The position numbers and the translations under genes were made by a program. DNA of 64,000 nucleotides from Thalassobacillus devorans MSP14 (GTDB lineage Bacteria > Bacillota > Bacilli > Bacillales > Halobacillaceae). The stretch is from the NCBI RefSeq assembly GCF_000496835.1, contig NZ_KI543237.1, forward strand, positions 576,364 to 640,363, given 5' to 3'. Positions 1 to 64,000 of the stretch are shown in pieces. The notes beneath the pieces are model-generated. The model saw only the letters and a list, made by a program, of their open reading frames with translations, was not told the DNA's origin and made no database searches. How positions within the stretch are numbered: position 1 is the stretch's first letter; every line of letters begins with the position of its first letter.

Positions 1-483
1 CTTATCTTGAAGTGGCAATACAACTGATTTCGAATAAAAGTCTTCTAAGTTTTCCAAGGAGTTCACGTATGCTTCTGCATTTTCTAACTTATAAGATCCT
101 TTACTTTGCTGCCCCACATAAAATGTATCTAAAGCAGGAGCATAAATCACTCCAAAAACAGGCTTGCCCTGTTCGATCAAGGCAATATTAACGGTAAACT
201 CATCATTCTTTTTAATAAACTCTTTCGTTCCATCAATCGGGTCAACTAACCAAAATTTCTCCCATGCAGAACGTTCTTCATAAGCAATATTTTTTCCTTC
301 CTCACTTAAAATAGGAATTTCAGGATAGTTTTCCTTCAAAGCTTTTTGAATGACTTCATGTGATTTCATATCTGCTATAGTAAGTGGGGATTCGTCTTCT
401 TTATATTCAACATCAAAATCAGTTTGATAGATTTTCATTATTTCCTGTCCTGCTTCATAAGCTGCTTTAATGACAGATAGCAT
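1..483 (-). CDS. cysQ: 3'(2'),5'-bisphosphate nucleotidase CysQ (partial, 3' end outside window)
   Basis: Hydrolyses 3'-phosphoadenosine 5'-phosphate (PAP) to AMP, removing the inhibitory by-product of PAPS-dependent sulfotransferases. Read on the minus strand from the ATG at 483, the frame stays open to base 1, so 161 N-terminal codons are visible of a family length near 260-280. The inositol-monophosphatase-fold metal motifs are present: LSEEG near residue 72 and DPIDGTKEF near residue 91. A GAGGAGG ribosome binding site lies just upstream of the start. It follows cysC by 53 bases, with a terminator-like hairpin between them, and is the last visible gene of a sat-permease-cysC-cysQ run. The family assignment is firm. 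The role in PAP removal for polysaccharide sulfation is inferred from context. Confidence 0.9.
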   Translation of the reverse strand, partial: MLSVIKAAYEAGQEIMKIYQTDFDVEYKEDESPLTIADMKSHEVIQKALKENYPEIPILSEEGKNIAYEERSAWEKFWLVDPIDGTKEFIKKNDEFTVNIALIEQGKPVFGVIYAPALDTFYVGQQSKGSYKLENAEAYVNSLENLEDFYSKSVVLPLQDK

Positions 484-504
484 ATACTTCCTCCTCATAA
501 AAGA

Positions 505-531
505 CAATCGCCAGCAAAGTACTGGCGATTG
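505..531 (-). terminator. Terminator-like hairpin between cysC and cysQ
   Basis: A perfect 10-base inverted repeat (CAATCGCCAG / CTGGCGATTG, 7-base loop) is followed on the minus strand by TCTTTTAT and then directly by the cysQ ribosome binding site. It looks like an intrinsic terminator or attenuator that would lower cysQ expression relative to cysC. Confidence 0.6.
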
Positions 532-536
532 CTTGT

Positions 537-1133
537 TTAAATTAATTGCTGCTTTACTAGGTAACTGATAATCGTTTCAACAGATTCGTCCAAGTTCTGA
601 CGGTCGGTTTCCACCACTACTTCAGGACTGTTAGGCTCTTCATATGGAGCATCAATCCCAGTGAAGCCCTTGATTTCTCCTGAACGAGCCTTCTGATACA
701 AACCTTTCGGGTCACGTTTCTCACATTCTTCTAGAGAACATTTTACAAAAACTTCGATGAATTCTCCTTTTCCAAGAAGTTCACGGACCTGGTCGCGATC
801 TTCACGATATGGAGAAATGAAAGCTGTCATGGTTACTAGACCAGCATCATTCATCAATTTAGCAACTTCACCGATACGGCGAATATTTTCGGTACGATCT
901 TCCGGACTGAAGCCTAAATTCTTATTTAATCCATGGCGTACATTATCCCCATCGAGACGATAAGAACGGATGCCACGTTCATGTAATGCTCTTTCCAGTG
1001 CTACAGAAACAGTAGATTTACCAGACCCAGAGAGCCCTGTAAACCAAATCACCGGGCTTTTATGGTCATTCATGCTTTGACGATCTTGTTTGGATACAGT
1101 TGAGTCATGCCATGTGATGTTAGTAGATTTCAT
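537..1133 (-). CDS. cysC: Adenylyl-sulfate kinase CysC
   Basis: Phosphorylates adenosine 5'-phosphosulfate (APS) with ATP to give PAPS, the universal sulfate donor. The 198-residue protein has the P-loop GLSGSGKST near residues 33-41, the DGDNVR motif, [10 protein letters not shown], and [13 protein letters not shown] near the C-terminus, all typical of stand-alone APS kinases. The ATG at 1133 follows AAGGAG at good spacing. It lies 14 bases after the SLC13 permease gene in a run with sat and cysQ. No PAPS reductase (cysH) is present in the window. The set is therefore complete for making PAPS and clearing PAP, but not for assimilatory reduction. That supports a donor role for sulfation, although assimilation genes could lie elsewhere. 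Confidence 0.93.
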
Positions 1134-1147
1134 ATAACTACTCCTTC

Positions 1148-2923
1148 TTAAAGAAACTTATAATAAACAATCAAAACGGTTAGTAACATAACCATTACTG
1201 TCAATGGAAAACCTGCCTTAATATAGTCTTTAAATGAATAGCCTCCAGGTCCATAGACAATCAGATTAGTTTGGTAACCAATCGGTGATAAAAAGCTTGC
1301 GGATGCAGCTATAGCAACTAAAATCGCTATGGCCATCGGTTCTATCCCATAGCTAACAGCTACTTCATAGCCAATCGGAAACATGATTACCGCTGCGGCA
1401 TTATTGGTAATCAATTCAGTAAACAAATTGGTGAGCATATAAAGCGCTATTAAAATAACAATGATCCCTAATGGTGCTAACAAGTCAATCATCCCACTAG
1501 CCAACCATTTAGCTGTTCCAGTTTGGATAATTACATTACCGATTCCCAATGCACTAGCAATTAAAAGAAGAACTTGAAATTGAACAGAAGCCTTCGCTTG
1601 TTTAGGTGAGATTATATTTAAGGCGATTAAAATGCCTACCGTAAGAACCATTGCTTTGAAAATGGATAACATGTTAAAGGTGACTAAGCTAATCATTAAT
1701 ACTAGCAGTACAAGAGAGAACCACCCTGTTCTTTCGTTCTCTTGAAACTTCCCATTTTTAATCGGCGATGTCAGATAGAAATCTCTTCTCTCTTCCAGAT
1801 TGCTTTCAAAATCCTTTCCTGTTACTAGAAGCATAAGATCTCCAGCTTTAGGAATGATTTCGCCAATTTTACCCTGGACTTTTTCATCATTTCGATGGAC
1901 CGCTAACACAGCCGCATCATACCTCTCTCGAAATCGACTTTCTTTAATGGTTTGACCTAATAACGAGGACTGATGAGAAACAACAATTTCTACTAATTGA
2001 TTGTTTCCATTCTTAATATCATCCAGGGATAAGTCGGTCCCTGTATCAAGTTGAAGCCCCTTGCGTTTCTGTAAATCGGCGATAGTCGACATCATACCTG
2101 AAAAAATCAGGCGATCACCACTATGTATTTTTGTTTGACTGGTTACAGGGGAAATCCTCTTTTTCCCACGAATAACCTCAATCAAATATAAGCCTTTCAA
2201 ATTACGTAACTCCGCATCTTCAATCGATTCCCCTAAGAAGGGGAACTCATCAGTAACTACCATTTCACTAAGATAGTCTTTGGTATTTTCTCTTACCTTT
2301 TCGATTAAGCTTTTATGGTCAGGGAGGAAACGGTGTCCTACCACTATCAAATAAACAAGGCCAAAAAAGGTGATAGGAACCCCCACCCATGCCAACTCGA
2401 AAAAGTTAAATCCTTTTTCCCCAAAATCAAGCAGTAATCCATGAATAACAAGGTTAGTAGAGGTTCCCATTAGAGTGATGGTACCCCCTAAAATTGCTGC
2501 ATAAGATAAGGGTAAAAGAAATTTGGACGGAGAGATATTATTCTCCGATGCCCACTTACGTACTATTGGCGTTAAAGTAACAACTATCGGTGTATTATTT
2601 AGAAATCCAGAAAATCCAGAGATAGGTACGATGAGTCGAAACATCGCACTCTGGCGCGTCTTTGCTTTTGCCAGCATAAATGAAACCAGCCGCTCTACTA
2701 ATCCACTACGTTCAAAAGCACCAGCAACGATGAATAACAAACCAACGGTCAACATGCCCTCATTAGAAAACCCAACAAGTGCTTCATTAGTACTGACGAT
2801 ATCTGTCATTATGAAAAAGAACAGAGTGAAAAAAACAAGAAGATCCGGTCGAGCCATTTCGAAAAATAACCCAACCAGCATTAATGTTATAACAATGATC
2901 ACAAGGATCATTTCAAACGTCAT
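1148..2923 (-). CDS. SLC13/DASS-family permease with two RCK_C (TrkA-C) domains, probable sulfate transporter
   Basis: A 591-residue membrane protein of the divalent anion:sodium symporter family. Hydrophobic helices occupy about residues 1-195 and 395-591. The cytoplasmic middle carries two TrkA-C-like modules at about 210-285 and 295-375, the usual arrangement in bacterial SLC13 sulfate permeases. The motifs [10 protein letters not shown] and NNTPIVV in the first half, and [11 protein letters not shown] and SPIGYQTNL in the second, are family signatures. It sits 12 bases after sat and 14 before cysC, which points to sulfate as substrate; other divalent anions cannot be excluded from sequence. 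The ATG at 2923 follows an AGAGGATGG site. Confidence 0.85.
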
Positions 2924-2935
2924 TCAGACCATCCT

Positions 2936-4093
2936 CTATACGGTTTGCGTTTGCATCCCTTTAATTAAGACATCTGCCACTTCCGGGCGAGAGAATTCTT
3001 TCGGAGGACGCTCCCCATTACGTAACAATTCACGTACCTTTGTACCGCTAAGGTGTACATGGTTTTCTTTACCGTGTGGGCAAGTTTTAGCAGATGCCAT
3101 GTTTCCGCACTCTGTGCAGTAGAAAGCATGCTCGAATTTAAAAATTTGAATGCCTAATTCATCTTCGAACTGAGAAATAAAATCTTGTGCTTCATAGGTT
3201 CCATAATAGTCACCCACTCCTGCATGGTCACGACCGATAATAAAGTGAGTACAGCCATAGTTTTTACGGACAATCGCATGCAAAATTGCTTCTTTTGGTC
3301 CTGCATATCGCATTGCTGCCGGATAGATTACAAGTCGAGTAACATCTTCCGGATAATAGTTTTTAAGAATCACCTGGTAGCTTTTCATACGTACATCTGC
3401 TGGAATATCATCAGACTTTGTTTCTCCTACAAGCGGATTTAGCAACAAACCATCAACTGCCTCTAATGCACACTTTTGAATGTACTCATGAGCTCGGTGT
3501 ACCGGATTACGAGTTTGGAAGCCAACAACTGTCTTCCACCCTAAGTCTGAAAACATTTGTCTAGTTTCGCTTGGGTCCATATAGAAATCATTAAATTCAC
3601 CATGATCTGGACGATTCAATAGTGTAATAGGTCCACCTAGGTAGACGTCACCACGCTCATAAAGTTTTTTCACACCTGCATGAGCTTCTTCAGTTGTTCC
3701 ATATACCTTTTGTGCTTCTAGTTCTTTATCATAACTATATTTCTCTTCCAGGCTAAGTGTCCCATAAACTACACCATCTTCACCTTTAAGAGCGATTTCC
3801 TCTCCGACTTGGTAATTTTCAGCTTCTTTTGAGGAAACTGATAGAGTAATAGGAATACTCCATATTGTTCCATCAGCAAGACGGGTGTTACGTACAACAC
3901 TTTCGTAATCTTCCTGGCCCATAAAACCTGCAAGGGGACTAAAGCCTCCGATACCGATTAACTCTAAATCTGAAATCGCCCATGGTGAAAGTATTAAGGA
4001 ATTTAGTGACTTGGCATCTGATAAAGCTTCTCCTTTTTTACTCCCTTCTAGTTCTCTATTAATTAGAGTTCCTCCGTGTGCTTTGATAGACAT
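2936..4093 (-). CDS. sat: Sulfate adenylyltransferase (ATP sulfurylase) Sat
   Basis: Activates sulfate with ATP to form APS and pyrophosphate, the first step to PAPS. This is the single-chain Bacillus/archaeal type of about 385 residues. The nucleotide-binding motif [11 protein letters not shown] lies near residue 190 and [17 protein letters not shown] near 285. A CTECGN...CPHG zinc-like segment near the C-terminus matches this subfamily. The ATG at 4093 is preferred over an in-frame ATG 24 bases upstream because a GGAGG site stands at the right distance only for 4093. It follows the ManC gene by 61 bases on the same strand with no terminator seen between, so it appears to belong to the exopolysaccharide operon. 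Confidence 0.93.
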
Positions 4094-4154
4094 AATAATA
4101 CCTCCATAAATATTCATATAATATTTACTTAATTATTTTTCTTCCTAAACAATA

Positions 4155-5525
4155 CTACTCGTATACTTTACAGTAATTCTCTATTTCTTCCCAAGTAAGT
4201 ACTATCCGATAAATATCTTCTTCGATTAATTCACTACCAGTTTGGACTTCTATGATTTCCATGTCTGTGGTAGCTTTCAACGCATGTCTTGATGATAATG
4301 GGATTTGCACAACATCCCCAGCTCTTACATGCTTTAATTGATCGTTTATTACAAATACTCCTTCACCCTTAACTATAGTCCAAACTTCACTTCTTTTATA
4401 ATGAACCTGGTAACTTAAGTTATTTCCACTATTTATTCCTATTCTTTTTGTTAATACCTCATTACCTTCACTATATTTGGTATATTCTAAAACTCGGTAC
4501 CATCCCCAACGTCGCTCTTCGTACATGGGTCTTCCATTAAATTTATTAGAATAGCTTTTTACTTTTGGACTAGATTCTTTATCAGTAACGAGAATTCCAT
4601 CAGGACTAGCTGCCACTACAGCATTATTAATACCTAATAATGTAATTGGTATATCTAATTCATTAACTATGTGGGAATTATCTATATCATCACTAATGAC
4701 ACCTTTACCAATTATCTTCGAGGAAATTTCATCAGTTAGTGTGTTCCAAGTACCAAGATCTTTCCAGTAACCCTCATATGGTATTGCTACAATTTGATGC
4801 GCTTTTTCTACTACTTCATAATCAAAACTTTTTTTTGGTAGTAAGCTATACAACTTTAAGAGATCTTCATAGTTGATAGGTAAACCTTTCTCTTTTAGTA
4901 AGTTAATAATAAATTCTAATTTAAATGCAAATACACCACAATTCCAGAGAGCATTTTTTTCAATTAATGAACTAGCGGTCATTTCATTAGGCTTTTCCTT
5001 AAAATAATCAACTCTTAAGAAATTTTTACTTTCCTTTTCTTCAGGTACAATATATCCATATTTTTCAGAAGGGTATGTTGGTTTTACACCCATAAGCGCT
5101 AAATCTCCGTTAGATTCTATTAAAGTTGCCTCTAAATCTTTTACCCTTTCAAAAAAATGATCTTCTACGTAAGGGTCAACCGGGAGCATTGCTACTACTT
5201 CGTTAAGACTACATCCCTGCACTGAATACAAATATACTGCTGCTAAAGCAATTGCTGGGAATGTATCTCTTCTCTCAGGCTCTGTTACGATAGTGACATC
5301 TAACCCTAGTTGACTTGTTATCATATCTACTTGTGATCTACTAGTGGCTATTATGGAACTATTAGATAGATTATTCTTTTCTATTTGACCCCAAACTCGT
5401 TGTACCATTGAAACTTTTTGATCATTTGAGCCACTTAGCACTTTTAAAAATTGTTTAGACCTAGAATCATTAGATAAAGGCCAAAGTCGTTTCCCCGAGC
5501 CACCTGATAACAATACTAATTTCAT
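4155..5525 (-). CDS. Mannose-1-phosphate guanylyltransferase (ManC/type II PMI-like)
   Basis: Makes GDP-mannose from mannose-1-phosphate and GTP, a nucleotide sugar for polysaccharide repeat units. The 456-residue protein has the N-terminal nucleotidyltransferase signature SGGSGKRLWPLS at residues 7-18, followed by SKQFL. It also has FKEKP near residue 172 and a C-terminal cupin segment (YQVHYKRSEVWTIVKGEG) typical of the bifunctional or ManC-type enzymes. Its ATG at 5525 overlaps the stop of the upstream glycosyltransferase by one base (TAATG), with GGAGG ahead, indicating translational coupling. Whether the cupin part has phosphomannose isomerase activity cannot be told from sequence. Confidence 0.85.
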   Translation of the reverse strand: MKLVLLSGGSGKRLWPLSNDSRSKQFLKVLSGSNDQKVSMVQRVWGQIEKNNLSNSSIIATSRSQVDMITSQLGLDVTIVTEPERRDTFPAIALAAVYLYSVQGCSLNEVVAMLPVDPYVEDHFFERVKDLEATLIESNGDLALMGVKPTYPSEKYGYIVPEEKESKNFLRVDYFKEKPNEMTASSLIEKNALWNCGVFAFKLEFIINLLKEKGLPINYEDLLKLYSLLPKKSFDYEVVEKAHQIVAIPYEGYWKDLGTWNTLTDEISSKIIGKGVISDDIDNSHIVNELDIPITLLGINNAVVAASPDGILVTDKESSPKVKSYSNKFNGRPMYEERRWGWYRVLEYTKYSEGNEVLTKRIGINSGNNLSYQVHYKRSEVWTIVKGEGVFVINDQLKHVRAGDVVQIPLSSRHALKATTDMEIIEVQTGSELIEEDIYRIVLTWEEIENYCKVYE

Positions 5526-6664
5526 TATTTAACCTCCGTACTCTTATTGCTAAGCATTTTGCTATCTACAAATCTTTTTAATTCTTTTCTGAAACGTTCA
5601 GTTCCAAAAAATTCAGCGTGTTTTCTACAATTTTGAGGTGAAAATACATATTCCATTTCTTCAAATTTTTTGACAGCATTTTTAATTGCTTCATTTGTTT
5701 GTTCATAGAAAAATAACCCAGTGGGATTTTCTATTACGTTATTACCGCGGACAGTTTCTAATGAACCTCCTTTACCATAAGCAATAACTGGCGTACCACA
5801 AGCCTGAGCTTCAACAGGCGTTATACCAAAATCTTCTTCTGCCGCAAATATAAACGCTTTTGCACGTTGCATATGATTTCTTAATACTTCAAAAGATTGA
5901 TATCCTAATAAAGTTATATTTTCAGTAGCTTTGGCTTTTATCTTCTTGAAGTCCGGTCCATCTCCAATGACAATTAATTGTTTATCAGGCATTTTATTAA
6001 ACGCCTCTACAATTTTGTCAATTTTTTTATATGGCACCATGCGTGAGGCAGTTAGATAAAAATCCTCCTTAGTTTCGTGCAAGGAAAACCTAGTTATATC
6101 GACTGGTGGATAAATAGTTTCGGCCTCTCTCCTATACACTTTCCATATTCTATTACTGATAAAATTAGAATTAGATAAAAAGTAATCTACTCCGTTAGAT
6201 GTTCGGTAATCCCAATTTCTTATCTTATAAAGAAAATATCTAATTAATACAGACTTTATCCCCTTCTCAACCCCAGCTTCCTTTAAATACTGATTTTGCA
6301 AGTCCCATGCATAACGAATCGGTGAATGTACATAAGATATATGTATTTGATCTGGCCCCGTTATTACTCCTTTTGCAACTGCATGCGAGCTAGATATAAT
6401 AATTTCATACTCTGACATGTCAAATTGCTCAACTGCAAAAGGCATAATAGGTAAATAATTCCTATATTTATTCTTAGCGAAAGGCAATTTTTGAATAAAA
6501 GAAGTGTTAACTTCTTTATTCATAATAAAAGACCTTTCATTTTCGGGTATAAAGTTTACAATACTATATACATCAGCATGGGGAAATACTTTTAATATTT
6601 GTTCTAGTACTTTTTCAGCTCCAGCATATGTAACTAACCAATCATGTACGACCGCTACTTTCAT
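5525..6664 (-). CDS. Glycosyltransferase family 4 (probable mannosyltransferase)
   Basis: A 379-residue GT-B enzyme, probably acting at the cytoplasmic face on the lipid-linked repeat unit. The N-terminus (VAVVHDWLVTYAGAEKVLEQ) resembles WbaZ-like mannosyltransferases. The C-terminal GT4 donor site shows FAAEEDFGITPVEAQACGTP with the EX7E-type spacing, then AYGKGGSLE. There is no signal peptide or membrane helix. It overlaps the preceding glycosyltransferase gene by 23 bases and the following ManC gene by one. The neighbouring GDP-mannose synthesis makes mannose a plausible donor, but specificity is inferred. Confidence 0.8.
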   Translation of the reverse strand: MKVAVVHDWLVTYAGAEKVLEQILKVFPHADVYSIVNFIPENERSFIMNKEVNTSFIQKLPFAKNKYRNYLPIMPFAVEQFDMSEYEIIISSSHAVAKGVITGPDQIHISYVHSPIRYAWDLQNQYLKEAGVEKGIKSVLIRYFLYKIRNWDYRTSNGVDYFLSNSNFISNRIWKVYRREAETIYPPVDITRFSLHETKEDFYLTASRMVPYKKIDKIVEAFNKMPDKQLIVIGDGPDFKKIKAKATENITLLGYQSFEVLRNHMQRAKAFIFAAEEDFGITPVEAQACGTPVIAYGKGGSLETVRGNNVIENPTGLFFYEQTNEAIKNAVKKFEEMEYVFSPQNCRKHAEFFGTERFRKELKRFVDSKMLSNKSTEVK

Positions 6665-7727
6665 TTATAACCCTCTTTTCAATTAAGGAATAAATTTGTT
6701 TTCCAGCTAACTCCCAAGTGAATTTATTTGATTGTTTATTGCCTTTTTCTATTAATAAATTTCTATGGTGCGGGTCACTATATAACTTTTTAATTGTTTT
6801 AGAAAGGGAGTGAGCATCATCAGGAGCTATATACTCTGCTGCATCGCCACAAACCTCTGGCAATGATGCTTGATCTGATACAATCACTGGACAGCCTGTT
6901 GCCATAGCTTCTATTGGCGGTAAACCGAATCCTTCATAGTAAGAAGGATATATAAAACATAAAGCATTCTCGTACAAGGCTTTTAATTGTTCATCAGTTA
7001 CATATCCAACGTGCAACACATTCTCAACTTTAGAAAAGTTAGTTTTCTTAAAAATTTCAAAGTTATTTCCCCCCGCAATTACTAATGGGATATTTTTAGA
7101 AAAGTAATCCGCAGCCCGAGTGATCACTTTGAAATTTTTATTTGGGTTCATACTACTAACTGCTAAAACAAATTCTTTATTTTTTAATTTGTATTTTTCT
7201 ATGATTGCATTATCACTATTAATCCTTTTAATTTGTTCTTTACCTTCAATTATTACATGTATTCTATCTTCTTTAATTTTTAAATATTTACTTATTTCAT
7301 TTCTTGAAAAATTCGAGATTGTTATTATTTCATTTTTACTGAACTTGTTTGATTTAAAAAGCATCTTATAAAACAGTTGAAAGCTTCTTGAAAAATTTTG
7401 AGGTGTGGCAAATACAGCCATATCATGTATTACAGTTAACTGTTTTTTCTTTAATATCGGAGATGTATTACACAAATTTAGTAAAAGCTTATTTCTAGTA
7501 AAACGGCGCAAATCAAATTGCTCCCAAAGATGACCTTTTGTTTTTCCATATTTAACTACCATAATATTTTCCAATTCTAACTCACAAGTGATATTTTCAG
7601 GGATAACCAATATAAATTTAATTTTGCTATTTTTCAATCTATCTAAAGAGATTAAAATTTCTCTCGCAAACCTTTGTACTCCTGTTATTCTTTGTGTTAA
7701 GAAACGACCGTTTATATAGACCTTCAT
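6642..7727 (-). CDS. Glycosyltransferase family 4
   Basis: A 361-residue cytoplasmic GT-B glycosyltransferase. The N-terminus NGRFLTQRITGVQRFA has the GVQR(Y/F) motif common to polysaccharide GT4 enzymes. The C-terminal donor-binding segment is YPSYYEGFGLPPIEAMATG followed by SLPEVCGDAA. The ATG at 7727 follows AGGGG. It sits 14 bases after the flippase gene and overlaps the next glycosyltransferase by 23 bases. It probably adds one sugar of the repeat unit; donor and linkage cannot be predicted. The coding region is markedly AT-rich, as are the neighbouring wzx and wzy genes, which is common in horizontally exchanged polysaccharide loci. Confidence 0.8.
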   Translation of the reverse strand: MKVYINGRFLTQRITGVQRFAREILISLDRLKNSKIKFILVIPENITCELELENIMVVKYGKTKGHLWEQFDLRRFTRNKLLLNLCNTSPILKKKQLTVIHDMAVFATPQNFSRSFQLFYKMLFKSNKFSKNEIITISNFSRNEISKYLKIKEDRIHVIIEGKEQIKRINSDNAIIEKYKLKNKEFVLAVSSMNPNKNFKVITRAADYFSKNIPLVIAGGNNFEIFKKTNFSKVENVLHVGYVTDEQLKALYENALCFIYPSYYEGFGLPPIEAMATGCPVIVSDQASLPEVCGDAAEYIAPDDAHSLSKTIKKLYSDPHHRNLLIEKGNKQSNKFTWELAGKQIYSLIEKRVINESSGRT

Positions 7728-7741
7728 TATAAAACCCCTAA

Positions 7742-8968
7742 TTATCTTATTTTCATAAAATCTTTTATATTTATATCAAACTGTTTTAGTACTAAAACAA
7801 AACCTGTGAGATTCATTAATATAAGAGAAATCATACTTGCTATTGCTGCACCATTAATTCCATATTTGGGAATTAATATTAAATTCAATGAAATATTAAG
7901 TATACATGTAATTAAATTTGTATACATTTGATAAATAGGTTTACCAGTCATAGCTAGCATTATCCATACTCCGCCAACTGATATATTTATAAATTGCCCT
8001 ATTACTCTGAGAGTTAGAGCATAACCACCCTCTACAAATTCTCTTCCAAAGACCACTAATATTTCCTCTCTAAACAGTATTAAAAAAAGAGATAATAGCA
8101 TACCTGTAAAAAATAAGTATTTTGTTGACTTTAGATAAATCGTTTTTAATTTTTCTAGCTTACCTAAGTGATAAAGAGTAGATATTTTAGGGGCAAACAC
8201 AGTATTGAATATAATTAAACACATTAGTAATAGGTTTGACACTTGTACCGTTACTTGATATATACCCACCGAGGTATTCGTGGAGAAATAACCAATCATT
8301 AATATATCTGTTTTATCTATTAATATACCTATAAATGAACTAAACATTAAGGGAGCAGAATATTTTAATATATCTTTATCCACATAAATTTTATGGAATT
8401 TACTTTTATTTTGGTAGAAGTACAATAATATAGAAAATGTTACTGATATATAAACAGCTAGTACTATACTAGCCACATTTTTTGATAAAAAATAGTAGAA
8501 TATTAAAAGAAGACTAATTCTTAATAATAAGGACCAAAAGCCATTAATGATATAAAATCCTTTTATGTTATTACTAGCTCTATATATTCCAAAAAACAAT
8601 TGTTCCATTGAAAGCATCCATATAAGGGGTAGTAAAATAATAGTTATTGGATCGCTAATAAACAATAACAATATAACCATTATTATTATACTTAATAAAA
8701 AGTTGAATAAAAATACAAAACTGATTTGCTTACTTCCATTTTTAGGTATATTAAATATTAGGCCATTGTCTAATCCTGCTTTAGCTAAGATCATAAAAAG
8801 AATTACCACTGTATAACCAAAGGTATATTTCCCAAACTCTTCAGCTCCAAATAACCTTGTACATAAGAAAGTAAACACCATAGTTAACAATGTATATGAT
8901 ACTTTGCCAAAAAAAGATTGTAATAATTTAATTATAAAATCATTTTTATATAAAATTTTTTTTATCAC
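7742..8968 (-). CDS. Wzx-type polysaccharide flippase (oligosaccharide translocase)
   Basis: An integral membrane protein of the MATE/MVF-like polysaccharide biosynthesis family, predicted to flip the undecaprenyl-linked repeat unit across the membrane. About 408 residues carry roughly 12 to 14 hydrophobic helices, with charged connectors such as FGAEEFGKYTFG near the N-terminus. I chose the GTG at 8968, 8 bases downstream of the preceding stop codon and 7 bases after a GGTGA site. The longer in-frame alternative is a TTG at 9007 that overlaps the upstream gene and has a poorer binding site. The region is very AT-rich. Function follows from topology and from co-occurrence with a priming transferase and Wzy. 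Confidence 0.8.
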   Translation of the reverse strand: MIKKILYKNDFIIKLLQSFFGKVSYTLLTMVFTFLCTRLFGAEEFGKYTFGYTVVILFMILAKAGLDNGLIFNIPKNGSKQISFVFLFNFLLSIIIMVILLLFISDPITIILLPLIWMLSMEQLFFGIYRASNNIKGFYIINGFWSLLLRISLLLIFYYFLSKNVASIVLAVYISVTFSILLYFYQNKSKFHKIYVDKDILKYSAPLMFSSFIGILIDKTDILMIGYFSTNTSVGIYQVTVQVSNLLLMCLIIFNTVFAPKISTLYHLGKLEKLKTIYLKSTKYLFFTGMLLSLFLILFREEILVVFGREFVEGGYALTLRVIGQFINISVGGVWIMLAMTGKPIYQMYTNLITCILNISLNLILIPKYGINGAAIASMISLILMNLTGFVLVLKQFDINIKDFMKIR

Positions 8969-8975
8969 TAGTGTT

Positions 8976-9806
8976 TCACCGCGTCCATTTGCTCCTAAGC
9001 CTTTCAATTTCTTCGGTAGTATAGAAATGCCTCATATACTTTGAGTCATAAAGAGAATCAATAAATTTAGTAGTTGGTTTGAAATTTTCTTTAAAATTAT
9101 TATATAAGTCTGAATACCACTTTTCATTTGCAACATTAGAACTTATCAATTGGAAGTTCTTCAACCCCAAAAATTCTCCAATCATTTTCTCGTTTTCTTT
9201 AATAGTTTCAAGCTTCAATAAAAGTATTTCTATATTCCCTTTAGTGATTACAGAGGCTCCTCTTTCTTTATTAAATCTATAATCATATACATCTATTCCT
9301 ATGGTTCGTTGAAATTCGTTATCAAACCAATTTATTGAACTTTCTTGATTAAGCTTCTCATAAAATTGATAATTAAGCTCCTTTAAAACACTTTCTTTAT
9401 CTAAACGTTTACCTTTTTCAAAATATATATCATACAAAAAAATTGGTGCAAATTGAAAAAATAAAGAAATGTTTCTACTAATTGGATCTCTAACAAGAGT
9501 TATAATTTTGGTAGTTCCTTCATTTTTTAAATTTTTTTTAAACTCTTTTCTTGTCAGTTTCATTTCTACTGGTCGTAAAAACTTATTTAATGCACTATTT
9601 AACCTGTTTTTTCCTCTTAAATTATTTTTTGACTTAAACATTTCTTGCTCCCAAAATGGGTAAAAACTGTGGATGTGAATTGAATTATCGATTGATTTTT
9701 CTAAAGAAGATGATCCTACTTTCCCCATTTGATAGATATATATTTTATTGTTTGGATTTGCTATATCTTTATACCACATGTATCTATTACTAACACCCTG
9801 TAACAT
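8976..9806 (-). CDS. Sulfotransferase-like capsular polysaccharide protein (NKWYS family)
   Basis: A 276-residue soluble protein of the putative capsular polysaccharide synthesis (NKWYS) family, a branch of the P-loop sulfotransferase fold. The 5'-phosphosulfate loop is YQMGKVGSSSL near residues 25-35. The 3'-phosphate-binding signature LVRDPISRNISLFFQ lies near 104-118. The family-naming NEKWYS occurs near 218. These features support PAPS as co-substrate. The gene lies between wzx and wzy and belongs to the operon that ends with sat, SLC13, cysC and cysQ, so transfer of sulfate to the polysaccharide is the simplest reading. Activity and acceptor are inferred. An ATG at 9806 follows AGGAGGAGACC. 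Confidence 0.75.
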   Translation of the reverse strand: MLQGVSNRYMWYKDIANPNNKIYIYQMGKVGSSSLEKSIDNSIHIHSFYPFWEQEMFKSKNNLRGKNRLNSALNKFLRPVEMKLTRKEFKKNLKNEGTTKIITLVRDPISRNISLFFQFAPIFLYDIYFEKGKRLDKESVLKELNYQFYEKLNQESSINWFDNEFQRTIGIDVYDYRFNKERGASVITKGNIEILLLKLETIKENEKMIGEFLGLKNFQLISSNVANEKWYSDLYNNFKENFKPTTKFIDSLYDSKYMRHFYTTEEIERLRSKWTR

Positions 9807-9826
9807 TTTGGTCTCCTCCTTAATTA

Positions 9827-11089
9827 TTAACGATAACCCTCTTCATTAGGTATATTTTTTATTTTATATGAGAAAAAATAAGCAAATACGCTAAAAAGTA
9901 GAATTGGAAAAGTACTACTCGATGACAAATAGAGTGTTCTCAAGATTTCTAAGTATGAAATAAATAACACTGGATATAAAAAAACACCTATTCCATTTTG
10001 TTTTACAAATGATTTATACAAAACCCCGGAAATAATTGCATAAAAAATTGTATAAATATAACCCTTTATTATTCCTAAGTTAAACATTATCATAAACAAT
10101 CCAGATGGATTGTTAAATTCGGTATCTCCATATGTTCTTAAATATGTTTTATAATCAGAATTAGTACTTGTTACTACGGTTTCACTTAAATATTCTCCAA
10201 TAAGTGGCATTTGGTATAGCCAATTTAATATATACCTCATTTCTCCGCTTGGCCATTGTAAGTTATTCATGGCCCCCACCCCATTGTTAAGCGCAGTACT
10301 GTAGTAGTTAAGGATTCTTTCAGTAGTAAAACTAACTATATTTTCAGATGTTACTGAAGAATAATAATTCCAGGATCTAAAATATTCAGTAATACCAAAA
10401 AGTAAAAATAGTAACCCTATTCCTAAAAAAGGAAGTATAGGTACTACCTTGTTAAGAAACAAAAAAGAGGGCTTTTTATCTCGAATATATATTATTAGTC
10501 CGATGGTGAGAGGTATTGCTAATTCAATTAATGCCAATCTTTCAGACCATATAAAAACTCTAAATATAGTTATTATAATAATTATAAAAAGGTAAATAGA
10601 AAACTTTTTGTCTATTAATTTCTTTTGATACATAATCACATAATTAACATAACAAATAGCATATACTACCCCTAGTTGTGATAAAGTAGTAATACCTGGA
10701 ATAGTAGAAATTTGATTTCTTAAGCCATCAGTACCTGTTTCTCCTAAAAAAATATTTAATATTAAATTAGGTTGCAATATTAATTCTCCGTACCAAACTA
10801 AATAACCAAATAAACATAATATTGCAGTTAAATGGAGATAGAATGGTTTTACTACTATGATGTAATTGTTTTTTTTATTTTTGTTCATACCCTTTATAAT
10901 AATAAACGTTATAAATACAAAAGATAGTAAATACAATAACCCAATATAAAAATAAAAACCATTTAAGTAATTATAAGATTCATCTATATAAATTGAATTC
11001 CTATAAAACAAATAAATAGAAAGGTATATTGGTGTTACAAAACCAATAAACAATTTGTGGGGTTCTAACCACCAAGAATAACTGCTCAT
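9827..11089 (-). CDS. Wzy-type oligosaccharide repeat unit polymerase
   Basis: A 420-residue protein with about ten to twelve strongly hydrophobic segments and a larger hydrophilic loop around residues 225-325, the usual layout of O-antigen/capsule repeat-unit polymerases. Motifs are weak in this family, so the call rests on topology, length and position between the CDP-glycerol-type transferase and the NKWYS gene. It would polymerise flipped repeat units outside the membrane. The ATG at 11089 follows AGGAAGGGG. The sequence is very AT-rich, like wzx. Confidence 0.72.
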   Translation of the reverse strand: MSSYSWWLEPHKLFIGFVTPIYLSIYLFYRNSIYIDESYNYLNGFYFYIGLLYLLSFVFITFIIIKGMNKNKKNNYIIVVKPFYLHLTAILCLFGYLVWYGELILQPNLILNIFLGETGTDGLRNQISTIPGITTLSQLGVVYAICYVNYVIMYQKKLIDKKFSIYLFIIIIITIFRVFIWSERLALIELAIPLTIGLIIYIRDKKPSFLFLNKVVPILPFLGIGLLFLLFGITEYFRSWNYYSSVTSENIVSFTTERILNYYSTALNNGVGAMNNLQWPSGEMRYILNWLYQMPLIGEYLSETVVTSTNSDYKTYLRTYGDTEFNNPSGLFMIMFNLGIIKGYIYTIFYAIISGVLYKSFVKQNGIGVFLYPVLFISYLEILRTLYLSSSSTFPILLFSVFAYFFSYKIKNIPNEEGYR

Positions 11090-11107
11090 CCCCTTCCTCC
11101 TTATTTT

Positions 11108-12241
11108 TTATATTTGTTTTAAAATTTTTAAAGAAGCTTGTTTAAGCTCGCTATTAACTATAACTTTCTCTAATTCACTATCCACAATAAAATCATCACT
11201 ATTTTTGAGAGCTCCTAAGAAGCCATCCATGCTTTTCACTATGTGCTCTTTAAATAAGTGTTCAAATTCAATTATAAAGCCTCTGTTTTCCGAATATTTC
11301 TTTAAATCATTGCAATACAAAATTACCGGTTTCTTTAATGGTAAAAAATCAAAAACTACTGACGAGTAATCAGTAATTAATACATCTACAAAAGGTAAAA
11401 CCTCTTGAATGTTAGTACCTGAACTAAATAAATAAATATTTTCATAAGCATCAGTATTTATTTTTCTCTTATCAAATGGATGTAATTTAATATATAATTT
11501 ACTAGATTTTTTTTTCAATATTTGGTTTATATTATCTAATTGTGATTCATTAAATATATTTTCGGTTTCATAATCTCTGAAAGTCGGTGCAAATAAAAAA
11601 ACCTTATTATCCTTTTTATAAATACTTTCTTGAGGGAAGGGACTTTTGATCTCTATTCCAAATTTCGATGAATCTAATAAAAATTCCATACGAGGATAGC
11701 CGATAGTTTTAATTTTGTCTGGCTTTAAGTTAAAGCATTTTGAGTATATATTATTAAAATAGACATTGTTAGAAATGAAAATATTTGTTCTTTTGGATTT
11801 ATAATAATTATTAATTTTACCTAATAACTTAATATTTTTGTCTAAAAATTCTATTTTTTTCATTGGAATTCCATGATGTAAATTTACTACTTTAGTCTTT
11901 TTATTATAAATAACGGGCATGACGTCGCTTAAACTATGTGTAATAAAGATTGCATGTGCTTTCATGGAATACACAAATGCATTCTTACTAAAATAATATT
12001 CTGCTGGTAATCCTTTATCCTTTAATTCTTTAACTATGGTCTTATCCTTTGAAATCCAAACTACGTTATAATTTCCATGCCTTCTAGCATAGAAATATAA
12101 ATATTTAGTATTGTCTTCAAACCCTCTTCCTCCTCTTGCCCCAAAAAGCAGCAATCCTTCTTCAACCTTGAAGAAGTTTCTTAGCACTATAGATATACAA
12201 TACAAAAGAAGGTATTTAAATTTTTTAACCATGGTAACCAT
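11108..12241 (-). CDS. CDP-glycerol glycerophosphotransferase family protein
   Basis: A 377-residue member of the TagB/TagF-like family (Pfam Glyphos_transf), which transfers glycerol-phosphate or related polyol-phosphate units, or in some capsule loci sugar phosphates. Visible motifs are LHHGIPMKKIEFL near residue 121, KLHPFD near 252, and TDYSSVVFDFLPLKKPVI near 289, all part of the family's catalytic core. The N-terminus has a short hydrophobic amphipathic segment, consistent with membrane association. The start is uncertain: ATG codons at 12241 and 12232 both have weak binding sites. It implies that the polymer may carry phosphodiester groups as well as sulfate; this is inference. Confidence 0.78.
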   Translation of the reverse strand: MVTMVKKFKYLLLYCISIVLRNFFKVEEGLLLFGARGGRGFEDNTKYLYFYARRHGNYNVVWISKDKTIVKELKDKGLPAEYYFSKNAFVYSMKAHAIFITHSLSDVMPVIYNKKTKVVNLHHGIPMKKIEFLDKNIKLLGKINNYYKSKRTNIFISNNVYFNNIYSKCFNLKPDKIKTIGYPRMEFLLDSSKFGIEIKSPFPQESIYKKDNKVFLFAPTFRDYETENIFNESQLDNINQILKKKSSKLYIKLHPFDKRKINTDAYENIYLFSSGTNIQEVLPFVDVLITDYSSVVFDFLPLKKPVILYCNDLKKYSENRGFIIEFEHLFKEHIVKSMDGFLGALKNSDDFIVDSELEKVIVNSELKQASLKILKQI

Positions 12242-12256
12242 CCAGTCTAAAATATA

Positions 12257-12940
12257 TTAGTAAGCATCCTTCGAGCCAAAGAGTACAAAAATCGTTTTAA
12301 AAATAAGTTTTAAATCAATTAATAAACTTCTTTCTTTTATATATTTCAAATCCAACTCGACCCATTTCTCAAAACTTATATTACTTCTTCCACTAACTTG
12401 CCAGTAGCAAGTAAGTCCAGGTGTAACTTTTAGTCGTTGCTTTTCATATACATTATATTTTTCTACCTCAATTGGCAACGGGGGTCTAGGACCTACTAAA
12501 CTCATTTCCCCTTTTAAAACATTTATTAACTGAGGCAATTCATCAATACTAGTCTTCCTTATAAACTTCCCTGTTTTTGTTATTCGTGGATCTTCTTTAA
12601 TTTTAAATACTGGTCCATCTGCTTCGTTCTTATGAAGCAGGGATGCTTTAATTTCCTCAGCATTAGAAATCATTGACCTAAACTTATATATATAAAAAAC
12701 TTTCTCATTTTCCCCAACACGTAGTTGTTTAAAAAATATAGGACCTTTTCTATCTTCAAGTTTTATTAATAAAGCTATTACTAAAAATAATGGAGCCAAT
12801 AAAATAACACCTAAGGCAGCCCCTATAATATCTATAAAACGCTTGCTAATTAAGTAAAAACTATTTTTTCTTAAATCTTGTTCTAGTAACTGTTCCGGAT
12901 GATTTTTGCCTTTATTTTTTTTCAAAGTTGTTATTTCCAC
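12257..12940 (-). CDS. Undecaprenyl-phosphate sugar-1-phosphate transferase (priming enzyme)
   Basis: A bacterial sugar transferase (Pfam PF02397) of 227 residues that starts repeat-unit synthesis by placing a sugar-1-phosphate on undecaprenyl phosphate. One membrane segment at about residues 35-58 follows KRFIDI. The catalytic region contains GPIFFKQLRVGENEK, YKFRSM, RKTSIDELPQLINVL, GEMSLVGPRPP and LKVTPGLTCYWQVSGRS. It starts at a GTG at 12940 with GGTGA eight bases upstream. It is the second gene of the operon, 38 bases after galU. Sugar specificity (glucose or galactose, from UDP-glucose made next door) is inferred. Confidence 0.88.
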   Translation of the reverse strand: MEITTLKKNKGKNHPEQLLEQDLRKNSFYLISKRFIDIIGAALGVILLAPLFLVIALLIKLEDRKGPIFFKQLRVGENEKVFYIYKFRSMISNAEEIKASLLHKNEADGPVFKIKEDPRITKTGKFIRKTSIDELPQLINVLKGEMSLVGPRPPLPIEVEKYNVYEKQRLKVTPGLTCYWQVSGRSNISFEKWVELDLKYIKERSLLIDLKLIFKTIFVLFGSKDAY

Positions 12941-12978
12941 AAAGATTCACCAACTTTCTTTTTTGGTTATATTCTGAA

Positions 12979-13860
12979 TTATTTAGCATCTACTTCAACC
13001 TCTAATAATTGTTGAAGTATTTTTTTTACCTTATCCCCCAACTCTGGATCTAATAAAGCAATTTCAATTGTTGTCTTGATAAATCCTAATTTCTCTCCAA
13101 CATCATATCGCTTACCTTCAAAGTCATAAGAATATACTTTTTGCAGTACATTTAAATTTTGGATTGCATCTGTTAATTGGATTTCCCCACCAGAGCCAGT
13201 TTTTTGTTTATCAAGGAAAGGGAAAATTTCTGGAGTTAAAATATATCGACCCATAATTGCTAGATTTGAAGGGGCAGTCCCTTTTGCTGGTTTTTCAACA
13301 AAGTTGTTAACCTTATACCTACGCCCTTCAATTGTATTAGGGTCTATTATTCCATAACGATGAGTTTCTTCGTCAGGGACCTGCTGCACTCCTATTATAG
13401 AGGAACCTGTTTGTTCGTATTGCTCTATAAGCTGTTTTAAACAAGGCTTTTCAGCCTCGACAATGTCATCACCTAACAAAACTGCAAACGGTTCATCGCC
13501 TATAAAGTTACGCGCACACCAAACTGCATGACCTAAACCTTTTGGATCTTTCTGTCTAATGTAATGAATGTCCACATTGGATGTTTCTTTAACTTTATCT
13601 AGTAATTCGAACTTTTCTTTTTTAATCAAGTTGTCTTCTAACTCATAATTATTATCAAAATGATCTTCAATCGCTCGTTTACCTTTTCCAGTAACGATAA
13701 TGATATCTTCAATACCTGACGCAATTGCTTCCTCTACTATGTATTGAATCGTTGGTTTGTCGACAATTGGAAGCATTTCTTTTGGCATCGCCTTTGTAGC
13801 CGGTAAAAAACGAGTCCCTAAACCGGCTGCCGGAATAATAGCTTTTCTAACTTTTTTCAT
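12979..13860 (-). CDS. galU: UTP-glucose-1-phosphate uridylyltransferase (GtaB/GalU)
   Basis: Forms UDP-glucose from UTP and glucose-1-phosphate, feeding the polysaccharide operon. The 293-residue sequence has the nucleotidyltransferase signature [20 protein letters not shown] at residues 11-30. Further motifs are [30 protein letters not shown] and [14 protein letters not shown]. The ATG at 13860 follows AGGGGGAGACATT. It is the first gene of the EPS operon, with a roughly 300-base leader from an extended -10 promoter near 14161. Confidence 0.93.
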
Positions 13861-13871
13861 AATGTCTCCCC

Positions 13872-13994
13872 CTAAAATATTCCAAATAACTTTTTCTTCT
13901 TTTTGATTGGCTCTGGCTTGTCGGCCGCCAGCATTTGCTCTGTTGCAACAAATTTCGCCTTTTTAACAAAATAATAAACCATGGATGATTCCAT
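13872..13994 (-). pseudogene. C-terminal remnant of a second CpsB/YwqE-type tyrosine phosphatase
   Basis: A 40-codon open stretch on the minus strand ends in [10 protein letters not shown] and aligns without gaps, except one residue near the end, to the last 40 or so residues of the intact phosphatase at 14343-15110. For example [12 protein letters not shown] matches VYHFTENAFYVT, and EQMLAAD matches GQVMAAD. No ribosome binding site fits its first ATG, and an in-frame TGA lies just upstream, so it is read as the broken 3' end of a former cpsB copy lying in the galU leader. A short expressed peptide cannot be excluded. Confidence 0.65.
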
Positions 13995-14160
13995 AGTTCA
14001 TTTAAATATAATCCAATAAACTAATAGATTTTTATAAGTATGACTTACTAGTTTTACAAATATGTAATTACTAGATTCGTTAGGTTACTCTACAGTACGT
14101 TTTCTACTTTACATCAGCCTATAGAAAGATAAAACACACATCTGGAATACGACTATCGGT

Positions 14161-14169
14161 ATTATAGCA
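14161..14169 (-). promoter_or_regulatory. Extended -10 promoter of the EPS operon (galU onward)
   Basis: On the minus strand TGC-TATAAT occurs at 14169-14161, an extended -10 element without a good -35 box. The galU start lies about 300 bases downstream. A second possible promoter (TTGTAA, 17 bases, TATAAA) lies near 14064-14036 with an ACTAGT palindrome in its spacer. The leader holds the cpsB remnant. I see no riboswitch-like fold. Confidence 0.55.
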
Positions 14170-14283
14170 TATTTATCCTCCATTTGAAGTAAATTTTGGA
14201 AAATTATAAGGAAAATTATATCTATCTACTATTTAAACCCCCATAAATACTTAATATGATTCGTATATTATTGAATTTTTTAT

Positions 14284-14330
14284 AAAATAACCTGTTAATC
14301 AATGACTTCATCGATTAACAGGTTATTTTT
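14284..14330 (-). terminator. Intrinsic terminator of cpsB
   Basis: A long inverted repeat, AAAATAACCTGTTAATC with its complement and an 11-base central loop, lies 13 bases after the cpsB stop. T-rich sequence flanks both sides, so it may act bidirectionally. Confidence 0.8.
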
Positions 14331-14342
14331 GTATAAAAAAGC

Positions 14343-15110
14343 TTAAAAAATTTTAAGAAACTTCTTCTGCTTGGTTCGTTCCGGCGGATCAGCAGCCATA
14401 ACCTGGCCGTCTGTAACATAAAATGCATTTTCCGTAAAATGGTACACGTAGCTGGCTCCGTACTTTTTCTTTACTTCCCGCATAGCTTCTTTCATAAAAA
14501 AGCCTCTTCGTTTTGTATCATGCGCATCTGAGGCAATCACATGGGTGAGATTAGCCTCGATTAACTGATGGGAGAACTTCTGAACGGATTTCCCGAATTT
14601 CCCCGCAACACTACCTGCTGTAACTTGGGTATAAGCTCCACTTTTCACAAAATGGTACAACAAGTTCGGATCCTCGATGAATTTTTTATTTCTTTCCGGA
14701 TGCACGATGATCGGTTTATAACCTGCACGCTGTAATTCGAATAACATGGATTTCGTATAATTCGGCACCTGATCATTTGGCAGCTCGACGAATATATACC
14801 CGCTGTCAATATTGATTGGGATCATCACTTCCTCGTTTAACTCTTCCACCATGTCTCCATTGATCCGGGCCTCCTGGCCTGGCAATACCGTCAATGGAAT
14901 TCCCGCACGCTCTAGTTCAAAATTTAGTTCCTGGACAAAATGCAAGACCCCTAAACGTGGATTTTTATATTTTCCATTTCGGTGGTGCGGGGTGGCAACT
15001 ATCGTATCAATCCCCTGCTCAACGGCTGCCCTAGCCATTGCTAAACTATCTTCTAACGACTGTGCTCCGTCATCTACTCCGGGAAGTATATGACTGTGAA
15101 TATCAATCAT
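14343..15110 (-). CDS. CpsB/CapC (YwqE)-type PHP-domain tyrosine-protein phosphatase
   Basis: Dephosphorylates the bacterial tyrosine kinase of the polysaccharide assembly system. The 255-residue PHP-fold protein begins MIDIHSHILPGVDDG, followed by VATPHH, VHPERN and ASDAHD, which supply the metal-binding His and Asp residues. The start at 15110 matches the family N-terminus and has AGGGGGTCAAAGG upstream. A longer in-frame ATG at 15146 also has a fair binding site. It is transcribed from its own promoter after the capAB terminator. A degraded copy of its C-terminus lies just downstream at 13872-13994. Confidence 0.9.
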   Translation of the reverse strand: MIDIHSHILPGVDDGAQSLEDSLAMARAAVEQGIDTIVATPHHRNGKYKNPRLGVLHFVQELNFELERAGIPLTVLPGQEARINGDMVEELNEEVMIPINIDSGYIFVELPNDQVPNYTKSMLFELQRAGYKPIIVHPERNKKFIEDPNLLYHFVKSGAYTQVTAGSVAGKFGKSVQKFSHQLIEANLTHVIASDAHDTKRRGFFMKEAMREVKKKYGASYVYHFTENAFYVTDGQVMAADPPERTKQKKFLKIF

Positions 15111-15187
15111 CCTTTGACCCCCTGTGCTTTTAGTACTATGTAACATCTAATTCTCCCTATTTATCTACCAAATAATTACTTTTAACT

Positions 15188-15196
15188 AGTATAGCA
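15188..15196 (-). promoter_or_regulatory. Extended -10 promoter of cpsB with ACTAGT palindrome
   Basis: TGC-TATACT on the minus strand (15196-15188) lies about 80 bases before the cpsB start. An ACTAGT palindrome (15185-15190) overlaps the end of the -10 box, where a repressor or start-site effect could act. The -35 region has no consensus. Confidence 0.5.
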
Positions 15197-15347
15197 AATA
15201 CATGATTACTTGTATTTAGGAAGTTTTGTCGAACTATGACTAAATTTTTAGAAAACTTGCCTTGTCGCGAAGTACTGATGTCGAAAGCCTTAGTATTTTC
15301 TTATACTTTAATCTTTTAAAATAGTAAACTTTCTTAAAGTAGAACAT

Positions 15348-15384
15348 AAAAAAGTGCTCTCTGCTTTCGCAGAGAGCACTTTTT
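15348..15384 (-). terminator. Intrinsic terminator after capB
   Basis: A perfect stem, AAAAAAGTGCTCTCTGC with its complement and a TTTC loop, begins at the capB stop codon. It has T-runs on both strands and would end capAB transcription before cpsB. Confidence 0.88.
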
Positions 15385-16078
15385 ATGAGCCATAGTAATA
15401 ATAATAATTTGATTGTTTTTGTTCGACATCATTTAACACAGCACCAAGTACATTGGCATTTACTTGATGCAGCAAATCTACCGCTTTTTTACCAGCATCG
15501 ATCTCTGTCTGTTTACTGCGGGTGACGAGTAGTACTCCATCACATAAGTTCGATAAAATCTGTCCATCAGTAACCGCCAACACGGGAGCTGTATCAAATA
15601 TCACCAGATCGTAATCTTGTTTCGCTGTTTGTAAGAAGTTGTTCATTGCACGGGAGCCCAGTAATTCCGAAGGATTCGGCGGGATCGGACCCGATGACAT
15701 CAAATCCAGGTTTTCCATATCACTTTGTTGGATTACCTCATGTATATCTTTATCGCCAATCAGTACGCTGCTAAGTCCCCGGCTGTTATCCAATCGGAAA
15801 GTGTAATGCAGGGTCGGCTTTCGCATATCGGCATCGATGAGCAGCACCTTTTTTGCTTGCTGGGCAAAAGTTACTGCTAAATTAGAAACCGTGAGGGATT
15901 TCCCTTCTGCAGGTCCTGCCGAAGTAACCATCATGCTATGGAGTTCTTGATCCACGGAAGTAAATTGTAAGTTTGTCCGTATTGTACGATATTGTTCCGA
16001 AATTGGGGAACGAGGGTTCATTTTGGCAATTAACGTGCGTGCTTTATTATTAGACAGTTTCTTTCTGCTTCGACGCAT
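15383..16078 (-). CDS. CpsD/CapB (YwqD)-type BY-kinase, tyrosine-protein kinase
   Basis: The cytoplasmic catalytic half of the split Gram-positive bacterial tyrosine kinase that controls polysaccharide chain length and export. The 231-residue sequence has Walker A SAGPAEGKS near residue 53, Walker A' VLLIDADMRKP near 79 and Walker B DLVIFDTAP near 157. The C-terminal cluster QSNYYYYYGS provides the autophosphorylation tyrosines. Its ATG at 16078 overlaps the end of capA by 29 bases. The CpsB phosphatase downstream is the expected partner. Confidence 0.92.
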   Translation of the reverse strand: MRRSRKKLSNNKARTLIAKMNPRSPISEQYRTIRTNLQFTSVDQELHSMMVTSAGPAEGKSLTVSNLAVTFAQQAKKVLLIDADMRKPTLHYTFRLDNSRGLSSVLIGDKDIHEVIQQSDMENLDLMSSGPIPPNPSELLGSRAMNNFLQTAKQDYDLVIFDTAPVLAVTDGQILSNLCDGVLLVTRSKQTEIDAGKKAVDLLHQVNANVLGAVLNDVEQKQSNYYYYYGS

Positions 16079-16826
16079 AACGGCTATGTCCTCCCTTCGC
16101 CCTTAGTGAAGTGGCATTGGCTGCTTCGGAAGCTTTCGAGATTTCCTCTTCACTGATATGAGTGATAATACCCAATACAGGCAAGCCCAGTTTATCTTCT
16201 ATATCTTTCTCTGCCTTGATCGTATTATCCAGATACTCCAATAAGAAGGCGACCCCGACACCAACCATCAGTCCAAGGACCAGTGCAATTGCCATATTCA
16301 GAAACGGCTTCGGACTGACGGGACTTGGATTGTCTACCGGCTGTGCTTCGGATAATATATTGACATTATCCACATTCATATAATCCTGAATTTTTTCATG
16401 AAAAATCTCAACGGTAGTGTTCGCCACCATAGCAGCGCGATTCTGGTTCGTATCCGTCACTGTAACAGATACTACTTGTGAATTCTGTTCGCTGGATATA
16501 TTCAGCTTTTGACGCAGACTGTCTGCTGACATACTTAAGTTCATTTCAGAAACGACATCATCCAGGATAGCCGGACTTTTAATGACTACATTATATGTAT
16601 TGATGAGTTCGACATTGGTACGTATGTCATTGACGTCAAACTCTGATTCTTCCTGCGACTGGCTTGTATTTACAATAAATTGCGTAGTGGCTTCATATGT
16701 AGGCGTAAGAAAAAAATAACTGATTAATGCAGCAATGATAACTGCTCCTGCTGTTGTTGACAAAATCAGCCAAAAGCGCTTCTTCAGCACCTGCGCAATC
16801 TCCTTCAGCGAAATTGTTTCTTCCAT
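16050..16826 (-). CDS. CapA (YwqC)-type Wzz-domain polysaccharide co-polymerase / kinase activator
   Basis: The membrane adaptor that activates CapB and sets chain length. About 258 residues carry an N-terminal Wzz domain with a membrane helix at about 19-41, an extracytoplasmic loop to about 170, and a second helix near 175-197 preceded by the proline-rich SPVSPKPFLNM. The cytoplasmic tail would contact CapB. The ATG at 16826 follows GGAGG; an in-frame upstream start at 16862 lacks one. The tail's final segment extends over the capB start, so the two are translationally coupled. Confidence 0.9.
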   Translation of the reverse strand: MEETISLKEIAQVLKKRFWLILSTTAGAVIIAALISYFFLTPTYEATTQFIVNTSQSQEESEFDVNDIRTNVELINTYNVVIKSPAILDDVVSEMNLSMSADSLRQKLNISSEQNSQVVSVTVTDTNQNRAAMVANTTVEIFHEKIQDYMNVDNVNILSEAQPVDNPSPVSPKPFLNMAIALVLGLMVGVGVAFLLEYLDNTIKAEKDIEDKLGLPVLGIITHISEEEISKASEAANATSLRAKGGHSRYASKQKETV

Positions 16827-16873
16827 GTATGTCCCTCCAAGATTCTTTGTTGACTTTTGCAAAAACTAGTCAC

Positions 16874-16882
16874 ATTATAGCA
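16874..16882 (-). promoter_or_regulatory. Extended -10 promoter of capAB
   Basis: TGC-TATAAT on the minus strand at 16882-16874 lies about 50 bases before the capA start. An ACTAGT palindrome at 16865-16870 begins three bases after the -10 box, in a position like that at cpsB. Confidence 0.55.
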
Positions 16883-17336
16883 CACCCAACTGGTTATTTT
16901 TGTGATTTTTTAAAGATTCCTTCAATCTGATACATTTTACATGGATTTCTAATAGATTAGTAGCATACCTCCCCTTACAATTATCGTCATACCTAGTCGA
17001 TTAGTAAATAATATTTTCTAATATAGACAAAATAGTCCCGAATCTCCGACAAGACTTCCCAATATTATAGACCTATCCCAGGACCATTAATTGTTGGTAA
17101 ACCCGTCTGCAACAAATGTTTTGTTTCCAAATTATTGTAATATAACTCCGTTTCTATCTCGAGTGGCTTTTGTTGAAAAGATGACAATAAGTTCCGAATA
17201 ACTAGTAAAATTCGACAGATTTCATACTACCTATTTTGCTAGTCCATCAGTAAGATTTTTACTTTCTCCTCTTGTAAAATTTTAAAGATGCCCAGAAGAT
17301 GTTAATGGAAATCCGATAATAGAGGAGGCTTTATAC
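16883..17336 (+). promoter_or_regulatory. Divergent intergenic region between capA and the GT2 operon
   Basis: About 450 AT-rich bases with no credible gene. It holds another ACTAGT palindrome at 17201-17206 and several near matches (CTAGTCGATTAGTA near 17000). TTGAAA near 17173 followed by AT-rich sequence may be a promoter for the plus-strand operon. The ribosome binding site GAGGAGG at about 17322-17328 serves the TTG start at 17337. Confidence 0.4.
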
Positions 17337-18719
17337 TTGGAATTATTTCTAACAATATTTTTTGGTCTATGTCTATTTTTCCCCTTGCTTCATCTAATTC
17401 ACTGTACTCCATGGTTCCAGGAAGAGGATGAAATCGTAAAAAGAAACCCGGCGTTTGAAAAGGGAATCAGTATTTTAGTTCCCTCCTTCAACGAAGCAGG
17501 AATAATCAAAACATCAATCACTAGTATGAAGTCATTGGATTACAAGAACTTTGAAGTGGTTTATATCAACGATGGGTCGACCGATGAGACCTTTTCCATT
17601 TTGCACAGTCATTTACACCTGAAGCCATCAGCCAAGCTGTCCATTGGTAAATTGACGCACCAGGATGTAAAGAAGGTCTATCAATCAAGCTTTTATCCGA
17701 ACATCTACGTAGTCGATAAAGTAAATGGCGGTAAAGCAGATGCCTTGAATGCAGGCATAGAATTCGCTTCGAACGAATTGATTGTCACATTAGATGCCGA
17801 TACTGTATTGACTGCTCCGTCATTAAAGGTAATAAACGAAAAATTCGACAACCCGGAAGTCGTAGCTGCAGGCGGGATGGTCCACGTATTACAGACCAAG
17901 ACTAACAATCCATTAAAAAGGCTATCCTTAGCCGGCACGCAAATGCTGGTACGCGTGCAAATGCTCGATTTTATGAAAGCATTTTATGTAACCAAGCTGT
18001 CACTGGCACGCTTTCAGGCATTAGCTATCATTTCCGGTGCTTTTGGCATTTTTTCGAAAAAGGTGTTGATCGATGTCGGCGGCTATCGCTCCTCTGTTGG
18101 GGAAGACATTGATATTACATTGAAAATCCACCGCTATATAGCCAAACAAAAGGATAAAAAAGTTCTATTGATTACGCAGGCCATCGGTTATACAGAGCTG
18201 CCTGAAACATGGAAGGATTTATTTAAACAAAGGATACGCTGGCAAAAATCCTATATAGATTGCCTGGTCCATTTCAGCTCGTTTTTAGGGAAAACTGTTT
18301 TAACAAAAACTGTGTCGTTTTTCTACATAATTGAATCTTTCTTTGTAGGAATCTTGGCTGCCTATATAACAGCAGGGTTTTTCGTAGCTAACGCCTTTCT
18401 GAATATGGCTTTTGTATTTATTGGTTTCATTATTGTCTACTTATCCTATATTTTCTTATTTAATTTCATTTATAACCTGCTCGCGCTTTTTCAGGTGAAA
18501 CGTTATGGTTTTAGATTTGAAAAAGGGGATCGTATTCGTTTATTGAACACTGTTGTGTTCGATGTATTTGTTCATCGTTTTATAACCATGTATTTCGTTA
18601 TGTATGGAAGCATCGCTTATTTCTTTAACAGGGATTGGAAGAAGGTTTCCCGAACAGGAAGAAAATACGAGGTAGAGTCCTCTTCTGAAATCACTACGTA
18701 TAATCAAAATGTAAGGTGA
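17337..18719 (+). CDS. Glycosyltransferase family 2, processive N-acetylglucosaminyltransferase-like membrane enzyme
   Basis: A 460-residue membrane GT2 resembling poly-N-acetylglucosamine synthases (IcaA/PgaC) and hyaluronan/cellulose-type synthases. One helix at residues 3-22 is followed by the GT-A core: ILVPSFNEA near 44, INDGSTDET near 73, VTLDADTVL near 141, SGAFGIFSK near 226, GEDIDIT near 244 and the processivity motif QRIRWQ near 293. Several C-terminal helices at about 315-445 would form the translocation pore. It starts at a TTG with GAGGAGG upstream. An LCP gene follows after 4 bases, so its polymer may be attached to the wall. Product identity is inferred. Confidence 0.83.
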   Translation: MELFLTIFFGLCLFFPLLHLIHCTPWFQEEDEIVKRNPAFEKGISILVPSFNEAGIIKTSITSMKSLDYKNFEVVYINDGSTDETFSILHSHLHLKPSAKLSIGKLTHQDVKKVYQSSFYPNIYVVDKVNGGKADALNAGIEFASNELIVTLDADTVLTAPSLKVINEKFDNPEVVAAGGMVHVLQTKTNNPLKRLSLAGTQMLVRVQMLDFMKAFYVTKLSLARFQALAIISGAFGIFSKKVLIDVGGYRSSVGEDIDITLKIHRYIAKQKDKKVLLITQAIGYTELPETWKDLFKQRIRWQKSYIDCLVHFSSFLGKTVLTKTVSFFYIIESFFVGILAAYITAGFFVANAFLNMAFVFIGFIIVYLSYIFLFNFIYNLLALFQVKRYGFRFEKGDRIRLLNTVVFDVFVHRFITMYFVMYGSIAYFFNRDWKKVSRTGRKYEVESSSEITTYNQNVR

Positions 18720-18723
18720 GGTA

Positions 18724-19650
18724 ATGATGAGAAAAATAAAATGGAAAAAAATTATACTTGTATTGCTAACCCTTATCCTTGTTTCCATTGTAGCTGTTGG
18801 AAGTTACGGGTGGAACATGGTAGCCTCTACATTTACGAATATCCAGGAAGATATTGACCGAAAAAAATCAGATAAACGCCGAGGAACTATTAACTTTGAG
18901 GAAGGAGATCCTTTTTCTATATTATTGATGGGAATCGATAAACCAGGAAGCCAGGGAGACCTCTATAAGCGTACAGACACCTTAATGTTACTGACGGTCA
19001 ATCCGTCCAGCAATTCTACGCACATAGTCAGCATCCCACGTGATACCTATACGAAAATCGTAGGCGAGGGAAAAAAAGACAAAATCAATCATGCCTACGT
19101 ATTCAGCGGGACAGAAATGACCATACGTACGGTTGAAAACTTTCTGGATGTCCCAGTAGATTATTTTGTGCGAGTCGACATGAAAGGTCTGAAAGATATG
19201 ATTAACGCTATAGACGGCGTGAAAGTAAATAATGAATTGGTCTTCACCTATAGGCGTGACCATTTTAAAAAAGGGACGATACAACTGTCGGGTCAAGAAG
19301 CAGTAAATTATGTACGAATGAGACATGAAGACCCCCGCGGAGACATGGGCCGTCAAGAACGGCAACGTAAAGTTATCAAAGGGCTGCTGAATAAAGCTAC
19401 AAGTATATCTTCCATTACCAGAATCGAAAAGATACTTAGTGTCGTGGAAGATAATGTAAGGACTAACTTCAGTTTGAAAGAAGTCTGGGGTATTCGTTCC
19501 AATTATCAAGATGCTTTTTCAAAGATTAAACAACATGAAATTCCGGGAAAAGACGGTGAAATAAACAAAACATACTACTATATGCCGAACGAGGAGAAAG
19601 TTAAAGAACTTTCCAACATGCTGCAGGAACATTTGGAATTAAAAAACTAG
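18724..19650 (+). CDS. LytR-CpsA-Psr (LCP) family transferase
   Basis: LCP proteins move undecaprenyl-linked glycopolymers onto peptidoglycan outside the cell. The 308-residue protein has a cytoplasmic N-terminus rich in lysine and arginine, one membrane helix at about 9-30, and the LCP domain. Its signature residues are visible: LLMGIDKPG near 62, the pyrophosphate-binding KRTDTLML near 79, IPRDTYTKI near 98, and QEAVNYVRMRHEDPRGDMGRQ cut here to its core VRMRHEDPRGD near 198. It lies 4 bases after the GT2 gene and is clearly co-transcribed. Its partner polymer could be the GT2 product or the capsule made opposite. Confidence 0.9.
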   Translation: MMRKIKWKKIILVLLTLILVSIVAVGSYGWNMVASTFTNIQEDIDRKKSDKRRGTINFEEGDPFSILLMGIDKPGSQGDLYKRTDTLMLLTVNPSSNSTHIVSIPRDTYTKIVGEGKKDKINHAYVFSGTEMTIRTVENFLDVPVDYFVRVDMKGLKDMINAIDGVKVNNELVFTYRRDHFKKGTIQLSGQEAVNYVRMRHEDPRGDMGRQERQRKVIKGLLNKATSISSITRIEKILSVVEDNVRTNFSLKEVWGIRSNYQDAFSKIKQHEIPGKDGEINKTYYYMPNEEKVKELSNMLQEHLELKN

Positions 19651-19658
19651 TAAAAATG

Positions 19659-19700
19659 GTGACCCTTGCGAATTTTATCTATACGGGGTCACTTATTTTT
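19659..19700 (+). terminator. Intrinsic terminator after the LCP gene
   Basis: GTGACCC and GGGTCAC form a 7-base stem around a 20-base loop, followed by TTATTTTT, eight bases after the LCP stop. Confidence 0.7.
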
Positions 19701-19756
19701 GTGAGGAATATTTACTAAAAATTATGATAGGTATTATCTGTTTTCCGGAGAAAATA

Positions 19757-19784
19757 TTGTATTTTTCTGTCGAAATGCTACAAT
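19757..19784 (+). promoter_or_regulatory. SigA-type promoter of the amidase gene
   Basis: TTGTAT, a 16-base spacer ending in TGC, and TACAAT (19779-19784) form a sigma-A promoter with an extended -10 about 34 bases before the amidase start. Confidence 0.6.
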
Positions 19785-19817
19785 GCCGTAACAAAATAGA
19801 AGATTAATAAAGGAGAG

Positions 19818-20897
19818 ATGACTATCCGCACATACCGTTTGTTTTTATGTTTATCAACATGTATTGGGTTATTTTTATTTTTCCTGACGCTTCTATTTCA
19901 GTTTTCGATCATTTCAGCCGGTGCCCACGAAAGCGGCAATTACGAAGTCGGGGCTACATCCCTGAATGTACGCAGCAGCCCAACAATGGATGCTGAAGTA
20001 ATTGGTTCCTACCCTAACGGGGAAATCATACATGTCAAAGATATCAAATACGGCTGGGCAAAAGTGAGTTATGAAGGAGATACCGGGTGGGTTGCTTCTC
20101 AATACTTATTTAAAACCGGAAGTTCTGGCAGCCAGCATACAAGCCAGGTGACAGTTGGCGTCGATGTCGCAAATATCCGTACTGGGCCAAGCACGGATTA
20201 CAAGGTTATAACACAAGCCACCGATGAAGATGTATTCCCAAAGCTCGGAGAATCAAACGGCTGGATAAAAATCCAGCTGGAGAATGGCAAACATGGATGG
20301 ATAGCTGGTTGGCTGGTATATGCATCCAGGGAGAAAGAACAGATAAGTGAACAGCCGTTAAAAGGAATAAATATAGTCCTTGATGCCGGCCATGGCGGAT
20401 TTGATCCCGGTGCAATAGCTTTCGATGGAACATCGGAAAAAGTATTCACATTGCCAACGACAGAAAGAATTGCTGAGAGCATGCGCAATGCTGGGGCTAC
20501 GGTAATTTTAACGAGGGAGAAGGACCGTTACCTTGCGCTCGAGGAACGGGTTAGAATCAGTGAAGCCTATTATACACACGCCTTTATAAGCGTCCATTAT
20601 AATGCTTCCTATTACCCTTCTGCGAGAGGGATAAGCACGTATTATTATCAGGAACCAAAAGGCAGGAATCTGGCATCTGATATTCAAGCACGGCTGAATT
20701 CCACGACCTCTTTACAAAACGATGGGGTCCGTCATGGAAATTTTCATGTATTACGAGAAAATATAGGAGATGCTGTATTAGTTGAATTGGGGTTTATTTC
20801 TAACCCTTATGAATTAAAAGTGATCAAGTCCGCAGACTATCAACAATCAGTCGCCAAAGCAATCACCCAAGGAGTCATCAATCATTTCTCTAATTGA
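19818..20897 (+). CDS. Secreted N-acetylmuramoyl-L-alanine amidase with two SH3b domains
   Basis: Cleaves the amide bond between N-acetylmuramic acid and the stem peptide outside the cell. The 359-residue protein has a signal peptide to about residue 35. Bacterial SH3 domains follow at about 40-96 and 108-163 (each with SLNVRSSPT- or ANIRTGPST-type motifs and a GWV/GWI end). An Amidase_3 catalytic domain follows from about 178. Zinc ligands and catalytic residues are visible in LDAGHGGFDPG, SVHYNA and VELGFISN. The ATG at 19818 has AAAGGAG upstream. It has its own promoter and is followed by the NAGPA pseudogene. Confidence 0.92.
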   Translation: MTIRTYRLFLCLSTCIGLFLFFLTLLFQFSIISAGAHESGNYEVGATSLNVRSSPTMDAEVIGSYPNGEIIHVKDIKYGWAKVSYEGDTGWVASQYLFKTGSSGSQHTSQVTVGVDVANIRTGPSTDYKVITQATDEDVFPKLGESNGWIKIQLENGKHGWIAGWLVYASREKEQISEQPLKGINIVLDAGHGGFDPGAIAFDGTSEKVFTLPTTERIAESMRNAGATVILTREKDRYLALEERVRISEAYYTHAFISVHYNASYYPSARGISTYYYQEPKGRNLASDIQARLNSTTSLQNDGVRHGNFHVLRENIGDAVLVELGFISNPYELKVIKSADYQQSVAKAITQGVINHFSN

Positions 20898-20967
20898 ACA
20901 TTAAACAACCCCTAGCGATATATTAGTAATTTTGAAGAATCTTGCTTATAGACAAGGAGGAGATAGA

Positions 20968-21235
20968 ATGTGCAAAAAGAGGTTATTTGGCATTTCTTTG
21001 ATGAATATCTGCTTAATTTTCTTCTTGTTGATTAGCGTTTTTTTTGGAAATACTGTATCAGCATATATAGAACTGGATCTCGACCATGCAGGACTGGAAG
21101 AAACTCCTGAAATAGAACAAATTGATCCAGGTTTCAACTATACACCTATGGATGCCAGACTGATGAAAAATTTGGGAGCTGTCGAAGCCTGAACCTCGAT
21201 AGTTCTACTATAATAGCAGTTGGCGGCGGTCTGGT
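20968..21235 (+). pseudogene. Internally deleted copy of the SPOR/NAGPA secreted protein (29691-31235)
   Basis: An intact ATG with AAGGAGGAG upstream opens a signal-peptide frame (MCKKRLFGIS...) that matches the N-terminus of the intact paralogue. SAYIELDLDHAGLEET corresponds to SAYMELDLGNAGLEET. After FNYT the sequence jumps to DARLMKNLGAV, which matches KLMKSLGAVVAMN about 400 codons later in the paralogue. A stop codon follows, but nucleotide similarity continues through the region equivalent to NLDGGGSSTMAVGG up to about 21235. This is a gene with an internal deletion of about 1.2 kb plus frame damage. A short secreted peptide could still be made. Confidence 0.85.
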
Positions 21236-21244
21236 ATTTGTATT

Positions 21245-21279
21245 CCCCGCAACCCTCCAAATCATGGGGTTCCGGGGTT
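21245..21279. repeat. Diverged arm-B hairpin repeat (R1)
   Basis: CCCCGCAACCC ... GGGGTTCCGGGG around CTCCAAATCAT. Relative to the arm-B consensus both arms are changed, yet they remain largely complementary. It lies between the end of the NAGPA pseudogene and the 3' end of jetD, where it could end transcription from both sides. Confidence 0.65.
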
Positions 21280-21288
21280 GGGTTTTGT

Positions 21289-22563
21289 TTATTTCAAGTC
21301 TTTTATCATTTCTTCCAGCAGGGCTTCCTGGTAGCCGGCTTTTCGTTCGGTTTCAAGAAGACGGGCAGTTTCGATCAGCTCCTGGTGAGTGATCGCTTTC
21401 AGCTTCCTGATCCGGTCGTCTTCCAGTTCAACGGTTGGATTGGTATTGCGATAGCTGTCCGGGTCCATTTTCCATAGCTGGACATGCTCCGGATGCCGAC
21501 TCAACAGCCGCTGCGCCATGGCCAGCCCTTCAGGATCAAAGTCGCCGCCATAATGGATGGTGCATCCTTCGTCGGCCAGACGGTCGATCAGCATCAGACC
21601 AGCGAGTTTGAACTGACCATGGGTACAGATCACCGGTGCTTCGGGGACTTCGTCCATCAAACCGGAATAGACGCTAGAGTTTTCGACGATCCAGACGTCC
21701 GAGCCCACCACGGGATAAACCCGCTCCAGCGTCAGCAATTCCCGGATCGGGATATTACGGACCATGTGCAGGGAAGCAGCCGCATGCCACACCGGGTGGA
21801 CAGCGTCATCTTTCTCTGCCAGCAGGTTGGCGCAGGTGACGAAGTTCAACAGGTCGTCCCTGAGCAGACGGTATTCCTGCAACAGTTCGTTGATGTCCTC
21901 GCTCGTTCCCGGCAGCACTCCGCCTCGGCCGCTCGCCACACTTAACACATGGAGCCACAGCCTGCCGAGGTTGGATGAGACATCAAGTGCATGGGGATTG
22001 TACATGACGCGCTGGCTGAACAGGGGCAGCCGCTCATAATCATCCGGCAGCTGCCGATAAGCTGCCTCAAGCCATGCACACGACTCCATGAATGGTTCCG
22101 GCTGTTCCTTTACTTGCCGCACAATCCAGTAAGTGTCCGCAGTGTTGCCAGCCAGGTGGCGGAACCAGAATTGCAGAGCCGGGAACGCTTCTTCCAGCTG
22201 CTGGAGACGTCCGGCCAGTTCCTGCTGTTCCTGATATTTACTTTCTTTTTTTGACAGGATCGTCTCACCGAAATAAGCATCGAGCAGCTCTTTAAGACCC
22301 ACATCACTGAATCTCGTCTCACCAAGCTGGCGTTCGAATTTCACCAAAGAAACGCTGCCTTTTTCCTGCAATCCTTCCACCGTCATTCCAAAAAAACGGG
22401 CGAGTGGCTCCAAATCCTCAAGAGGCCACGGGGCTACACGGACGGTGCCTCCGATCCGCCCAAGTGACTGGTATTTTTTCCGGAACAGCTGAAACAGCTG
22501 ATCGAAGGCCCGCTCCTCACGAAAATAATCGAGTGCTTCTGCAAGCTGTGTGGACCGCTTCAC
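21289..22563 (-). CDS. jetD: Wadjet type I protein JetD (nuclease, DUF3323/DUF2399)
   Basis: The nuclease subunit of the Wadjet anti-plasmid system, which cuts DNA after the JetABC complex has extruded it. The 424-residue protein of the TIGR02679 family ends in a Toprim-like DUF2399 domain: VICTHGQFKLAGL near residue 314, then HYGGDFDPEGLAMA near 341 with the acidic DFD metal site. The GTG at 22563 overlaps the jetC stop (GTGA) and follows GGAG by eight bases, so translation is coupled to jetC. A longer upstream frame into jetC is not needed. It is the last gene of the jetABCD operon. Confidence 0.9.
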   Translation of the reverse strand: MKRSTQLAEALDYFREERAFDQLFQLFRKKYQSLGRIGGTVRVAPWPLEDLEPLARFFGMTVEGLQEKGSVSLVKFERQLGETRFSDVGLKELLDAYFGETILSKKESKYQEQQELAGRLQQLEEAFPALQFWFRHLAGNTADTYWIVRQVKEQPEPFMESCAWLEAAYRQLPDDYERLPLFSQRVMYNPHALDVSSNLGRLWLHVLSVASGRGGVLPGTSEDINELLQEYRLLRDDLLNFVTCANLLAEKDDAVHPVWHAAASLHMVRNIPIRELLTLERVYPVVGSDVWIVENSSVYSGLMDEVPEAPVICTHGQFKLAGLMLIDRLADEGCTIHYGGDFDPEGLAMAQRLLSRHPEHVQLWKMDPDSYRNTNPTVELEDDRIRKLKAITHQELIETARLLETERKAGYQEALLEEMIKDLK

Positions 22564-25500
22564 AGTAATGTCTCCTGTTCTTCCGCTTCTTCCAAGTCGG
22601 ACAGCTGTAGCGATGAACCATCCCATAAATAATGAATGACGGAAACGAAACTTGCGTTTTTCGGCCGGACGAGCTCGCAGATTGACAGCTCGGAGATGGT
22701 ATCATAGTCCCCCCAGAGCACCTGGGAGTTCATGATGTAGTCAAAGCCGAGCTCCTCGACGATTTCGAACATTTCCCTGATATTGTTTTCATCAACACCC
22801 GCAAAAGCTTCATCCAGCGAAATGATGTACGGTGCATCATGATTTGCCTCCTGATAACGCGAATAACAGGCGGTGAACAGCGGGATATACATCGCCATCG
22901 CCTTTTCACCGCCGCTGAATTTATAAAAGGCATGGTTCGTCAGCTCGCGTTTCGGCTCGCCTTCCCGGCGGTACGAGAGTACGAATGAAAACCACTTCCG
23001 GTAATCGAGCACTTCCTTCAGCACCTGGAGAAGCGTCTGCCCTTCCCCTTTGATGGCGATCAGCTCTTTCGCTTTTTCGATTTTGGACCGGAAATGGGCG
23101 ATGATTTGATTCAGGTCTTCATCACGGAGTGTCCGGGCATCGCGTTTCAGCAGATCCACAAGGTCTTTCGTATCCATTTCTTCTTCACTGTCGGCGGTGC
23201 GTGGTTTCCATCGCACGGAAAAAGTAAGCCCCGAGGACGAATTGAGTTTTTCCATGAAGCTGTTCATTTTCTTCGTCCACTGCTCGGCGCGATGGATCCT
23301 GGCACGCAGTTTATTGCCAACCGACTGGAACAGGATCTCTTCATATAGCGCGCGATCCTGCTCATCCAGGAGACTCTCCTGCCGGGCCTGGTCTTTTTCG
23401 ACTTCTGCCTGCACATAAGCAGGGGCTACCTGCTTACCCTGATAGTTCAGCTCGATGATCCGGCGTCCGGCTTTCTGTTTCCATTTATCTGTATAGATGG
23501 CGGCATCTTCGCGGGAGATGGTATCCATCCATTCCGGCACTGGTGCACGCTGGTCATACTCCTGCATCCGGTATTCGACCAGGTTCGATTCTTCATTGTA
23601 AAATACGCGTGTCAACTGGCCGCCGACATGATTCAGGTCACTATCAAGCCTGGAGCCATACGTTGCTTTCACCCATCTTGCCAGCTCGAGCGTGTCCTTC
23701 TCACTCTTCGGTAACACAACGAAGCCGAGCCGGATTTCACGGGTAAAGGTTTCCCGCCAGGCAGTCTCCAGCTGCTCCCACATCCGGCAGACTTCCGCTT
23801 GTTCCTTCAGCTGCTCTTCACGATGACGGAATTCGTTCCGACTGGCCGGCAGCTTGCCCTGGACATCTTGCCATTGTTCGTTCACCTCAGCAAGCCGCTC
23901 CTGTACCTGCATGATTTGTTTCCTGATATCCTCCATGCCGGATTGTTCCAGCTGCTGGAGGATCTCCTCATAGTTACGCCGTTTCCGTTCCAGCTGATCG
24001 GTCATGGAGTTGAGTTCACCTTTCAGTTCATCAACTTCTTCCTGGAGCTCTGCGATCCGCTCGTCAAGCCGGGCTTTCCGTTCAAGCATGTGCCGGTATT
24101 CCACGTGCGCAGTTGTCAGGCCGGCCAGTTTCTTTTCGTACTGGCGCATCACATAACTGGCATCCTGGTAAGCAGAGCGGGAGGTCTCAAGATTATAATG
24201 ACGGGTTTTCTGGTCGAGCTCCTGCCTGATTTCCTGGAATTGATGATAAATTTCCTTCAGTTCCGCGTCTGCCTGACTGATCCGGTCGTTCAGCTGGCTG
24301 ATCTCGATATGTTTTCTCTGTATCTGCCGGTAGCTTTCGCTTACGTCGGCGTCACCAGGAAACTTGCGGATTGCCGCTGCTGCCTGATCAATATCCCTAT
24401 ACAACGCACTTATCTCCGATTCGACTGCCCGTTTTTCTTCATACTGACCTGCAATCTCCTCTTCCAGCAACAGGGTTTTCTCTTCCCGGTACCGTTTCCG
24501 TGCTGCCCGGCCGATAAAACGGACCGATGGCACTGGTGAAGCATGGCCGTGGACGAGACCGATTTGGTAACGGCCGGCTTCATCAAGCGATAGTCCTCCT
24601 GCATCACCATCAAGCAAAATACTCTGGAGCACATCTGCAATCCGTTGTTTTGAAACAGAACTTCCGGCTTCGACATCGGGCTCGAGATAATCAGCGAGGG
24701 TGTAGGCCATCATACCGGGCTTAGCATGCAGTACTTTGTCGAACGATGGATCCACCGGGTCTTCCGTAATCAGGGCGTCGAGCACTCCTGTCTCTAATAA
24801 GGCGGCTTCCAGCCGTTTCCGCACCGGATCGGTGACATGCTCCTGGAATTCCACCGCTTCATAAAACGGCACGAACGAATGCCCCGCTTCTTTCAGCTGT
24901 CGTCTTGAATCGTTCGTTTCTATCGAGCGCTCGGGCTCCGGGTCCTTTTTCTGCTTCCATTCGGCAAGCTCTGCCTCCAACTCGTCAATCCTGTCTGTCA
25001 GCTGGTTTTTATCATGTTCCCGTCGGGATAATGCTGTGCGTTTTTCCTGTTCATATCCTATCTGGATCGTACGGAACAGTCCCCGGATATCTTCATAGCT
25101 GGCGTCGTCATAGAGCGCCGGCAACAGACGGGACGTATGCTGCAATGCCTGCTTGTCCACCGGGAGGAAGTCATGGGCTTCACTCCAGGCATGGATGTCC
25201 CGGAGCAGCTTCTCCTTGTCTTCTTCCATCGTACGGAGCCATTCCTGTTCTTCCCTCTGGTGACCCTCAAGCTTGAATTTCAGTATTCCGATATCTTTAT
25301 GACGCTGTTCATACTGCTCTTTCAGCTGATCATAGGAACGGTATTGTTCGACGATTTCTTCCAGTCTGGTGAGGTGCCCGTCGGCTTCCTGTTTCCAGAC
25401 AGCAAAATCGAACGCCTTTTCCTTGTGACGGCGAAAATCCTGCAGGTTGATGTCATGCTGGGAAAAAGAAGCAGCTTCTGCATCGTCTTCGAGGCCGGTT

Positions 25501-26696
25501 ACGATATCTTCTATCTCTTCCTGCCGGGTGTCGATTTTATCGATCTGGTTCTTACGGTCATCGATCGCCTGAAGCTCCTTCTGGCGGCGCTCGTCCCACT
25601 TGGCATCTTTTTTTCCGATACTGTCCTGCAGTTCCTGAATCGCCTGCGCTTCCGAAGTCCGCTCATTTTCCAAATTCCAGACTTCATGGTTGCGGAGCCG
25701 TTTGTCCTTTTTATCGAGGGCATCCTTTTCCTGATCGAGCTCCTGGGCTGTGATTTCCAGTCTTTTAATTTCGTCCCGCAATCGTACGAGACTGGCGCTC
25801 TGTTCGTCATGCTTCGTTGCTTCCCGGTCTGCCTTCCGGTGGGCGTTCAACAGCTCTTCTGCCTGGTCAGCAATTTTCCATTCATTGTATACCTGGTATG
25901 CATCATTCAGTTTGGTGATTGCGGCAAGTTCCCGGTCCAGCTGTTCGATCTGCTGCTTCGTCTGGTCCATATGCTCGATCGTATCGGATAGATGACGGAG
26001 ATCCTCATCCGATAACGGTGGCAGTGCCGCTTCGAGGATGTCATAAATCGCAGTCGGACGGAATTCTTTGGACAGTTTCGGACTGCGCAGCTGGATCAGA
26101 AGCTTGATCAAGTCTTCATAAGCATCGATCGTTTCAAACCCGAAGATGTACTTATTGACGAGTGCTGCATACTCCCCCGGCGTCTGGACGACATGCCCGC
26201 CGCCTGCGACCCGGTTTTCCAGTTCTGTCCGTGAAAAAGGGATCTTCTCTGTTTCCCCGGCATTGTTCACTTCTTTATAAAGCTGGAAATCCTCACCGAC
26301 CCGCCGGTTGTCTGTCAAAACGAAGCCCCAGAACTTCATCGCCTTGTTCCGTTTCGCCTGCAGGCCGATGCCTGTCGTTATATACTGGTCGGTGTTTTCC
26401 CGTTTGTATTCGATGAACAGGTAGCCGGTTCGTTCATCGCGGTCGACAACTTCCTTTTCCCCCAGCAGGTAATCTTCCATTTTTCGAGCTCTTGACCCGA
26501 ACGGATCGAGACGGTCCGGCGACTTGCGCCCATCGAGAAGGACCGGAAGAAAGCTCTGCATCGTCACTGATTTTCCCGAGCCATTGCTGCCGCGCAGGAG
26601 CAGTTTTCCATTGGCGAATTCAAAAATTTCTTCGTCATAATACCAGAAATTCACAATTCCGGCCCGGTTCATTTTCCATTTATTCGTCTTGTCCAT
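22560..26696 (-). CDS. jetC: Wadjet type I protein JetC (SMC/MukB-like ATPase)
   Basis: The motor ATPase that, with JetA and JetB, forms an SMC-like loop extruder recognising small circular DNA. The 1378-residue protein (TIGR02680 family) has Walker A LRGSNGSGKS near residue 33. Two long coiled-coil stretches occupy about 280-560 and 770-970. A hinge-like globular part lies between them. At the C-terminus are the ABC signature FSGGEKAMAM near 1264 and Walker B IISLDEAFAG near 1297. The ATG at 26696 follows GGCGGG and overlaps jetB by 17 bases; a TTG 21 bases upstream is less likely. All ATPase motifs are intact. Confidence 0.93.
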   Translation of the reverse strand: MDKTNKWKMNRAGIVNFWYYDEEIFEFANGKLLLRGSNGSGKSVTMQSFLPVLLDGRKSPDRLDPFGSRARKMEDYLLGEKEVVDRDERTGYLFIEYKRENTDQYITTGIGLQAKRNKAMKFWGFVLTDNRRVGEDFQLYKEVNNAGETEKIPFSRTELENRVAGGGHVVQTPGEYAALVNKYIFGFETIDAYEDLIKLLIQLRSPKLSKEFRPTAIYDILEAALPPLSDEDLRHLSDTIEHMDQTKQQIEQLDRELAAITKLNDAYQVYNEWKIADQAEELLNAHRKADREATKHDEQSASLVRLRDEIKRLEITAQELDQEKDALDKKDKRLRNHEVWNLENERTSEAQAIQELQDSIGKKDAKWDERRQKELQAIDDRKNQIDKIDTRQEEIEDIVTGLEDDAEAASFSQHDINLQDFRRHKEKAFDFAVWKQEADGHLTRLEEIVEQYRSYDQLKEQYEQRHKDIGILKFKLEGHQREEQEWLRTMEEDKEKLLRDIHAWSEAHDFLPVDKQALQHTSRLLPALYDDASYEDIRGLFRTIQIGYEQEKRTALSRREHDKNQLTDRIDELEAELAEWKQKKDPEPERSIETNDSRRQLKEAGHSFVPFYEAVEFQEHVTDPVRKRLEAALLETGVLDALITEDPVDPSFDKVLHAKPGMMAYTLADYLEPDVEAGSSVSKQRIADVLQSILLDGDAGGLSLDEAGRYQIGLVHGHASPVPSVRFIGRAARKRYREEKTLLLEEEIAGQYEEKRAVESEISALYRDIDQAAAAIRKFPGDADVSESYRQIQRKHIEISQLNDRISQADAELKEIYHQFQEIRQELDQKTRHYNLETSRSAYQDASYVMRQYEKKLAGLTTAHVEYRHMLERKARLDERIAELQEEVDELKGELNSMTDQLERKRRNYEEILQQLEQSGMEDIRKQIMQVQERLAEVNEQWQDVQGKLPASRNEFRHREEQLKEQAEVCRMWEQLETAWRETFTREIRLGFVVLPKSEKDTLELARWVKATYGSRLDSDLNHVGGQLTRVFYNEESNLVEYRMQEYDQRAPVPEWMDTISREDAAIYTDKWKQKAGRRIIELNYQGKQVAPAYVQAEVEKDQARQESLLDEQDRALYEEILFQSVGNKLRARIHRAEQWTKKMNSFMEKLNSSSGLTFSVRWKPRTADSEEEMDTKDLVDLLKRDARTLRDEDLNQIIAHFRSKIEKAKELIAIKGEGQTLLQVLKEVLDYRKWFSFVLSYRREGEPKRELTNHAFYKFSGGEKAMAMYIPLFTACYSRYQEANHDAPYIISLDEAFAGVDENNIREMFEIVEELGFDYIMNSQVLWGDYDTISELSICELVRPKNASFVSVIHYLWDGSSLQLSDLEEAEEQETLL

Positions 26697-27858
26697 CTTT
26701 TTCCCGCCTTTTTTCAAGATATTCTTTCGGGTAGCGGCCGATCAGCCGTGCGATCGCCGGCTTAAGAACGAACATGCCGGATTCCTTCTCTTTATAGGCA
26801 AGCTCCCACGCCTGCAGTGCTTCGAAAAGTTCATTACGGATCGCCATCGTCCCGCTGTTCCTGTAAGCCTTGCTCCAGCCGTGGCTGTAATCATCGATCA
26901 GAAGCTGGACCATCCGGTCGAACTCAGTTTCTGTCCACTTCACCTGTCCGAATGCATTGATTGTTTCGTGTGCGACTTTTTCCCTTACTAATGCTGCAAA
27001 ATGGAGGATGAGCATCGATGTCATTTTCTGATCGGGGAACAGGTGAAATCGCTGCCGGTTTTCCTCCATGACGAGCATCGCGGCGTTTTTGAACATTTCC
27101 AGGCGAAATGGTGTATGGCTCTCGATGTCATCAGCCAGCCGGTTCCGGAAATTGCGGAGATAGGCAAAATCAGGATCATCCTCAGAGGTCCGGTAGACGA
27201 CAGGGGAAAACAGCAGTTTCCGGTAAACGCGCTTCCTCCGCTCATCCGTCCCCTGGCGCTGCCATTCACTGGCGAGGATGGCTTCTTTCGTATCATAACG
27301 GAACAAATCATCCGGATAAGAACGGATGAAGTAGCGGGCGTAGACGGTCACTTCATACAAGGCTTCGTAATTCTCATCCGCCGCGAACATTTCAATGTCC
27401 CCATCGACCAGCTTGATGATATGCATATCAAGCAGCTTTTTCAGCGCCCGGACCAATGACTTACGGTGATTGTAATTCGTCCAGTCCAGGGAAAAAGCGC
27501 CGGGGTACATATCCCTGATGTCCTCGCAGATTTCCGACAGGAGAAACTGTTCATCGACGGAACGGTTTTCGGTGAAAGCAAGTCCACAGCAGAAAATCGC
27601 ATAGTCACGTGGATCGCTGAACTCCTGAATTCCCATCCATGGTTTTGCTTCGACCGGGATCTTTTCCAGCTTGATGAAATGCTGATGGACAATCAGATCG
27701 AATCCGAACTTGTCGCTTATGTAGCGTTTGAGCTGATGCTCCCGTTCCCGGATTTTCTGATACAGCTCCGGTTCCTCGCTACGGAGGACCCAAAACTGCT
27801 CGAACAGGATGCTCAGCGCTTCTTCTGCTTTTTCATCGAATCCTTTTGGCTCCGTCAT
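26680..27858 (-). CDS. jetB: Wadjet type I protein JetB (TIGR02678, DUF2398)
   Basis: A KITE-like winged-helix subunit of the Wadjet complex, equivalent to MukE. The 392-residue sequence is rich in charged and aromatic residues, with no signal peptide or membrane helix. Segments such as FCCGLAFTENRSVDEQFLLSE cut to its core ENRSVDEQFLLSEI near 97, and RFHLFPDQKMTSMLILHFA core FPDQKMTSMLILHF near 274, fit the TIGR02678 family. The ATG at 27858 has AGGTGA upstream. It is 64 bases after jetA and overlaps jetC, in the canonical A-B-C-D order. Confidence 0.88.
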   Translation of the reverse strand: MTEPKGFDEKAEEALSILFEQFWVLRSEEPELYQKIREREHQLKRYISDKFGFDLIVHQHFIKLEKIPVEAKPWMGIQEFSDPRDYAIFCCGLAFTENRSVDEQFLLSEICEDIRDMYPGAFSLDWTNYNHRKSLVRALKKLLDMHIIKLVDGDIEMFAADENYEALYEVTVYARYFIRSYPDDLFRYDTKEAILASEWQRQGTDERRKRVYRKLLFSPVVYRTSEDDPDFAYLRNFRNRLADDIESHTPFRLEMFKNAAMLVMEENRQRFHLFPDQKMTSMLILHFAALVREKVAHETINAFGQVKWTETEFDRMVQLLIDDYSHGWSKAYRNSGTMAIRNELFEALQAWELAYKEKESGMFVLKPAIARLIGRYPKEYLEKRREKDGQDE

Positions 27859-27922
27859 TACCGGTCACCTCCCTGGCGTCTTTTGCTGTGATGGATGTCT
27901 CTATGGAGTACCCACTCTCCGG

Positions 27923-29401
27923 TCATTGGTTTCTGCCTCCGTCAAGGAATCGGAATACGACTTTTGGCATCTCCAGACTGCCATCCTCGGAAGCGAGCGT
28001 CGTCCTTCCTTTTCCTATTACTACCTGCACCTGTCGGCCCGTCTCCGTCTTGATGATCCGGTCCTTGCGCGCCATCGCCTTTCCGACCCAGGCAAGCAGC
28101 ACTTTCCGGACATGTTTTTCGATTACCGGTAATGCATCTGTCCTGATTTCCCCATTGGTGATATATTTCTCCAGCAGCTCCTGCTCGAGCCTCCGCTGCC
28201 TGAGGTGTGCCTTTCGCATCTGTTCTTTTTCTTGTTCATGACGGACCATTGCTCCGGCGCGGGTCTTTTCGGTAAATGTCCGCACCCTCGGCTTTGTGAC
28301 ATGCTCCATCGGCCGTTCTTCCCACACATCGGAGTAGATGTCATCTGTAGGAATGTGGTCCGAATGGAAGTGACGGGTATGGAACACCCCAAAGGCGATT
28401 GCGGACAGCTCATGAGCTTCATTGATATCTTCTAAACTGTCAAACCATTTGGCAAGGTGGAGATAATCCTGCTTGCGGCTCCGAAAATGCTGGTGACGTT
28501 CCCCCAGACGCTGGACGACACGCGTGACCCGTCGAATCGCCTCATTCGTACGCATCTGAAGCATCGCATACTCGCTGTCGCCATGAATATTACCGAGAAA
28601 CCAGGCAGACAGGCTGCGCCACTTTTCCAGTTCCTCCGTCAGCCGTTCTTCAGGCACCAGCTCCTCGAACCGGAATGTCTGCTCCTGGTGGGCGACCACT
28701 TTTTCCAGGAACTTTTCCAATTGTTTACGGTCAACCGATTGTATCAGCTCCTGAATTTGGAGTGCGGTCTGCTGCAGTGCAATGATGAAGTCCCGCAGAT
28801 AAGCGGTGAATTGATCCTTATACACCAGGAAAGCCTCGGTCTGCATCCGCTGCTCGACTTCCTCACTGTTCAGATAAGCCAGATAGTCCGCCGTGTTTTG
28901 CGTAATTTTGCGGTAATACGTTAGCACATCCTCCCACAGCTGTGCCGCTTCCTCTGATGGTATATTGCTCTCGAAACTTCCTTCGACTTTGACGAGTGAC
29001 TGATACAGCCGCTCGAACTGTGTCTTCTCCAGCGAACCTCCGAACGTCTCACCCATATGTTCCATCTGCTGCAGCATACGCTCAAACTCTACGGTGTAAG
29101 CAGTACACTGGTAGCGGAATCGTTTCTTTATGTATTCTTCCACTGTCCTCGCCTTACCGGAATCCTGGCTGGCAATGAGGTTGCCCCACTTTACCAGGGC
29201 GGAGAGGTCCTGGTGCAGCTGGTCCTCTGTATAACCGGTGAAACCTTCCAGCTGCCGGAGATGGCCCAGGATTTCCTCCGGGAATAAAAATTCGCGCATC
29301 CGCTCATGCTGGATGTAGAAATACCGGAGGATCGCCCGGTAGCTCCACGCGCGATCTGCCGTCAGATAAGTCGCCTCTATCACCTTTTTGAAACTATCCA
29401 T
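27923..29401 (-). CDS. jetA: Wadjet type I protein JetA (TIGR02677, DUF2397, kleisin-like)
   Basis: The kleisin-like subunit (MukF analogue) that bridges the JetC heads. About 492 residues; the N-terminus MDSFKKVIEATYLTADRAW and the following YRAILRYFYIQHERM are typical of TIGR02677 proteins. I prefer the ATG at 29401 on that basis, though an in-frame ATG at 29437 exists and neither has a strong ribosome binding site. It is the first gene of the operon. The region between it and the divergent gene at 29691 holds a two-hairpin repeat. Base composition of jetABCD is visibly richer in G and C than the flanking genes, suggesting acquisition as a block. Confidence 0.9.
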   Translation of the reverse strand: MDSFKKVIEATYLTADRAWSYRAILRYFYIQHERMREFLFPEEILGHLRQLEGFTGYTEDQLHQDLSALVKWGNLIASQDSGKARTVEEYIKKRFRYQCTAYTVEFERMLQQMEHMGETFGGSLEKTQFERLYQSLVKVEGSFESNIPSEEAAQLWEDVLTYYRKITQNTADYLAYLNSEEVEQRMQTEAFLVYKDQFTAYLRDFIIALQQTALQIQELIQSVDRKQLEKFLEKVVAHQEQTFRFEELVPEERLTEELEKWRSLSAWFLGNIHGDSEYAMLQMRTNEAIRRVTRVVQRLGERHQHFRSRKQDYLHLAKWFDSLEDINEAHELSAIAFGVFHTRHFHSDHIPTDDIYSDVWEERPMEHVTKPRVRTFTEKTRAGAMVRHEQEKEQMRKAHLRQRRLEQELLEKYITNGEIRTDALPVIEKHVRKVLLAWVGKAMARKDRIIKTETGRQVQVVIGKGRTTLASEDGSLEMPKVVFRFLDGGRNQ

Positions 29402-29487
29402 ACTGCCCGCACATCCCTCATCGTTGATTAGTTTCATTGTAAGAGGAATGACGTTACCTGTCTATCCCCGTCGAACCTCCCCCCCTT

Positions 29488-29570
29488 ACCCCAGGTCCTC
29501 CAGATTCTGGAGGACCTGGGGTGTTGACTTGTTTACCCCGGAGCCCTCCAAATTTTGGATGCTCCGGGGT
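29488..29570. repeat. Complete two-hairpin repeat (R2: arms A and B)
   Basis: Arm A (29488-29522) is a perfect palindrome with stem ACCCCAGGTCCTCCAGA. A 12-base linker follows, then arm B (29535-29570) with stem ACCCCGGAGC and apical CCTCCAAATTTTGGATG. Unlike most copies, this one lies between divergent 5' ends (jetA and the NAGPA gene), where termination is not an obvious job. The remaining 29402-29690 interval shows AT-rich promoter-like sequence near 29630-29680 and nothing else. Confidence 0.85.
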
Positions 29571-29690
29571 GTCTTTTGTCTAATTTTGATGGTTCTTAAT
29601 TCCTTTTTCCTTCTTTTCTATAGGATTATTGCAATTGAATATATAAGTAACATTCGAAGACTACTAATCTATAGAAAAGGAGTAGATGGA

Positions 29691-31235
29691 ATGAGCAATA
29701 ACAGGCTAGTCGGCACTTCTTTGAGGATTATCACGTTAAGTTTATGGATGTTACTTGGGGGTTTTTCCGTAAATACTGCATCAGCCTATATGGAACTGGA
29801 TCTTGGCAATGCAGGGCTGGAAGAAACCCGTGAAACAGAGGAAATTGCTCCTGGTGTTAACTACACCCACTTTGAACGTGGCCATACTTCTGATGTATAC
29901 ACGGTTCAGATCGCCCTGATGGAAACAAAGAATGAAAGCAAGGATCTAGTCAAACGCTTAAAAGCAGACGGTTATAAGGCTTATGTCACTAAGATTAAAG
30001 ATAATAAATACAACGATATTGAAACACATCACATCGCTTATCTTGTACGCGTCGGAGAGTTTGAAGACATTGGTTCAGCGCAGGAGTTAGAAGCAGAACT
30101 GGAAAAAGACGGTTACACGAGTGCCAGCACACTTTTTACTGCCTTTGACGGAACACGGACAGATGGTCCATGGGCAGTCAATATTCTGGAAGTTGATCCG
30201 GATGTTTTTGATGGGACCGTCACTTCCGCCCTCGCCCAAGGAAAGGTGCAGGGAAAAGAGCGGGTAACCGAGATATCTGAGCGGACCGGAGCCCTTGCAG
30301 CAATCAATGGCGGATACTTTGTCGTCGGTTCCCGTGACGGGACACCGGGAGACCTGGCCGGCGCTTCTGTCATTAATGGCGAACTGGTCAGTGAATCTGT
30401 CAGCGACCGCACCAGTCTGGTTTTTTCCGACTCGGGGGCAGATATCGCGGAAGTGGAAACGGAACTGATGGTTGAGGCTTCCGATGGAGCTTCCATCCCC
30501 CTGGATGGCATCAACCGGAAACCTGGGTTAATCCGTAGCTGTGGCGGTACCGGAGATGATGTACCGACAGAAGCACCGCGCCATGATGTCACCTGCACCG
30601 ATGACAGCGAGCTGATTTTATTCAAGCCGATATTTGGCGATGAAACACCGGCAGGTGAAGGCCTGGAAGTTGTTTTAGATTCGGATGGCGAGATTTGGGA
30701 AGTCAGAAACCAAGGCGGACACATCCCGGTAGATGGTGCGGTACTTGCTGCTACTGGCTCACACGCCGATTGGCTTAGGCAACATGCACAACCAGGAGCC
30801 AAGCTGAATGTGGAGGAGAGTTTATTGGTAGATGGAGAAGAGTCGGCGGGTGAAGCCATAAATAGTATTGTAAATGGCGGCCCACGCCTGATTGAAAACG
30901 GAGAATTGGCGATTTCTGCCGCTGATGAGGGTTTCTATTGGAGTACTGACTTCCTGTATAACTTTGCTATCAAGCGACACCCTAGGACGCTTGCAGGTAT
31001 CAAGGAAAACGGCAACCTGTTGTTTGTTACTGTAGACGGTCGTGCCGACAACAGCATCGGCGTGAACTTCCTGGAAAGCGCAAAGCTGATGAAGAGTCTC
31101 GGTGCAGTTGTAGCTATGAATCTCGATGGCGGCGGCTCATCGACTATGGCTGTCGGCGGTGAACTGGTTAATCAGCCTTCCGATGCTTCCGGCGAAAGAC
31201 CCGTCGGTGACGCGATTGTTATCTTGCCAGAATAA
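29691..31235 (+). CDS. Secreted SPOR + NAGPA (phosphodiester glycosidase) domain protein
   Basis: A 514-residue exported protein. The signal peptide spans residues 1-32 (…NTASA). A SPOR-like peptidoglycan-binding segment at about 68-145 (VYTVQIALMET, AYLVRVGEF) is followed by a NAGPA domain from about 155 to the end. The NAGPA core is AAINGGYFVVGSRDGTPGD and MNLDGGGSSTMAVGG. NAGPA proteins cleave sugar phosphodiesters; several bacterial ones act on exopolysaccharide or wall glycopolymer. The start at 29691 has AAAGGAG upstream; any longer frame runs into the jetA 5' region. A deleted copy of it lies at 20968-21235, on the far side of the Wadjet operon. Substrate is unknown. Confidence 0.85.
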   Translation: MSNNRLVGTSLRIITLSLWMLLGGFSVNTASAYMELDLGNAGLEETRETEEIAPGVNYTHFERGHTSDVYTVQIALMETKNESKDLVKRLKADGYKAYVTKIKDNKYNDIETHHIAYLVRVGEFEDIGSAQELEAELEKDGYTSASTLFTAFDGTRTDGPWAVNILEVDPDVFDGTVTSALAQGKVQGKERVTEISERTGALAAINGGYFVVGSRDGTPGDLAGASVINGELVSESVSDRTSLVFSDSGADIAEVETELMVEASDGASIPLDGINRKPGLIRSCGGTGDDVPTEAPRHDVTCTDDSELILFKPIFGDETPAGEGLEVVLDSDGEIWEVRNQGGHIPVDGAVLAATGSHADWLRQHAQPGAKLNVEESLLVDGEESAGEAINSIVNGGPRLIENGELAISAADEGFYWSTDFLYNFAIKRHPRTLAGIKENGNLLFVTVDGRADNSIGVNFLESAKLMKSLGAVVAMNLDGGGSSTMAVGGELVNQPSDASGERPVGDAIVILPE

Positions 31236-31248
31236 CCTTTTTAACCAT

Positions 31249-31320
31249 ACCCCAGGTCCTCCAGAAATTGGAGGACCTGGGGTGTTAACTTGTCTACCCC
31301 GGAGCCCTCCAAATCATGGA
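31249..31320. repeat. Two-hairpin repeat with truncated arm B (R3)
   Basis: Arm A (31249-31283) is intact and begins 14 bases after the NAGPA gene stop. The linker and the left half of arm B follow, but the sequence departs after AAATCATGGA at 31320, so arm B has lost its right half. Confidence 0.85.
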
Positions 31321-31328
31321 AAATTAAA

Positions 31329-31355
31329 AGGTGTCCATTGGTTAGATGGACACCT
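31329..31355 (-). terminator. Intrinsic terminator of the M28 peptidase gene
   Basis: AGGTGTCCAT / ATGGACACCT stem with a 7-base loop lies 12 bases beyond the peptidase stop. On the minus strand it is followed by TTTTAATTTT. Confidence 0.8.
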
Positions 31356-31367
31356 ACGTATCTTACT

Positions 31368-33461
31368 TTAATTCATCGCTTTTTCTACTGTATCAGTTGT
31401 CTTCTGGAGCGAGGTTTCAAGTCTGTCAATAGCTTGCTGCAATGCCTCTCGGTCACCAGCTTCAATGGCTTCTGCAAGGGCTGGAAGTGGCAGAGCTGCA
31501 TAGCCGGTTGTCATTCCTGGAGCCCAAATCTGATGCTTATACCAGGAACGGCCCGGTAACCCCTTCTCATTCATTAGATCACGCTCTTGTTTTAACATAG
31601 CCGTATTCATGTTTTTCAACAGGCGTTTTTCTGGTCCCTGAATTCCGTCAGAAATCATCTCTTCGGCTTTTAATTCCAATGCAGTTGCAGCAAATTGCCA
31701 TTCTCTGGCCTGTTCTTTGAGGTTAGCCAGGTTAACGTCATTATTTTGTTCCAGTTCTTCTAGAAGTTGAACGACTTCTTGCGCATAATCGGAATACTTA
31801 AACGGCAATAGGTCAGCATTAGCAAGCCGAAGAGCAGCAAGGCCTACCAGTTTTGCTCCTGCTTCATGATGTTGATAGCCAGGATCTGCAAAGCGCTGCA
31901 TTGCATCTGAATTATCGTAAAAGCTGTGATACAAACCGCCTGGAGAGCTAAAGCCCATCCCTAAAGAAGGAACACCAATATGCTGCAGGAACGCAGTATA
32001 ATCAGAGCCGCTTCCCAACTGTCCTAATTCCGGTTCTTTATTACCAGACCGCTGATACCAATCTTCATAAATAGAGGTCCCCGTTCTAGGTTCCTCGACT
32101 TCTTTCGTAACGTCATAAATCAATTCATTTAATGACGGTACCGAGGAAGCTCCAAAATACTTCCCTCCCAAACCGTCCATATTCAGATAAGCTACTGCAT
32201 TTTTCGTTAAATCTTTCCGTTCTTCTTCCACCCATTCGGTAGAACCAAGCAATCCATATTCTTCACCATCCCAACCGGCAATTACAATGGTCCGATCCGG
32301 CCTCCATCCTTCCTGGTATAACTCACCAAGCGAACGGGCGATTTCCATTGCTGAAGCCCAACCTGAGGTATTATCACTGGTCCCATACACCCAAGTGTCC
32401 CGGTGAGCCCCAATGACAATTTTTTCTTTCGGATGTTTTTTACCCTTAATTTCCACAATCACATCATTTACCGGTTCATTCTGATACTCAATGTCCAATG
32501 ATAGTTTTACTTTAGTCGGACCTGGACCTATTTTGTAGTCAATAGGAAGCCCGCCTTGCCAGGATTCAGGGGCTGTCTCCCCTTCCATTGCTGCTAAGAG
32601 CGGCTCGGCCTCTCCATAAGAAATAGGGGTGGTCGGAATCGACGGTAGTGAGTCCGCTTCTGAAGGATCGATACGTTTAGTCCCTTTTTTCGAAGCCTCA
32701 CCCGGGGTCAAAGGATCTCCTGGATAGTTGAAAATATAAAGGACACTCCCACGTTGAATACCATCCTCTGGAAGCCAGGGCCCTTCCGGATAAACTTCTC
32801 CATGCACGTAGTCTTCAGGGTCGGAATATAACAAGACACCTGCTGCACCCCGTTGTTCCGCCTGGGAAGGTTTCACACCGCGGAAGTTAGCGCCGTATCG
32901 AGCAATGACTATTTTACCTTTAACCGATATTCCTCGCTTCTCCAATTCTTCGAAATCTTCCGGTCTACCATAGTTTGCGTAGACGATTTCAGCCTCGATT
33001 TCACCTGCAGCTGAATACGCATTATAGCCAGTTACAACTTCATCCGCATACGGAGTGCCTTCCGGAATATCTTCTATTACACTAATTTCCCGATTTTCCG
33101 GTGCTGTCTGGCTGACAGAAATACTGTCAGGTTTGGACATATATACATCGTAGGATTTCACTTTGGGTTTTAAGCCGGCTGACTCTAGCTGTTGAAGAGC
33201 ATAGTTGAGGGAAGCATCATTTCCTGCTGTGGCTACTCTGGAGGGGCGTGAACTCATAGATTCAGAGTATTCCTGAATGGAAGTCGAATTAACAGTTTCA
33301 AGATAATTTTCTTCGTATTCTTGCTGCCAGGAAGATTTCTCTGGTGAAAAACCTTGAACAGCAGAATCCGCTGCAACACTTTCGGGTAATCCTGTTGGAA
33401 TTAATAGAGTTAGAGAAAGGACACCTGTGGTAAGCCAACGTCGTTTTTTATTACGCTTCAT
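31368..33461 (-). CDS. Secreted M28-family metallopeptidase with PA and dimerisation domains (PSMA-like)
   Basis: An exported exopeptidase, about 697 residues, resembling glutamate carboxypeptidase II and transferrin-receptor-like peptidases. It has a signal peptide to about residue 31, a PA domain at about 140-260, and the M28 catalytic domain at about 345-570. Zinc ligands are visible in GAHRDTWVYG and SDNTSGW, DGEEYGLLGS, NMDGLGG and LYHSFYDN. A helical dimerisation-type domain ends the protein. The ATG at 33461 is chosen over a GTG at 33473 because AGGAG sits at the right distance only for 33461. It probably supplies glutamate or peptides from outside. Confidence 0.88.
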   Translation of the reverse strand: MKRNKKRRWLTTGVLSLTLLIPTGLPESVAADSAVQGFSPEKSSWQQEYEENYLETVNSTSIQEYSESMSSRPSRVATAGNDASLNYALQQLESAGLKPKVKSYDVYMSKPDSISVSQTAPENREISVIEDIPEGTPYADEVVTGYNAYSAAGEIEAEIVYANYGRPEDFEELEKRGISVKGKIVIARYGANFRGVKPSQAEQRGAAGVLLYSDPEDYVHGEVYPEGPWLPEDGIQRGSVLYIFNYPGDPLTPGEASKKGTKRIDPSEADSLPSIPTTPISYGEAEPLLAAMEGETAPESWQGGLPIDYKIGPGPTKVKLSLDIEYQNEPVNDVIVEIKGKKHPKEKIVIGAHRDTWVYGTSDNTSGWASAMEIARSLGELYQEGWRPDRTIVIAGWDGEEYGLLGSTEWVEEERKDLTKNAVAYLNMDGLGGKYFGASSVPSLNELIYDVTKEVEEPRTGTSIYEDWYQRSGNKEPELGQLGSGSDYTAFLQHIGVPSLGMGFSSPGGLYHSFYDNSDAMQRFADPGYQHHEAGAKLVGLAALRLANADLLPFKYSDYAQEVVQLLEELEQNNDVNLANLKEQAREWQFAATALELKAEEMISDGIQGPEKRLLKNMNTAMLKQERDLMNEKGLPGRSWYKHQIWAPGMTTGYAALPLPALAEAIEAGDREALQQAIDRLETSLQKTTDTVEKAMN

Positions 33462-33597
33462 TCCATCAATCACTCCTTTTTATTTGTTACTGTTTATACT
33501 AGCAAATGAAACATCCCCATAATATGGTAGATTGGTAACTTTCATGTAGTATATTGTCATTATTTTGAAACTAAGGAAATTAGGTACTAGGTAATAG

Positions 33598-33627
33598 TTG
33601 ACAAAAGCAACTACATTCATGTATAAA
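33598..33627 (+). promoter_or_regulatory. Promoter and candidate operator of the MarR regulator
   Basis: TTGACA at 33598, an 18-base spacer and TATAAA at 33622 form a sigma-A promoter. An inverted repeat TACAT-TC-ATGTA at 33612-33623 overlaps the -10 box, well placed for autorepression by the MarR protein encoded next. Confidence 0.55.
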
Positions 33628-33647
33628 TAAGTCAAAATAGTTAGAAA

Positions 33648-34088
33648 ATGGTGAAAATTTTGTATGAGGAAATAAGAAAGTTCAACCGGTTTTATACACG
33701 AGTATTGGGATTAATCAATCAGTACACCGAAGAAAGTCCATATACACTTCTGGAAGCTCAAATTCTTTATGAAATATATACTAGGGAAGGATGTGTAGCT
33801 CATGAAATAGGTAACCGTTTCTCAATAGATAAAGGGTACCTTAGTAGAATTATTAATAAGCTTACAAAGGAAGGCCTTATCTTTAAAAAACCCGCTGACC
33901 ATGATAAAAGAAAGAGTATCTTACTGATTACTCCTAAAGGGATGACCCAATTAAATGAACTGATCGAATCTTCCAATTACTATGTTCAAAGAATGCTAGA
34001 AGGTATTCCTGATCAGGAACAGGAAAGACTAATCGAAGCCATGCAGGTGATTCAAGATATTTTTAACACCTACAAGAAGGAAAAATAA
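33648..34088 (+). CDS. MarR-family transcriptional regulator
   Basis: A 146-residue winged-helix regulator. The central region carries CVAHEIGNRFSIDKGYLSR (recognition helices, about 47-65) followed by the wing KPADHDKRKSILLITPKG at about 83-100, both typical of MarR. Its gene has a promoter with an overlapping inverted repeat and precedes the transporter and hydrolase genes by 21 bases, with which it probably forms an operon. The ligand is unknown; regulation of the downstream transporter and hydrolase is inferred. Confidence 0.88.
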   Translation: MVKILYEEIRKFNRFYTRVLGLINQYTEESPYTLLEAQILYEIYTREGCVAHEIGNRFSIDKGYLSRIINKLTKEGLIFKKPADHDKRKSILLITPKGMTQLNELIESSNYYVQRMLEGIPDQEQERLIEAMQVIQDIFNTYKKEK

Positions 34089-34109
34089 TTATGTAGAGGA
34101 GGAGGAACC

Positions 34110-35519
34110 ATGAGTAATATCTACATAACAGTAGTCGTTCTTTATTTGGTATTAATGATTCTGATGGGAGTTTATTATGCCAAAAGAGAAGTAAAGACAA
34201 GTGAAGATTTCATGGTAGCTGGCAGGAGATTACCAAGAATTATTATGATTGGTACGTTGTTAGCCACTTGGGTTGGCTCCGGTACGGTGGTTGGGGGTGC
34301 CAGCTTCATTTACCAATACGGACCTCTAGCATCTATTATTTATTTTGCCGGGGCTCCTATAGGGATTTTCATCTTATATTTTATTGCTGATAAGGCACGG
34401 GCACTAAGTAAATATACGGTTCCCGAGATGCTCGAAGTAAAATTCGGGAAACATACCCGAACAATTGCTGCAATATTTATTCTTCTGGCGTATGTTGGGA
34501 TCACCTCTTACCAGTTTATTGGCGGGGGATATGTGTTGAATATCACTACCGGCATTTCTGTAGAGATGGGCACATTGATTACCGCGGCACTTGTTATTTT
34601 TTTAGCAACTACTGGTGGTATGTTTTCTGTCGCATATACGGATTTCTTAAGCTCTTTCCTTATCGTGATTGGTTTTATTATTGGCATTCCATTCGCTTTA
34701 TCCGCAGCCGGTGGAGTGGATGGGTTAACGACTGGACTTTCAGAAGCTCAACTGTCCTGGACCGGAGGGTTAACTGTTACCCAGTTAATCGGGTTTTTCC
34801 TTCCTACTTTCCTTTTAATTTTAGGTGACCAAAACATGTACCAACGTTTTTCATCCGCTAAAACCCCAGCTGTTGCAAAAAAGTCAACCGTCGGCTTCTT
34901 CTTTGGTGACTTACTCATCGTAGGGTTAGCCATTACATTAGCTACTTGTTCGATTGTTTTATTTCCTAATATCCCCGCTGATACCGCCATCATCGAATTG
35001 GCTGCAAGTGGATTACCGATCGGTATCGGTTCGCTCATTCTTGCAGCATCTGTCGCTTTCATTATCACCACAGGAAACTCTTACTTATTATCTTCAGCCG
35101 GAAACCTCGTATATGACTTAATCCAAGGATTTCGTAAAAAGAAGATCCCCGAGAATAAGCTCCTTGGATTGAATCGTTATATTGTCATTTTGTTAGGAGC
35201 CTTTGCTTATATTATTGGACAATTCTTCCCCACCGTTTTAGCCATCCAAATGTATTCTTACACCATGTATGGGGCAGCCATAACACCAACCATCTTAGCT
35301 AGTTTTCTATGGAAAAGAGCAACAACTCCAGGTGTTTTAACTTCGATCATCACAGGCGGAGTCGCCACCTTATTTTGGGAAATGGCCCTGCAAAGACCCA
35401 TGGGCTGGAATAGTGTGTTAATCTCATTGCCATTATCTGTAGCTGCTTTGATTGTAGTGAGCCTGCTTACCAAACCAAAACAACTGGAAGCTCAATCTTC
35501 TAAAGTTGTTAATGACTAA
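34110..35519 (+). CDS. Sodium:solute symporter (SSS family)
   Basis: A 469-residue protein with about 13 membrane helices, of the PanF/PutP-like SSS family. Signatures are SEDFMVAGRRLP near residue 32, ATWVGSGTVVGGASF near 52 with sodium-site residues, and GDQNMYQRFSSAK near 240. It carries a solute inward with sodium. It is flanked by a MarR gene and a creatinase-like M24 hydrolase, so the substrate may be that enzyme's substrate (for example an amidino or ectoine-like compound); this is inference. The start at 34110 has GGAGGAGG upstream. Confidence 0.88.
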   Translation: MSNIYITVVVLYLVLMILMGVYYAKREVKTSEDFMVAGRRLPRIIMIGTLLATWVGSGTVVGGASFIYQYGPLASIIYFAGAPIGIFILYFIADKARALSKYTVPEMLEVKFGKHTRTIAAIFILLAYVGITSYQFIGGGYVLNITTGISVEMGTLITAALVIFLATTGGMFSVAYTDFLSSFLIVIGFIIGIPFALSAAGGVDGLTTGLSEAQLSWTGGLTVTQLIGFFLPTFLLILGDQNMYQRFSSAKTPAVAKKSTVGFFFGDLLIVGLAITLATCSIVLFPNIPADTAIIELAASGLPIGIGSLILAASVAFIITTGNSYLLSSAGNLVYDLIQGFRKKKIPENKLLGLNRYIVILLGAFAYIIGQFFPTVLAIQMYSYTMYGAAITPTILASFLWKRATTPGVLTSIITGGVATLFWEMALQRPMGWNSVLISLPLSVAALIVVSLLTKPKQLEAQSSKVVND

Positions 35520-35534
35520 ATGGAGGTAGATAAT

Positions 35535-36665
35535 ATGAATATCGACAAACGTATTTTAGAGTTAAGAAACCACCTGGAACAAGAGGGAATGAATGCCGCG
35601 ATAATTACGTTACCTGATCATCAGTATTACTTAACAGGATTCAAGGCACTTATTTACTCCAGACCGATATACTTGGTTGTTGATTTCAAAAAAAGCACTC
35701 TGATTGTTCCAGGGTTGGAAGAACTGCATGCGGTTCAAGAAGCGCAGGTTGATGAAGTAAAGGTTTATTATGAACACCCGCTGGAAGAACAAACCAATCA
35801 TATGAACCTGGTAAAAGAAGTTTTATCTCGTTATTCGTCGGGATCAAAAATTGGCATGGATTTCGCCAGTGCACCAACGAGTTTATCTCAATTCACCGCT
35901 GACTTAGGTTATTCATTATCAGATATTAGTCAACAACTGGTTCGTATGCGCTACATTAAGAGTGAAGAAGAAATTGATATGATGAAAAAGGCCGGGCAAT
36001 TAGTGAACCTTGGAGTGCAAACATCCATCGAAGCCTGTAGAGCGGGGATAAGTGAATTACAAATGGACGCTGAAGGAAACAAGGCCATCTATCAGGCAGC
36101 ATCCCAGGAACATCCGGATGCAACTTTAGAACTCATTGTTATGTCACCTTCTGGAAAAGTAAGGACAACTTTACCTCACATTTTCTCCAACACCAGGCAA
36201 GTGAAAAATGGTGAAAGCATCATACACAGTCGTCAAGTCGCACTAAATGGTTATCGAGCAGAACTGGAACGAACCATTTTTGTAGGACACCCCTCCGAAG
36301 AACAAAGAAAACTCTTCGACCTGGCTACTGAGGCTCAACTAAAAGCTTTGGAATTCATACGTCCAGGTGTGAAGGCAAGCGAAGTCGATCAAGTCGCCAG
36401 AGATATGATTCAAAAAGCTGGTGTAGACCAATATGCCGTTCATCGAGTCGGCCATGGGTTAGGGATTTCTGCACATGAAGAGCCCTATATCCGTTTTGAC
36501 AATGACCTTGTATTGGAAGAAGGAATGGTGTTCTGTATCGAGCCCGGAATTTATATTCCGGAGTTAGGCGGTTTTAGACATTCGGACACTGTGGTGCTAA
36601 GGAAAAATGGCGCAGAACAAATTACATCCTATCCTAAGACGTTAAATGAGCTTGTGTTACAATAG
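35535..36665 (+). CDS. M24-family hydrolase lacking metal ligands (creatinase/ectoine-hydrolase-like)
   Basis: A 376-residue pita-bread-fold protein of peptidase family M24B. True Xaa-Pro peptidases carry a DxG...DITRT metal site. Here the equivalent stretch is HSRQVALNGYRAELERT, so both aspartates are replaced. The later ligands are also altered: GHGLG and IEPG remain, but the final Glu motif is GFRHSD. The ALERT-like ELERT matches metal-free creatinases, in which that Glu is catalytic. The start at 35535 has GGAGGTAG upstream; an ATG at 35520 overlaps this binding site. It follows the symporter directly. It may hydrolyse a C-N bond in creatine, ectoine or similar; the exact reaction is not determinable. 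Confidence 0.78.
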   Translation: MNIDKRILELRNHLEQEGMNAAIITLPDHQYYLTGFKALIYSRPIYLVVDFKKSTLIVPGLEELHAVQEAQVDEVKVYYEHPLEEQTNHMNLVKEVLSRYSSGSKIGMDFASAPTSLSQFTADLGYSLSDISQQLVRMRYIKSEEEIDMMKKAGQLVNLGVQTSIEACRAGISELQMDAEGNKAIYQAASQEHPDATLELIVMSPSGKVRTTLPHIFSNTRQVKNGESIIHSRQVALNGYRAELERTIFVGHPSEEQRKLFDLATEAQLKALEFIRPGVKASEVDQVARDMIQKAGVDQYAVHRVGHGLGISAHEEPYIRFDNDLVLEEGMVFCIEPGIYIPELGGFRHSDTVVLRKNGAEQITSYPKTLNELVLQ

Positions 36666-36724
36666 AATTTTTGTTCAGTTGGAAAAATGTTATCAGGTTG
36701 TAATCTATTGTCTTCTTAAGCCAG

Positions 36725-36759
36725 AACCCCACAAACGTATCATCAACGTTTGTGGGGTT
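36725..36759 (+). terminator. Intrinsic terminator of the marR-symporter-M24 operon
   Basis: AACCCCACAAACG and CGTTTGTGGGGTT form a 13-base stem with a 9-base loop, followed by TCTTG and a T-rich run, about 60 bases after the M24 stop. The rest of 36666-36867 shows no gene. Confidence 0.85.
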
Positions 36760-36867
36760 TCTTGTATCTCCTTTTAAGTCCCTATCTAAACATAATATTA
36801 AAACATGGATTTCACTTTTTTCAGAATAACAACATCATATAATCTATAGAATCTATTAAATTTAAGT

Positions 36868-37122
36868 CTAACCTTTTAAAAAAAGTAAAACGTCCCCTCT
36901 TATTACTTCGTCCCCACTTGCTACATTCAGGCTATCAATTAAACTGCTTACCCCAGTTGCCAGATACTCCAGGGTACCTTTATCATTAATGATCGCTAAT
37001 AAATGCTGTCCTTCTATAATCATTTCTCCCTCTTTAACCCTTATTTCTTCTACCTTGCCATAAATCGGACTTGTTACAATTTCTTCTTTCCCCCATTTAT
37101 GGGGGATTATTTCATGGATCAT
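36868..37122 (-). CDS. Small stand-alone lipoyl/biotinyl-like domain protein
   Basis: An 84-residue protein that is essentially a single lipoyl-type beta-barrel: SPIYGKVEEIRVKEGEMI, then LLAIINDKGTLEYLATGV, then LNVASGDEVIRGDVLLFL. Lys48 in NDKG aligns with the lipoyl-lysine of the ETDKA motif, rather than with the MKM of biotin carriers. No acyltransferase or decarboxylase partner is encoded nearby. It begins a minus-strand run of small genes near glutamate dehydrogenase. Lipoylation is a prediction. The 37123-37357 gap upstream has no recognisable gene. Confidence 0.65.
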   Translation of the reverse strand: MIHEIIPHKWGKEEIVTSPIYGKVEEIRVKEGEMIIEGQHLLAIINDKGTLEYLATGVSSLIDSLNVASGDEVIRGDVLLFLKG

Positions 37123-37357
37123 TATTCAGCGCTCCCTTTAATTTCCAAAATTTACTATCAGAAAATTAATAAGACAAAATTTCTAATTTCATAAGATCCA
37201 CTTGTCTATTTTCTATCTATTCCTTCCTGGTTAGGTTCTTTCATGGAAGATTTTCTTTCTTTATTTTTAACCTGACACAATTTACATTCTTCACAACTTG
37301 GAGTATCACAAATAATCTTCCCCTCCTTATTTAACTTTTCTTTCAGTATAAAGACTA

Positions 37358-37681
37358 CTACTGTTCTTCTTTAATTTGTTTATAATGGAGATAAAGATCC
37401 TTACACGCAGCAGCAAGAGCATTGGTAGCTTTACCCCTATAGTATTTATGAATATCTTCTATGGATCCTTCAATACCATCCTTTAAGCTGACTCCTTTTA
37501 GTAACGAGCCCATAAAATCCCGTCCATGTGTTGTGGCTAATGTGCAAGAAGCTTCTAAAATCACTCCGTATTTTTTATCCACTTCAGCTGTAATTGTTAA
37601 AGTTTCAAATACACTCTTTGCAGCCATGCCTTGCGGTAGCTTGGAATGTCCAGCAAGGAACATAATTTTAGAGTTAATCAT
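37358..37681 (-). CDS. DUF3870 domain-containing protein
   Basis: A 107-residue protein matching the DUF3870 pattern: FLAGHSKLPQGMAAKSVFE at the start, DKKYGVILEASCTLATTHGRDF in the middle (cut here to VILEASCTLATTHGRDF) and a KYYRGKATNALAAACKDLY tail. Function is unknown. An AGGAGGGGAG site precedes the ATG at 37681. It lies 44 bases after the next small gene and is probably in the same transcript as it and glutamate dehydrogenase. Confidence 0.75.
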   Translation of the reverse strand: MINSKIMFLAGHSKLPQGMAAKSVFETLTITAEVDKKYGVILEASCTLATTHGRDFMGSLLKGVSLKDGIEGSIEDIHKYYRGKATNALAAACKDLYLHYKQIKEEQ

Positions 37682-37725
37682 TCCTCTCCCCTCCTATTTG
37701 CAACTTCATATTACATGTGTCATGA

Positions 37726-38019
37726 TTAATAATCTTCCAATGAGGGATGCATAGGTTGTAAAATTGACCTAAAAAAGCCCTTTAAAATATCTATATCTTC
37801 TAGATACACCCCCAATTTTTCAGACCAGTACGTCTCATCATTAATATCTTCCTTAGACATTAATAACAGCACTTGATTTTGCAAGGAAAATACCAGACTT
37901 TTCCCCAAAAACTGTCTTGAACGAACCACACCGATATCATAGCGCCTGTCGTTAGAAACAATGCCTGTATACCTCACCTCTTGTTCTTCTACTTCTTCAA
38001 ATAAATATTCCAGTTCCAT
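37726..38019 (-). CDS. Small conserved protein, DUF3055-like
   Basis: A 97-residue acidic, soluble protein. The segment VRYTGIVSNDRRYDIGVV followed by FLGKSLVFSLQNQVLLLM resembles the DUF3055 family of Firmicutes (R-F/Y-x-G, RYD-hydrophobic, FGKPLV), but I cannot confirm this without a search. GGGAGG precedes the ATG at 38019, 17 bases after the glutamate dehydrogenase stop, so it is co-transcribed with that gene. Function unknown. Confidence 0.6.
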   Translation of the reverse strand: MELEYLFEEVEEQEVRYTGIVSNDRRYDIGVVRSRQFLGKSLVFSLQNQVLLLMSKEDINDETYWSEKLGVYLEDIDILKGFFRSILQPMHPSLEDY

Positions 38020-38036
38020 TTACTCAGCCTCCCTAT

Positions 38037-39320
38037 TCAATCGATCCATCCTCTAAAACGCGCAGCTTCTGCAATCTTTTTAACGCCAACTATATACGCT
38101 GCGGCTTTCATATCTACTCTGTAGCGTTTACTAGTTTCATATACATTCTTAAAACTGCCTTGGATTTTTTCTTTTAACCTCTGATCAACAAGTTCTTCAT
38201 CCCAGTAATACCCTTGATTATTTTGACACCACTCAAAATAGGAAACGATTACACCCCCGGCATTAGCTACTACATCTGGTACAATCAGGGTACCTTTCTT
38301 TTGTAGAATCTTGGAGGCTTCTCTTGTGACTGGCCCATTAGCTGCTTCAATAATGATATCTGCATGCAGACGATTTACATTTTCTATTGTGATCTGTCCA
38401 CCTATGGCGGCAGGAATTAGTACATCACATTCTTTTTCCAGTAACTCTTTGTTTGTGATTGTATTTCGATAAAGGTTACTGATCGTACCAAAAGAATCTC
38501 TCTTTCCCATTAAATAAGGAATATCAATCCCTCTTTCATCATAAATAGCCCCCAGAACATCAGAAACGCCAATTATTTTAGCCCCTTGTTCATATAAAAA
38601 GTTTGCTAAATAACTCCCCACATTTCCAAACCCTTGAATGATAATTTTCATCTGATCTACTGGAATGTTCTTTAGTTCACTCACTAATTGCAGTGTATAA
38701 AGGACTCCTTTTGCAGTTGCAGTTTCTCTGCCATATGAACCACCTAAGACAATTGGTTTACCGGTAATAAAACCGGGAGAATCAAACTCGCGAATGCGGC
38801 TGTATTCGTCCATCATCCACGCCATCACTTGTGAATTCGTGTACATATCAGGAGCAGGAATATCCTTTGTAGGGCCAACTACTTGACTAATTGCTCTTAC
38901 ATACCCTCTACTTAACCGTTCTAATTCTTCAAAGCTTAATTCCCGGGGATTACAAACCACACCTCCTTTACCTCCCCCATAAGGTAAGTCATTAATTCCG
39001 CATTTCAAGCTCATCCACCCAGATAATGCCTTCACTTCGTCAGGAGTAACTTCTGGATGAAAACGAATCCCTCCCTTAGTAGGGCCTATAACATCATTGT
39101 GTTGGGAGCGATACCCTGTGAATATCTTTATATCTCCGTTATCCATTCGGACGGGAATTTGCACACTCAAAAAACGAACTGGTTCCTTTAATAGTTCATA
39201 TGCGGACTGTGTATAATTCAATTTACTTACGGATTCTCTTAAAATTTGTTGAAACTCTTCTAACGGACTCAAGGGAGTATTTGCATGACTTGTACGAACT
39301 TCCTGTTTAACACTAATCAT
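38037..39320 (-). CDS. NAD-type glutamate dehydrogenase (GudB/RocG-like)
   Basis: Oxidatively deaminates glutamate to 2-oxoglutarate and ammonia. The 427-residue length equals that of Bacillus GudB/RocG. The substrate-binding region shows KGGIRFHPEVTPDEVKAL and MSLKCGINDLPYGGGKGGV with catalytic Lys, and the Rossmann fold has IIQGFGNVGSYLA near 222. The ATG at 39320 with AGGAGATGG upstream is chosen; an in-frame start at 39386 lacks a site and overlaps the leader. It has a long leader with a terminator hairpin and a copy of the MocR-type motif upstream. Related Glu/Leu/Phe/Val dehydrogenases are possible but less likely. Confidence 0.88.
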   Translation of the reverse strand: MISVKQEVRTSHANTPLSPLEEFQQILRESVSKLNYTQSAYELLKEPVRFLSVQIPVRMDNGDIKIFTGYRSQHNDVIGPTKGGIRFHPEVTPDEVKALSGWMSLKCGINDLPYGGGKGGVVCNPRELSFEELERLSRGYVRAISQVVGPTKDIPAPDMYTNSQVMAWMMDEYSRIREFDSPGFITGKPIVLGGSYGRETATAKGVLYTLQLVSELKNIPVDQMKIIIQGFGNVGSYLANFLYEQGAKIIGVSDVLGAIYDERGIDIPYLMGKRDSFGTISNLYRNTITNKELLEKECDVLIPAAIGGQITIENVNRLHADIIIEAANGPVTREASKILQKKGTLIVPDVVANAGGVIVSYFEWCQNNQGYYWDEELVDQRLKEKIQGSFKNVYETSKRYRVDMKAAAYIVGVKKIAEAARFRGWID

Positions 39321-39421
39321 ATTCACACCATCTCCTTTTGGCATTTCCCATATTTTGATTGGTATTGGATGGAATTTTCCAGACAATACACATATAGCTG
39401 AACGTCTTCAGTAAACAAAAA

Positions 39422-39465
39422 GCCAGTTGCACCTGCCACCTTTTCGGCAATTAGGTACAACTGGC
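39422..39465 (-). terminator. Hairpin terminator or attenuator in the glutamate dehydrogenase leader
   Basis: GCCAGTTGTACCT and AGGTGCAACTGGC flank an inner GCC/GGC stem with GAAAA loop, and TTTTTG follows on the minus strand. It stands about 100 bases before the gdh start and about 265 beyond the aldehyde dehydrogenase stop, so it is either the end of the upstream operon or an attenuator for gdh. Confidence 0.7.
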
Positions 39466-39515
39466 GATAATCTAGATTATTCTCCGTGTTAAACGAAGTA
39501 TTTAGATTTACTCAG

Positions 39516-39548
39516 TCAACATATAGTTTTACTGAACTGTTTAATCAT
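39516..39548 (-). CDS. Possible leader peptide (10 codons) upstream of glutamate dehydrogenase
   Basis: ATG at 39548 preceded by AGGAG at eight bases encodes MIKQFSKTIC and a TGA. It lies between the MocR-type motif and the terminator hairpin on the gdh strand, the usual position of a leader peptide. The coding evidence is only the ribosome binding site and position. The 39321-39729 interval holds in addition a perfect palindrome ATAATCTAGATTAT at 39467-39480. Confidence 0.3.
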   Translation of the reverse strand: MIKQFSKTIC

Positions 39549-39648
39549 GATCACTGCTCCTGAAAGGGGTTATCTATCTGGAAGTGAATGATTAAAGATT
39601 CTTTAGTTAACGCTTTACTTTTTTGTCTTTATTAAGCATACAACACGA

Positions 39649-39694
39649 TTGACACCCTTAAAAGTTACAGTTTTAAATTATTTGACAGGGTCAG
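39649..39694 (-). promoter_or_regulatory. MocR-type motif copy A, upstream of glutamate dehydrogenase
   Basis: Shares with copies B (42663-42707) and C (48538-48592) the pattern CCCTTA, four A's, ACAGTTT, an A/T-rich spacer, and GACAGGGTCAG. A TATGCT sequence at 39635-39640 (minus) is a possible -10 for transcription towards gdh. The most diverged of the three copies. Confidence 0.5.
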
Positions 39695-39729
39695 CTTTAA
39701 AAAACGTGTTCAAAGTAGTATATCTGTTT

Positions 39730-41181
39730 CTATAGGTTATTAGAAATTGAAATTGTTTTAAATGCGGTGAAAAATTCTTTGGCAGCTTGTCCCTGCTCCC
39801 GGGTCCCGGAACTTGACTCCTTCATTCCGCCAAATGGTGCTTGAGGTTCTGCTCCTCCTGTTTCTCCATTAATTTGTACCATTCCAGCTTCACTGTTTTT
39901 TATAAAGTGAAAGGTTGTTTCTAAATTATTAGTAAACAGGGAAGCACTTAATCCATACTTAGTGTCATTTGCTTGTTTTAACGCTTCTTCATAACTATTT
40001 ACTCTTATTAAAGACAAGACAGGACCAAATATTTCTTCCTGTGCAATAGTCATGCTATTCGTTACTTGATCAAATAGGGTGGGTTCAATAAAGCAACCAC
40101 GTTCATATGGATCGTTTTCTAACAGGTTTCCTCCGTGTAAAAGGTTAGCTCCCTCTGAAACCCCTTTATCAATATAGTTCTTTACCGTTTCCAATTGTTT
40201 GCTGGACGCTAAAGGACCCATATCCACATTATCTTCCATTCCATTACCGATTTTAATTTTTTTAAAGTGATTTAATAGCTGGGATTTAAATTCTTCATAA
40301 ATGGATTCATGGATAAACGCCCTGCTAGTAGCTGTACAACGTTGCCCTGTTTGCTTCATCGCTCCATCAAATACGAGCCTGGCCGCCAATTCCAAATCAG
40401 CGTCTTCCAGTACAATTGCTGGATTTTTACCTCCGAGCTCCAGCTGATACTTTTTGTTCAAACCAGCTGCTTTTTCAGCGATAGTCCGTCCTACTTTATT
40501 TGAACCTGTAAATGTTATGGCTGAGGTATCCGGATCTGTAACGATAGCGTCACCTACAGAAGGACCTCCATGTACCACGTTAATAACACCTTTGGGTAAC
40601 CCTGCTTGTTCAAAGCACTGAACTATTCTGGTAGCTGCAATGCTGGTCAATTCCGACGGCTTCCAAACAATGGTATTTCCGTATATTAATGCAGGTGCTA
40701 TTTTCCATATCGGAATAGCTACTGGAAAATTCCATGGAGATATTACACCCACCACACCTAGAGGAACACGTATGCTATATAGGGTATTATTTGGATTTAT
40801 CGATGGAAGCATTTCACCAACATCACGCATTCCCTCTTGGGCATAATAGCGTAGAATGGTTACACTCCTGAGGACCTCGCCTTTTGTTTCAGCTAATCTT
40901 TTTCCCATCTCTTTGGTGCACGTTTCTGCTATATCATCGCAATTTTTTTCAAGCACATTTGCAACTTCTTGTAGAAACGATCCCCTTTCAACTGGTGATG
41001 AATTTTTCCACTTTCCAAACGCTGTCTTGGCACTTTTTACAGCCTCTCTGACTTGGATCTCTGTTGCAATATCCACTTCGCCCAATTTTTGCTGTTTGTT
41101 TGCCGGGTTATTTACACTGAAGTTTTTCCCCGAGCCTGAATGAACCCATTGTCCATTGATGAAATTTTTATATCGCTGCAT
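39730..41181 (-). CDS. Aldehyde dehydrogenase family protein (semialdehyde dehydrogenase-like)
   Basis: NAD(P)-dependent oxidation of an aldehyde, probably the semialdehyde made by the aminotransferase encoded upstream. The 483-residue chain has SPWNFPVAIPIWKIAPAL near 147, FTGSNKVGRTIAE near 222, the general-base Glu in LELGGKNPA near 255 and catalytic Cys in GQRCTATSRA near 290. The ATG at 41181 with AAAGGAG fits family N-termini; an in-frame ATG at 41208 overlaps the aminotransferase stop. Chemistry resembles GabD/aldehyde-succinate routes; the precise substrate is unknown. It is co-transcribed with the aminotransferase gene. Confidence 0.88.
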   Translation of the reverse strand: MQRYKNFINGQWVHSGSGKNFSVNNPANKQQKLGEVDIATEIQVREAVKSAKTAFGKWKNSSPVERGSFLQEVANVLEKNCDDIAETCTKEMGKRLAETKGEVLRSVTILRYYAQEGMRDVGEMLPSINPNNTLYSIRVPLGVVGVISPWNFPVAIPIWKIAPALIYGNTIVWKPSELTSIAATRIVQCFEQAGLPKGVINVVHGGPSVGDAIVTDPDTSAITFTGSNKVGRTIAEKAAGLNKKYQLELGGKNPAIVLEDADLELAARLVFDGAMKQTGQRCTATSRAFIHESIYEEFKSQLLNHFKKIKIGNGMEDNVDMGPLASSKQLETVKNYIDKGVSEGANLLHGGNLLENDPYERGCFIEPTLFDQVTNSMTIAQEEIFGPVLSLIRVNSYEEALKQANDTKYGLSASLFTNNLETTFHFIKNSEAGMVQINGETGGAEPQAPFGGMKESSSGTREQGQAAKEFFTAFKTISISNNL

Positions 41182-41204
41182 CGTGAATCTAACTCCTTTA
41201 CTAA

Positions 41205-42548
41205 TCATCTATCCTTCAAGTATATTTCAAATGCTTCTTCTAAAATGGAAAATCCTTTTTCTAATAATTCGTTATCAATATTAACCGGAGGTAAGAATCT
41301 TAGAACATTGCCATAAATCCCCGCACTCAAGATAAACAATCCGTGTTGCCAGCAATATTTGACAATCTTTCCCGGTAGTTCACTCTCAGGTTCTTTCGTT
41401 TGTCTATCTTTCACTAATTCCATTGCACACATCGGACCGAGCCCCCGCACTTCTCCGATCACCTTATATTTTTCTTTCATTTGAATAAATTTCGTTTGCA
41501 TTTTCTCGCCCAACTCTTCACTTTTGCTCACCAATCGTTCTTCTTCGATTACATCTAATACTGCTAGAGCTGCTGCACAGGAGAACGGACTTCCTCCAAG
41601 CGTTCCTCCCAGCTGACCTGCTTCTGGAGCATCCATGATTTCAGCTCTGCCGGTTACTGCACTCAAGGGCATTCCAGCAGCCAATGATTTTGACATGGTT
41701 ATTAAGTCTGGAGCGATATCAAAATGTTCCATGGCAAATAACTTACCTGTTCTGCAAAAACCTGTTTGAATTTCATCAGCAATGAATAATATATTATTTT
41801 CCTCGCAAATCTTTTTAATTCCCCGAACAAAATACTTAGATGGCAGGATAAAGCCGCCTTCCCCTTGCACGGGTTCCATTATAACTGCTCCTATCTCATC
41901 CACAGAGGCCTCTGAAAGGAAGAAATCTTTAAATCTATCAAGCATAATGTCGTCTATTTCTCTAGTATCAAGATTACTTTCTGAACGATAGTAATAAGGA
42001 TATGGCAATTTATACGTGGAATTCGCGAATGGTCCAAAGCCATATTTAAAAGGTTTTACCTTACTTGTTAACGACATGGTTAGTAGGGTTCGCCCATGGT
42101 ATCCACGATTAAATGAAATAACACCTGGTTTTCCTGTAAATTTACGTGCGATCTTTATTGCATTTTCAACTGCTTCTGCGCCACTGTTCAGAAATAAGGT
42201 CTTCTTTTCAAATGAACCTGGCGTTAAATCGTTTAGTCGCTCAGCTAACTCAACGTAATCCTCATAGGGGGCGACGTGAAAACATGTATGAATAAACTTG
42301 GAAGATTGTTCATTTATCGCTGCAATCACTTTTGGGTGAGAGTGGCCGATATTTTGGACCCCGATTCCCCCGGCAAAATCGATATAATCATTTCCATCAA
42401 CATCCGTTACTGTGGCCCCTTCCGCTTTATTTACATAGACTTCTGTCACATGGTAAGGCCCTCTTGGAACCGCCTTATTTCTTCGCTCATGTAATGACAT
42501 AGATTTTGTCCCCGGTATTTTACTCGTTTCTTGTTTCATTTTCGGCAT
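41205..42548 (-). CDS. Class III PLP aminotransferase (GABA/4-aminobutyrate aminotransferase-like)
   Basis: Transfers the omega-amino group of a substrate such as GABA, beta-alanine or a diamine to 2-oxoglutarate. The 447-residue protein has the class III signature LFIADEIQTGFCRTGKLF near 225 and the PLP lysine in ITMSKSLAAGMPLSA near 262. GAEAVENAIKIARKFTGK near 110 and GGFILPSKYF are further features. The start at 42548 has GGGGAGG upstream; an in-frame start at 42593 lacks one. Together with the downstream aldehyde dehydrogenase and glutamate dehydrogenase it forms a route that would feed nitrogen into glutamate and the carbon into central metabolism. Confidence 0.88.
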   Translation of the reverse strand: MPKMKQETSKIPGTKSMSLHERRNKAVPRGPYHVTEVYVNKAEGATVTDVDGNDYIDFAGGIGVQNIGHSHPKVIAAINEQSSKFIHTCFHVAPYEDYVELAERLNDLTPGSFEKKTLFLNSGAEAVENAIKIARKFTGKPGVISFNRGYHGRTLLTMSLTSKVKPFKYGFGPFANSTYKLPYPYYYRSESNLDTREIDDIMLDRFKDFFLSEASVDEIGAVIMEPVQGEGGFILPSKYFVRGIKKICEENNILFIADEIQTGFCRTGKLFAMEHFDIAPDLITMSKSLAAGMPLSAVTGRAEIMDAPEAGQLGGTLGGSPFSCAAALAVLDVIEEERLVSKSEELGEKMQTKFIQMKEKYKVIGEVRGLGPMCAMELVKDRQTKEPESELPGKIVKYCWQHGLFILSAGIYGNVLRFLPPVNIDNELLEKGFSILEEAFEIYLKDR

Positions 42549-42642
42549 TTGTATTCCTCCCCTATTCGTCAAAAATTCCATTTTCAAAAGCAAAATGACA
42601 TTTTAAATATTAGAATATTGCAAATGTTATTAATCTTGTTAT

Positions 42643-42707
42643 ATTATAGACTAAATAACTTTTGACCCTTAGAAAAGTGACAGTTTATAAAAAATCGACA
42701 AGGTCAG
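42643..42707. promoter_or_regulatory. Divergent promoters and MocR-type motif copy B
   Basis: On the plus strand TTGACC (42662), a 17-base spacer and TTATAA form the mocR promoter, and the motif (42663-42707) covers it. On the minus strand TATAAT at 42648-42643 serves the aminotransferase operon, with no good -35, and the motif lies directly upstream, as expected for MocR activation plus autorepression. The ends are TGACC and GGTCA in inverted orientation about 36 bases apart. Confidence 0.65.
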
Positions 42708-42726
42708 ATTATGAGGTGAGTATAAA

Positions 42727-44130
42727 TTGTTAGAAATAACACCGCTTTTAGAAGAAAGATCGGGTACCTCTTTGTATATTCAGCTTTATGAATATTTGAA
42801 AGATGAAATTAAGTCAGGCAACATACCTGCAGAAACCCGTTTACCTTCCATCCGTAAGTTGTCTACTTATCTGAACCTAAGTAAAAATACTGTAGAAAAA
42901 GCTTATGACCAATTAGTCAGTGAAGGGTATTTGGAGAGCAGGCCAAGAAGCGGTATATATGTATTGGAATTAGAAAAAGAAGTAATTGCTCTTAAACCAA
43001 AACCAGTGTTACAACCTCAATCTAAAAAAAAGAAACCAGAAATCAAGTATGATTTTCGATTTGGTAACATCGATACCGGTCATTTTCCTTTTTCTACATG
43101 GAGAAAATTGACAAATCAATGCTTATATCCCGACCAAAAAGAACTTTTTTCATATGGTGACCACCAAGGTGAGTATGAATTACGCAAGGAAATTAAAGAA
43201 TATCTTTACTACTCCCGCGGAGTAGTGTGTGTTCCAGAGCAAATTATAATCGGCGCTGGAATTCAACAGTCATTAAGCTTACTTTTTCAAATCATGCAGT
43301 TTTTCAATCAAACAGTAGCAGTTGAAGACCCAGGATATGATGGTGCGAAATCTATATTCATGAACCACGGCTGTACCATTGACCCCATTCCTTTAGATTC
43401 AGAAGGGATCAATATTGAAAGTTTATATCAAAGTCAAGCAAAAGTTGTATATGTAACACCTTCTCACCAATTTCCTTATGGGATGATCATGCCCTATAAC
43501 AAGAGAGTGCAACTATTAAGATGGGCGGAAGAGAATAATGCACTGATTATAGAAGATGATTATGATAGTGAATTCCGTTATGCTGGAAAGCCCATCCCAT
43601 CACTGCAAGGATTAGGTAAAACTAATAAGGTAATCTACCTTGGTACATTTTCAAAGTCACTTATTCCCTCTCTACGTATTAGTTACATGGTTTTACCTAC
43701 ATTTTTAATGGAGAAATATGAACAACACTTCCAATCCTATCAACAGCCAGTTTCACGTATACACCAAAAAACGCTGCATTCATTTATGAAAGAAGGCTAC
43801 TGGGAGCGTCATATCCGTAAGATGCGAACTACTTATCAAAAAAAACAGCATACATTGATTTCTGTTATAAGAGAGCGTTTTAAAAATAATGTTGAAATCA
43901 TCGGGAATGGAGCGGGGTTACATATCTTACTGCGAGTTTATACCAATCACACAGAAGAAGAGCTATTAGACATAGCTGAGAGGAATAAAGTGAAAGTCTA
44001 CCCCATATCAAAATTTTGGACCCGTAAGAATGTAAGTGGATTTCCTATCATTCAAATCGGGTTTGGTGGCTTAAGCGAAAAAGAAATTTTAAAAGGGATT
44101 AAAATTCTTGAGAGAGCCTGGTTTGGTTAA
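42727..44130 (+). CDS. MocR/GabR-family PLP-dependent transcriptional regulator
   Basis: A 467-residue fusion of a GntR winged helix (about residues 12-78: LYEYLKDEIKSGNIPAETRLPSIRKLS, seen here as IPAETRLPSIRKLS, then LSKNTVEKAYDQL) with a class I aminotransferase fold. The PLP lysine is in GTFSKSLIPSLRIS near 310. Such proteins sense an amine or amino acid as a PLP imine. The TTG start at 42727 follows GAGGTGAG. It diverges from the aminotransferase operon and shares its promoter region, so it likely controls that operon and, given the shared motif, glutamate dehydrogenase and hyuAB. Confidence 0.9.
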   Translation: MLEITPLLEERSGTSLYIQLYEYLKDEIKSGNIPAETRLPSIRKLSTYLNLSKNTVEKAYDQLVSEGYLESRPRSGIYVLELEKEVIALKPKPVLQPQSKKKKPEIKYDFRFGNIDTGHFPFSTWRKLTNQCLYPDQKELFSYGDHQGEYELRKEIKEYLYYSRGVVCVPEQIIIGAGIQQSLSLLFQIMQFFNQTVAVEDPGYDGAKSIFMNHGCTIDPIPLDSEGINIESLYQSQAKVVYVTPSHQFPYGMIMPYNKRVQLLRWAEENNALIIEDDYDSEFRYAGKPIPSLQGLGKTNKVIYLGTFSKSLIPSLRISYMVLPTFLMEKYEQHFQSYQQPVSRIHQKTLHSFMKEGYWERHIRKMRTTYQKKQHTLISVIRERFKNNVEIIGNGAGLHILLRVYTNHTEEELLDIAERNKVKVYPISKFWTRKNVSGFPIIQIGFGGLSEKEILKGIKILERAWFG

Positions 44131-44220
44131 ATCTATATGAAAGTATCAAAATTACAAATGTTCTGAGACATACGCTTATTAATTTTAGAGAAATATTGAA
44201 TTTTCACGGTTAATAAAAAT

Positions 44221-44265
44221 CACCCCACTGATCGACTGTTACTAGAACAGTCGATCAGTGGGGTG
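44221..44265. terminator. Bidirectional intrinsic terminator between mocR and hyuB
   Basis: A 20-base perfect stem (CACCCCACTGATCGACTGTT with its complement) and a 5-base loop lie between two converging genes. Unrelated in sequence to the arm A/B hairpin family. Confidence 0.88.
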
Positions 44266-44297
44266 AAACACTTTTCCATTAATCATGAAAACATTCG

Positions 44298-46286
44298 TTA
44301 ACTCCAATAGGCAAATGACCTTTTCTGCATGGTATCCCGAAATTGTTTCGTAGATTCAAGTAATACTTTATTGGTCTTATAGTTCATTACTACACCATAA
44401 CGGCGAATAACATCCAGTTTGTCAATTTCTCCTTTATTAAACAGTTGTTCCACGTATTTCGGCTCCTCTTCCAGCCATTGTTTACGGTTATTTCGTATGA
44501 ACTCCCTGGATAATTCAGTGGCTTCATAATCGATTTCGAACTGGTCCAGATTTTTGTCTACTTCCTCAATGATAACTCCATAATCCTTTTCAGCCCTTTC
44601 AACTGACACATACTCGTCCATGACATCTTCTAAAACAGCTTCAGGATTCCTTTCGAGTGGATCACCTAGTCCGCCACCGCCAGCAGAAGGACGGATGAAA
44701 GAGTCTCCGCTCTTTACCTTAACATTAGAAAATATAGCACCCAAAAACTCCTCATTTTCTTTTCCTGGATTCAACCATGCACCATGAGGATAAGAAGGCA
44801 GCCCCCCCTTGATACCCCACGTGACGGAACGAGAGCGATCACAGCAGTAGGACATCACGGTATTATTTAACTCCGTCAGGGTGCCGCCTTTTTCTACTCC
44901 ACAACCACCTCGATATTTTCCTGGTCCGCCTGAATCGGTGATTATTTCATGTTTAGTGGTAAGGACTGGTGAGAGTCTTTCCTGACCTTCACAAGGTTGT
45001 ACACTTAATCCCACTCCAAAGACAGGGGACAATGCATTTACCCCATCCCTATCACTTCGGCCACCATGCCCTCCTGCCATCCAGTCATACCACATGAAAT
45101 AGTTATCCTGCCCGTGTCTTGAATCATTACCTCCTATCAGAAGGTATTCCAGGTTAAACGAACATGCGATAGCTCGCTCCGGCATGATAGTGGACCATAA
45201 CTCAAAGCAGGCATTCATTATTTTCTCATACGCTCCTGAACAAAACCCGGTAACCGCTATTGGCTCAGGTGCATTGACTACTGAGTTTTCCGGTAATTCC
45301 ACTTTCACAACTTCATAAAAGCCGGAATTCAATGGTATTTCAGGGAAGAAAGTTTTTGTACCTGCGTAGGCAGCTGATAAGGAAGCACCAAACCCTGAGT
45401 TTAGAAAGCAACCAATATAAGGATGAGATCCATTCAGATCATATAGAATTTCCTCATCCGTTATTGTCATTTTAACTTTAATCGGAATCAATCCGTCTCC
45501 TATTTCCGGATCCATATCAATATAGTCCACTGTTTCCCATGTGCCATTTGGAAGTGATTTCACTTTTGCTTTTGCTAGGCGCTCTACATACCTTTGCACT
45601 TCATCAAAAGCTACCAGCATAGTTTCTAACCCATACTTCTCTACTAAATCTATTAACTGACGTTCTCCCGTCTTCGCAGCTTCTACTTGAGCCCTTAAAT
45701 CCCCTACTCTTTCCTCCGGGATTCGCATATTCGATACGATTAAGCTCACTACATCTTCCAGATATTCACCCTTGCTATAAATTCGGACAGGAGGGATCCT
45801 CACTCCTTCACCAAAATGGTCTTTCGCATTCACGTCAAAGGACCCAGGAGTAGACCCTCCCATATCCGCCCAATGGCCATTTGTTTGCATGAAAGATATC
45901 AGCTGCCCATTGTAAAAAACTGGGAGTAGTACACGCGTATCGTTGAAATGGGTACCGCCACGATAAGGATCGTTCACTAAAAACACATCACCAGGATGTA
46001 TATCACCCTTAAAGTCTTCTAGCACCGCTTTTGCTGTCAAGTGTAAAGTCCCTACGTGTACGGAAATATCCTGTGTCCCCTGCATGATCGTATTACCTTC
46101 CGCATCACACATGGCACAGCTAAAATCACGATTATAGATGACAAAAGAGTAACATGTACGCAGAATCTGTTCAGCCATCTGATCCACCAGGTTAATAAAA
46201 CCATTTTTTAAAACCTCAAAGGTAACCGGATCCAAACGTTCATCAAATTTTGGTTTAGTAAGTTCTGTGCTATTATTCACCATCAT
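44298..46286 (-). CDS. Hydantoinase B/oxoprolinase family protein (HyuB-like)
   Basis: The B subunit of an ATP-dependent N-methylhydantoinase / 5-oxoprolinase / acetone-carboxylase-type enzyme. The 662-residue protein has DPYRGGTHFNDTRVL near 105, HWADMGGSTPGSFD near 136, and the glycine-rich KYRGGCGVEKGGTL near 470 and FIRPSAGGGGLGDPL near 530. The start may be one of ATG-ATG-GTG at 46286-46280, because GAGGTGG is very close to the first codon. It lies 11 bases after hyuA. The actual substrate (a cyclic amide such as 5-oxoproline or hydantoin, or a ketone) is unknown. Confidence 0.9.
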   Translation of the reverse strand: MMVNNSTELTKPKFDERLDPVTFEVLKNGFINLVDQMAEQILRTCYSFVIYNRDFSCAMCDAEGNTIMQGTQDISVHVGTLHLTAKAVLEDFKGDIHPGDVFLVNDPYRGGTHFNDTRVLLPVFYNGQLISFMQTNGHWADMGGSTPGSFDVNAKDHFGEGVRIPPVRIYSKGEYLEDVVSLIVSNMRIPEERVGDLRAQVEAAKTGERQLIDLVEKYGLETMLVAFDEVQRYVERLAKAKVKSLPNGTWETVDYIDMDPEIGDGLIPIKVKMTITDEEILYDLNGSHPYIGCFLNSGFGASLSAAYAGTKTFFPEIPLNSGFYEVVKVELPENSVVNAPEPIAVTGFCSGAYEKIMNACFELWSTIMPERAIACSFNLEYLLIGGNDSRHGQDNYFMWYDWMAGGHGGRSDRDGVNALSPVFGVGLSVQPCEGQERLSPVLTTKHEIITDSGGPGKYRGGCGVEKGGTLTELNNTVMSYCCDRSRSVTWGIKGGLPSYPHGAWLNPGKENEEFLGAIFSNVKVKSGDSFIRPSAGGGGLGDPLERNPEAVLEDVMDEYVSVERAEKDYGVIIEEVDKNLDQFEIDYEATELSREFIRNNRKQWLEEEPKYVEQLFNKGEIDKLDVIRRYGVVMNYKTNKVLLESTKQFRDTMQKRSFAYWS

Positions 46287-46297
46287 CCACCTCTCGT

Positions 46298-48325
46298 TTA
46301 ATTATTAGTGTTAATAATTAAGTTTTTGTATACATCCACTTTGGCCGAAAAAGCCGGTGGTATAACCGTAGTTGTGTCAAGCTGATCGACAATGGCCGGT
46401 CCTTCTATTTCAGACAAAACAGGAATTTTTGCTCTATCATATACAGGTGTCTCTACGTACTCCCCGTCAAAATAAACGTTCCTCGTTTGCTTAATAGCAT
46501 CTGTAATATTTCCTATCGGCTCAAACGTTTGGAATGCCGGTTTAGGTACAGTTCCGATGGCTGTTACTCGTAAACCGTATATTTCTATCGATTGATTTTC
46601 ATCAGAAAATGCAAATTCTCTTTCATGCTCCTCGTGGAAGCTTTTTATCGTTGCTTCTAAAGATTGAATTGGGCGTCCAACAGAAACAGCCAGAGAACGC
46701 CATTGTCCCATATATCTCATCTCTATATAACGCATGAGTGTAGAATCCACTTCTGAAACGCCTTCTTCTTCTAATAAATCTCTTGCTTCTGTATCCATAC
46801 TGATGAATGCTTCTTCTAATTCTTCAATGGTTACGCTTTCAACATTCCTTACAAAAGTTTTCGATATGTCGTGACGTACATCAACCAAGAGACATCCCAT
46901 AGCAGCTGCAACTCCTGGATGAGGTGGAACTATAACTGTCGGTATCCCCATTTCTTTTGCCACATAAGCTCCTTGAACCGGACCTGCTCCTCCCATTGTC
47001 ACTAGGGCAAAATCACGCGGGTCATACCCTCTACGTACGGAAATCAATCGTAAGGCGTCGCACATATTGGCATTAGCTACTTGGAGGATGGCATCAGCAG
47101 ATTCTTCTTTAGTGTACCCAAAATGCTGGCCGACCTTATCTACTACATCATCAGCTTTTTCTTTATCAAGTATCATTTTTCCATCCAACAGTTCTGTACC
47201 TAACCTGCCTAATACAAGGTTGGCATCTGAATTAGTAGGTTCTGTACCACCTCTTTGATAGCAGGCAGGTCCGGGCACAGCGCCGGCGCTCCTAGGTCCG
47301 TTCCGTAAAGAACCGCCTTCATCGATCCAGGCTAAACTTCCGCCTCCGGCACCGATGGTAATTATCTCTATACTTGGAAAGCCAATTGGATATCCATATT
47401 CAATATACCAATCTTTCGTTATCCTTAAATCTCCATCATGCATCAAGGAGATATCTGTGCTTGTACCACCCATATCCAGACCGATAGCATTATCGAACCC
47501 ACATAATTTAGCAATATGTTTACTGGCAATTGCCCCAGCTGCAATTCCTGAGCTGGCAAGTCTTGCAGCATACCGTGGTACGGTTTCAGAAGTCATAACC
47601 CCTCCTCCTGAATGAAGTACAAGTATATCGTCTTTATACCCATGTCCCTCCATTTCACTTTCTAGTACATTGATATATTTTGTTATGGTAGGTCCAAGCA
47701 CAGCATTGATGATGGTGGTACTCATTCTTTCATGTTCGAATATTTCTGGTAAAACTTCACTTGAAATGCATATATAAGCTTCTGGAAGTTCTTCTTCTAA
47801 TATTTCTTTTATTTTCGCTTCATTCACACCATTCACATAAGCATTCATTAAACATACAGCAACGGATTCCGTGCCTCTTCTACGCAAAATATTGGCTAAT
47901 TCTCTTACTTCTTGTTCATTAACTCCATTCAAGATATTTCCTGAATAATCAATTCGTTCATCGACTTCAAACCGATCTCTTCGCTGGATATACGGCTTAG
48001 CAACATCATCATAAGCATCCCATAGCTCACGCTTGGTCCCTCTTCTGATTTCAGTGACATCTCGAAAACCTTTAGTAGTAATCAAAGCAGTCTTCGGCAG
48101 CTTTCTTTCAATTAATGCGTTTGTCCCTACCGTAGTACCATGAGAGAAAACTTTGATATCTTCTCCATTTATTTCTGCTTTTGCAATCCCATCCAATATG
48201 CCTTGCTCTGGATTGGAAGGAGTGGATGCTGTTTTTGTAACTGAGATCTCACCTGTTTGCTCGTTAAATAGAAATACATCTGTAAATGTGCCGCCTACAT
48301 CAACTGCCAGTCTATATTGCTTCAT
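46298..48325 (-). CDS. Hydantoinase A/oxoprolinase family protein (HyuA-like)
   Basis: The ATP-binding A subunit paired with HyuB. The 675-residue chain shows the actin-like N-terminal phosphate loop VDVGGTFTDVFLF near 7, VFSHGTTVGTNALIERK near 60, and in the hydantoinase A core AIGLDMGGTSTDISLM near 282 with IGAGGGSLAWID near 325. The pair would hydrolyse a lactam or cyclic imide with ATP. The ATG at 48325 follows AAGAGGTG. The operon has a copy of the MocR-type motif about 200 bases upstream, linking it to the amine pathway. Hydantoinase, oxoprolinase or acetophenone/acetone-carboxylase activities cannot be separated here. Confidence 0.9.
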   Translation of the reverse strand: MKQYRLAVDVGGTFTDVFLFNEQTGEISVTKTASTPSNPEQGILDGIAKAEINGEDIKVFSHGTTVGTNALIERKLPKTALITTKGFRDVTEIRRGTKRELWDAYDDVAKPYIQRRDRFEVDERIDYSGNILNGVNEQEVRELANILRRRGTESVAVCLMNAYVNGVNEAKIKEILEEELPEAYICISSEVLPEIFEHERMSTTIINAVLGPTITKYINVLESEMEGHGYKDDILVLHSGGGVMTSETVPRYAARLASSGIAAGAIASKHIAKLCGFDNAIGLDMGGTSTDISLMHDGDLRITKDWYIEYGYPIGFPSIEIITIGAGGGSLAWIDEGGSLRNGPRSAGAVPGPACYQRGGTEPTNSDANLVLGRLGTELLDGKMILDKEKADDVVDKVGQHFGYTKEESADAILQVANANMCDALRLISVRRGYDPRDFALVTMGGAGPVQGAYVAKEMGIPTVIVPPHPGVAAAMGCLLVDVRHDISKTFVRNVESVTIEELEEAFISMDTEARDLLEEEGVSEVDSTLMRYIEMRYMGQWRSLAVSVGRPIQSLEATIKSFHEEHEREFAFSDENQSIEIYGLRVTAIGTVPKPAFQTFEPIGNITDAIKQTRNVYFDGEYVETPVYDRAKIPVLSEIEGPAIVDQLDTTTVIPPAFSAKVDVYKNLIINTNN

Positions 48326-48517
48326 TTAATCACACCTCTTATGTATAGATTTTAATACTACCTTTCATCAAATATATAACTCTAGTTTCCCGCTGTATTT
48401 TTCACCTCCTTTAAAATTCATTCGCAATGAGGGCTTCTAAAAGGTAAATACCTAATTAGATAAAGCTTAACCACTCAAATAATTAACAGAATATTTGTAA
48501 TGTTTTAATTATTAATA

Positions 48518-48592
48518 TATATAGACTAAACAAATTCTGTCCATTTAAAAAGAGACAGTTTATAAAAAATGAAACAGGTCAGATTTACATAA
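48518..48592 (-). promoter_or_regulatory. Putative hyuA promoter and MocR-type motif copy C
   Basis: Copy C (48538-48592) matches copy B almost base for base over GACAGTTTATAAAAAAT and AGGTCAGATT. The flanking ATAGACTAAA (48521-48530) is also shared; on the minus strand TATATA at 48523-48518 is the expected -10. The hyuA start lies about 190 bases downstream. Confidence 0.6.
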
Positions 48593-48614
48593 AAAATAAA
48601 CTGGAATAACTATC

Positions 48615-48697
48615 ACCCCAGGTCCTCCGGAAATTGGATGTCCCGGGGTGTTGACTGGTATACCCCGGAGCCCTCCAAATTATGGATGATTCAGGGT
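48615..48697. repeat. Diverged two-hairpin repeat (R4)
   Basis: Arm A at 48615-48649 (ACCCCAGGTCCTCC ... GGATGTCCCGGGGT) is only partly complementary. Arm B at 48662-48697 has lost its right arm. The surrounding 48326-49032 interval contains copy C of the regulatory motif, this repeat, the R5 hairpin, and about 270 bases (48700-48970) in which I see no gene. Confidence 0.8.
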
Positions 48698-48975
48698 TAT
48701 TGTTTCTCTGGCTCTGACAGAATTGTCATAGCTCTTCGATACTGTTGAAAAACTTAGGGATTTTTTAGTGGTAAGGAGAGGATTCAGCGGTTTGAGTGAT
48801 AAAAAATAAAGCTTTGTAGTTGGTGGTTGCTCGTTTCAACAAGCAGGTGTACGTGGTTGGATATGAGGCAATAAGCATAGAGATAAAATGAGTATCTACT
48901 GCTGACTTCTGATTAATAACTCTAAGTAATAATAACGGTCAACATCTTCTAAAAATATATATTGTAAATTTTTGT

Positions 48976-49014
48976 GTACCCCGGGTCCTCCAGAATATGG
49001 AGGACCCGGGGTAC
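48976..49014 (-). terminator. Arm-A-type hairpin R5, probable terminator of the YfcC operon
   Basis: GTACCCCGGGTCCTCC and its complement form a perfect 16-base stem around AGAATAT, 19 bases after the YfcC stop. Same family as arm A, with paired changes (AGG to GGG, CCT to CCC) that keep the stem. Confidence 0.75.
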
Positions 49015-49032
49015 ACAGACTCACAGACTTAC

Positions 49033-50463
49033 TTAGTTCCAGCCGATCATTTGGGCGATGATTAAAAATACGGTACAGCAGGCTATCCATATACCGAGTA
49101 TGGGAAGAACAAACTTCACCCATTTCCCCCAGGAAACATACGCGAGCGCTAAGGTAGCCATAAATGGCCCAGCAGTCGGATAAAGGATGTTTGTGAATCC
49201 GTCACCGAACTGGAAGGCTAAGACAGCCGTCTGCCGGGTAACTCCGAGCAGGTCAGAGAGTCCGCTCATAATCGGCATGGTTATCATAGCCTGTCCGCTT
49301 CCAGATCCGACAAGGAAATTGAATAGACCCTGTACAAGCATCATAGCAACAGCAGTCACTTCTCCGGGAACCATGCCAACTACCTGGGTAATGCCAAAAA
49401 CAATTGTATCGAGAATATTCCCTTCTTCTAGAATAATTGAAATCGAACGTGCCAACCCGATCAACAACACTCCGAGCAGCATCGTTTTGAATCCTTCATG
49501 GAACGTTTCGGCAATTTGGCTGCCATTCATCCCGCAAATCAAGCCAATAACGATTCCAAGGAATGCATACCAGCCGCCAAGCTCGACAAAATACCATTTC
49601 CACACCAGCAGTCCATACAGCATGATACCGAATCCTGCAGTCAATACAACTAAACCGATTTTTTGTTTTGCGGTAGATTTATGAGTGATACCCTTATCCT
49701 CCGTGAGGAATTCATTATCATAGCCATCATCATAAACATAGCTGTTAGAAGGATCACGCTGAACTTTCCGAGCATAATTCCATACATACCAAATCCCAAT
49801 TCCCGTTATGATAGTAAAGATAATCATACGGTAAACGGCACCAGAATAAAGTGGAAGTTCGGTGATTTCCTGAGACAGTCCTAACGTTGCAGGCGCGGTA
49901 ATACCAGTGGAAAAGCCGGCAGTAGCGCTAACTAACACAAGGGCAAGCCCTGTAAAACGGTCGAATCCCATTTTCACAACTAGTGGAACAATGATAGGAA
50001 CGTAAATCAATATCATTTCTAATGCTCCGGTTATAGTGGTAAATACAGCAATAGGGATCATTAGTAACGGAATGACGAGAATGGTTCTGGATTTCAAGGT
50101 GGTTACGATTTTATGCACAACTAACGGAAGAAGACCGGCTTTCTCCAGCACAGCAACCAGTCCACCCATCATCAATCCACCGAAAATAATTTCACCAGCC
50201 TGAACCATCCCTGTGGGGATCGCAAAAATGAAATCGAATATACTGAGGTTAACTTCTTCAGTGAATTGGAAAGTGCCAGGGATAAGTATATTGGCACCAC
50301 TTTCTGTTTGCTGTCTTTCAAACGTGCCACTTGGAATTAAGTAGGTTGCTAAGTAACCAAGCACCATCATCGCAAATAATATTACATAAACATGGGGGAG
50401 TTTAAATCTTGATTCCTCTTGCTGCCTGTCATATTCTTTCCATTCCTTTGCGTGTAAGCCCAT
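49033..50463 (-). CDS. YfcC/DcuC-like membrane carrier (basic amino acid/peptide antiporter family)
   Basis: A 476-residue protein with about 12 membrane helices and a soluble N-terminus. Features include YLIPSGTFERQQTESG near 42 and, near the C-terminus, VGSGSGQAMITMPIMSGLSD, AFQFGDGFTNILYPTAGPFM. These match the YfcC branch of the DcuC superfamily (COG1288). It is the third gene of an operon behind a sigma-54 promoter with two hydrolases of N-acyl amino compounds, so it probably imports their substrates or exchanges products. AAGGAGG precedes the ATG at 50463. Substrate unknown. Confidence 0.85.
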   Translation of the reverse strand: MGLHAKEWKEYDRQQEESRFKLPHVYVILFAMMVLGYLATYLIPSGTFERQQTESGANILIPGTFQFTEEVNLSIFDFIFAIPTGMVQAGEIIFGGLMMGGLVAVLEKAGLLPLVVHKIVTTLKSRTILVIPLLMIPIAVFTTITGALEMILIYVPIIVPLVVKMGFDRFTGLALVLVSATAGFSTGITAPATLGLSQEITELPLYSGAVYRMIIFTIITGIGIWYVWNYARKVQRDPSNSYVYDDGYDNEFLTEDKGITHKSTAKQKIGLVVLTAGFGIMLYGLLVWKWYFVELGGWYAFLGIVIGLICGMNGSQIAETFHEGFKTMLLGVLLIGLARSISIILEEGNILDTIVFGITQVVGMVPGEVTAVAMMLVQGLFNFLVGSGSGQAMITMPIMSGLSDLLGVTRQTAVLAFQFGDGFTNILYPTAGPFMATLALAYVSWGKWVKFVLPILGIWIACCTVFLIIAQMIGWN

Positions 50464-50534
50464 AACTGCCTCCTTTTATCGAAATATTCGAAATTCAATA
50501 TGGAAAAATATAAAGGGGAAGGATTTTCCCCTGC

Positions 50535-51710
50535 TTACGTTAAATATTTAAATACGGCATGTACAAAAATGTTGACCCCATACTTCAAAGCATCTTCATC
50601 GATATCAAAATGGGGATGATGATGAGGATGGATAATACCTTTCGCTTCATTCCCTGCTCCAATCGTAAAAAACGCCCCTGGGGTGTCTTTTAAATATCCC
50701 GAAAAGTCTTCGGCGCCCATTTTCGGTCTCTGATAGTCGAGGGTAGTCTCCCCATACAATTCCCGCACCGTATCTTCGATTACTTGTAGCACGGTTTCGT
50801 CGTTGATGACGGGATCATATCCTTTTACATAATCCAATTCATACGTGGCTCCATGCGCGTCTGTAATTCCTTTAATCACACGCTCCATCAATTCGGGCAT
50901 TGTTTTCTTATATTTCGGGTCAAATGACCGTACTGTCCCATCGATTTTTACTGCATTAGCAATTACATTCCCCGCTTCTCCTCCAACAAATTTACCGATA
51001 GTAAGTACTACCGTGTCCAGCGGATCGGTATTACGGGAAATGATCTGCTGAAGATTGGAGACGACCTGGGAAGCAACCACTATGCTGTCTACGGTTTGGT
51101 GCGGCATGCCTCCATGCCCGCCTTTCCCTTGTATCGTCAGCCAGAATCCATCCGTTGATGCCATCATCGGACCAGGGACAATCCCAACTTTGCCGATTTC
51201 CAAGTCGGACATCAGATGTGCCCCAATGACAAAATCGACTCCTTCTATAACCCCGGCTTCTACCATTTCGACCGCTCCACCAGGGAAATGTTCTTCTGCG
51301 TGCTGGAATAAAAAACGTACTTCCCCGACAATCTCATCCTTCAAGCCTGAAAGAACTTTTGCCGCACCTAGCAGCATCGCCGTATGCCCATCATGGCCGC
51401 AGGCATGCATCACACCCGGGTTCTTCGATTTGAATTCATGTGTGGTTTCTTCTTCGATCGGCAGGGCATCCATATCAGCTCGAATTGCTAATGTCTTCCC
51501 CGGCTGATCGCCCACCAGACGTGCCATCACACTGGTTTTGGTTGGCCGTGTCACCTCCAGATTGCCGAATGACTGGAGCTTGTCATATACAAATTGCGAT
51601 GTATTTACTTCCTGAAAGGAAAGCTCAGGGTGCTGATGTAAATGTCTTCTCCATTGGGTGACTTCTTTTAATACACTTTCGACTTCTATTTTAGATGTTA
51701 ATTTTGCCAT
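50535..51710 (-). CDS. M20-family amidohydrolase (N-acyl-amino-acid / IAA-amino-acid hydrolase type)
   Basis: A 391-residue zinc/manganese hydrolase that releases acyl groups from amino acids. Motifs: RRHLHQHPELSFQE near 22, IRADMDALPIEE near 73, MHACGHDGHTAMLLGAAK near 99 with two metal ligands, FLFQHAEEHFPGGA near 131 with catalytic Glu, and final HPHHHPHFDIDEDAL near 362. GGAGG precedes the ATG at 51710. It is 22 bases after the amidohydrolase 3 gene and 71 before the carrier gene. Acts in the cytoplasm. Confidence 0.9.
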   Translation of the reverse strand: MAKLTSKIEVESVLKEVTQWRRHLHQHPELSFQEVNTSQFVYDKLQSFGNLEVTRPTKTSVMARLVGDQPGKTLAIRADMDALPIEEETTHEFKSKNPGVMHACGHDGHTAMLLGAAKVLSGLKDEIVGEVRFLFQHAEEHFPGGAVEMVEAGVIEGVDFVIGAHLMSDLEIGKVGIVPGPMMASTDGFWLTIQGKGGHGGMPHQTVDSIVVASQVVSNLQQIISRNTDPLDTVVLTIGKFVGGEAGNVIANAVKIDGTVRSFDPKYKKTMPELMERVIKGITDAHGATYELDYVKGYDPVINDETVLQVIEDTVRELYGETTLDYQRPKMGAEDFSGYLKDTPGAFFTIGAGNEAKGIIHPHHHPHFDIDEDALKYGVNIFVHAVFKYLT

Positions 51711-51732
51711 TGTTCCTACCTCCTATTGTCAG

Positions 51733-53349
51733 CTATTGGCTCAGAAGCTTTTCTTTTTGAAAAAACAGGTTTCCATCGATATACGTTTCCAGCACAGATG
51801 CTTTGTCGATATCTTCCGCTTCCATAGTGAATATGTCCTGGTCCAATACCATAAAATCGGCATGAAATCCTCGCTTCAGCTGGCCTGTATCAGCGATTCG
51901 GGTAAGCTCCTGGGCAGCTTTTGTATAAAGAATGATCGCTGTCGGAAGATCAACCTGTTGATCTTTTCCTACATCTGTACCATCATGCGCCAGCCTGGTG
52001 ACAGCTGCTTTTAATCCAACAAATGGATCGACGGGCTCAGACCATGCATTTCCCGGCGCATCCGAAGAAAAAGCAACCGCTCCACCAGTTTGAAGCATGG
52101 ATTTAATAGGGTAGGAATGCTGCGTTTTTTCCAAACCGATATTATTCTTATAACTCTCAATTTCTGCATATAGAAAAATAGGCTGGGTGACAAAGCCTAT
52201 CCCTGCTTCCACTGCACGCTTGAGCACTTGTTCTGAAGGAAACGAAACGTGCTCAATCCGAATCGACGGGGCATCCTCCAGCCATCCCGGAATATGTTTC
52301 AATGTATCGACGATCCATTCAATCGCCTGTTCTCCCATCGCATGTATCGCTAATTGTATCCCGTTTGCTTTAGCTCCTTCCGCTGCAGCAAGCAGCTCTT
52401 TTTTCGTGGTCACCTTAATTCCATAGTTGCTGTCGTCACCAATAAAAGGTTCTTTGACCCAGGCCGTCCTTCCTGAAACGCTTCCGTCGGAAAATAGTTT
52501 AAACCCACCAATATGAACAGGCTCCTCTCTCTCCGTCCTATTTTTGTCCAGTATCGGTGCATGCTCAATATCTTCCCACTTATAATATAAAGCCGTCCGT
52601 TGCTTCAGCCCTTTCTTTCTTGCTTCGGTATAGATATCATAGTCATCTGTCTCCCCTTTTCTTGCCATCATGTCCGTCATACCTGTAACCCCATAGCGGA
52701 GCAGTTCGGAACTATGCTCGGCCAGCATCGTCGCCTTCTCTTCCAAGGTTTGAGTTGGCATTGCTTTCTCGAACAGGTCTTTTGCGTTTTCCCGTAAAAT
52801 TCCCGTAGGCTCGCCCATATCGTCTCTATCAATTTCTCCCCCCTCCGGGTCTGATGTATGTTTATCGATACCTGCCAGCCTTAAGGCTTTCGAATTGGCT
52901 ACAGCTATATGTCCGCAGGTTCGTGTCAAAAAGACAGGAGCATCAGGTGCAGCTTTATCAAGATCCCACCGTGTTGGTGTCCGTCCTTCGATAAGTTTTC
53001 CTTCATCAAACCCCCAGCCTTCTATCCATTTGTCTTCATTTTGTTCCTCTGCCCTTAAGCGGACTTGTTCCACTAAATCTTGTATAGAGTGGACAGTCGG
53101 CGGGGTGCTTGGTACCTGATTCGATATTTTAGCCAGATGCATAGGATGGAGATGCGCATCGATAAAGCCCGGAAGTACTCGTCGTCCTTGAAGATTAACC
53201 TTATTTTCGGGTTCCCCCCCCAGTTCCACGTATTCCCCAATCCAGTGGACCCGGCCATCTTTTATGATCATGGCATCCGCATATAATTGTTCAGGGTTTG
53301 AGGTGAATATTTTTGCGTTGTAATATAGCATTTGATTGTTACCTGCCAT
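51733..53349 (-). CDS. YtcJ-like amidohydrolase (amidohydrolase family 3)
   Basis: A 538-residue metal-dependent hydrolase. The N-terminal beta-sandwich leads to GFIDAHLHPMHLAK near 56 (metal His pair). Others are FKLFSDGSVSGRTAWV near 283, AIHAMGEQAIEWIVD near 334, IRIEHVSF near 360 and FSSDAPGNAWSEPVDPF near 435. Members hydrolyse amides or cyclic amides; the physiological substrate is usually unknown. GGAGGAAAAG precedes the ATG at 53349. It is the first gene of a three-gene operon, 87 bases from a near-consensus sigma-54 promoter. Confidence 0.87.
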   Translation of the reverse strand: MAGNNQMLYYNAKIFTSNPEQLYADAMIIKDGRVHWIGEYVELGGEPENKVNLQGRRVLPGFIDAHLHPMHLAKISNQVPSTPPTVHSIQDLVEQVRLRAEEQNEDKWIEGWGFDEGKLIEGRTPTRWDLDKAAPDAPVFLTRTCGHIAVANSKALRLAGIDKHTSDPEGGEIDRDDMGEPTGILRENAKDLFEKAMPTQTLEEKATMLAEHSSELLRYGVTGMTDMMARKGETDDYDIYTEARKKGLKQRTALYYKWEDIEHAPILDKNRTEREEPVHIGGFKLFSDGSVSGRTAWVKEPFIGDDSNYGIKVTTKKELLAAAEGAKANGIQLAIHAMGEQAIEWIVDTLKHIPGWLEDAPSIRIEHVSFPSEQVLKRAVEAGIGFVTQPIFLYAEIESYKNNIGLEKTQHSYPIKSMLQTGGAVAFSSDAPGNAWSEPVDPFVGLKAAVTRLAHDGTDVGKDQQVDLPTAIILYTKAAQELTRIADTGQLKRGFHADFMVLDQDIFTMEAEDIDKASVLETYIDGNLFFQKEKLLSQ

Positions 53350-53436
53350 ATTTCTTTTCCTCCTTTATGAAGCCTTTTAGTTGTTTTTAATAGAAGAGGT
53401 TTTCATTTTCTGGGTCATACCTCCTGCTAAGTATTA

Positions 53437-53453
53437 TGCAAATTTCATGCCAA
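53437..53453 (-). promoter_or_regulatory. Sigma-54 (-24/-12) promoter of the amidohydrolase operon
   Basis: On the minus strand TTGGCATGAAATTTGCAT has GG and GC separated by ten bases, as in the consensus TGGCACGNNNNTTGC. It reads toward the amidohydrolase gene. A palindrome TGAATATTCA (53482-53491) lies about 30 bases upstream and could be an activator site. Confidence 0.75.
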
Positions 53454-53549
53454 ACAACGGAGTATATCCCCTGGATCGGTTTGAATATTCAGAATAATAC
53501 AGGGTTGAAAAACTTTACACTTTCGTTTATTAGGAAGGATTTCGGTTAT

Positions 53550-53584
53550 AAAAAATAAAAAAGAGAGGGAAATTTTCCCCCTCT
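53550..53584 (-). terminator. Intrinsic terminator of the sigma-54 activator gene
   Basis: AGAGGGGGAAAATTTCCCTCTC stem on the minus strand (written here AGAGGGGGAAAA and TTTCCCTCTC) followed by TTTTTTATTTTTT, 15 bases after the activator stop. Confidence 0.8.
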
Positions 53585-53598
53585 ACGTAAAAATTTTT

Positions 53599-54963
53599 TT
53601 ACCGCAAATTGTATTTATTTATCTTATATTTCAACGATTGTTTTGAAATGCCTAACCTTCTTGCTGTTTCCGCAATAACCTCTTCAGCAGCTGTATAATG
53701 TTCGATAATCAATTCTTTTTCAAAATTCTCGACAGCATCTTTCAACGAAACACTATCGTTAGTAATTGGTGATGCTTCTTTGCTTGATTTTTTACAAATA
53801 CGTTCCGGGATATCATCCAGGGCCAACTTACCATTTTCTGCATGATTATATGCCATTTCAATAGCATTTTTGAATTCTCTTACATTCCCGGGCCATTTAT
53901 AACGCATAAAGCAATCGATTACTTCCTGGTCCACTTCCTCAATGGTAATGTTCATTTTGTCGTTGTAGAAGTTCAAGTAATAATCAAGCAGAATCTTAAT
54001 ATCTTCTTTACGTTCCTTCAGCTCCGGTAGACGGATTTCCACTACAGCCATACGATAAAATAAATCTTCCCGAAGCCTTTGTTCCGAAAGTAAGGTTTCT
54101 GGATCTTCATTGGTAGCAGAAATCACCCGGATATCGACGGGGATATTCTTTTTGCCGCCAATCCTCCTGACTGACTTTTCCTCCACCGCCTTCAGAAGTT
54201 TCACTTGCAGTGTAATATCAAGCGAATTGATCTCATCTAAAAATAGTGTGCCTCCATCGGCCTGCTCAAATAATCCAGGAGTTTCTTCTGCCCCTGTAAA
54301 ACTTCCTTTCGTTGTTCCAAACAATGTAGTTTCCATTAGATTTTCCGGCACAGCACTGCAATTAAGAGATATAAACGGGCCACCAAATCGATCACTAAGG
54401 TTATGAACAGACTGGGCGACTATTTCTTTTCCTGTTCCGGTTTTTCCGGAAATCATTAATGTAGAATCAGTGCGTGAGATTTTTCTTATTTTCTGTTTTA
54501 TCTTCTCCATGGCAGGGTCCTTCGTAATCATATCGCCAATCGTATAAATCGTATTGTTCTTGCGATACATTTTATGACCAGCATATTTATTAAGGGACTC
54601 AATATTCTTTTTTGAATAAAAACGCTTGGAAAACTCGATAGCTCCCTTCACTTCGCCGGATTCTATAATCGGATAGGTGGAGCTGATCGATTCCACTTTG
54701 CCCCCTTTGTGGGTTGTCATGACCTGTCGTATATCTGTCAATGGCTGTCTGGTTCGCAGTACGGTCATCACGGTACTGTCCTGTTCCGATAAATCTTTAT
54801 AGAAAGTCGTCACCTTACGTCCCAGGAAATCTTCCGGGCGCTGGCCGAGATGGCGAAGTACATTCAAGTCAGGAATGTCATAAAAGAGGGTATGCCCTTT
54901 TTCATCCACTACTAAGATATTTTCATAGTCGGCCAGCTTATCAACATAACTGATGTTCATCAT
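53599..54963 (-). CDS. Sigma-54-dependent transcriptional activator (PAS, AAA+, Fis HTH)
   Basis: A 454-residue enhancer-binding protein. A PAS-type sensor occupies about residues 10-115 (ILVVDEKGHTLFYD). The AAA+ domain spans about 145-375: Walker A GKTGTGKE near 173, the sigma-54 contact loop GSFTGA (usual GAFTGA with Ala to Ser) near 215, Walker B GGTLFLDEIN near 237. A Fis-type helix-turn-helix ends the protein (ETARRLGISKQSLKYKIN). ATG codons at 54963 and 54960 are both possible after AGGAGG. It stands upstream of and parallel to the amidohydrolase operon and most likely activates its -24/-12 promoter in response to a metabolite sensed by PAS. Confidence 0.92.
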   Translation of the reverse strand: MMNISYVDKLADYENILVVDEKGHTLFYDIPDLNVLRHLGQRPEDFLGRKVTTFYKDLSEQDSTVMTVLRTRQPLTDIRQVMTTHKGGKVESISSTYPIIESGEVKGAIEFSKRFYSKKNIESLNKYAGHKMYRKNNTIYTIGDMITKDPAMEKIKQKIRKISRTDSTLMISGKTGTGKEIVAQSVHNLSDRFGGPFISLNCSAVPENLMETTLFGTTKGSFTGAEETPGLFEQADGGTLFLDEINSLDITLQVKLLKAVEEKSVRRIGGKKNIPVDIRVISATNEDPETLLSEQRLREDLFYRMAVVEIRLPELKERKEDIKILLDYYLNFYNDKMNITIEEVDQEVIDCFMRYKWPGNVREFKNAIEMAYNHAENGKLALDDIPERICKKSSKEASPITNDSVSLKDAVENFEKELIIEHYTAAEEVIAETARRLGISKQSLKYKINKYNLR

Positions 54964-55015
54964 GGTCCCTCCTCTATCGTTTCAGGATACCATAACTCTT
55001 CCTGACAATAGAAAA

Positions 55016-55062
55016 AGAGGCGTCCGCTAAAAGTCTGCAATAGACTATTGTGACGCCCCTTT
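55016..55062 (-). terminator. Terminator of the LD-carboxypeptidase gene
   Basis: AGGGGCGTC and GGCGTC-type outer stem encloses an inner AGTCTATTGCAGACT stem; TCTTTTTCT follows on the minus strand. Begins about 45 bases after the carboxypeptidase stop. Confidence 0.7.
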
Positions 55063-55107
55063 AGGTGCTAGGTAATGATTGGCAAGTTATTACCCCCCCT
55101 TAGTCTA

Positions 55108-56040
55108 TCAGTAGAAAGGAGGTGTCGTAGTGCGGGTAAGAACCGTTAAGGTGTTATTGAATGTATTCAAGTTAACTATTGCCCCAATAGGAATTGCAGT
55201 TTTATAAGTGCCGTGTGCTGAGGTTAGATTAGTCATCAGCGGCTTTCCTAATGGGATCATAAATTCATTGATAAAATCTTCGTACGTCTTACCATAAGAT
55301 TCATCACATTCTGTACATTCTCCCATAACAACCCCAATACAGTCCCGGAACTTCCCAGCCATTCTTAATTGTTCAGTATATCTGAATAATGTGTTAATGG
55401 GTTCGTGTGTATCCTCGATGAGGAGGATCTTTCCCCGAGTATCTATTTCAAAAGGAGTACCGATGGTGCCAACTAATGATGTGAGATTTCCGCCAACAAT
55501 CGGCCCGGTGACGTTTCCTGGTACTCTGCTTTTTAACGGAATATCAGGGGGGGTTTGTATTTTTCCTATTGGTGTAGAGGAAGAAATAGCAGTAAAAAAT
55601 TGATTAAAATTATAGCCGGGTGTGCTTGGGTTAAAATCGACAAGCATCAGACTTTGAAAAGTTATTAAATGGGCATATTGGTACAAGGCATTCAACAATA
55701 CCGTTATATCACTGTAACCACTTATGATTTTTGCGTTTCGCTGTATAAATGCATAGTCAAGATAAGGGAGAATTCCTGCAACTCCTACCCCACCCCTTGT
55801 AGGTAATATCATTCTCACCTCAGGATTGGCAAACATACGCATCAAATCTCCCGCACGTACTTGCGCTGTACCTGCTAAGAAACCATCTCGTGCGTACACG
55901 TTACGGCCGAGAAGTGTTTTAAAACCCATGTCCTCCAACATTTTTAAACCCGTCTCAACCTCATCTCTTTCTGGCGGGCTTCCCAATGTGACAATACCGA
56001 TCGTATCTCCGCGCTGTAATGCAAATGGTCTTATTTGCAT
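55108..56040 (-). CDS. LD-carboxypeptidase family (S66, MccF/LdcA-like) protein
   Basis: A 310-residue serine peptidase that in LdcA removes the terminal D-Ala from muropeptide tetrapeptides, and in MccF detoxifies microcin C. The nucleophile lies in IISGYSDITVLL near 110. A catalytic Glu lies in LLIEDTHEP near 212 and His in SAHGTYKTAIPIG near 278. No signal peptide, so cytoplasmic. The ATG at 56040 with GGAAGGAG upstream is chosen over an in-frame 56070 codon. It is monocistronic between the sigma-54 activator and gene debris. The PTRGGVG segment near 80 is conserved. Confidence 0.85.
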   Translation of the reverse strand: MQIRPFALQRGDTIGIVTLGSPPERDEVETGLKMLEDMGFKTLLGRNVYARDGFLAGTAQVRAGDLMRMFANPEVRMILPTRGGVGVAGILPYLDYAFIQRNAKIISGYSDITVLLNALYQYAHLITFQSLMLVDFNPSTPGYNFNQFFTAISSSTPIGKIQTPPDIPLKSRVPGNVTGPIVGGNLTSLVGTIGTPFEIDTRGKILLIEDTHEPINTLFRYTEQLRMAGKFRDCIGVVMGECTECDESYGKTYEDFINEFMIPLGKPLMTNLTSAHGTYKTAIPIGAIVNLNTFNNTLTVLTRTTTPPFY

Positions 56041-56141
56041 AGAAACACTCCTTCCAGAGTCAAACTTCATTCTAGAGTTATTTTATTTGAGAAACCCTCT
56101 TGAAATACTAAATAATTCTTGCTGGTGTAGAAAATGAGAAA

Positions 56142-56220
56142 ACCCCAGGTCCCCCAATTTCTGGAGGACCTGGGGTAAACAACAACAAACGAGCACCCCG
56201 GAGCCTCCAGATATTGGAGA
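56142..56220. repeat. Two-hairpin repeat with interrupted arm B (R6)
   Basis: Arm A at 56142-56176 (AACCCCAGGTCCCCC ... GGAGGACCTGGGGT, slightly imperfect). Arm B begins at 56195 (ACCCCGGAGCCTCCAGATATTGG, split here to ACCCCGGAGCCTCC) but its right arm is missing; the missing part reappears 300 bases further on at 56525-56541. Confidence 0.8.
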
Positions 56221-56287
56221 TAGATAAAAAAAGCTTATAGATAAACGTGAAAGTTTTTCTCTAAGCTAAGAATTACACAAACACCCA

Positions 56288-56380
56288 CTATTCTTTTACA
56301 CCGCCACCGCTCATACCTTTTACTAGATACTTCTGAAAGATGATCGCTATCACTACTGGAGGGATCAAGGGTGCTGTTTT
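56288..56380 (-). pseudogene. 3' remnant of a carbohydrate ABC transporter permease (MalG-like)
   Basis: The minus-strand reading TAPLIPPVVIAIIFQKYL followed by VKGMSGGGVKE and a stop is the typical C-terminus of MalG/YcjP-type sugar permeases (FQ+YFVKGLT-type end). Only about 30 codons remain and no 5' part is seen nearby. Confidence 0.6.
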
Positions 56381-56381
56381 T

Positions 56382-56524
56382 TTAACGTGCATTCTGCGCC
56401 ATACGAAGTGGGACGATTTTATTTCGTTCCCATGCTTGATCGAATGCACTGGCTGGCAGGTGTCTCTGGCCAGGATAGGCACTGATTTCTATCGTCAATC
56501 CTACCGCTTGAATTCATCGATAAT
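56382..56524 (-). pseudogene. 3' remnant of an M14 carboxypeptidase gene (paralogue of 59621-60625)
   Basis: Starting from the TAA at 56382 the sequence is about 80 percent or more identical by eye to the last 140 bases of the intact carboxypeptidase gene. With one base deleted after GATGAATTCAAGCGG the frame reads LTIEISAYPGQRHLP and SAFDQAWERNKIVPLRM. The homology stops at about 56520, exactly where the arm-B fragment begins. Confidence 0.85.
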
Positions 56525-56541
56525 CTGGAGGGCTCCGGGGT
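56525..56541. repeat. Right half of an arm-B hairpin (R7)
   Basis: CTGGAGGGCTCCGGGGT is the right arm of arm B and complements the orphan left arm at 56195. The two halves are split by pseudogene debris. Confidence 0.75.
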
Positions 56542-56571
56542 GGATTAGTTCTAATAGATTATAGACAAAAT

Positions 56572-56599
56572 ATTACAAAATTTTTACACTGTATGTAAA
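56572..56599 (+). promoter_or_regulatory. Candidate PHO-box repeats upstream of the 5'-nucleotidase
   Basis: ATTACA (56572), five bases, TTTACA (56583), five bases, and the inverted TGTAAA (56594) match the TT(A/T)ACA-type direct repeats with 11-base period bound by PhoP in Bacillus. They lie 58 to 85 bases before the gene. No gene is seen in the rest of 56041-56656 apart from the repeats and remnants listed. Confidence 0.4.
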
Positions 56600-56656
56600 A
56601 CAGATTTAAACTTTTTTGCTATTTTTTAGATGTTATTAAATTATAGGAGGTAGATC

Positions 56657-58246
56657 ATGTTTCAAGTAAAAAAAGTATTACCAGCATTTCTTTTATCCGT
56701 TTCTCTCATAGGTACATCAGTTTCAGCTGCTCCCGGGGCAAATGATAGCTATAAGGAAAGATACATACCGGTTCAGCTATTAGGCATCAATGATTTCCAT
56801 GGTCAACTGGACGTTTACCGAACCATCGGTGACCGAAAGGCAGGAGGAGCAGAATATTTGGCTGCTTACCTGAAACAGTATGAACAGGACAATAAAAATT
56901 CGCTGCTTGTCCATGCAGGCGATGTCGTTGGGGCAAGTTCACCTGTTTCTTCCCTGCTCCAGGATGAACCTACTATTGAGATTCTAAACGAACTTGGTTT
57001 TGATGTAGGAACGGTCGGCAACCATGAGTTTGATGAAGGGGTTGCTGAAATGAAGCGCCTGATCAATGGAGGGACTCATGAAGAAACAGGAGATTTTGAA
57101 GGAGCTTCCTTCCCTTATACCGTAGCAAATGTGAAAGATAAAGAAACAAGCGAGCCGATCCTGCCTCCGTATGTAATCAAAAAAGTCAACGGCATGCCAA
57201 TTGGATTTATCGGTGTAGTCACCACGGACACGAAGAACATTGTTCTTCCGAGCGGTATCGAAGGCGTTGAGTTCACCGATGAGACAAAAGCGATTAACAA
57301 TGCAGCTGCACAACTGAAAGAAAAAGGCGTCGAATCCATTGTTGTACTTGCCCACGTTCCTGCTTCCTCAAACCAGGATGGTTCCAACCCTTCTGGAGAG
57401 GTTGTGGAATTTGCACCAAAAATAGACGATGAAGTCGATGTTATTTTCGGCGGGCATAATCATGCTTATGCGAACACGGTTGTAGATGGAAAGCTGATTG
57501 TGGAATCTTACTCCTATGGAACTGCTTTTTCTGATGTAGATTTAATGATTGATCCAAAAACGAAGGATATCGTTTCAAAGGAAGCCTCCGTGGTTACCAC
57601 TTTTCACGACGCCATCGAACCTGATGCAGAAGTGAAAGATATGGTAGATAACTACAGCAAAGAAGTGGAGGATCTAGTTCAGGAAGTCATCGCGCAGGCG
57701 GGCGAACCGATCACGACCGCTCCAGATGCCAGCGGAGAGTCCGCACTCGGCAACCTGGTTGCTGATTCACAACGGGCTGCCATGCAAACAGACTTTGCGT
57801 TTATGAATCCCGGCGGTATTCGTGCGAATCTTGATGAAGGCCCAATCACATGGGGAGAACTATATACCATGCTTCCATTTGGAAATAACCTTGTAAAAAT
57901 GACATTGACCGGAAGTCAAATAAAAGCAGTCCTTGAGCAGCAATGGTCAGGCAGCTACCCTCGGATATTGCAAGTGTCAGGATTAAACTATACTTGGGAT
58001 GACAACGCTCCAAACGGGGAAAAAATCGTCGCCATGACAGACAGTAATGGCAACCCGATTGATCCCGAACAACAATACACAGTCACCGTCAACAACTTTA
58101 TCGCCACTGGCGGAGACGGGTTTACGGTTTTGAAAGAAGGAACAAATCAAGTAACAGGTCCGCTAGCATTGGATGCTATGATTGAATATCTAAAACAACA
58201 AGAGGACATTAAAGCACCAGCTTTGAACCGAATTGATGTGAAGTAA
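56657..58246 (+). CDS. Secreted 5'-nucleotidase / bifunctional metallophosphatase
   Basis: A 529-residue exported UshA/YfkN-type phosphatase that releases phosphate from nucleotides outside the cell. It has a signal peptide to about residue 25, an N-terminal metallophosphatase domain with LLGINDFHGQLD near 36, VHAGDVVGAS near 85, GNHEFDEG near 118, VLAHVP near 235 and GGHNHAYAN near 264. A C-terminal 5'-nucleotidase domain has NLVADSQRAAM near 366 and FMNPGGIRANL near 384. It lacks an LPXTG anchor. GGAGGTAG precedes the ATG. Candidate PHO boxes upstream suggest phosphate-starvation control. Confidence 0.9.
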   Translation: MFQVKKVLPAFLLSVSLIGTSVSAAPGANDSYKERYIPVQLLGINDFHGQLDVYRTIGDRKAGGAEYLAAYLKQYEQDNKNSLLVHAGDVVGASSPVSSLLQDEPTIEILNELGFDVGTVGNHEFDEGVAEMKRLINGGTHEETGDFEGASFPYTVANVKDKETSEPILPPYVIKKVNGMPIGFIGVVTTDTKNIVLPSGIEGVEFTDETKAINNAAAQLKEKGVESIVVLAHVPASSNQDGSNPSGEVVEFAPKIDDEVDVIFGGHNHAYANTVVDGKLIVESYSYGTAFSDVDLMIDPKTKDIVSKEASVVTTFHDAIEPDAEVKDMVDNYSKEVEDLVQEVIAQAGEPITTAPDASGESALGNLVADSQRAAMQTDFAFMNPGGIRANLDEGPITWGELYTMLPFGNNLVKMTLTGSQIKAVLEQQWSGSYPRILQVSGLNYTWDDNAPNGEKIVAMTDSNGNPIDPEQQYTVTVNNFIATGGDGFTVLKEGTNQVTGPLALDAMIEYLKQQEDIKAPALNRIDVK

Positions 58247-58274
58247 CTCAATTAAAAGTAGCCCCAACTAACAA

Positions 58275-58289
58275 AGCACCCCGGGACAT
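58275..58289. repeat. Left half of a hairpin repeat interrupted by the IS element (R8 left)
   Basis: AGCACCCCGGGACAT ends at the IS insertion point. Joined to 59581-59605 (one ACAT copy kept) it gives a perfect 16-base stem CACCCCGGGACATCCA with a TTAAT loop. Confidence 0.85.
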
Positions 58290-58363
58290 TAGTGTGCACC
58301 CCTTAAAATAGACGTTGAAAAAACACCCGGTTACAACGTACGATTTTTAAGGGGTGCATTTTT

Positions 58364-58672
58364 ATGGCTTTAAAAGGACAAAAGAAAAGAACTTACCCAT
58401 TCGAACTGAAAATGGAAGCCTTAACGTTAAAGAAAAAAGGTTGGACGAAACGCCAGATTGCCAATAAATTAGGGATTCATGATAGGGACTTGATCAAGGC
58501 TTGGGCAAGGAAATACCGAGCGCAGGGCGCTTACGGTTTGGTTGACAGGCGTGGGCGAGGGTCAAAGAAGAATGGGGAATATACGGATCAAGAACGGTAT
58601 ATCCGTTCGTTGGAAATGGAGAATGATGTGTTAAAAAAGTATTTCGAGATTCTAGGAAAGGAGAAGCGTTAA
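58364..58672 (+). CDS. IS3-family transposase OrfA (helix-turn-helix)
   Basis: A 102-residue DNA-binding protein with a helix-turn-helix (KKKGWTKRQIANKLGIHDR, residues about 25-43) and a C-terminal leucine-rich coiled coil (SLEMENDVLKKYFEIL). It is the first half of the transposase; the OrfAB fusion arises by a -1 frameshift at 58633-58639. It is preceded by the left inverted repeat. Confidence 0.9.
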   Translation: MALKGQKKRTYPFELKMEALTLKKKGWTKRQIANKLGIHDRDLIKAWARKYRAQGAYGLVDRRGRGSKKNGEYTDQERYIRSLEMENDVLKKYFEILGKEKR

Positions 58673-59535
58673 CGGCCTATCAAGTAATTGATGTTTTACG
58701 GGGAACCTACACGATCGAAGAATTGTGTGCTTACCTTAGCGTTTCCAGGAGTGGATACCACAAATACCGTGCACGCAGGAAATGCCCGGATAAGGATCGT
58801 TTCTTGCGAAACCGAATTTGGGAGCTTTATGAAGCTTTTGATCACCGGTTTGGGTATCGACGAATTCAAGATGAATTAATCCGCCAGGATCAATGGAAGG
58901 TGAATCATAAAAAAGTATATCGACTGATGGATGACATGAACTTAAAAGCTAAAATACGCAGGAAACACAACAGCAAGCTTCGTATGAAAAAAGTGATGAA
59001 ACCTTATATCGCAGACAACGTTTTAGAGCAGAACTTCCAGGCGGAGAAACCAAATGAGAAATGGGTTACGGATATCACTTATATTATTGTGGGACAGGAA
59101 CACCGTTATTTATCCGCAATTATGGATTTATACACGAAGGAAATCATTGCTTATCAAATCAGTGATTCCTATGACTTAACCTTTGTGCTGGATACCGTAA
59201 AAGAAGCTGTTCATAAAGAAACAGACGCAATGGGACCTCCGATCCTTCACAGTGATCGAGGAGCCCAATATACGTCTGAGGATTACCATAACATACTGGC
59301 TGACCACCACATCACGCCCAGTATGTCAGGTAAAGGCAATTGTTTTGATAATGCCTGTATCGAAAGCTTCTTTTCCCATTTGAAAGTGGAAGCTCTCTAC
59401 TATTATCCTATCGCAGATATCGATGAAGCTCAAAGAATAACGGAAGAATATATCTATTTCTATAATCACCAACGTGCTCAGCGAAAACTAAACCGCCTGA
59501 CTCCTGTCGAATACAGAAATCAGGCGGTTGCATAA
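58627..59535 (+). CDS. IS3-family transposase OrfB (DDE integrase domain), -1 frame of OrfA
   Basis: The rve/DDE catalytic half. The frame is open from 58627 and has no ATG near its start; a TTG at 58723 is the first usual codon, so most product is expected as an OrfAB fusion. Motifs: HTH_21 segment DHRFGYRRIQDEL, catalytic Asp in KWVTDITYI, Asp in LHSDRGAQYTS, and Glu in NACIESFFSHLK, giving an intact DDE triad. It ends with NHQRAQRKLNRLTPVEYRNQ, typical of the IS150 group. No stop or frameshift damage is seen. Confidence 0.88.
   Translation, partial: CVKKVFRDSRKGEALTAYQVIDVLRGTYTIEELCAYLSVSRSGYHKYRARRKCPDKDRFLRNRIWELYEAFDHRFGYRRIQDELIRQDQWKVNHKKVYRLMDDMNLKAKIRRKHNSKLRMKKVMKPYIADNVLEQNFQAEKPNEKWVTDITYIIVGQEHRYLSAIMDLYTKEIIAYQISDSYDLTFVLDTVKEAVHKETDAMGPPILHSDRGAQYTSEDYHNILADHHITPSMSGKGNCFDNACIESFFSHLKVEALYYYPIADIDEAQRITEEYIYFYNHQRAQRKLNRLTPVEYRNQAVA
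58633..58639 (+). promoter_or_regulatory. Programmed -1 frameshift heptamer A-AAA-AAG
   Basis: The slippery sequence A AAA AAG lies in the OrfA zero frame, within the overlap of OrfA and the OrfB frame, and would shift ribosomes to OrfB. A GGAAAGGAG sequence 15 bases downstream could serve OrfB internally. Confidence 0.7.
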
Positions 59536-59580
59536 CCCCGGTGTTTTTTCAATGTCTACAGTTTTGGGGCTTGACCACAT

Positions 59581-59605
59581 CCATTAATTGGATGTCCCGG
59601 GGTGC
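59581..59605. repeat. Right half of the IS-interrupted hairpin repeat (R8 right)
   Basis: CCATTAATTGGATGTCCCGG and GGTGC; with the left half it restores a hairpin between the 5'-nucleotidase and M14 genes, which converge here. Confidence 0.85.
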
Positions 59606-59620
59606 TTTTGCTAACTATTC

Positions 59621-60625
59621 TTAACGAGCGTTCTCTGCCATTCGTAATGGCACGATTTTATTTTTGTTCCACGCTTGATCAAATGCGCTTGTCGGCAAAT
59701 GTCTCTGCCCTGGATAGGCACCGATTTCAATCGTTAACCCTACCCGCTTGAATTCATCTACGAACCAATCGGTATAGCCGCCGCCTGATGGATTGGGCTG
59801 TGGGCTTACTGGCTTGTAGCCAGTAATCAGGCTGATGTTGTCTGCTACCCGCTTGTCGCGATCATATTGTTCTCCTGTCTGGCTGAAGTACCAATACACG
59901 ATTTGGCCTGCTGAGTGATAGGCGACTGTTGAGCGTGGTCCGGTTTCATAGGTGAAGCTGGCTAGATGACGGGCTTCTTTTGCCTGCATTGGATAATAAC
60001 CTTTGAAGTCCTTATAATATGGCTTTCCACTACTGTATTTGATGTTTTCCCAGTCTGCCGGGTACTGACGGTTTAGGTCTTCCCCTTTGGCATTTGCTTT
60101 CCAGCGTGTAAAATCCCTCATTCCGTCATTCATTCTAATAAGATCATTATGAATAGAAGACGGCATTGCATTCAACCCCTGCTGCTGAAGCGTAACACCA
60201 TCAGGATTTACCATCGGAACGAACCAGATGGCAACGTCGTTAAGCAGCGTTCGTACCTGGAATCCATTGATGGTTGTGTTATTGGAATAAGCCTTCGCAT
60301 ATTCCTCTACCATTTTCATATTAAGTGTCGAGGTCAGCCACTCCCTGGCATGGTGGGAACCATTGACAAGGATATTTTTATCCCCGCTGCCTACTTTCAC
60401 CGCCCAAAGTTCTCTGCCATATGGGGAAGTTCCAATAGATTTATAGGTTATAGCTTCAGGGTAACGTTCAGCCAATACCTTGATGTCTTTCGTTAATCTT
60501 TCATAAGAATAAGTAGTGTCTGGATCGACTTGTGACGCCGAAGCGGTATTTTCCTTAAGTCCCAACCCTCCAGAAAAAACGATCAAAAAAGCGAACAAAC
60601 TCATAAACAAATTTTTGTAAAACAA
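59621..60625 (-). CDS. Secreted M14 zinc carboxypeptidase (peptidoglycan endopeptidase type)
   Basis: A 334-residue exported metallopeptidase, related to gamma-D-glutamyl-meso-diaminopimelate peptidases and other M14 enzymes. A signal peptide runs to about residue 30 (…NTASA). Zinc ligands are in VNGSHHAREWLT near 88 and VAYHSAGQIVYWY near 233. The catalytic Glu is in LTIEIGAYPGQRHLP near 295. The start is uncertain: TTG at 60625 has GAGG 11 bases upstream; ATG at 60604 would trim the signal peptide. A degraded 3' copy lies at 56382-56524. It may trim stem peptides of the wall. Confidence 0.87.
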   Translation of the reverse strand: MFYKNLFMSLFAFLIVFSGGLGLKENTASASQVDPDTTYSYERLTKDIKVLAERYPEAITYKSIGTSPYGRELWAVKVGSGDKNILVNGSHHAREWLTSTLNMKMVEEYAKAYSNNTTINGFQVRTLLNDVAIWFVPMVNPDGVTLQQQGLNAMPSSIHNDLIRMNDGMRDFTRWKANAKGEDLNRQYPADWENIKYSSGKPYYKDFKGYYPMQAKEARHLASFTYETGPRSTVAYHSAGQIVYWYFSQTGEQYDRDKRVADNISLITGYKPVSPQPNPSGGGYTDWFVDEFKRVGLTIEIGAYPGQRHLPTSAFDQAWNKNKIVPLRMAENAR

Positions 60626-60742
60626 ACTTTCTCATTCCTCTCTGGTCTTAAGATTCGACAAACTTCTATGCTTGTTATCTATTAAACTACCGCATACACA
60701 CGCCCATTTCACCACTATTACAAAATGTTACATAAAATAAAT

Positions 60743-60784
60743 AATACGAGCTATCCCCCTCCTACTAAGGGAACAGCCCGTATT
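60743..60784. repeat. Imperfect hairpin upstream of the M14 gene
   Basis: AATACGAGCTATCCCC and GGGAACAGCCCGTATT form a stem with a mismatch bulge, followed on the minus strand by TTATTTATTTTA. It could be a terminator or leader element for the M14 gene. The rest of 60626-60880 shows no gene. Confidence 0.45.
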
Positions 60785-60880
60785 TACCTCTGCTAATCCA
60801 TATCCTGTATTAAAGGGACGATAGAAGTCTTATTCATTACTAAGATATGCATACCTCTAATTACCGGTTAACCTAAAAAA

Positions 60881-60917
60881 CACCCCGGAGCCTCCAATAT
60901 CTGGAGGCTCCGGGGTG
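60881..60917. terminator. Arm-B hairpin R9, probable terminator of the PQQ-propeller gene
   Basis: CACCCCGGAGCCTCCA and its complement form a perfect 16-base stem with a short ATATC loop, ten bases after the gene stop; the minus strand continues with TTTTTTAGG. Confidence 0.85.
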
Positions 60918-60926
60918 TGGTCTTGT

Positions 60927-62423
60927 TTAACTGGCAGTGTTCACTCTTTTGATTTTCCTGATTCCAAATACTAGTACTGCTATTAGTAAAGCGAACAACA
61001 AAATCGGAATACCATAAACAAATGTGAAATAGCTGATTTGACTTTTTTCTTTAGCCACTGGCACGCTGAATTCGTCAGAAGCATTTTTAATATCCTCAGT
61101 CGGCAATGCATATACATTACTGTCCTGACTTCCTACAATCAAGGTGTCATTCATAATGATTGGACCTGATGGAGCCAATTTTCCACCTAACTCTTTACGA
61201 CCAATCTCTTCCCCTGTCTCGGCATCCAAGGCATGGACAAACCCCTTCGCATTGGAGAAGTAAACAACTCCGTCATCCGCTACTGGCGGAGCCTTCATAA
61301 CTGCATTATTGAACTCCCAGAGCCGCTCGCCAGATTTCAAATCATAGGCATAAAACTTTTTAGTGATTGGACTTCCTACATAGATTTTGCCTTCGTATAT
61401 AATTGGAGCACCGGATTTATTGTTCTTTACAAATTCACCGATGCCAAGACTATCTTCCCAAATCACTTCACCAGTTTTTGTATCCATTGCGTAAATTTTG
61501 TGTCTGGGATGCTTTTCACGTTCATTGATGAAGCCGCCTCCGCCAAAGAAACCTTTGATGGCTTCTTTATAGACTTCAACTACACCATCCCGATCGTATA
61601 CTTGCTTCAACCGAACCGGCGTCGCGTCTTCCAGAGCAGTTGTCACGACAATCCCTTGGTCTACCGCAGGCGGAACATCATCCAGGCCGGCATTTACATT
61701 TTCAAACTCGGTCTGCCATTTGATTTTGTCTGTAGTAAGATCGACAGAAGTAAAGGCATATGGTAACGGACCGCTTCCCCCGACAAATAGCTGATCACCA
61801 ACGATGTTCGGGGATGACATACTTACCGTGTGGCCCAGGTTCACCTTTGTATCTGACTCTCCAGTTTCGGCATCAATTTTATAAAGATGGTCGTCTCCGG
61901 TAGCAGCATACACATAACCGTCTTTGAAGGTAGGGGTAGGCATCACTTCACCTTTGGTATTAAATTTCCATTTTGTTTCTCCTGTTTCTGCATCTAACGC
62001 TAACACACCACTTTCCCCAGTTCCTCGGGTACCATCTTCCTGGAAGAACCGGTTACCGAATCCAACAAACACAGTGCCTTCGTTATAAATCATCTCAGAG
62101 TGAATCCAGTTAGGGGCTTTGCTTCTCCACAACTCTTCACCACTGTTAACATCAAATGCAAACAGATCACCAGAATTGTGGTTCCCGACAAACAGTTTGT
62201 CCCCTGCCACGACTGGGGTAGCACGTACCTCATCTGCAGTTTTAAACGTTTTCGCTTCCAGTGGCTCGACGCCTTCCTGATTGTATACGGCATTCTTATC
62301 GTCCTTCAGACGATACTCATGCCAGGCATCCGGTCCAAATTCAGCGCTTGCCTGCACTGGAGTCATAAGTAATGGGACAGCCAGTAAGGCAGCCAATAAT
62401 CCATTTTGCCTCTTCTTTCGCAT
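60927..62423 (-). CDS. Membrane-anchored PQQ-binding-like beta-propeller protein
   Basis: A 498-residue exported protein. The signal peptide runs to about residue 27, followed by PQQ/YWTD-type propeller repeats, each with ALDAETGE, AIDAETGE or DLKSGERLWEF-like segments (about 65-430). A C-terminal helix at about 463-487 (FVYGIPILLFALLIAVLVFG) is followed by positive residues, which would hold the propeller on the outer face of the membrane. The family includes BamB and quinoprotein dehydrogenases, but no PQQ-binding catalytic residues can be assigned, so the function is unknown. The ATG at 62423 follows GGAG at eight bases; an upstream GTG at 62432 is less likely. Confidence 0.82.
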   Translation of the reverse strand: MRKKRQNGLLAALLAVPLLMTPVQASAEFGPDAWHEYRLKDDKNAVYNQEGVEPLEAKTFKTADEVRATPVVAGDKLFVGNHNSGDLFAFDVNSGEELWRSKAPNWIHSEMIYNEGTVFVGFGNRFFQEDGTRGTGESGVLALDAETGETKWKFNTKGEVMPTPTFKDGYVYAATGDDHLYKIDAETGESDTKVNLGHTVSMSSPNIVGDQLFVGGSGPLPYAFTSVDLTTDKIKWQTEFENVNAGLDDVPPAVDQGIVVTTALEDATPVRLKQVYDRDGVVEVYKEAIKGFFGGGGFINEREKHPRHKIYAMDTKTGEVIWEDSLGIGEFVKNNKSGAPIIYEGKIYVGSPITKKFYAYDLKSGERLWEFNNAVMKAPPVADDGVVYFSNAKGFVHALDAETGEEIGRKELGGKLAPSGPIIMNDTLIVGSQDSNVYALPTEDIKNASDEFSVPVAKEKSQISYFTFVYGIPILLFALLIAVLVFGIRKIKRVNTAS

Positions 62424-62488
62424 TCTTTCCACTCCTTAATTCATAAAAATATAATGACAAAATATTTACACTTCTAAGTACGGTGCAT

Positions 62489-62497
62489 ATTATAGCA
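62489..62497 (-). promoter_or_regulatory. Extended -10 promoter of the PQQ-propeller gene
   Basis: TGTGC-TATAAT on the minus strand at about 62499-62489 is an extended -10 about 65 bases before the start. The -35 region is unclear. Confidence 0.55.
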
Positions 62498-62540
62498 CAT
62501 TTTGTCGAGCATCCACATTACAATTTAGTGTTAAGGGTAT

Positions 62541-62618
62541 GGGTATCCAATATCTGGATGACCTCGGGCATGAACGAAAACACCCCGGAGCCCTCCAAAT
62601 TTTGGAGGGCTCCGGGGT
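62541..62618. repeat. Two-hairpin repeat R10, arm A degenerate, arm B intact
   Basis: Arm B at 62581-62618 (CACCCCGGAGCCCTCCAAA and complement) is perfect and lies 11 bases after the GT4 stop, with GTTTTCG following on the minus strand, so it probably terminates that gene. The arm-A side (62541-62570) is degenerate (TATCCAATATCTGGATG remains). Confidence 0.85.
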
Positions 62619-62628
62619 AGTATTGGTA

Positions 62629-63729
62629 TTAATGCAATTTTTTATAAACGCTTTGGACTTGTGAGGCGAATTGATCGATGGAGAAATTGGCAGCTGCGTA
62701 TTTTTGTAAGGCAGCTCCGATATGTTTAAGCTGTCCCTCTTTCTTTTGTTCCACTGCTTCTAATATCGCTTCAGCTATAGAAGTTCTACTCGATGGCTGA
62801 ACCAGCCAGCCATATTTCTTCGAAGGTACCAGCCGCTTTACGCCTCCGACATCCGTACTTATAACCGGAACTTCCGCCCGTGCCGCTTCCAGTAAGACAA
62901 GCGGGAAGCTCTCGCTTTTTGAGGTCAACAGTTCTACATCCATCATCGGCAAAATACGGTCGACATCGTTCCGGTGCCCGAGGAAATAGACAGCAGATTG
63001 TATGTTCAACTCCTTTGCCAGCTTCTGAAGGTTATTCCGCTCCGGCCCATCTCCAACTAATACAAGCTTACACCCCGGACAGTTTTTATGAACTTCCCGG
63101 AAAGCTGCAAAGGCCAGTGCGTGCTGTTTGACCTGTTCAAGCCGGGCGACCATCACTACTAAAAAGTCGGCTTCCTGAAACCCGAGCTCTTCTCGTGTAT
63201 AAGGCCGTTCCACCTGATCATCAAAATCCAGGCCATTCAGTATCGTCGTAATCTTTTCTCCCGGAATCGAAAAGTCGAGCAGAACCTTTTTGAACCTTTC
63301 TGAGATAGCGATACAGTGGTCGGCCGAGCGAATCGCCCGTTGTTGGAGCTGCCGCATCACATTCCCTTTCCAGCCCTTGCCCATGAAATCATCCCTTGGG
63401 TCGCTGTGAACCGTGACGACCCAGGGGATATCCAGCCAGTGCTTCATAGCATGGACAAGCACGTTCGCCCGCGGGCCATGAGTATGCACGATACCAATAT
63501 TCTCTTCCTTTATGTAGTGCTTCAACTTTTTCATAACACGCAGGTCCAGCTGACGGGTTTGCCTGAATACAACCGTTCGGATACCAAGTTCACGAGCGCG
63601 CCTAATCATTTCCCCTTCCTCGAATACCCCGAGAACAAATGTTTCCCGGTCTAGTTTGTTGAGGAGAGAAAGGATATGGAACATGCCGCCTCCTGTTTCA
63701 TTGCCTGCATTTAGATGAAGCACTTTCAT
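62629..63729 (-). CDS. Glycosyltransferase family 4
   Basis: A 366-residue cytoplasmic GT-B glycosyltransferase. The N-terminus MKVLHLNAGNETGGGMFHIL has the GGG loop of GT4 enzymes such as TuaC/EpsD-like proteins; IGIVHTHGPRANVLVHAM follows near 90. The C-terminal donor site is LLTSKSESFPLVLLEAARAEV near 266 with the EX7E motif, and STDVGGVKRLV. The start at 63729 matches the family N-terminus and has GAGGG upstream; a longer upstream frame overlaps the next gene. It is 26 bases after a WecG/TagA-like gene, so it belongs to a further envelope polymer locus. Confidence 0.85.
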   Translation of the reverse strand: MKVLHLNAGNETGGGMFHILSLLNKLDRETFVLGVFEEGEMIRRARELGIRTVVFRQTRQLDLRVMKKLKHYIKEENIGIVHTHGPRANVLVHAMKHWLDIPWVVTVHSDPRDDFMGKGWKGNVMRQLQQRAIRSADHCIAISERFKKVLLDFSIPGEKITTILNGLDFDDQVERPYTREELGFQEADFLVVMVARLEQVKQHALAFAAFREVHKNCPGCKLVLVGDGPERNNLQKLAKELNIQSAVYFLGHRNDVDRILPMMDVELLTSKSESFPLVLLEAARAEVPVISTDVGGVKRLVPSKKYGWLVQPSSRTSIAEAILEAVEQKKEGQLKHIGAALQKYAAANFSIDQFASQVQSVYKKLH

Positions 63730-63755
63730 TATTGATACCCTCGTTTCTACTGACT

Positions 63756-64000
63756 TTATTTTTTCCTGATAATATGCCAAAGGAACCGCGGCAGCTGAAG
63801 CATGCGCTTCCAGCGGGATGGACGTTTGATCAGCCGGTACAGCCACTCTAAGTTCAAACGTTGCCAAATCTTTGGAGCACGCTTCATTTCTCCGGCCCAG
63901 ACATCAAGACTGCCTCCTACCCCCATCATCAGGCCATGATCCAGCTGCTTGATTGCTTTGAAAATCCACTTTTCCTGTCTAGGAAATCCGAGTGCCACGA
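63756..64000 (-). CDS. WecG/TagA/CpsF-family glycosyltransferase (partial, 5' end outside window)
   Basis: Only the C-terminal 81 codons are visible; the frame continues past 64000. [33 protein letters not shown] and [17 protein letters not shown] are the conserved C-terminal part of WecG/TagA/CpsF enzymes (shown here as short pieces). These transfer N-acetylmannosamine or a related sugar to a lipid-linked first sugar in teichoic acid or polysaccharide synthesis. Which one cannot be told without the N-terminal half. Confidence 0.88.

Follow-up and report, generated by a model that had tools for sequence, protein, structure and literature searches.

Identity and layout of the gene row

Do the sulfate-activation genes that end a polysaccharide locus of Thalassobacillus devorans MSP14 supply sulfate for the polymer, or do they serve cysteine synthesis? 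Most sulfated polysaccharides described so far come from algae, animals, cyanobacteria and some Gram-negative bacteria. We analyzed a 64,000-nt stretch of this genome (the window), of which positions 1–13860 hold thirteen ORFs, all on the minus strand and closely packed. The ORF list agrees with an earlier note on this DNA that had described thirteen minus-strand genes with short gaps or overlaps; all thirteen lie in place, with inter-gene spacing of −32 to +38 nt. The row runs from galU to manC and continues with sat, an SLC13 permease, cysC and cysQ. These genes and their upstream neighbors are as follows.

12979–13860, minus: galU, UTP-glucose-1-phosphate uridylyltransferase, first gene of the row (TIGR01099, 406 bits; cut-off 326.8)
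12257–12940, minus: polyprenyl-phosphate sugar-1-phosphate (priming) transferase (TIGR03025, E 7e-87, 292.5 bits, slightly below the cut-off of 295.55)
11108–12241, minus: CDP-glycerol-type glycerophosphotransferase (PF04464, Glyphos_transf, E 3e-62)
9827–11089, minus: Wzy-like repeat-unit polymerase (TIGR04370, glyco_rpt_poly, E 3e-8, below cut-off; no Pfam match)
8976–9806, minus: NKWYS protein, proposed PAPS-dependent carbohydrate sulfotransferase (PF10364, E 1e-33)
7742–9007, minus: Wzx flippase (PF01943, Polysacc_synt, E 2e-15)
6642–7727, minus: GT4 glycosyltransferase (PF00534, E 8e-32)
5525–6664, minus: GT4 glycosyltransferase (PF00534, E 5e-25)
4155–5525, minus: ManC-type mannose-1-phosphate guanylyltransferase with isomerase-type domain (PF00483, PF01050; TIGR01479 below cut-off)
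2936–4117, minus: sat, monomeric ATP sulfurylase of the cassette clade (PF01747, E 1e-102; tree)
1148–2923, minus: SLC13/DASS-type permease with two TrkA_C domains, proposed sulfate importer (PF03600, CitMHS; PF00939, Na_sulph_symp; PF02080)
537–1133, minus: cysC, APS kinase (PF01583, E 6e-73; TIGR00455 above cut-off)
1–507, minus: cysQ, PAP phosphatase, truncated at the window edge (TIGR01331, E 5e-56 for the truncated protein, below cut-off)
14343–15146, minus: CpsB/CapC-type phosphatase, upstream of the row (PF19567, E 3e-59)
15383–16862, minus: wze- and wzc-like pair (ORFs named by eye)

Pfam and NCBIfam profiles back most of the gene names given in the earlier note; for Wzy, the one match was to glyco_rpt_poly, below its cut-off. 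The cysQ gene, coding for a CysQ-type inositol phosphatase by profile, runs off the left window end; its full ORF is L002:9680-10507. The permease scored 61.9 against PF00939 (cut-off 27), 214.8 against PF03600 (31.9) and 122 against TIGR00785 (below 198.6), with PDB matches to VcINDY and SLC13 members, member 1 among them.

We consider it likely that the thirteen genes form an operon that makes a surface polysaccharide by the Wzx/Wzy route and has its own sulfate supply; the organism probably coats itself with sulfated sugars. The permease, with sulfate as its presumed substrate, would import sulfate, from which Sat would form APS and CysC PAPS. NKWYS would transfer the sulfuryl group from PAPS, its presumed donor, to a repeat-unit sugar, a step that probably takes place in the cytoplasm while the unit is lipid-linked and not yet flipped by Wzx, and CysQ would clear inhibitory PAP. 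The presence of ManC and of the CDP-glycerol-type transferase points to a unit that contains mannose and possibly bears glycerol phosphate, and a LytR-CpsA-Psr-like gene just past the window suggests that the polymer may be fixed to the wall.

Row boundaries and transcription signals

The row is presumably co-transcribed. By the listed ORFs, manC and sat are separated by 37 nt; the true sat start is more likely the second, internal ATG with GGAGG upstream, which would widen the gap to about 61 nt. The earlier note had named a strong terminator plus promoter at this junction as evidence against its reading. A consensus scan found no terminator-like site between manC and sat, which is not proof of co-transcription, and a hairpin detected by the terminator scan between cysC and cysQ counts against a one-operon reading. 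Promoter-like matches in positions 1–16000 numbered 58, below the 72.5 obtained in shuffles, and are therefore uninformative; one consensus-only site lies upstream of galU at 14188–14161. The wze-/wzc-like pair is followed by a strong terminator-like hairpin (15384–15349) and is therefore probably a separate unit. Past the left window end, a galE-like gene split over two reading frames, together with the LytR-CpsA-Psr-like gene (both named by eye), precedes a terminator-like site. GC content is 26% in the polymer core, including NKWYS, and 38–41% in the cassette, so the two parts may have arrived separately.

NKWYS as candidate sulfotransferase

The sole sulfotransferase candidate of the row, the NKWYS protein, is a member of PF10364 (116.6 bits; gathering cut-off 25.1). 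Pfam describes this family only as having a putative role in capsular polysaccharide synthesis, whereas we propose a PAPS sulfotransferase. None of the curated sulfotransferase models passes its cut-off on the window protein, Sulfotransfer_2 (PF03567) reaching 20.4 bits against a gathering cut-off of 22. Sequence searches of the PDB found no close solved relative, and a literature search for papers naming NKWYS found none. The Pfam description and the missing solved relative would accord with NKWYS being, for example, another transferase and the polymer remaining unsulfated despite an intact cassette; we rate this as very unlikely, on the following grounds. PAPS sulfotransferases share two motifs: a 5'-phosphosulfate loop in which a lysine and a serine are conserved, and a 3'-phosphate site in which arginine and serine lie eight residues apart. 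NKWYS carries both motifs: the lysine and serine of the first (K29, S32) and the arginine of the second (R106) occur in 56/56 aligned sequences, and its serine (S114) in 55/56. In an AlphaFold2 model (pLDDT 91.5), both motifs are predicted at strand-loop-helix turns. The best PDB matches of NKWYS profiles are heparan sulfate (HS) 3-O-sulfotransferases, weakly matched at E 5e-4 and 4e-4, and profile-profile comparison aligned NKWYS with sulfotransferase profiles across both PAPS motifs, at probabilities of only 54 and 67%.

Across 79 NKWYS loci in named genomes, sulfate-activation genes lay within 10 kb at 24 (6/10 in Bacilli) and cysH near one; no activation gene was near the other 55, nor at 35 of the 58 loci over 20 kb. 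NKWYS is rare in our class sample (2/398 genomes, own included) and occurs in four of 44 family genomes. This count sets aside a match in G035 (L019) that fell below the family cut-off within an unrelated, by eye CHAT-like, ORF. No full cassette adjoins the NKWYS gene of G025, G033 or G001. We discarded the proximity of NKWYS and sat in G025 and G033 as evidence, since sat there is cysH-linked and 18–19 kb off; nitrite/nitrate reductase-like genes (by eye) lie in between.

Further sulfate-activation sets in the genome

The genome contains three sat and three cysC genes. One set accompanies the sole cysH (cysH-sat-cysC), 420 kb from the window. A whole-genome search for PAPS/APS reductases (PF01507, E up to 0.001) gave a single match, at C2:157389, outside the window, in line with the earlier note's statement that the window lacks a PAPS reductase. 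The other two sets are sat-SLC13-cysC-cysQ cassettes, each ending a Wzx/Wzy polysaccharide cluster. In the second cluster, sat lies 20 kb to the left of the window and the cassette genes follow the same order; this cluster also contains an NKWYS gene of its own, a clear Sulfotransfer_3 gene and another sulfotransferase-like gene that matched no Pfam model. Cassette duplication and this second sulfation-type cluster add to the picture drawn in the earlier note.

That note had assigned the four sulfur genes to polysaccharide sulfation and not to cysteine synthesis. It had asked whether a second sat/cysC/cysH set exists elsewhere, as the cysH-sat-cysC set does, and whether the window's sat and cysC are sole copies with a reductase adjoining its left end, which the three copies of each contradict. 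The window cassette lacks the reductase of an assimilatory operon, and the row adds to the cysteine set PAPS-making genes of its own (sat and cysC) and, by homology, a PAP phosphatase (cysQ) and a sulfate importer (the SLC13-type permease).

The cassette across Halobacillaceae

A search of 44 family genomes for co-localized cassette genes, suggested in the earlier note, identified 11 full cassettes in nine genomes and a strong association with sulfotransferase genes. A Pfam-matching sulfotransferase gene lies within about 13 kb of ten of them; the window cassette is the exception and has NKWYS alone. When NKWYS was counted as a sulfotransferase, the stretches initially read around the cassettes showed such genes near 9/11 full cassettes, versus 0/29 cysH/cysJ-linked sat loci (Fisher 2e-7). 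PF13469 was present in all nine cassette genomes versus 1/35 others (Fisher 1.4e-8, not kinship-corrected). No cysQ occurred within 5.5 kb of the 29 cysH/cysJ-linked loci. A Sat tree of 46 of the 50 family sat places, plus L033 and L039 from other genomes, united 16 cassette and four cysteine-locus Sats in one clade (SH-aLRT 100), apart from 25 cysH-linked ones. It omits a broken sat fragment (G040), a cut sat (L122, G020), L111 as a duplicate of L150, and the cysH-linked L021 and L024 (G025, G033), which are also outside the count of 29.

Could the cassette be an extra, high-capacity set of sulfate assimilation genes for cysteine synthesis that happens to adjoin polysaccharide genes, with NKWYS doing something else? 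Four genomes of one family genus have a cassette-clade sat within a cysteine locus (L124, L136-L138), as do two other Bacilli for cassette-like-scoring genes (L185, outside the family and with cysQ, and L186). The only sat found in three cassette genomes (G001, G019 and G035, of nine) is in cassettes, which may there feed cysteine synthesis too, and a cell-wide PAPS pool would be shared. From these six and three genomes, it follows that the cassette alone is not proof of sulfation. Two more genomes (L109, L117) have a cassette-clade sat and cysQ, with no polysaccharide or sulfotransferase genes seen nearby. We nonetheless regard a spare cysteine set as unlikely: this genome has its cysH-sat-cysC set elsewhere, the cassette combines cysQ with the lack of a reductase whereas cysQ is missing at the 29 family cysteine loci (although present at L185), and in our scan those loci showed none of the sulfotransferases that adjoin the cassettes. 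The genome comparison, through the separate cysH set and the sulfotransferase association, thus supports the assignment to polysaccharide sulfation.

The acceptor might instead be a small molecule, lipid or protein, with co-location reflecting shared exchangeable regions. Sulfotransferase families in general act on many acceptors, and the Pfam-confirmed members near family cassettes are of the broad Sulfotransfer_1/3 type. This we judge very unlikely, because NKWYS is encoded within the row, flanked by wzy and wzx and with a 32-nt overlap into the listed wzx ORF, and because a phmmer search detected priming, flippase or glycosyltransferase genes in the vicinity of 11/16 cassette sats.

The cassette also recurs in other Bacilli, and related NKWYS-CysDN sets occur in Lachnospiraceae assemblies. 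Salinibacillus xinjiangensis and Aquibacillus rhizosphaerae have a row resembling that of the window (L033, L039). Permease relatives were found in 43/398 class genomes at E 1e-60. At at least 43% identity, 15 places other than its own remained: six with sat or CysD/CysN outside a cysteine locus, four of these with a Pfam sulfotransferase, two inside cysteine loci and seven with the permease alone. Being often alone or in cysteine loci, the permease by itself is a poor marker.

Discussion

Cobetia is a Gram-negative genus, and the window host is Gram-positive. The gene logic proposed here is already known from sulfated capsules of Cobetia and Vibrio. As described in the available sections of the respective papers, the Cobetia marina KMM 1449 cluster unites cysN/cysC, cysD, cysQ and a sulfate permease with sulfotransferase genes in one region, and its unit, with sulfate on rhamnose and glycerol phosphate on mannose, fits the manC and CDP-glycerol-type transferase of the window row; unlike the latter, it uses group III ABC export (kps) and heteromeric CysD/CysN and spans about 70 genes (PMC11766843). 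The Vibrio sp. KMM 8419 cluster has second copies of cysC, cysN and cysD plus sulfotransferases, and its authors treat a polysaccharide cluster that has both PAPS genes and sulfotransferases as bearing the hallmark of a sulfated product; it differs in its Gram-negative host, ABC export and CysD/CysN, and the term cysQ is absent from the main text (PMC11641403). The synechan (xss) cluster of Synechocystis resembles the window in its Wzx/Wzy-dependent machinery and dedicated sulfotransferases but is cyanobacterial with its own regulators, and the available sections name no PAPS-making genes for it (PMC13125312). Two further sources, in their available parts, concern marine bacterial polymers and Pontiella (PMC4189415 and PMC7356697). 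A literature search combining sulfotransferase with Halobacillus found nothing related, and one on Bacillus megaterium and sulfated polysaccharide listed three reviews. The novelty lies in a Gram-positive form that uses monomeric Sat, draws on varied sulfotransferases and is present twice in one genome.

More broadly, sulfated wall polysaccharides of halophilic and other Bacilli may be made by a general system with swappable parts, a proposal that we think has about an even chance of being right. A resident cassette (sat-SLC13-cysC-cysQ or CysD/CysN), with its own ATP sulfurylase lineage, would serve exchanged polymer cores and sulfotransferase families (NKWYS, Sulfotransfer_1/2/3, Gal-3-O type), sometimes with two systems per cell, and the products might bear both sulfate and glycerol phosphate, resembling a sulfated teichoic-acid-like capsule. 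If so, the Lachnospiraceae NKWYS-CysDN sets would extend the system to Clostridia. A cassette-clade sat adjoining cysQ, away from cysH, is suggested as its genomic marker. A recurrent, self-contained system in Gram-positive Bacilli would widen the known range of sulfated polysaccharide makers, yield a large set of candidate sulfotransferases, including NKWYS as a family without stated function, and point to hosts possibly already making PAPS for polysaccharide sulfation. Halophiles could plausibly use a wall polymer that is sulfated and strongly charged as an adaptation to salt.

Organization of the row and its signals

The row under study runs from galU to manC and continues through sat, an SLC13 permease gene, cysC and cysQ. 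The following features lie in or beside it.

1-13860, minus strand: galU-to-cysQ row
8976-9806, minus strand: gene for the NKWYS protein (PF10364), a proposed PAPS-dependent sulfotransferase
504-532: hairpin between cysC and cysQ (13 pairs, short T-run), scored on both strands
15384-15349: strong terminator-like hairpin closing wzc/wze-like genes (by eye) upstream of galU
L002:8658-9663, a stretch just left of the window: galE-like gene in two overlapping frames

All thirteen minus-strand genes described in the earlier note were present, nearly all with family matches, and the short gaps and overlaps were borne out by intergenic distances of -32 to +38 nt. The row's cysQ is truncated at the window end and complete beyond it, followed outside the window by the galE-like gene, a LytR-CpsA-Psr-like gene (both by eye) and a terminator-like site. 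The reading frame of the galE-like gene is interrupted near 9346-9353, either genuinely or through an error in sequencing. Terminators and promoters were called by consensus scans, and transcription units are therefore putative. Given the upstream terminator-like hairpin and a promoter-like site before galU, of a kind no commoner than in shuffled sequence, galU is probably the first gene of the unit. A strong terminator together with a promoter between manC and sat had been named as evidence against the proposed operon; the scan found no terminator-like site there. The hairpin between cysC and cysQ may act as a partial terminator or, alternatively, mark a processing site.

Sulfate activation genes elsewhere in the genome

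Whole-genome searches identified three ATP sulfurylases, three APS kinases and one PAPS/APS reductase. This sole reductase lies 420 kb from the window, consistent with the claim that the window encodes none. It is the cysH of a cysH-sat-cysC set, the separate assimilatory set for which a check had been proposed; genes resembling sumT, sirohaem genes and cysJ accompany it (all three by eye). A third pair of sat and cysC lies ~20 kb left of the window within a second polysaccharide cluster (stretch L014).

Second cluster, first part: GT4, NKWYS, sulfotransferase-like ORF, galE-like, wzy, wzx, GT4
Second cluster, later part: Sulfotransfer_3 protein, priming transferase, sat, SLC13, cysC, cysQ, DegT aminotransferase
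L014:16037-17071: another galE-like gene, single frame
L014:17150-17836: ORF adjoining the NKWYS gene, with motifs resembling sulfotransferases (by eye) but unmatched in Pfam even at E 1

Cassette gene order is identical in the second cluster and the window row. The two cassettes share 78% (Sat), 80% (SLC13), 88% (CysC) and 66% (CysQ) identity, while Sat and CysC of the cysteine set are 59-63% identical to either.

Cassettes and sulfotransferase genes in the family

We surveyed 44 family genomes, reading the surroundings of nearly all sat genes (~9.6 kb per side where the contig allowed). The family yielded 50 sat genes and 11 full sat-SLC13-cysC-cysQ cassettes, the latter spread over nine genomes. 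If NKWYS is included, sulfotransferase genes were present in the first-read stretches of nine of the 11 and, with two stretches extended, within ~13 kb of all 11; a Pfam sulfotransferase model matched near ten, the eleventh being the window's own, with NKWYS only. The same scan found no sulfotransferase gene at 29 cysH/cysJ-linked sat loci, a count that leaves out two cysH-linked sats (in genomes G025 and G033) 18-19 kb from an NKWYS gene. Because the scan profile derived from genes first spotted by eye beside cassettes, a genome-wide Pfam search provided a less biased test. PF13469 occurred in ten genomes, comprising 9/9 with a cassette and 1/35 without (Fisher p 1.4e-8, kinship ignored); the lone exception is an assembly of 1000 contigs with contamination of 6%. 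The search for co-localized sulfation genes proposed earlier thus revealed an association within the family. A third arrangement, SLC13-cysC-sat in transcription order, adjoins a Sulfotransfer_2/Gal-3-O-sulfotransferase-type gene at all three loci (L147, L148 and L149).

Beside one cassette, L193:14028-19499 encodes an 1824-residue multi-domain glycosyltransferase (WbsX, GT4, GT2), whose sulfotransferase-like N-terminal motif (by eye) goes unrecognized by Pfam.

In G040, from the same genus, the matching site between wze-like and LytR-CpsA-Psr-like genes retains only a 1.15-kb internal piece of sat and permease (L028:9678-10832, 91% identical to window 3410-2262), which indicates that the row was lost there. 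Another site in G040 carries a full cassette, close to which a sulfotransferase gene lies on the opposite strand. In one stretch of this genome, L027:7032-12615, a cassette both begins and ends with a sat gene, the two being different (sat-SLC13-cysC-cysQ-sat). In the window, GC content is 26% in the polymer core (7-12 kb) versus 38-41% in the cassette, which suggests that the core was exchanged beside a resident cassette.

NKWYS loci and the NKWYS protein

Six NKWYS queries against one genome per species (84,980 species) returned 156 relatives, and the analysis used the best 80 of them, at 79 loci. Among these best 80, Sat, CysD or CysC lay within 10 kb at 24/79 loci (Bacilli 6/10, Clostridia 4/8, others 14/61, grouped manually by organism name) and at 23 of the 58 loci exceeding 20 kb; CysH was near in 1/79. 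Salinibacillus xinjiangensis, with two NKWYS genes, and Aquibacillus rhizosphaerae carry NKWYS, wzx, sat, SLC13, cysC and cysQ in the window's relative order; in the window, wzx and sat are separated by two GT4 genes and manC. CysD/CysN occur at Gracilibacillus, Rossellomorea, Alkalicoccus and Vulcanibacillus loci, and together with an SLC13 permease in Grimontia and Enterovibrio. In Lachnospiraceae-type assemblies, NKWYS lies near cysD and cysN at L080 (with cysQ), L087 and L101, candidates for sulfated capsules in Clostridia.

The window protein passes PF10364, with a weak Sulfotransfer_2 match under the cut-off. The best solved relatives of NKWYS profiles were heparan sulfate 3-O-sulfotransferases (E 5e-4 with six sequences, 4e-4 with 56). 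K29, S32 and R106 do not vary and S114 hardly does; all four stand where the two PAPS-binding motifs would be expected. Profile-profile alignments to Pfam-confirmed sulfotransferases span both motifs at modest probability (54 and 67%), and a confident AlphaFold2 model (pLDDT 91.5, pTM 0.89) predicts both at strand-loop-helix turns.

A possible role of cassette enzymes in cysteine synthesis

G001 (L123), G019 (L125) and G035 (L119, L131), three of the nine genomes with a cassette, yielded no sat outside their cassettes, which counts against a strict division of labor. From 48 Sat sequences, a quick maximum-likelihood tree recovered a single clade (SH-aLRT 100) of 16 cassette Sats (including L109 and L117, with cysQ present and the full set absent) and four others, separate from the 25 Sats linked to cysH; context labels required three changes versus a shuffled mean of 16.3. 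The four others belong to a single genus, where the cassette-clade Sat is located in a cysteine locus. This shows that the cassette enzyme is able to work in the making of cysteine, and it is the chief objection to treating the cassette as proof that sulfation takes place. At these four loci (L124, L136, L137 and L138) and at L185 and L186, cassette-type sat with cysC, in some cases also SLC13, lies inside a cysteine locus. Either assimilation seems to have taken over a sulfurylase of the sulfation type, or the transfer went the other way.

Relation to known systems

Chemical studies have reported sulfate in Bacillus polymers. In open-licence literature, mostly judged by title and abstract start, we recognized no paper on a Gram-positive cluster of this kind. 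The same gene logic is tied to capsules, with sulfate shown by structure work, in Cobetia marina KMM 1449 (PMC11766843) and Vibrio sp. KMM 8419 (PMC11641403), the authors of the latter study terming it a hallmark; both are Gram-negative, whereas the window's host is Gram-positive. In the Cobetia repeat unit, rhamnose is sulfated and mannose bears glycerol phosphate (PMC11766843), a parallel to the manC and CDP-glycerol-type genes of the window. As this gene logic is established and its Gram-positive version appears to be new, we regard the row as a likely variant of a known system.
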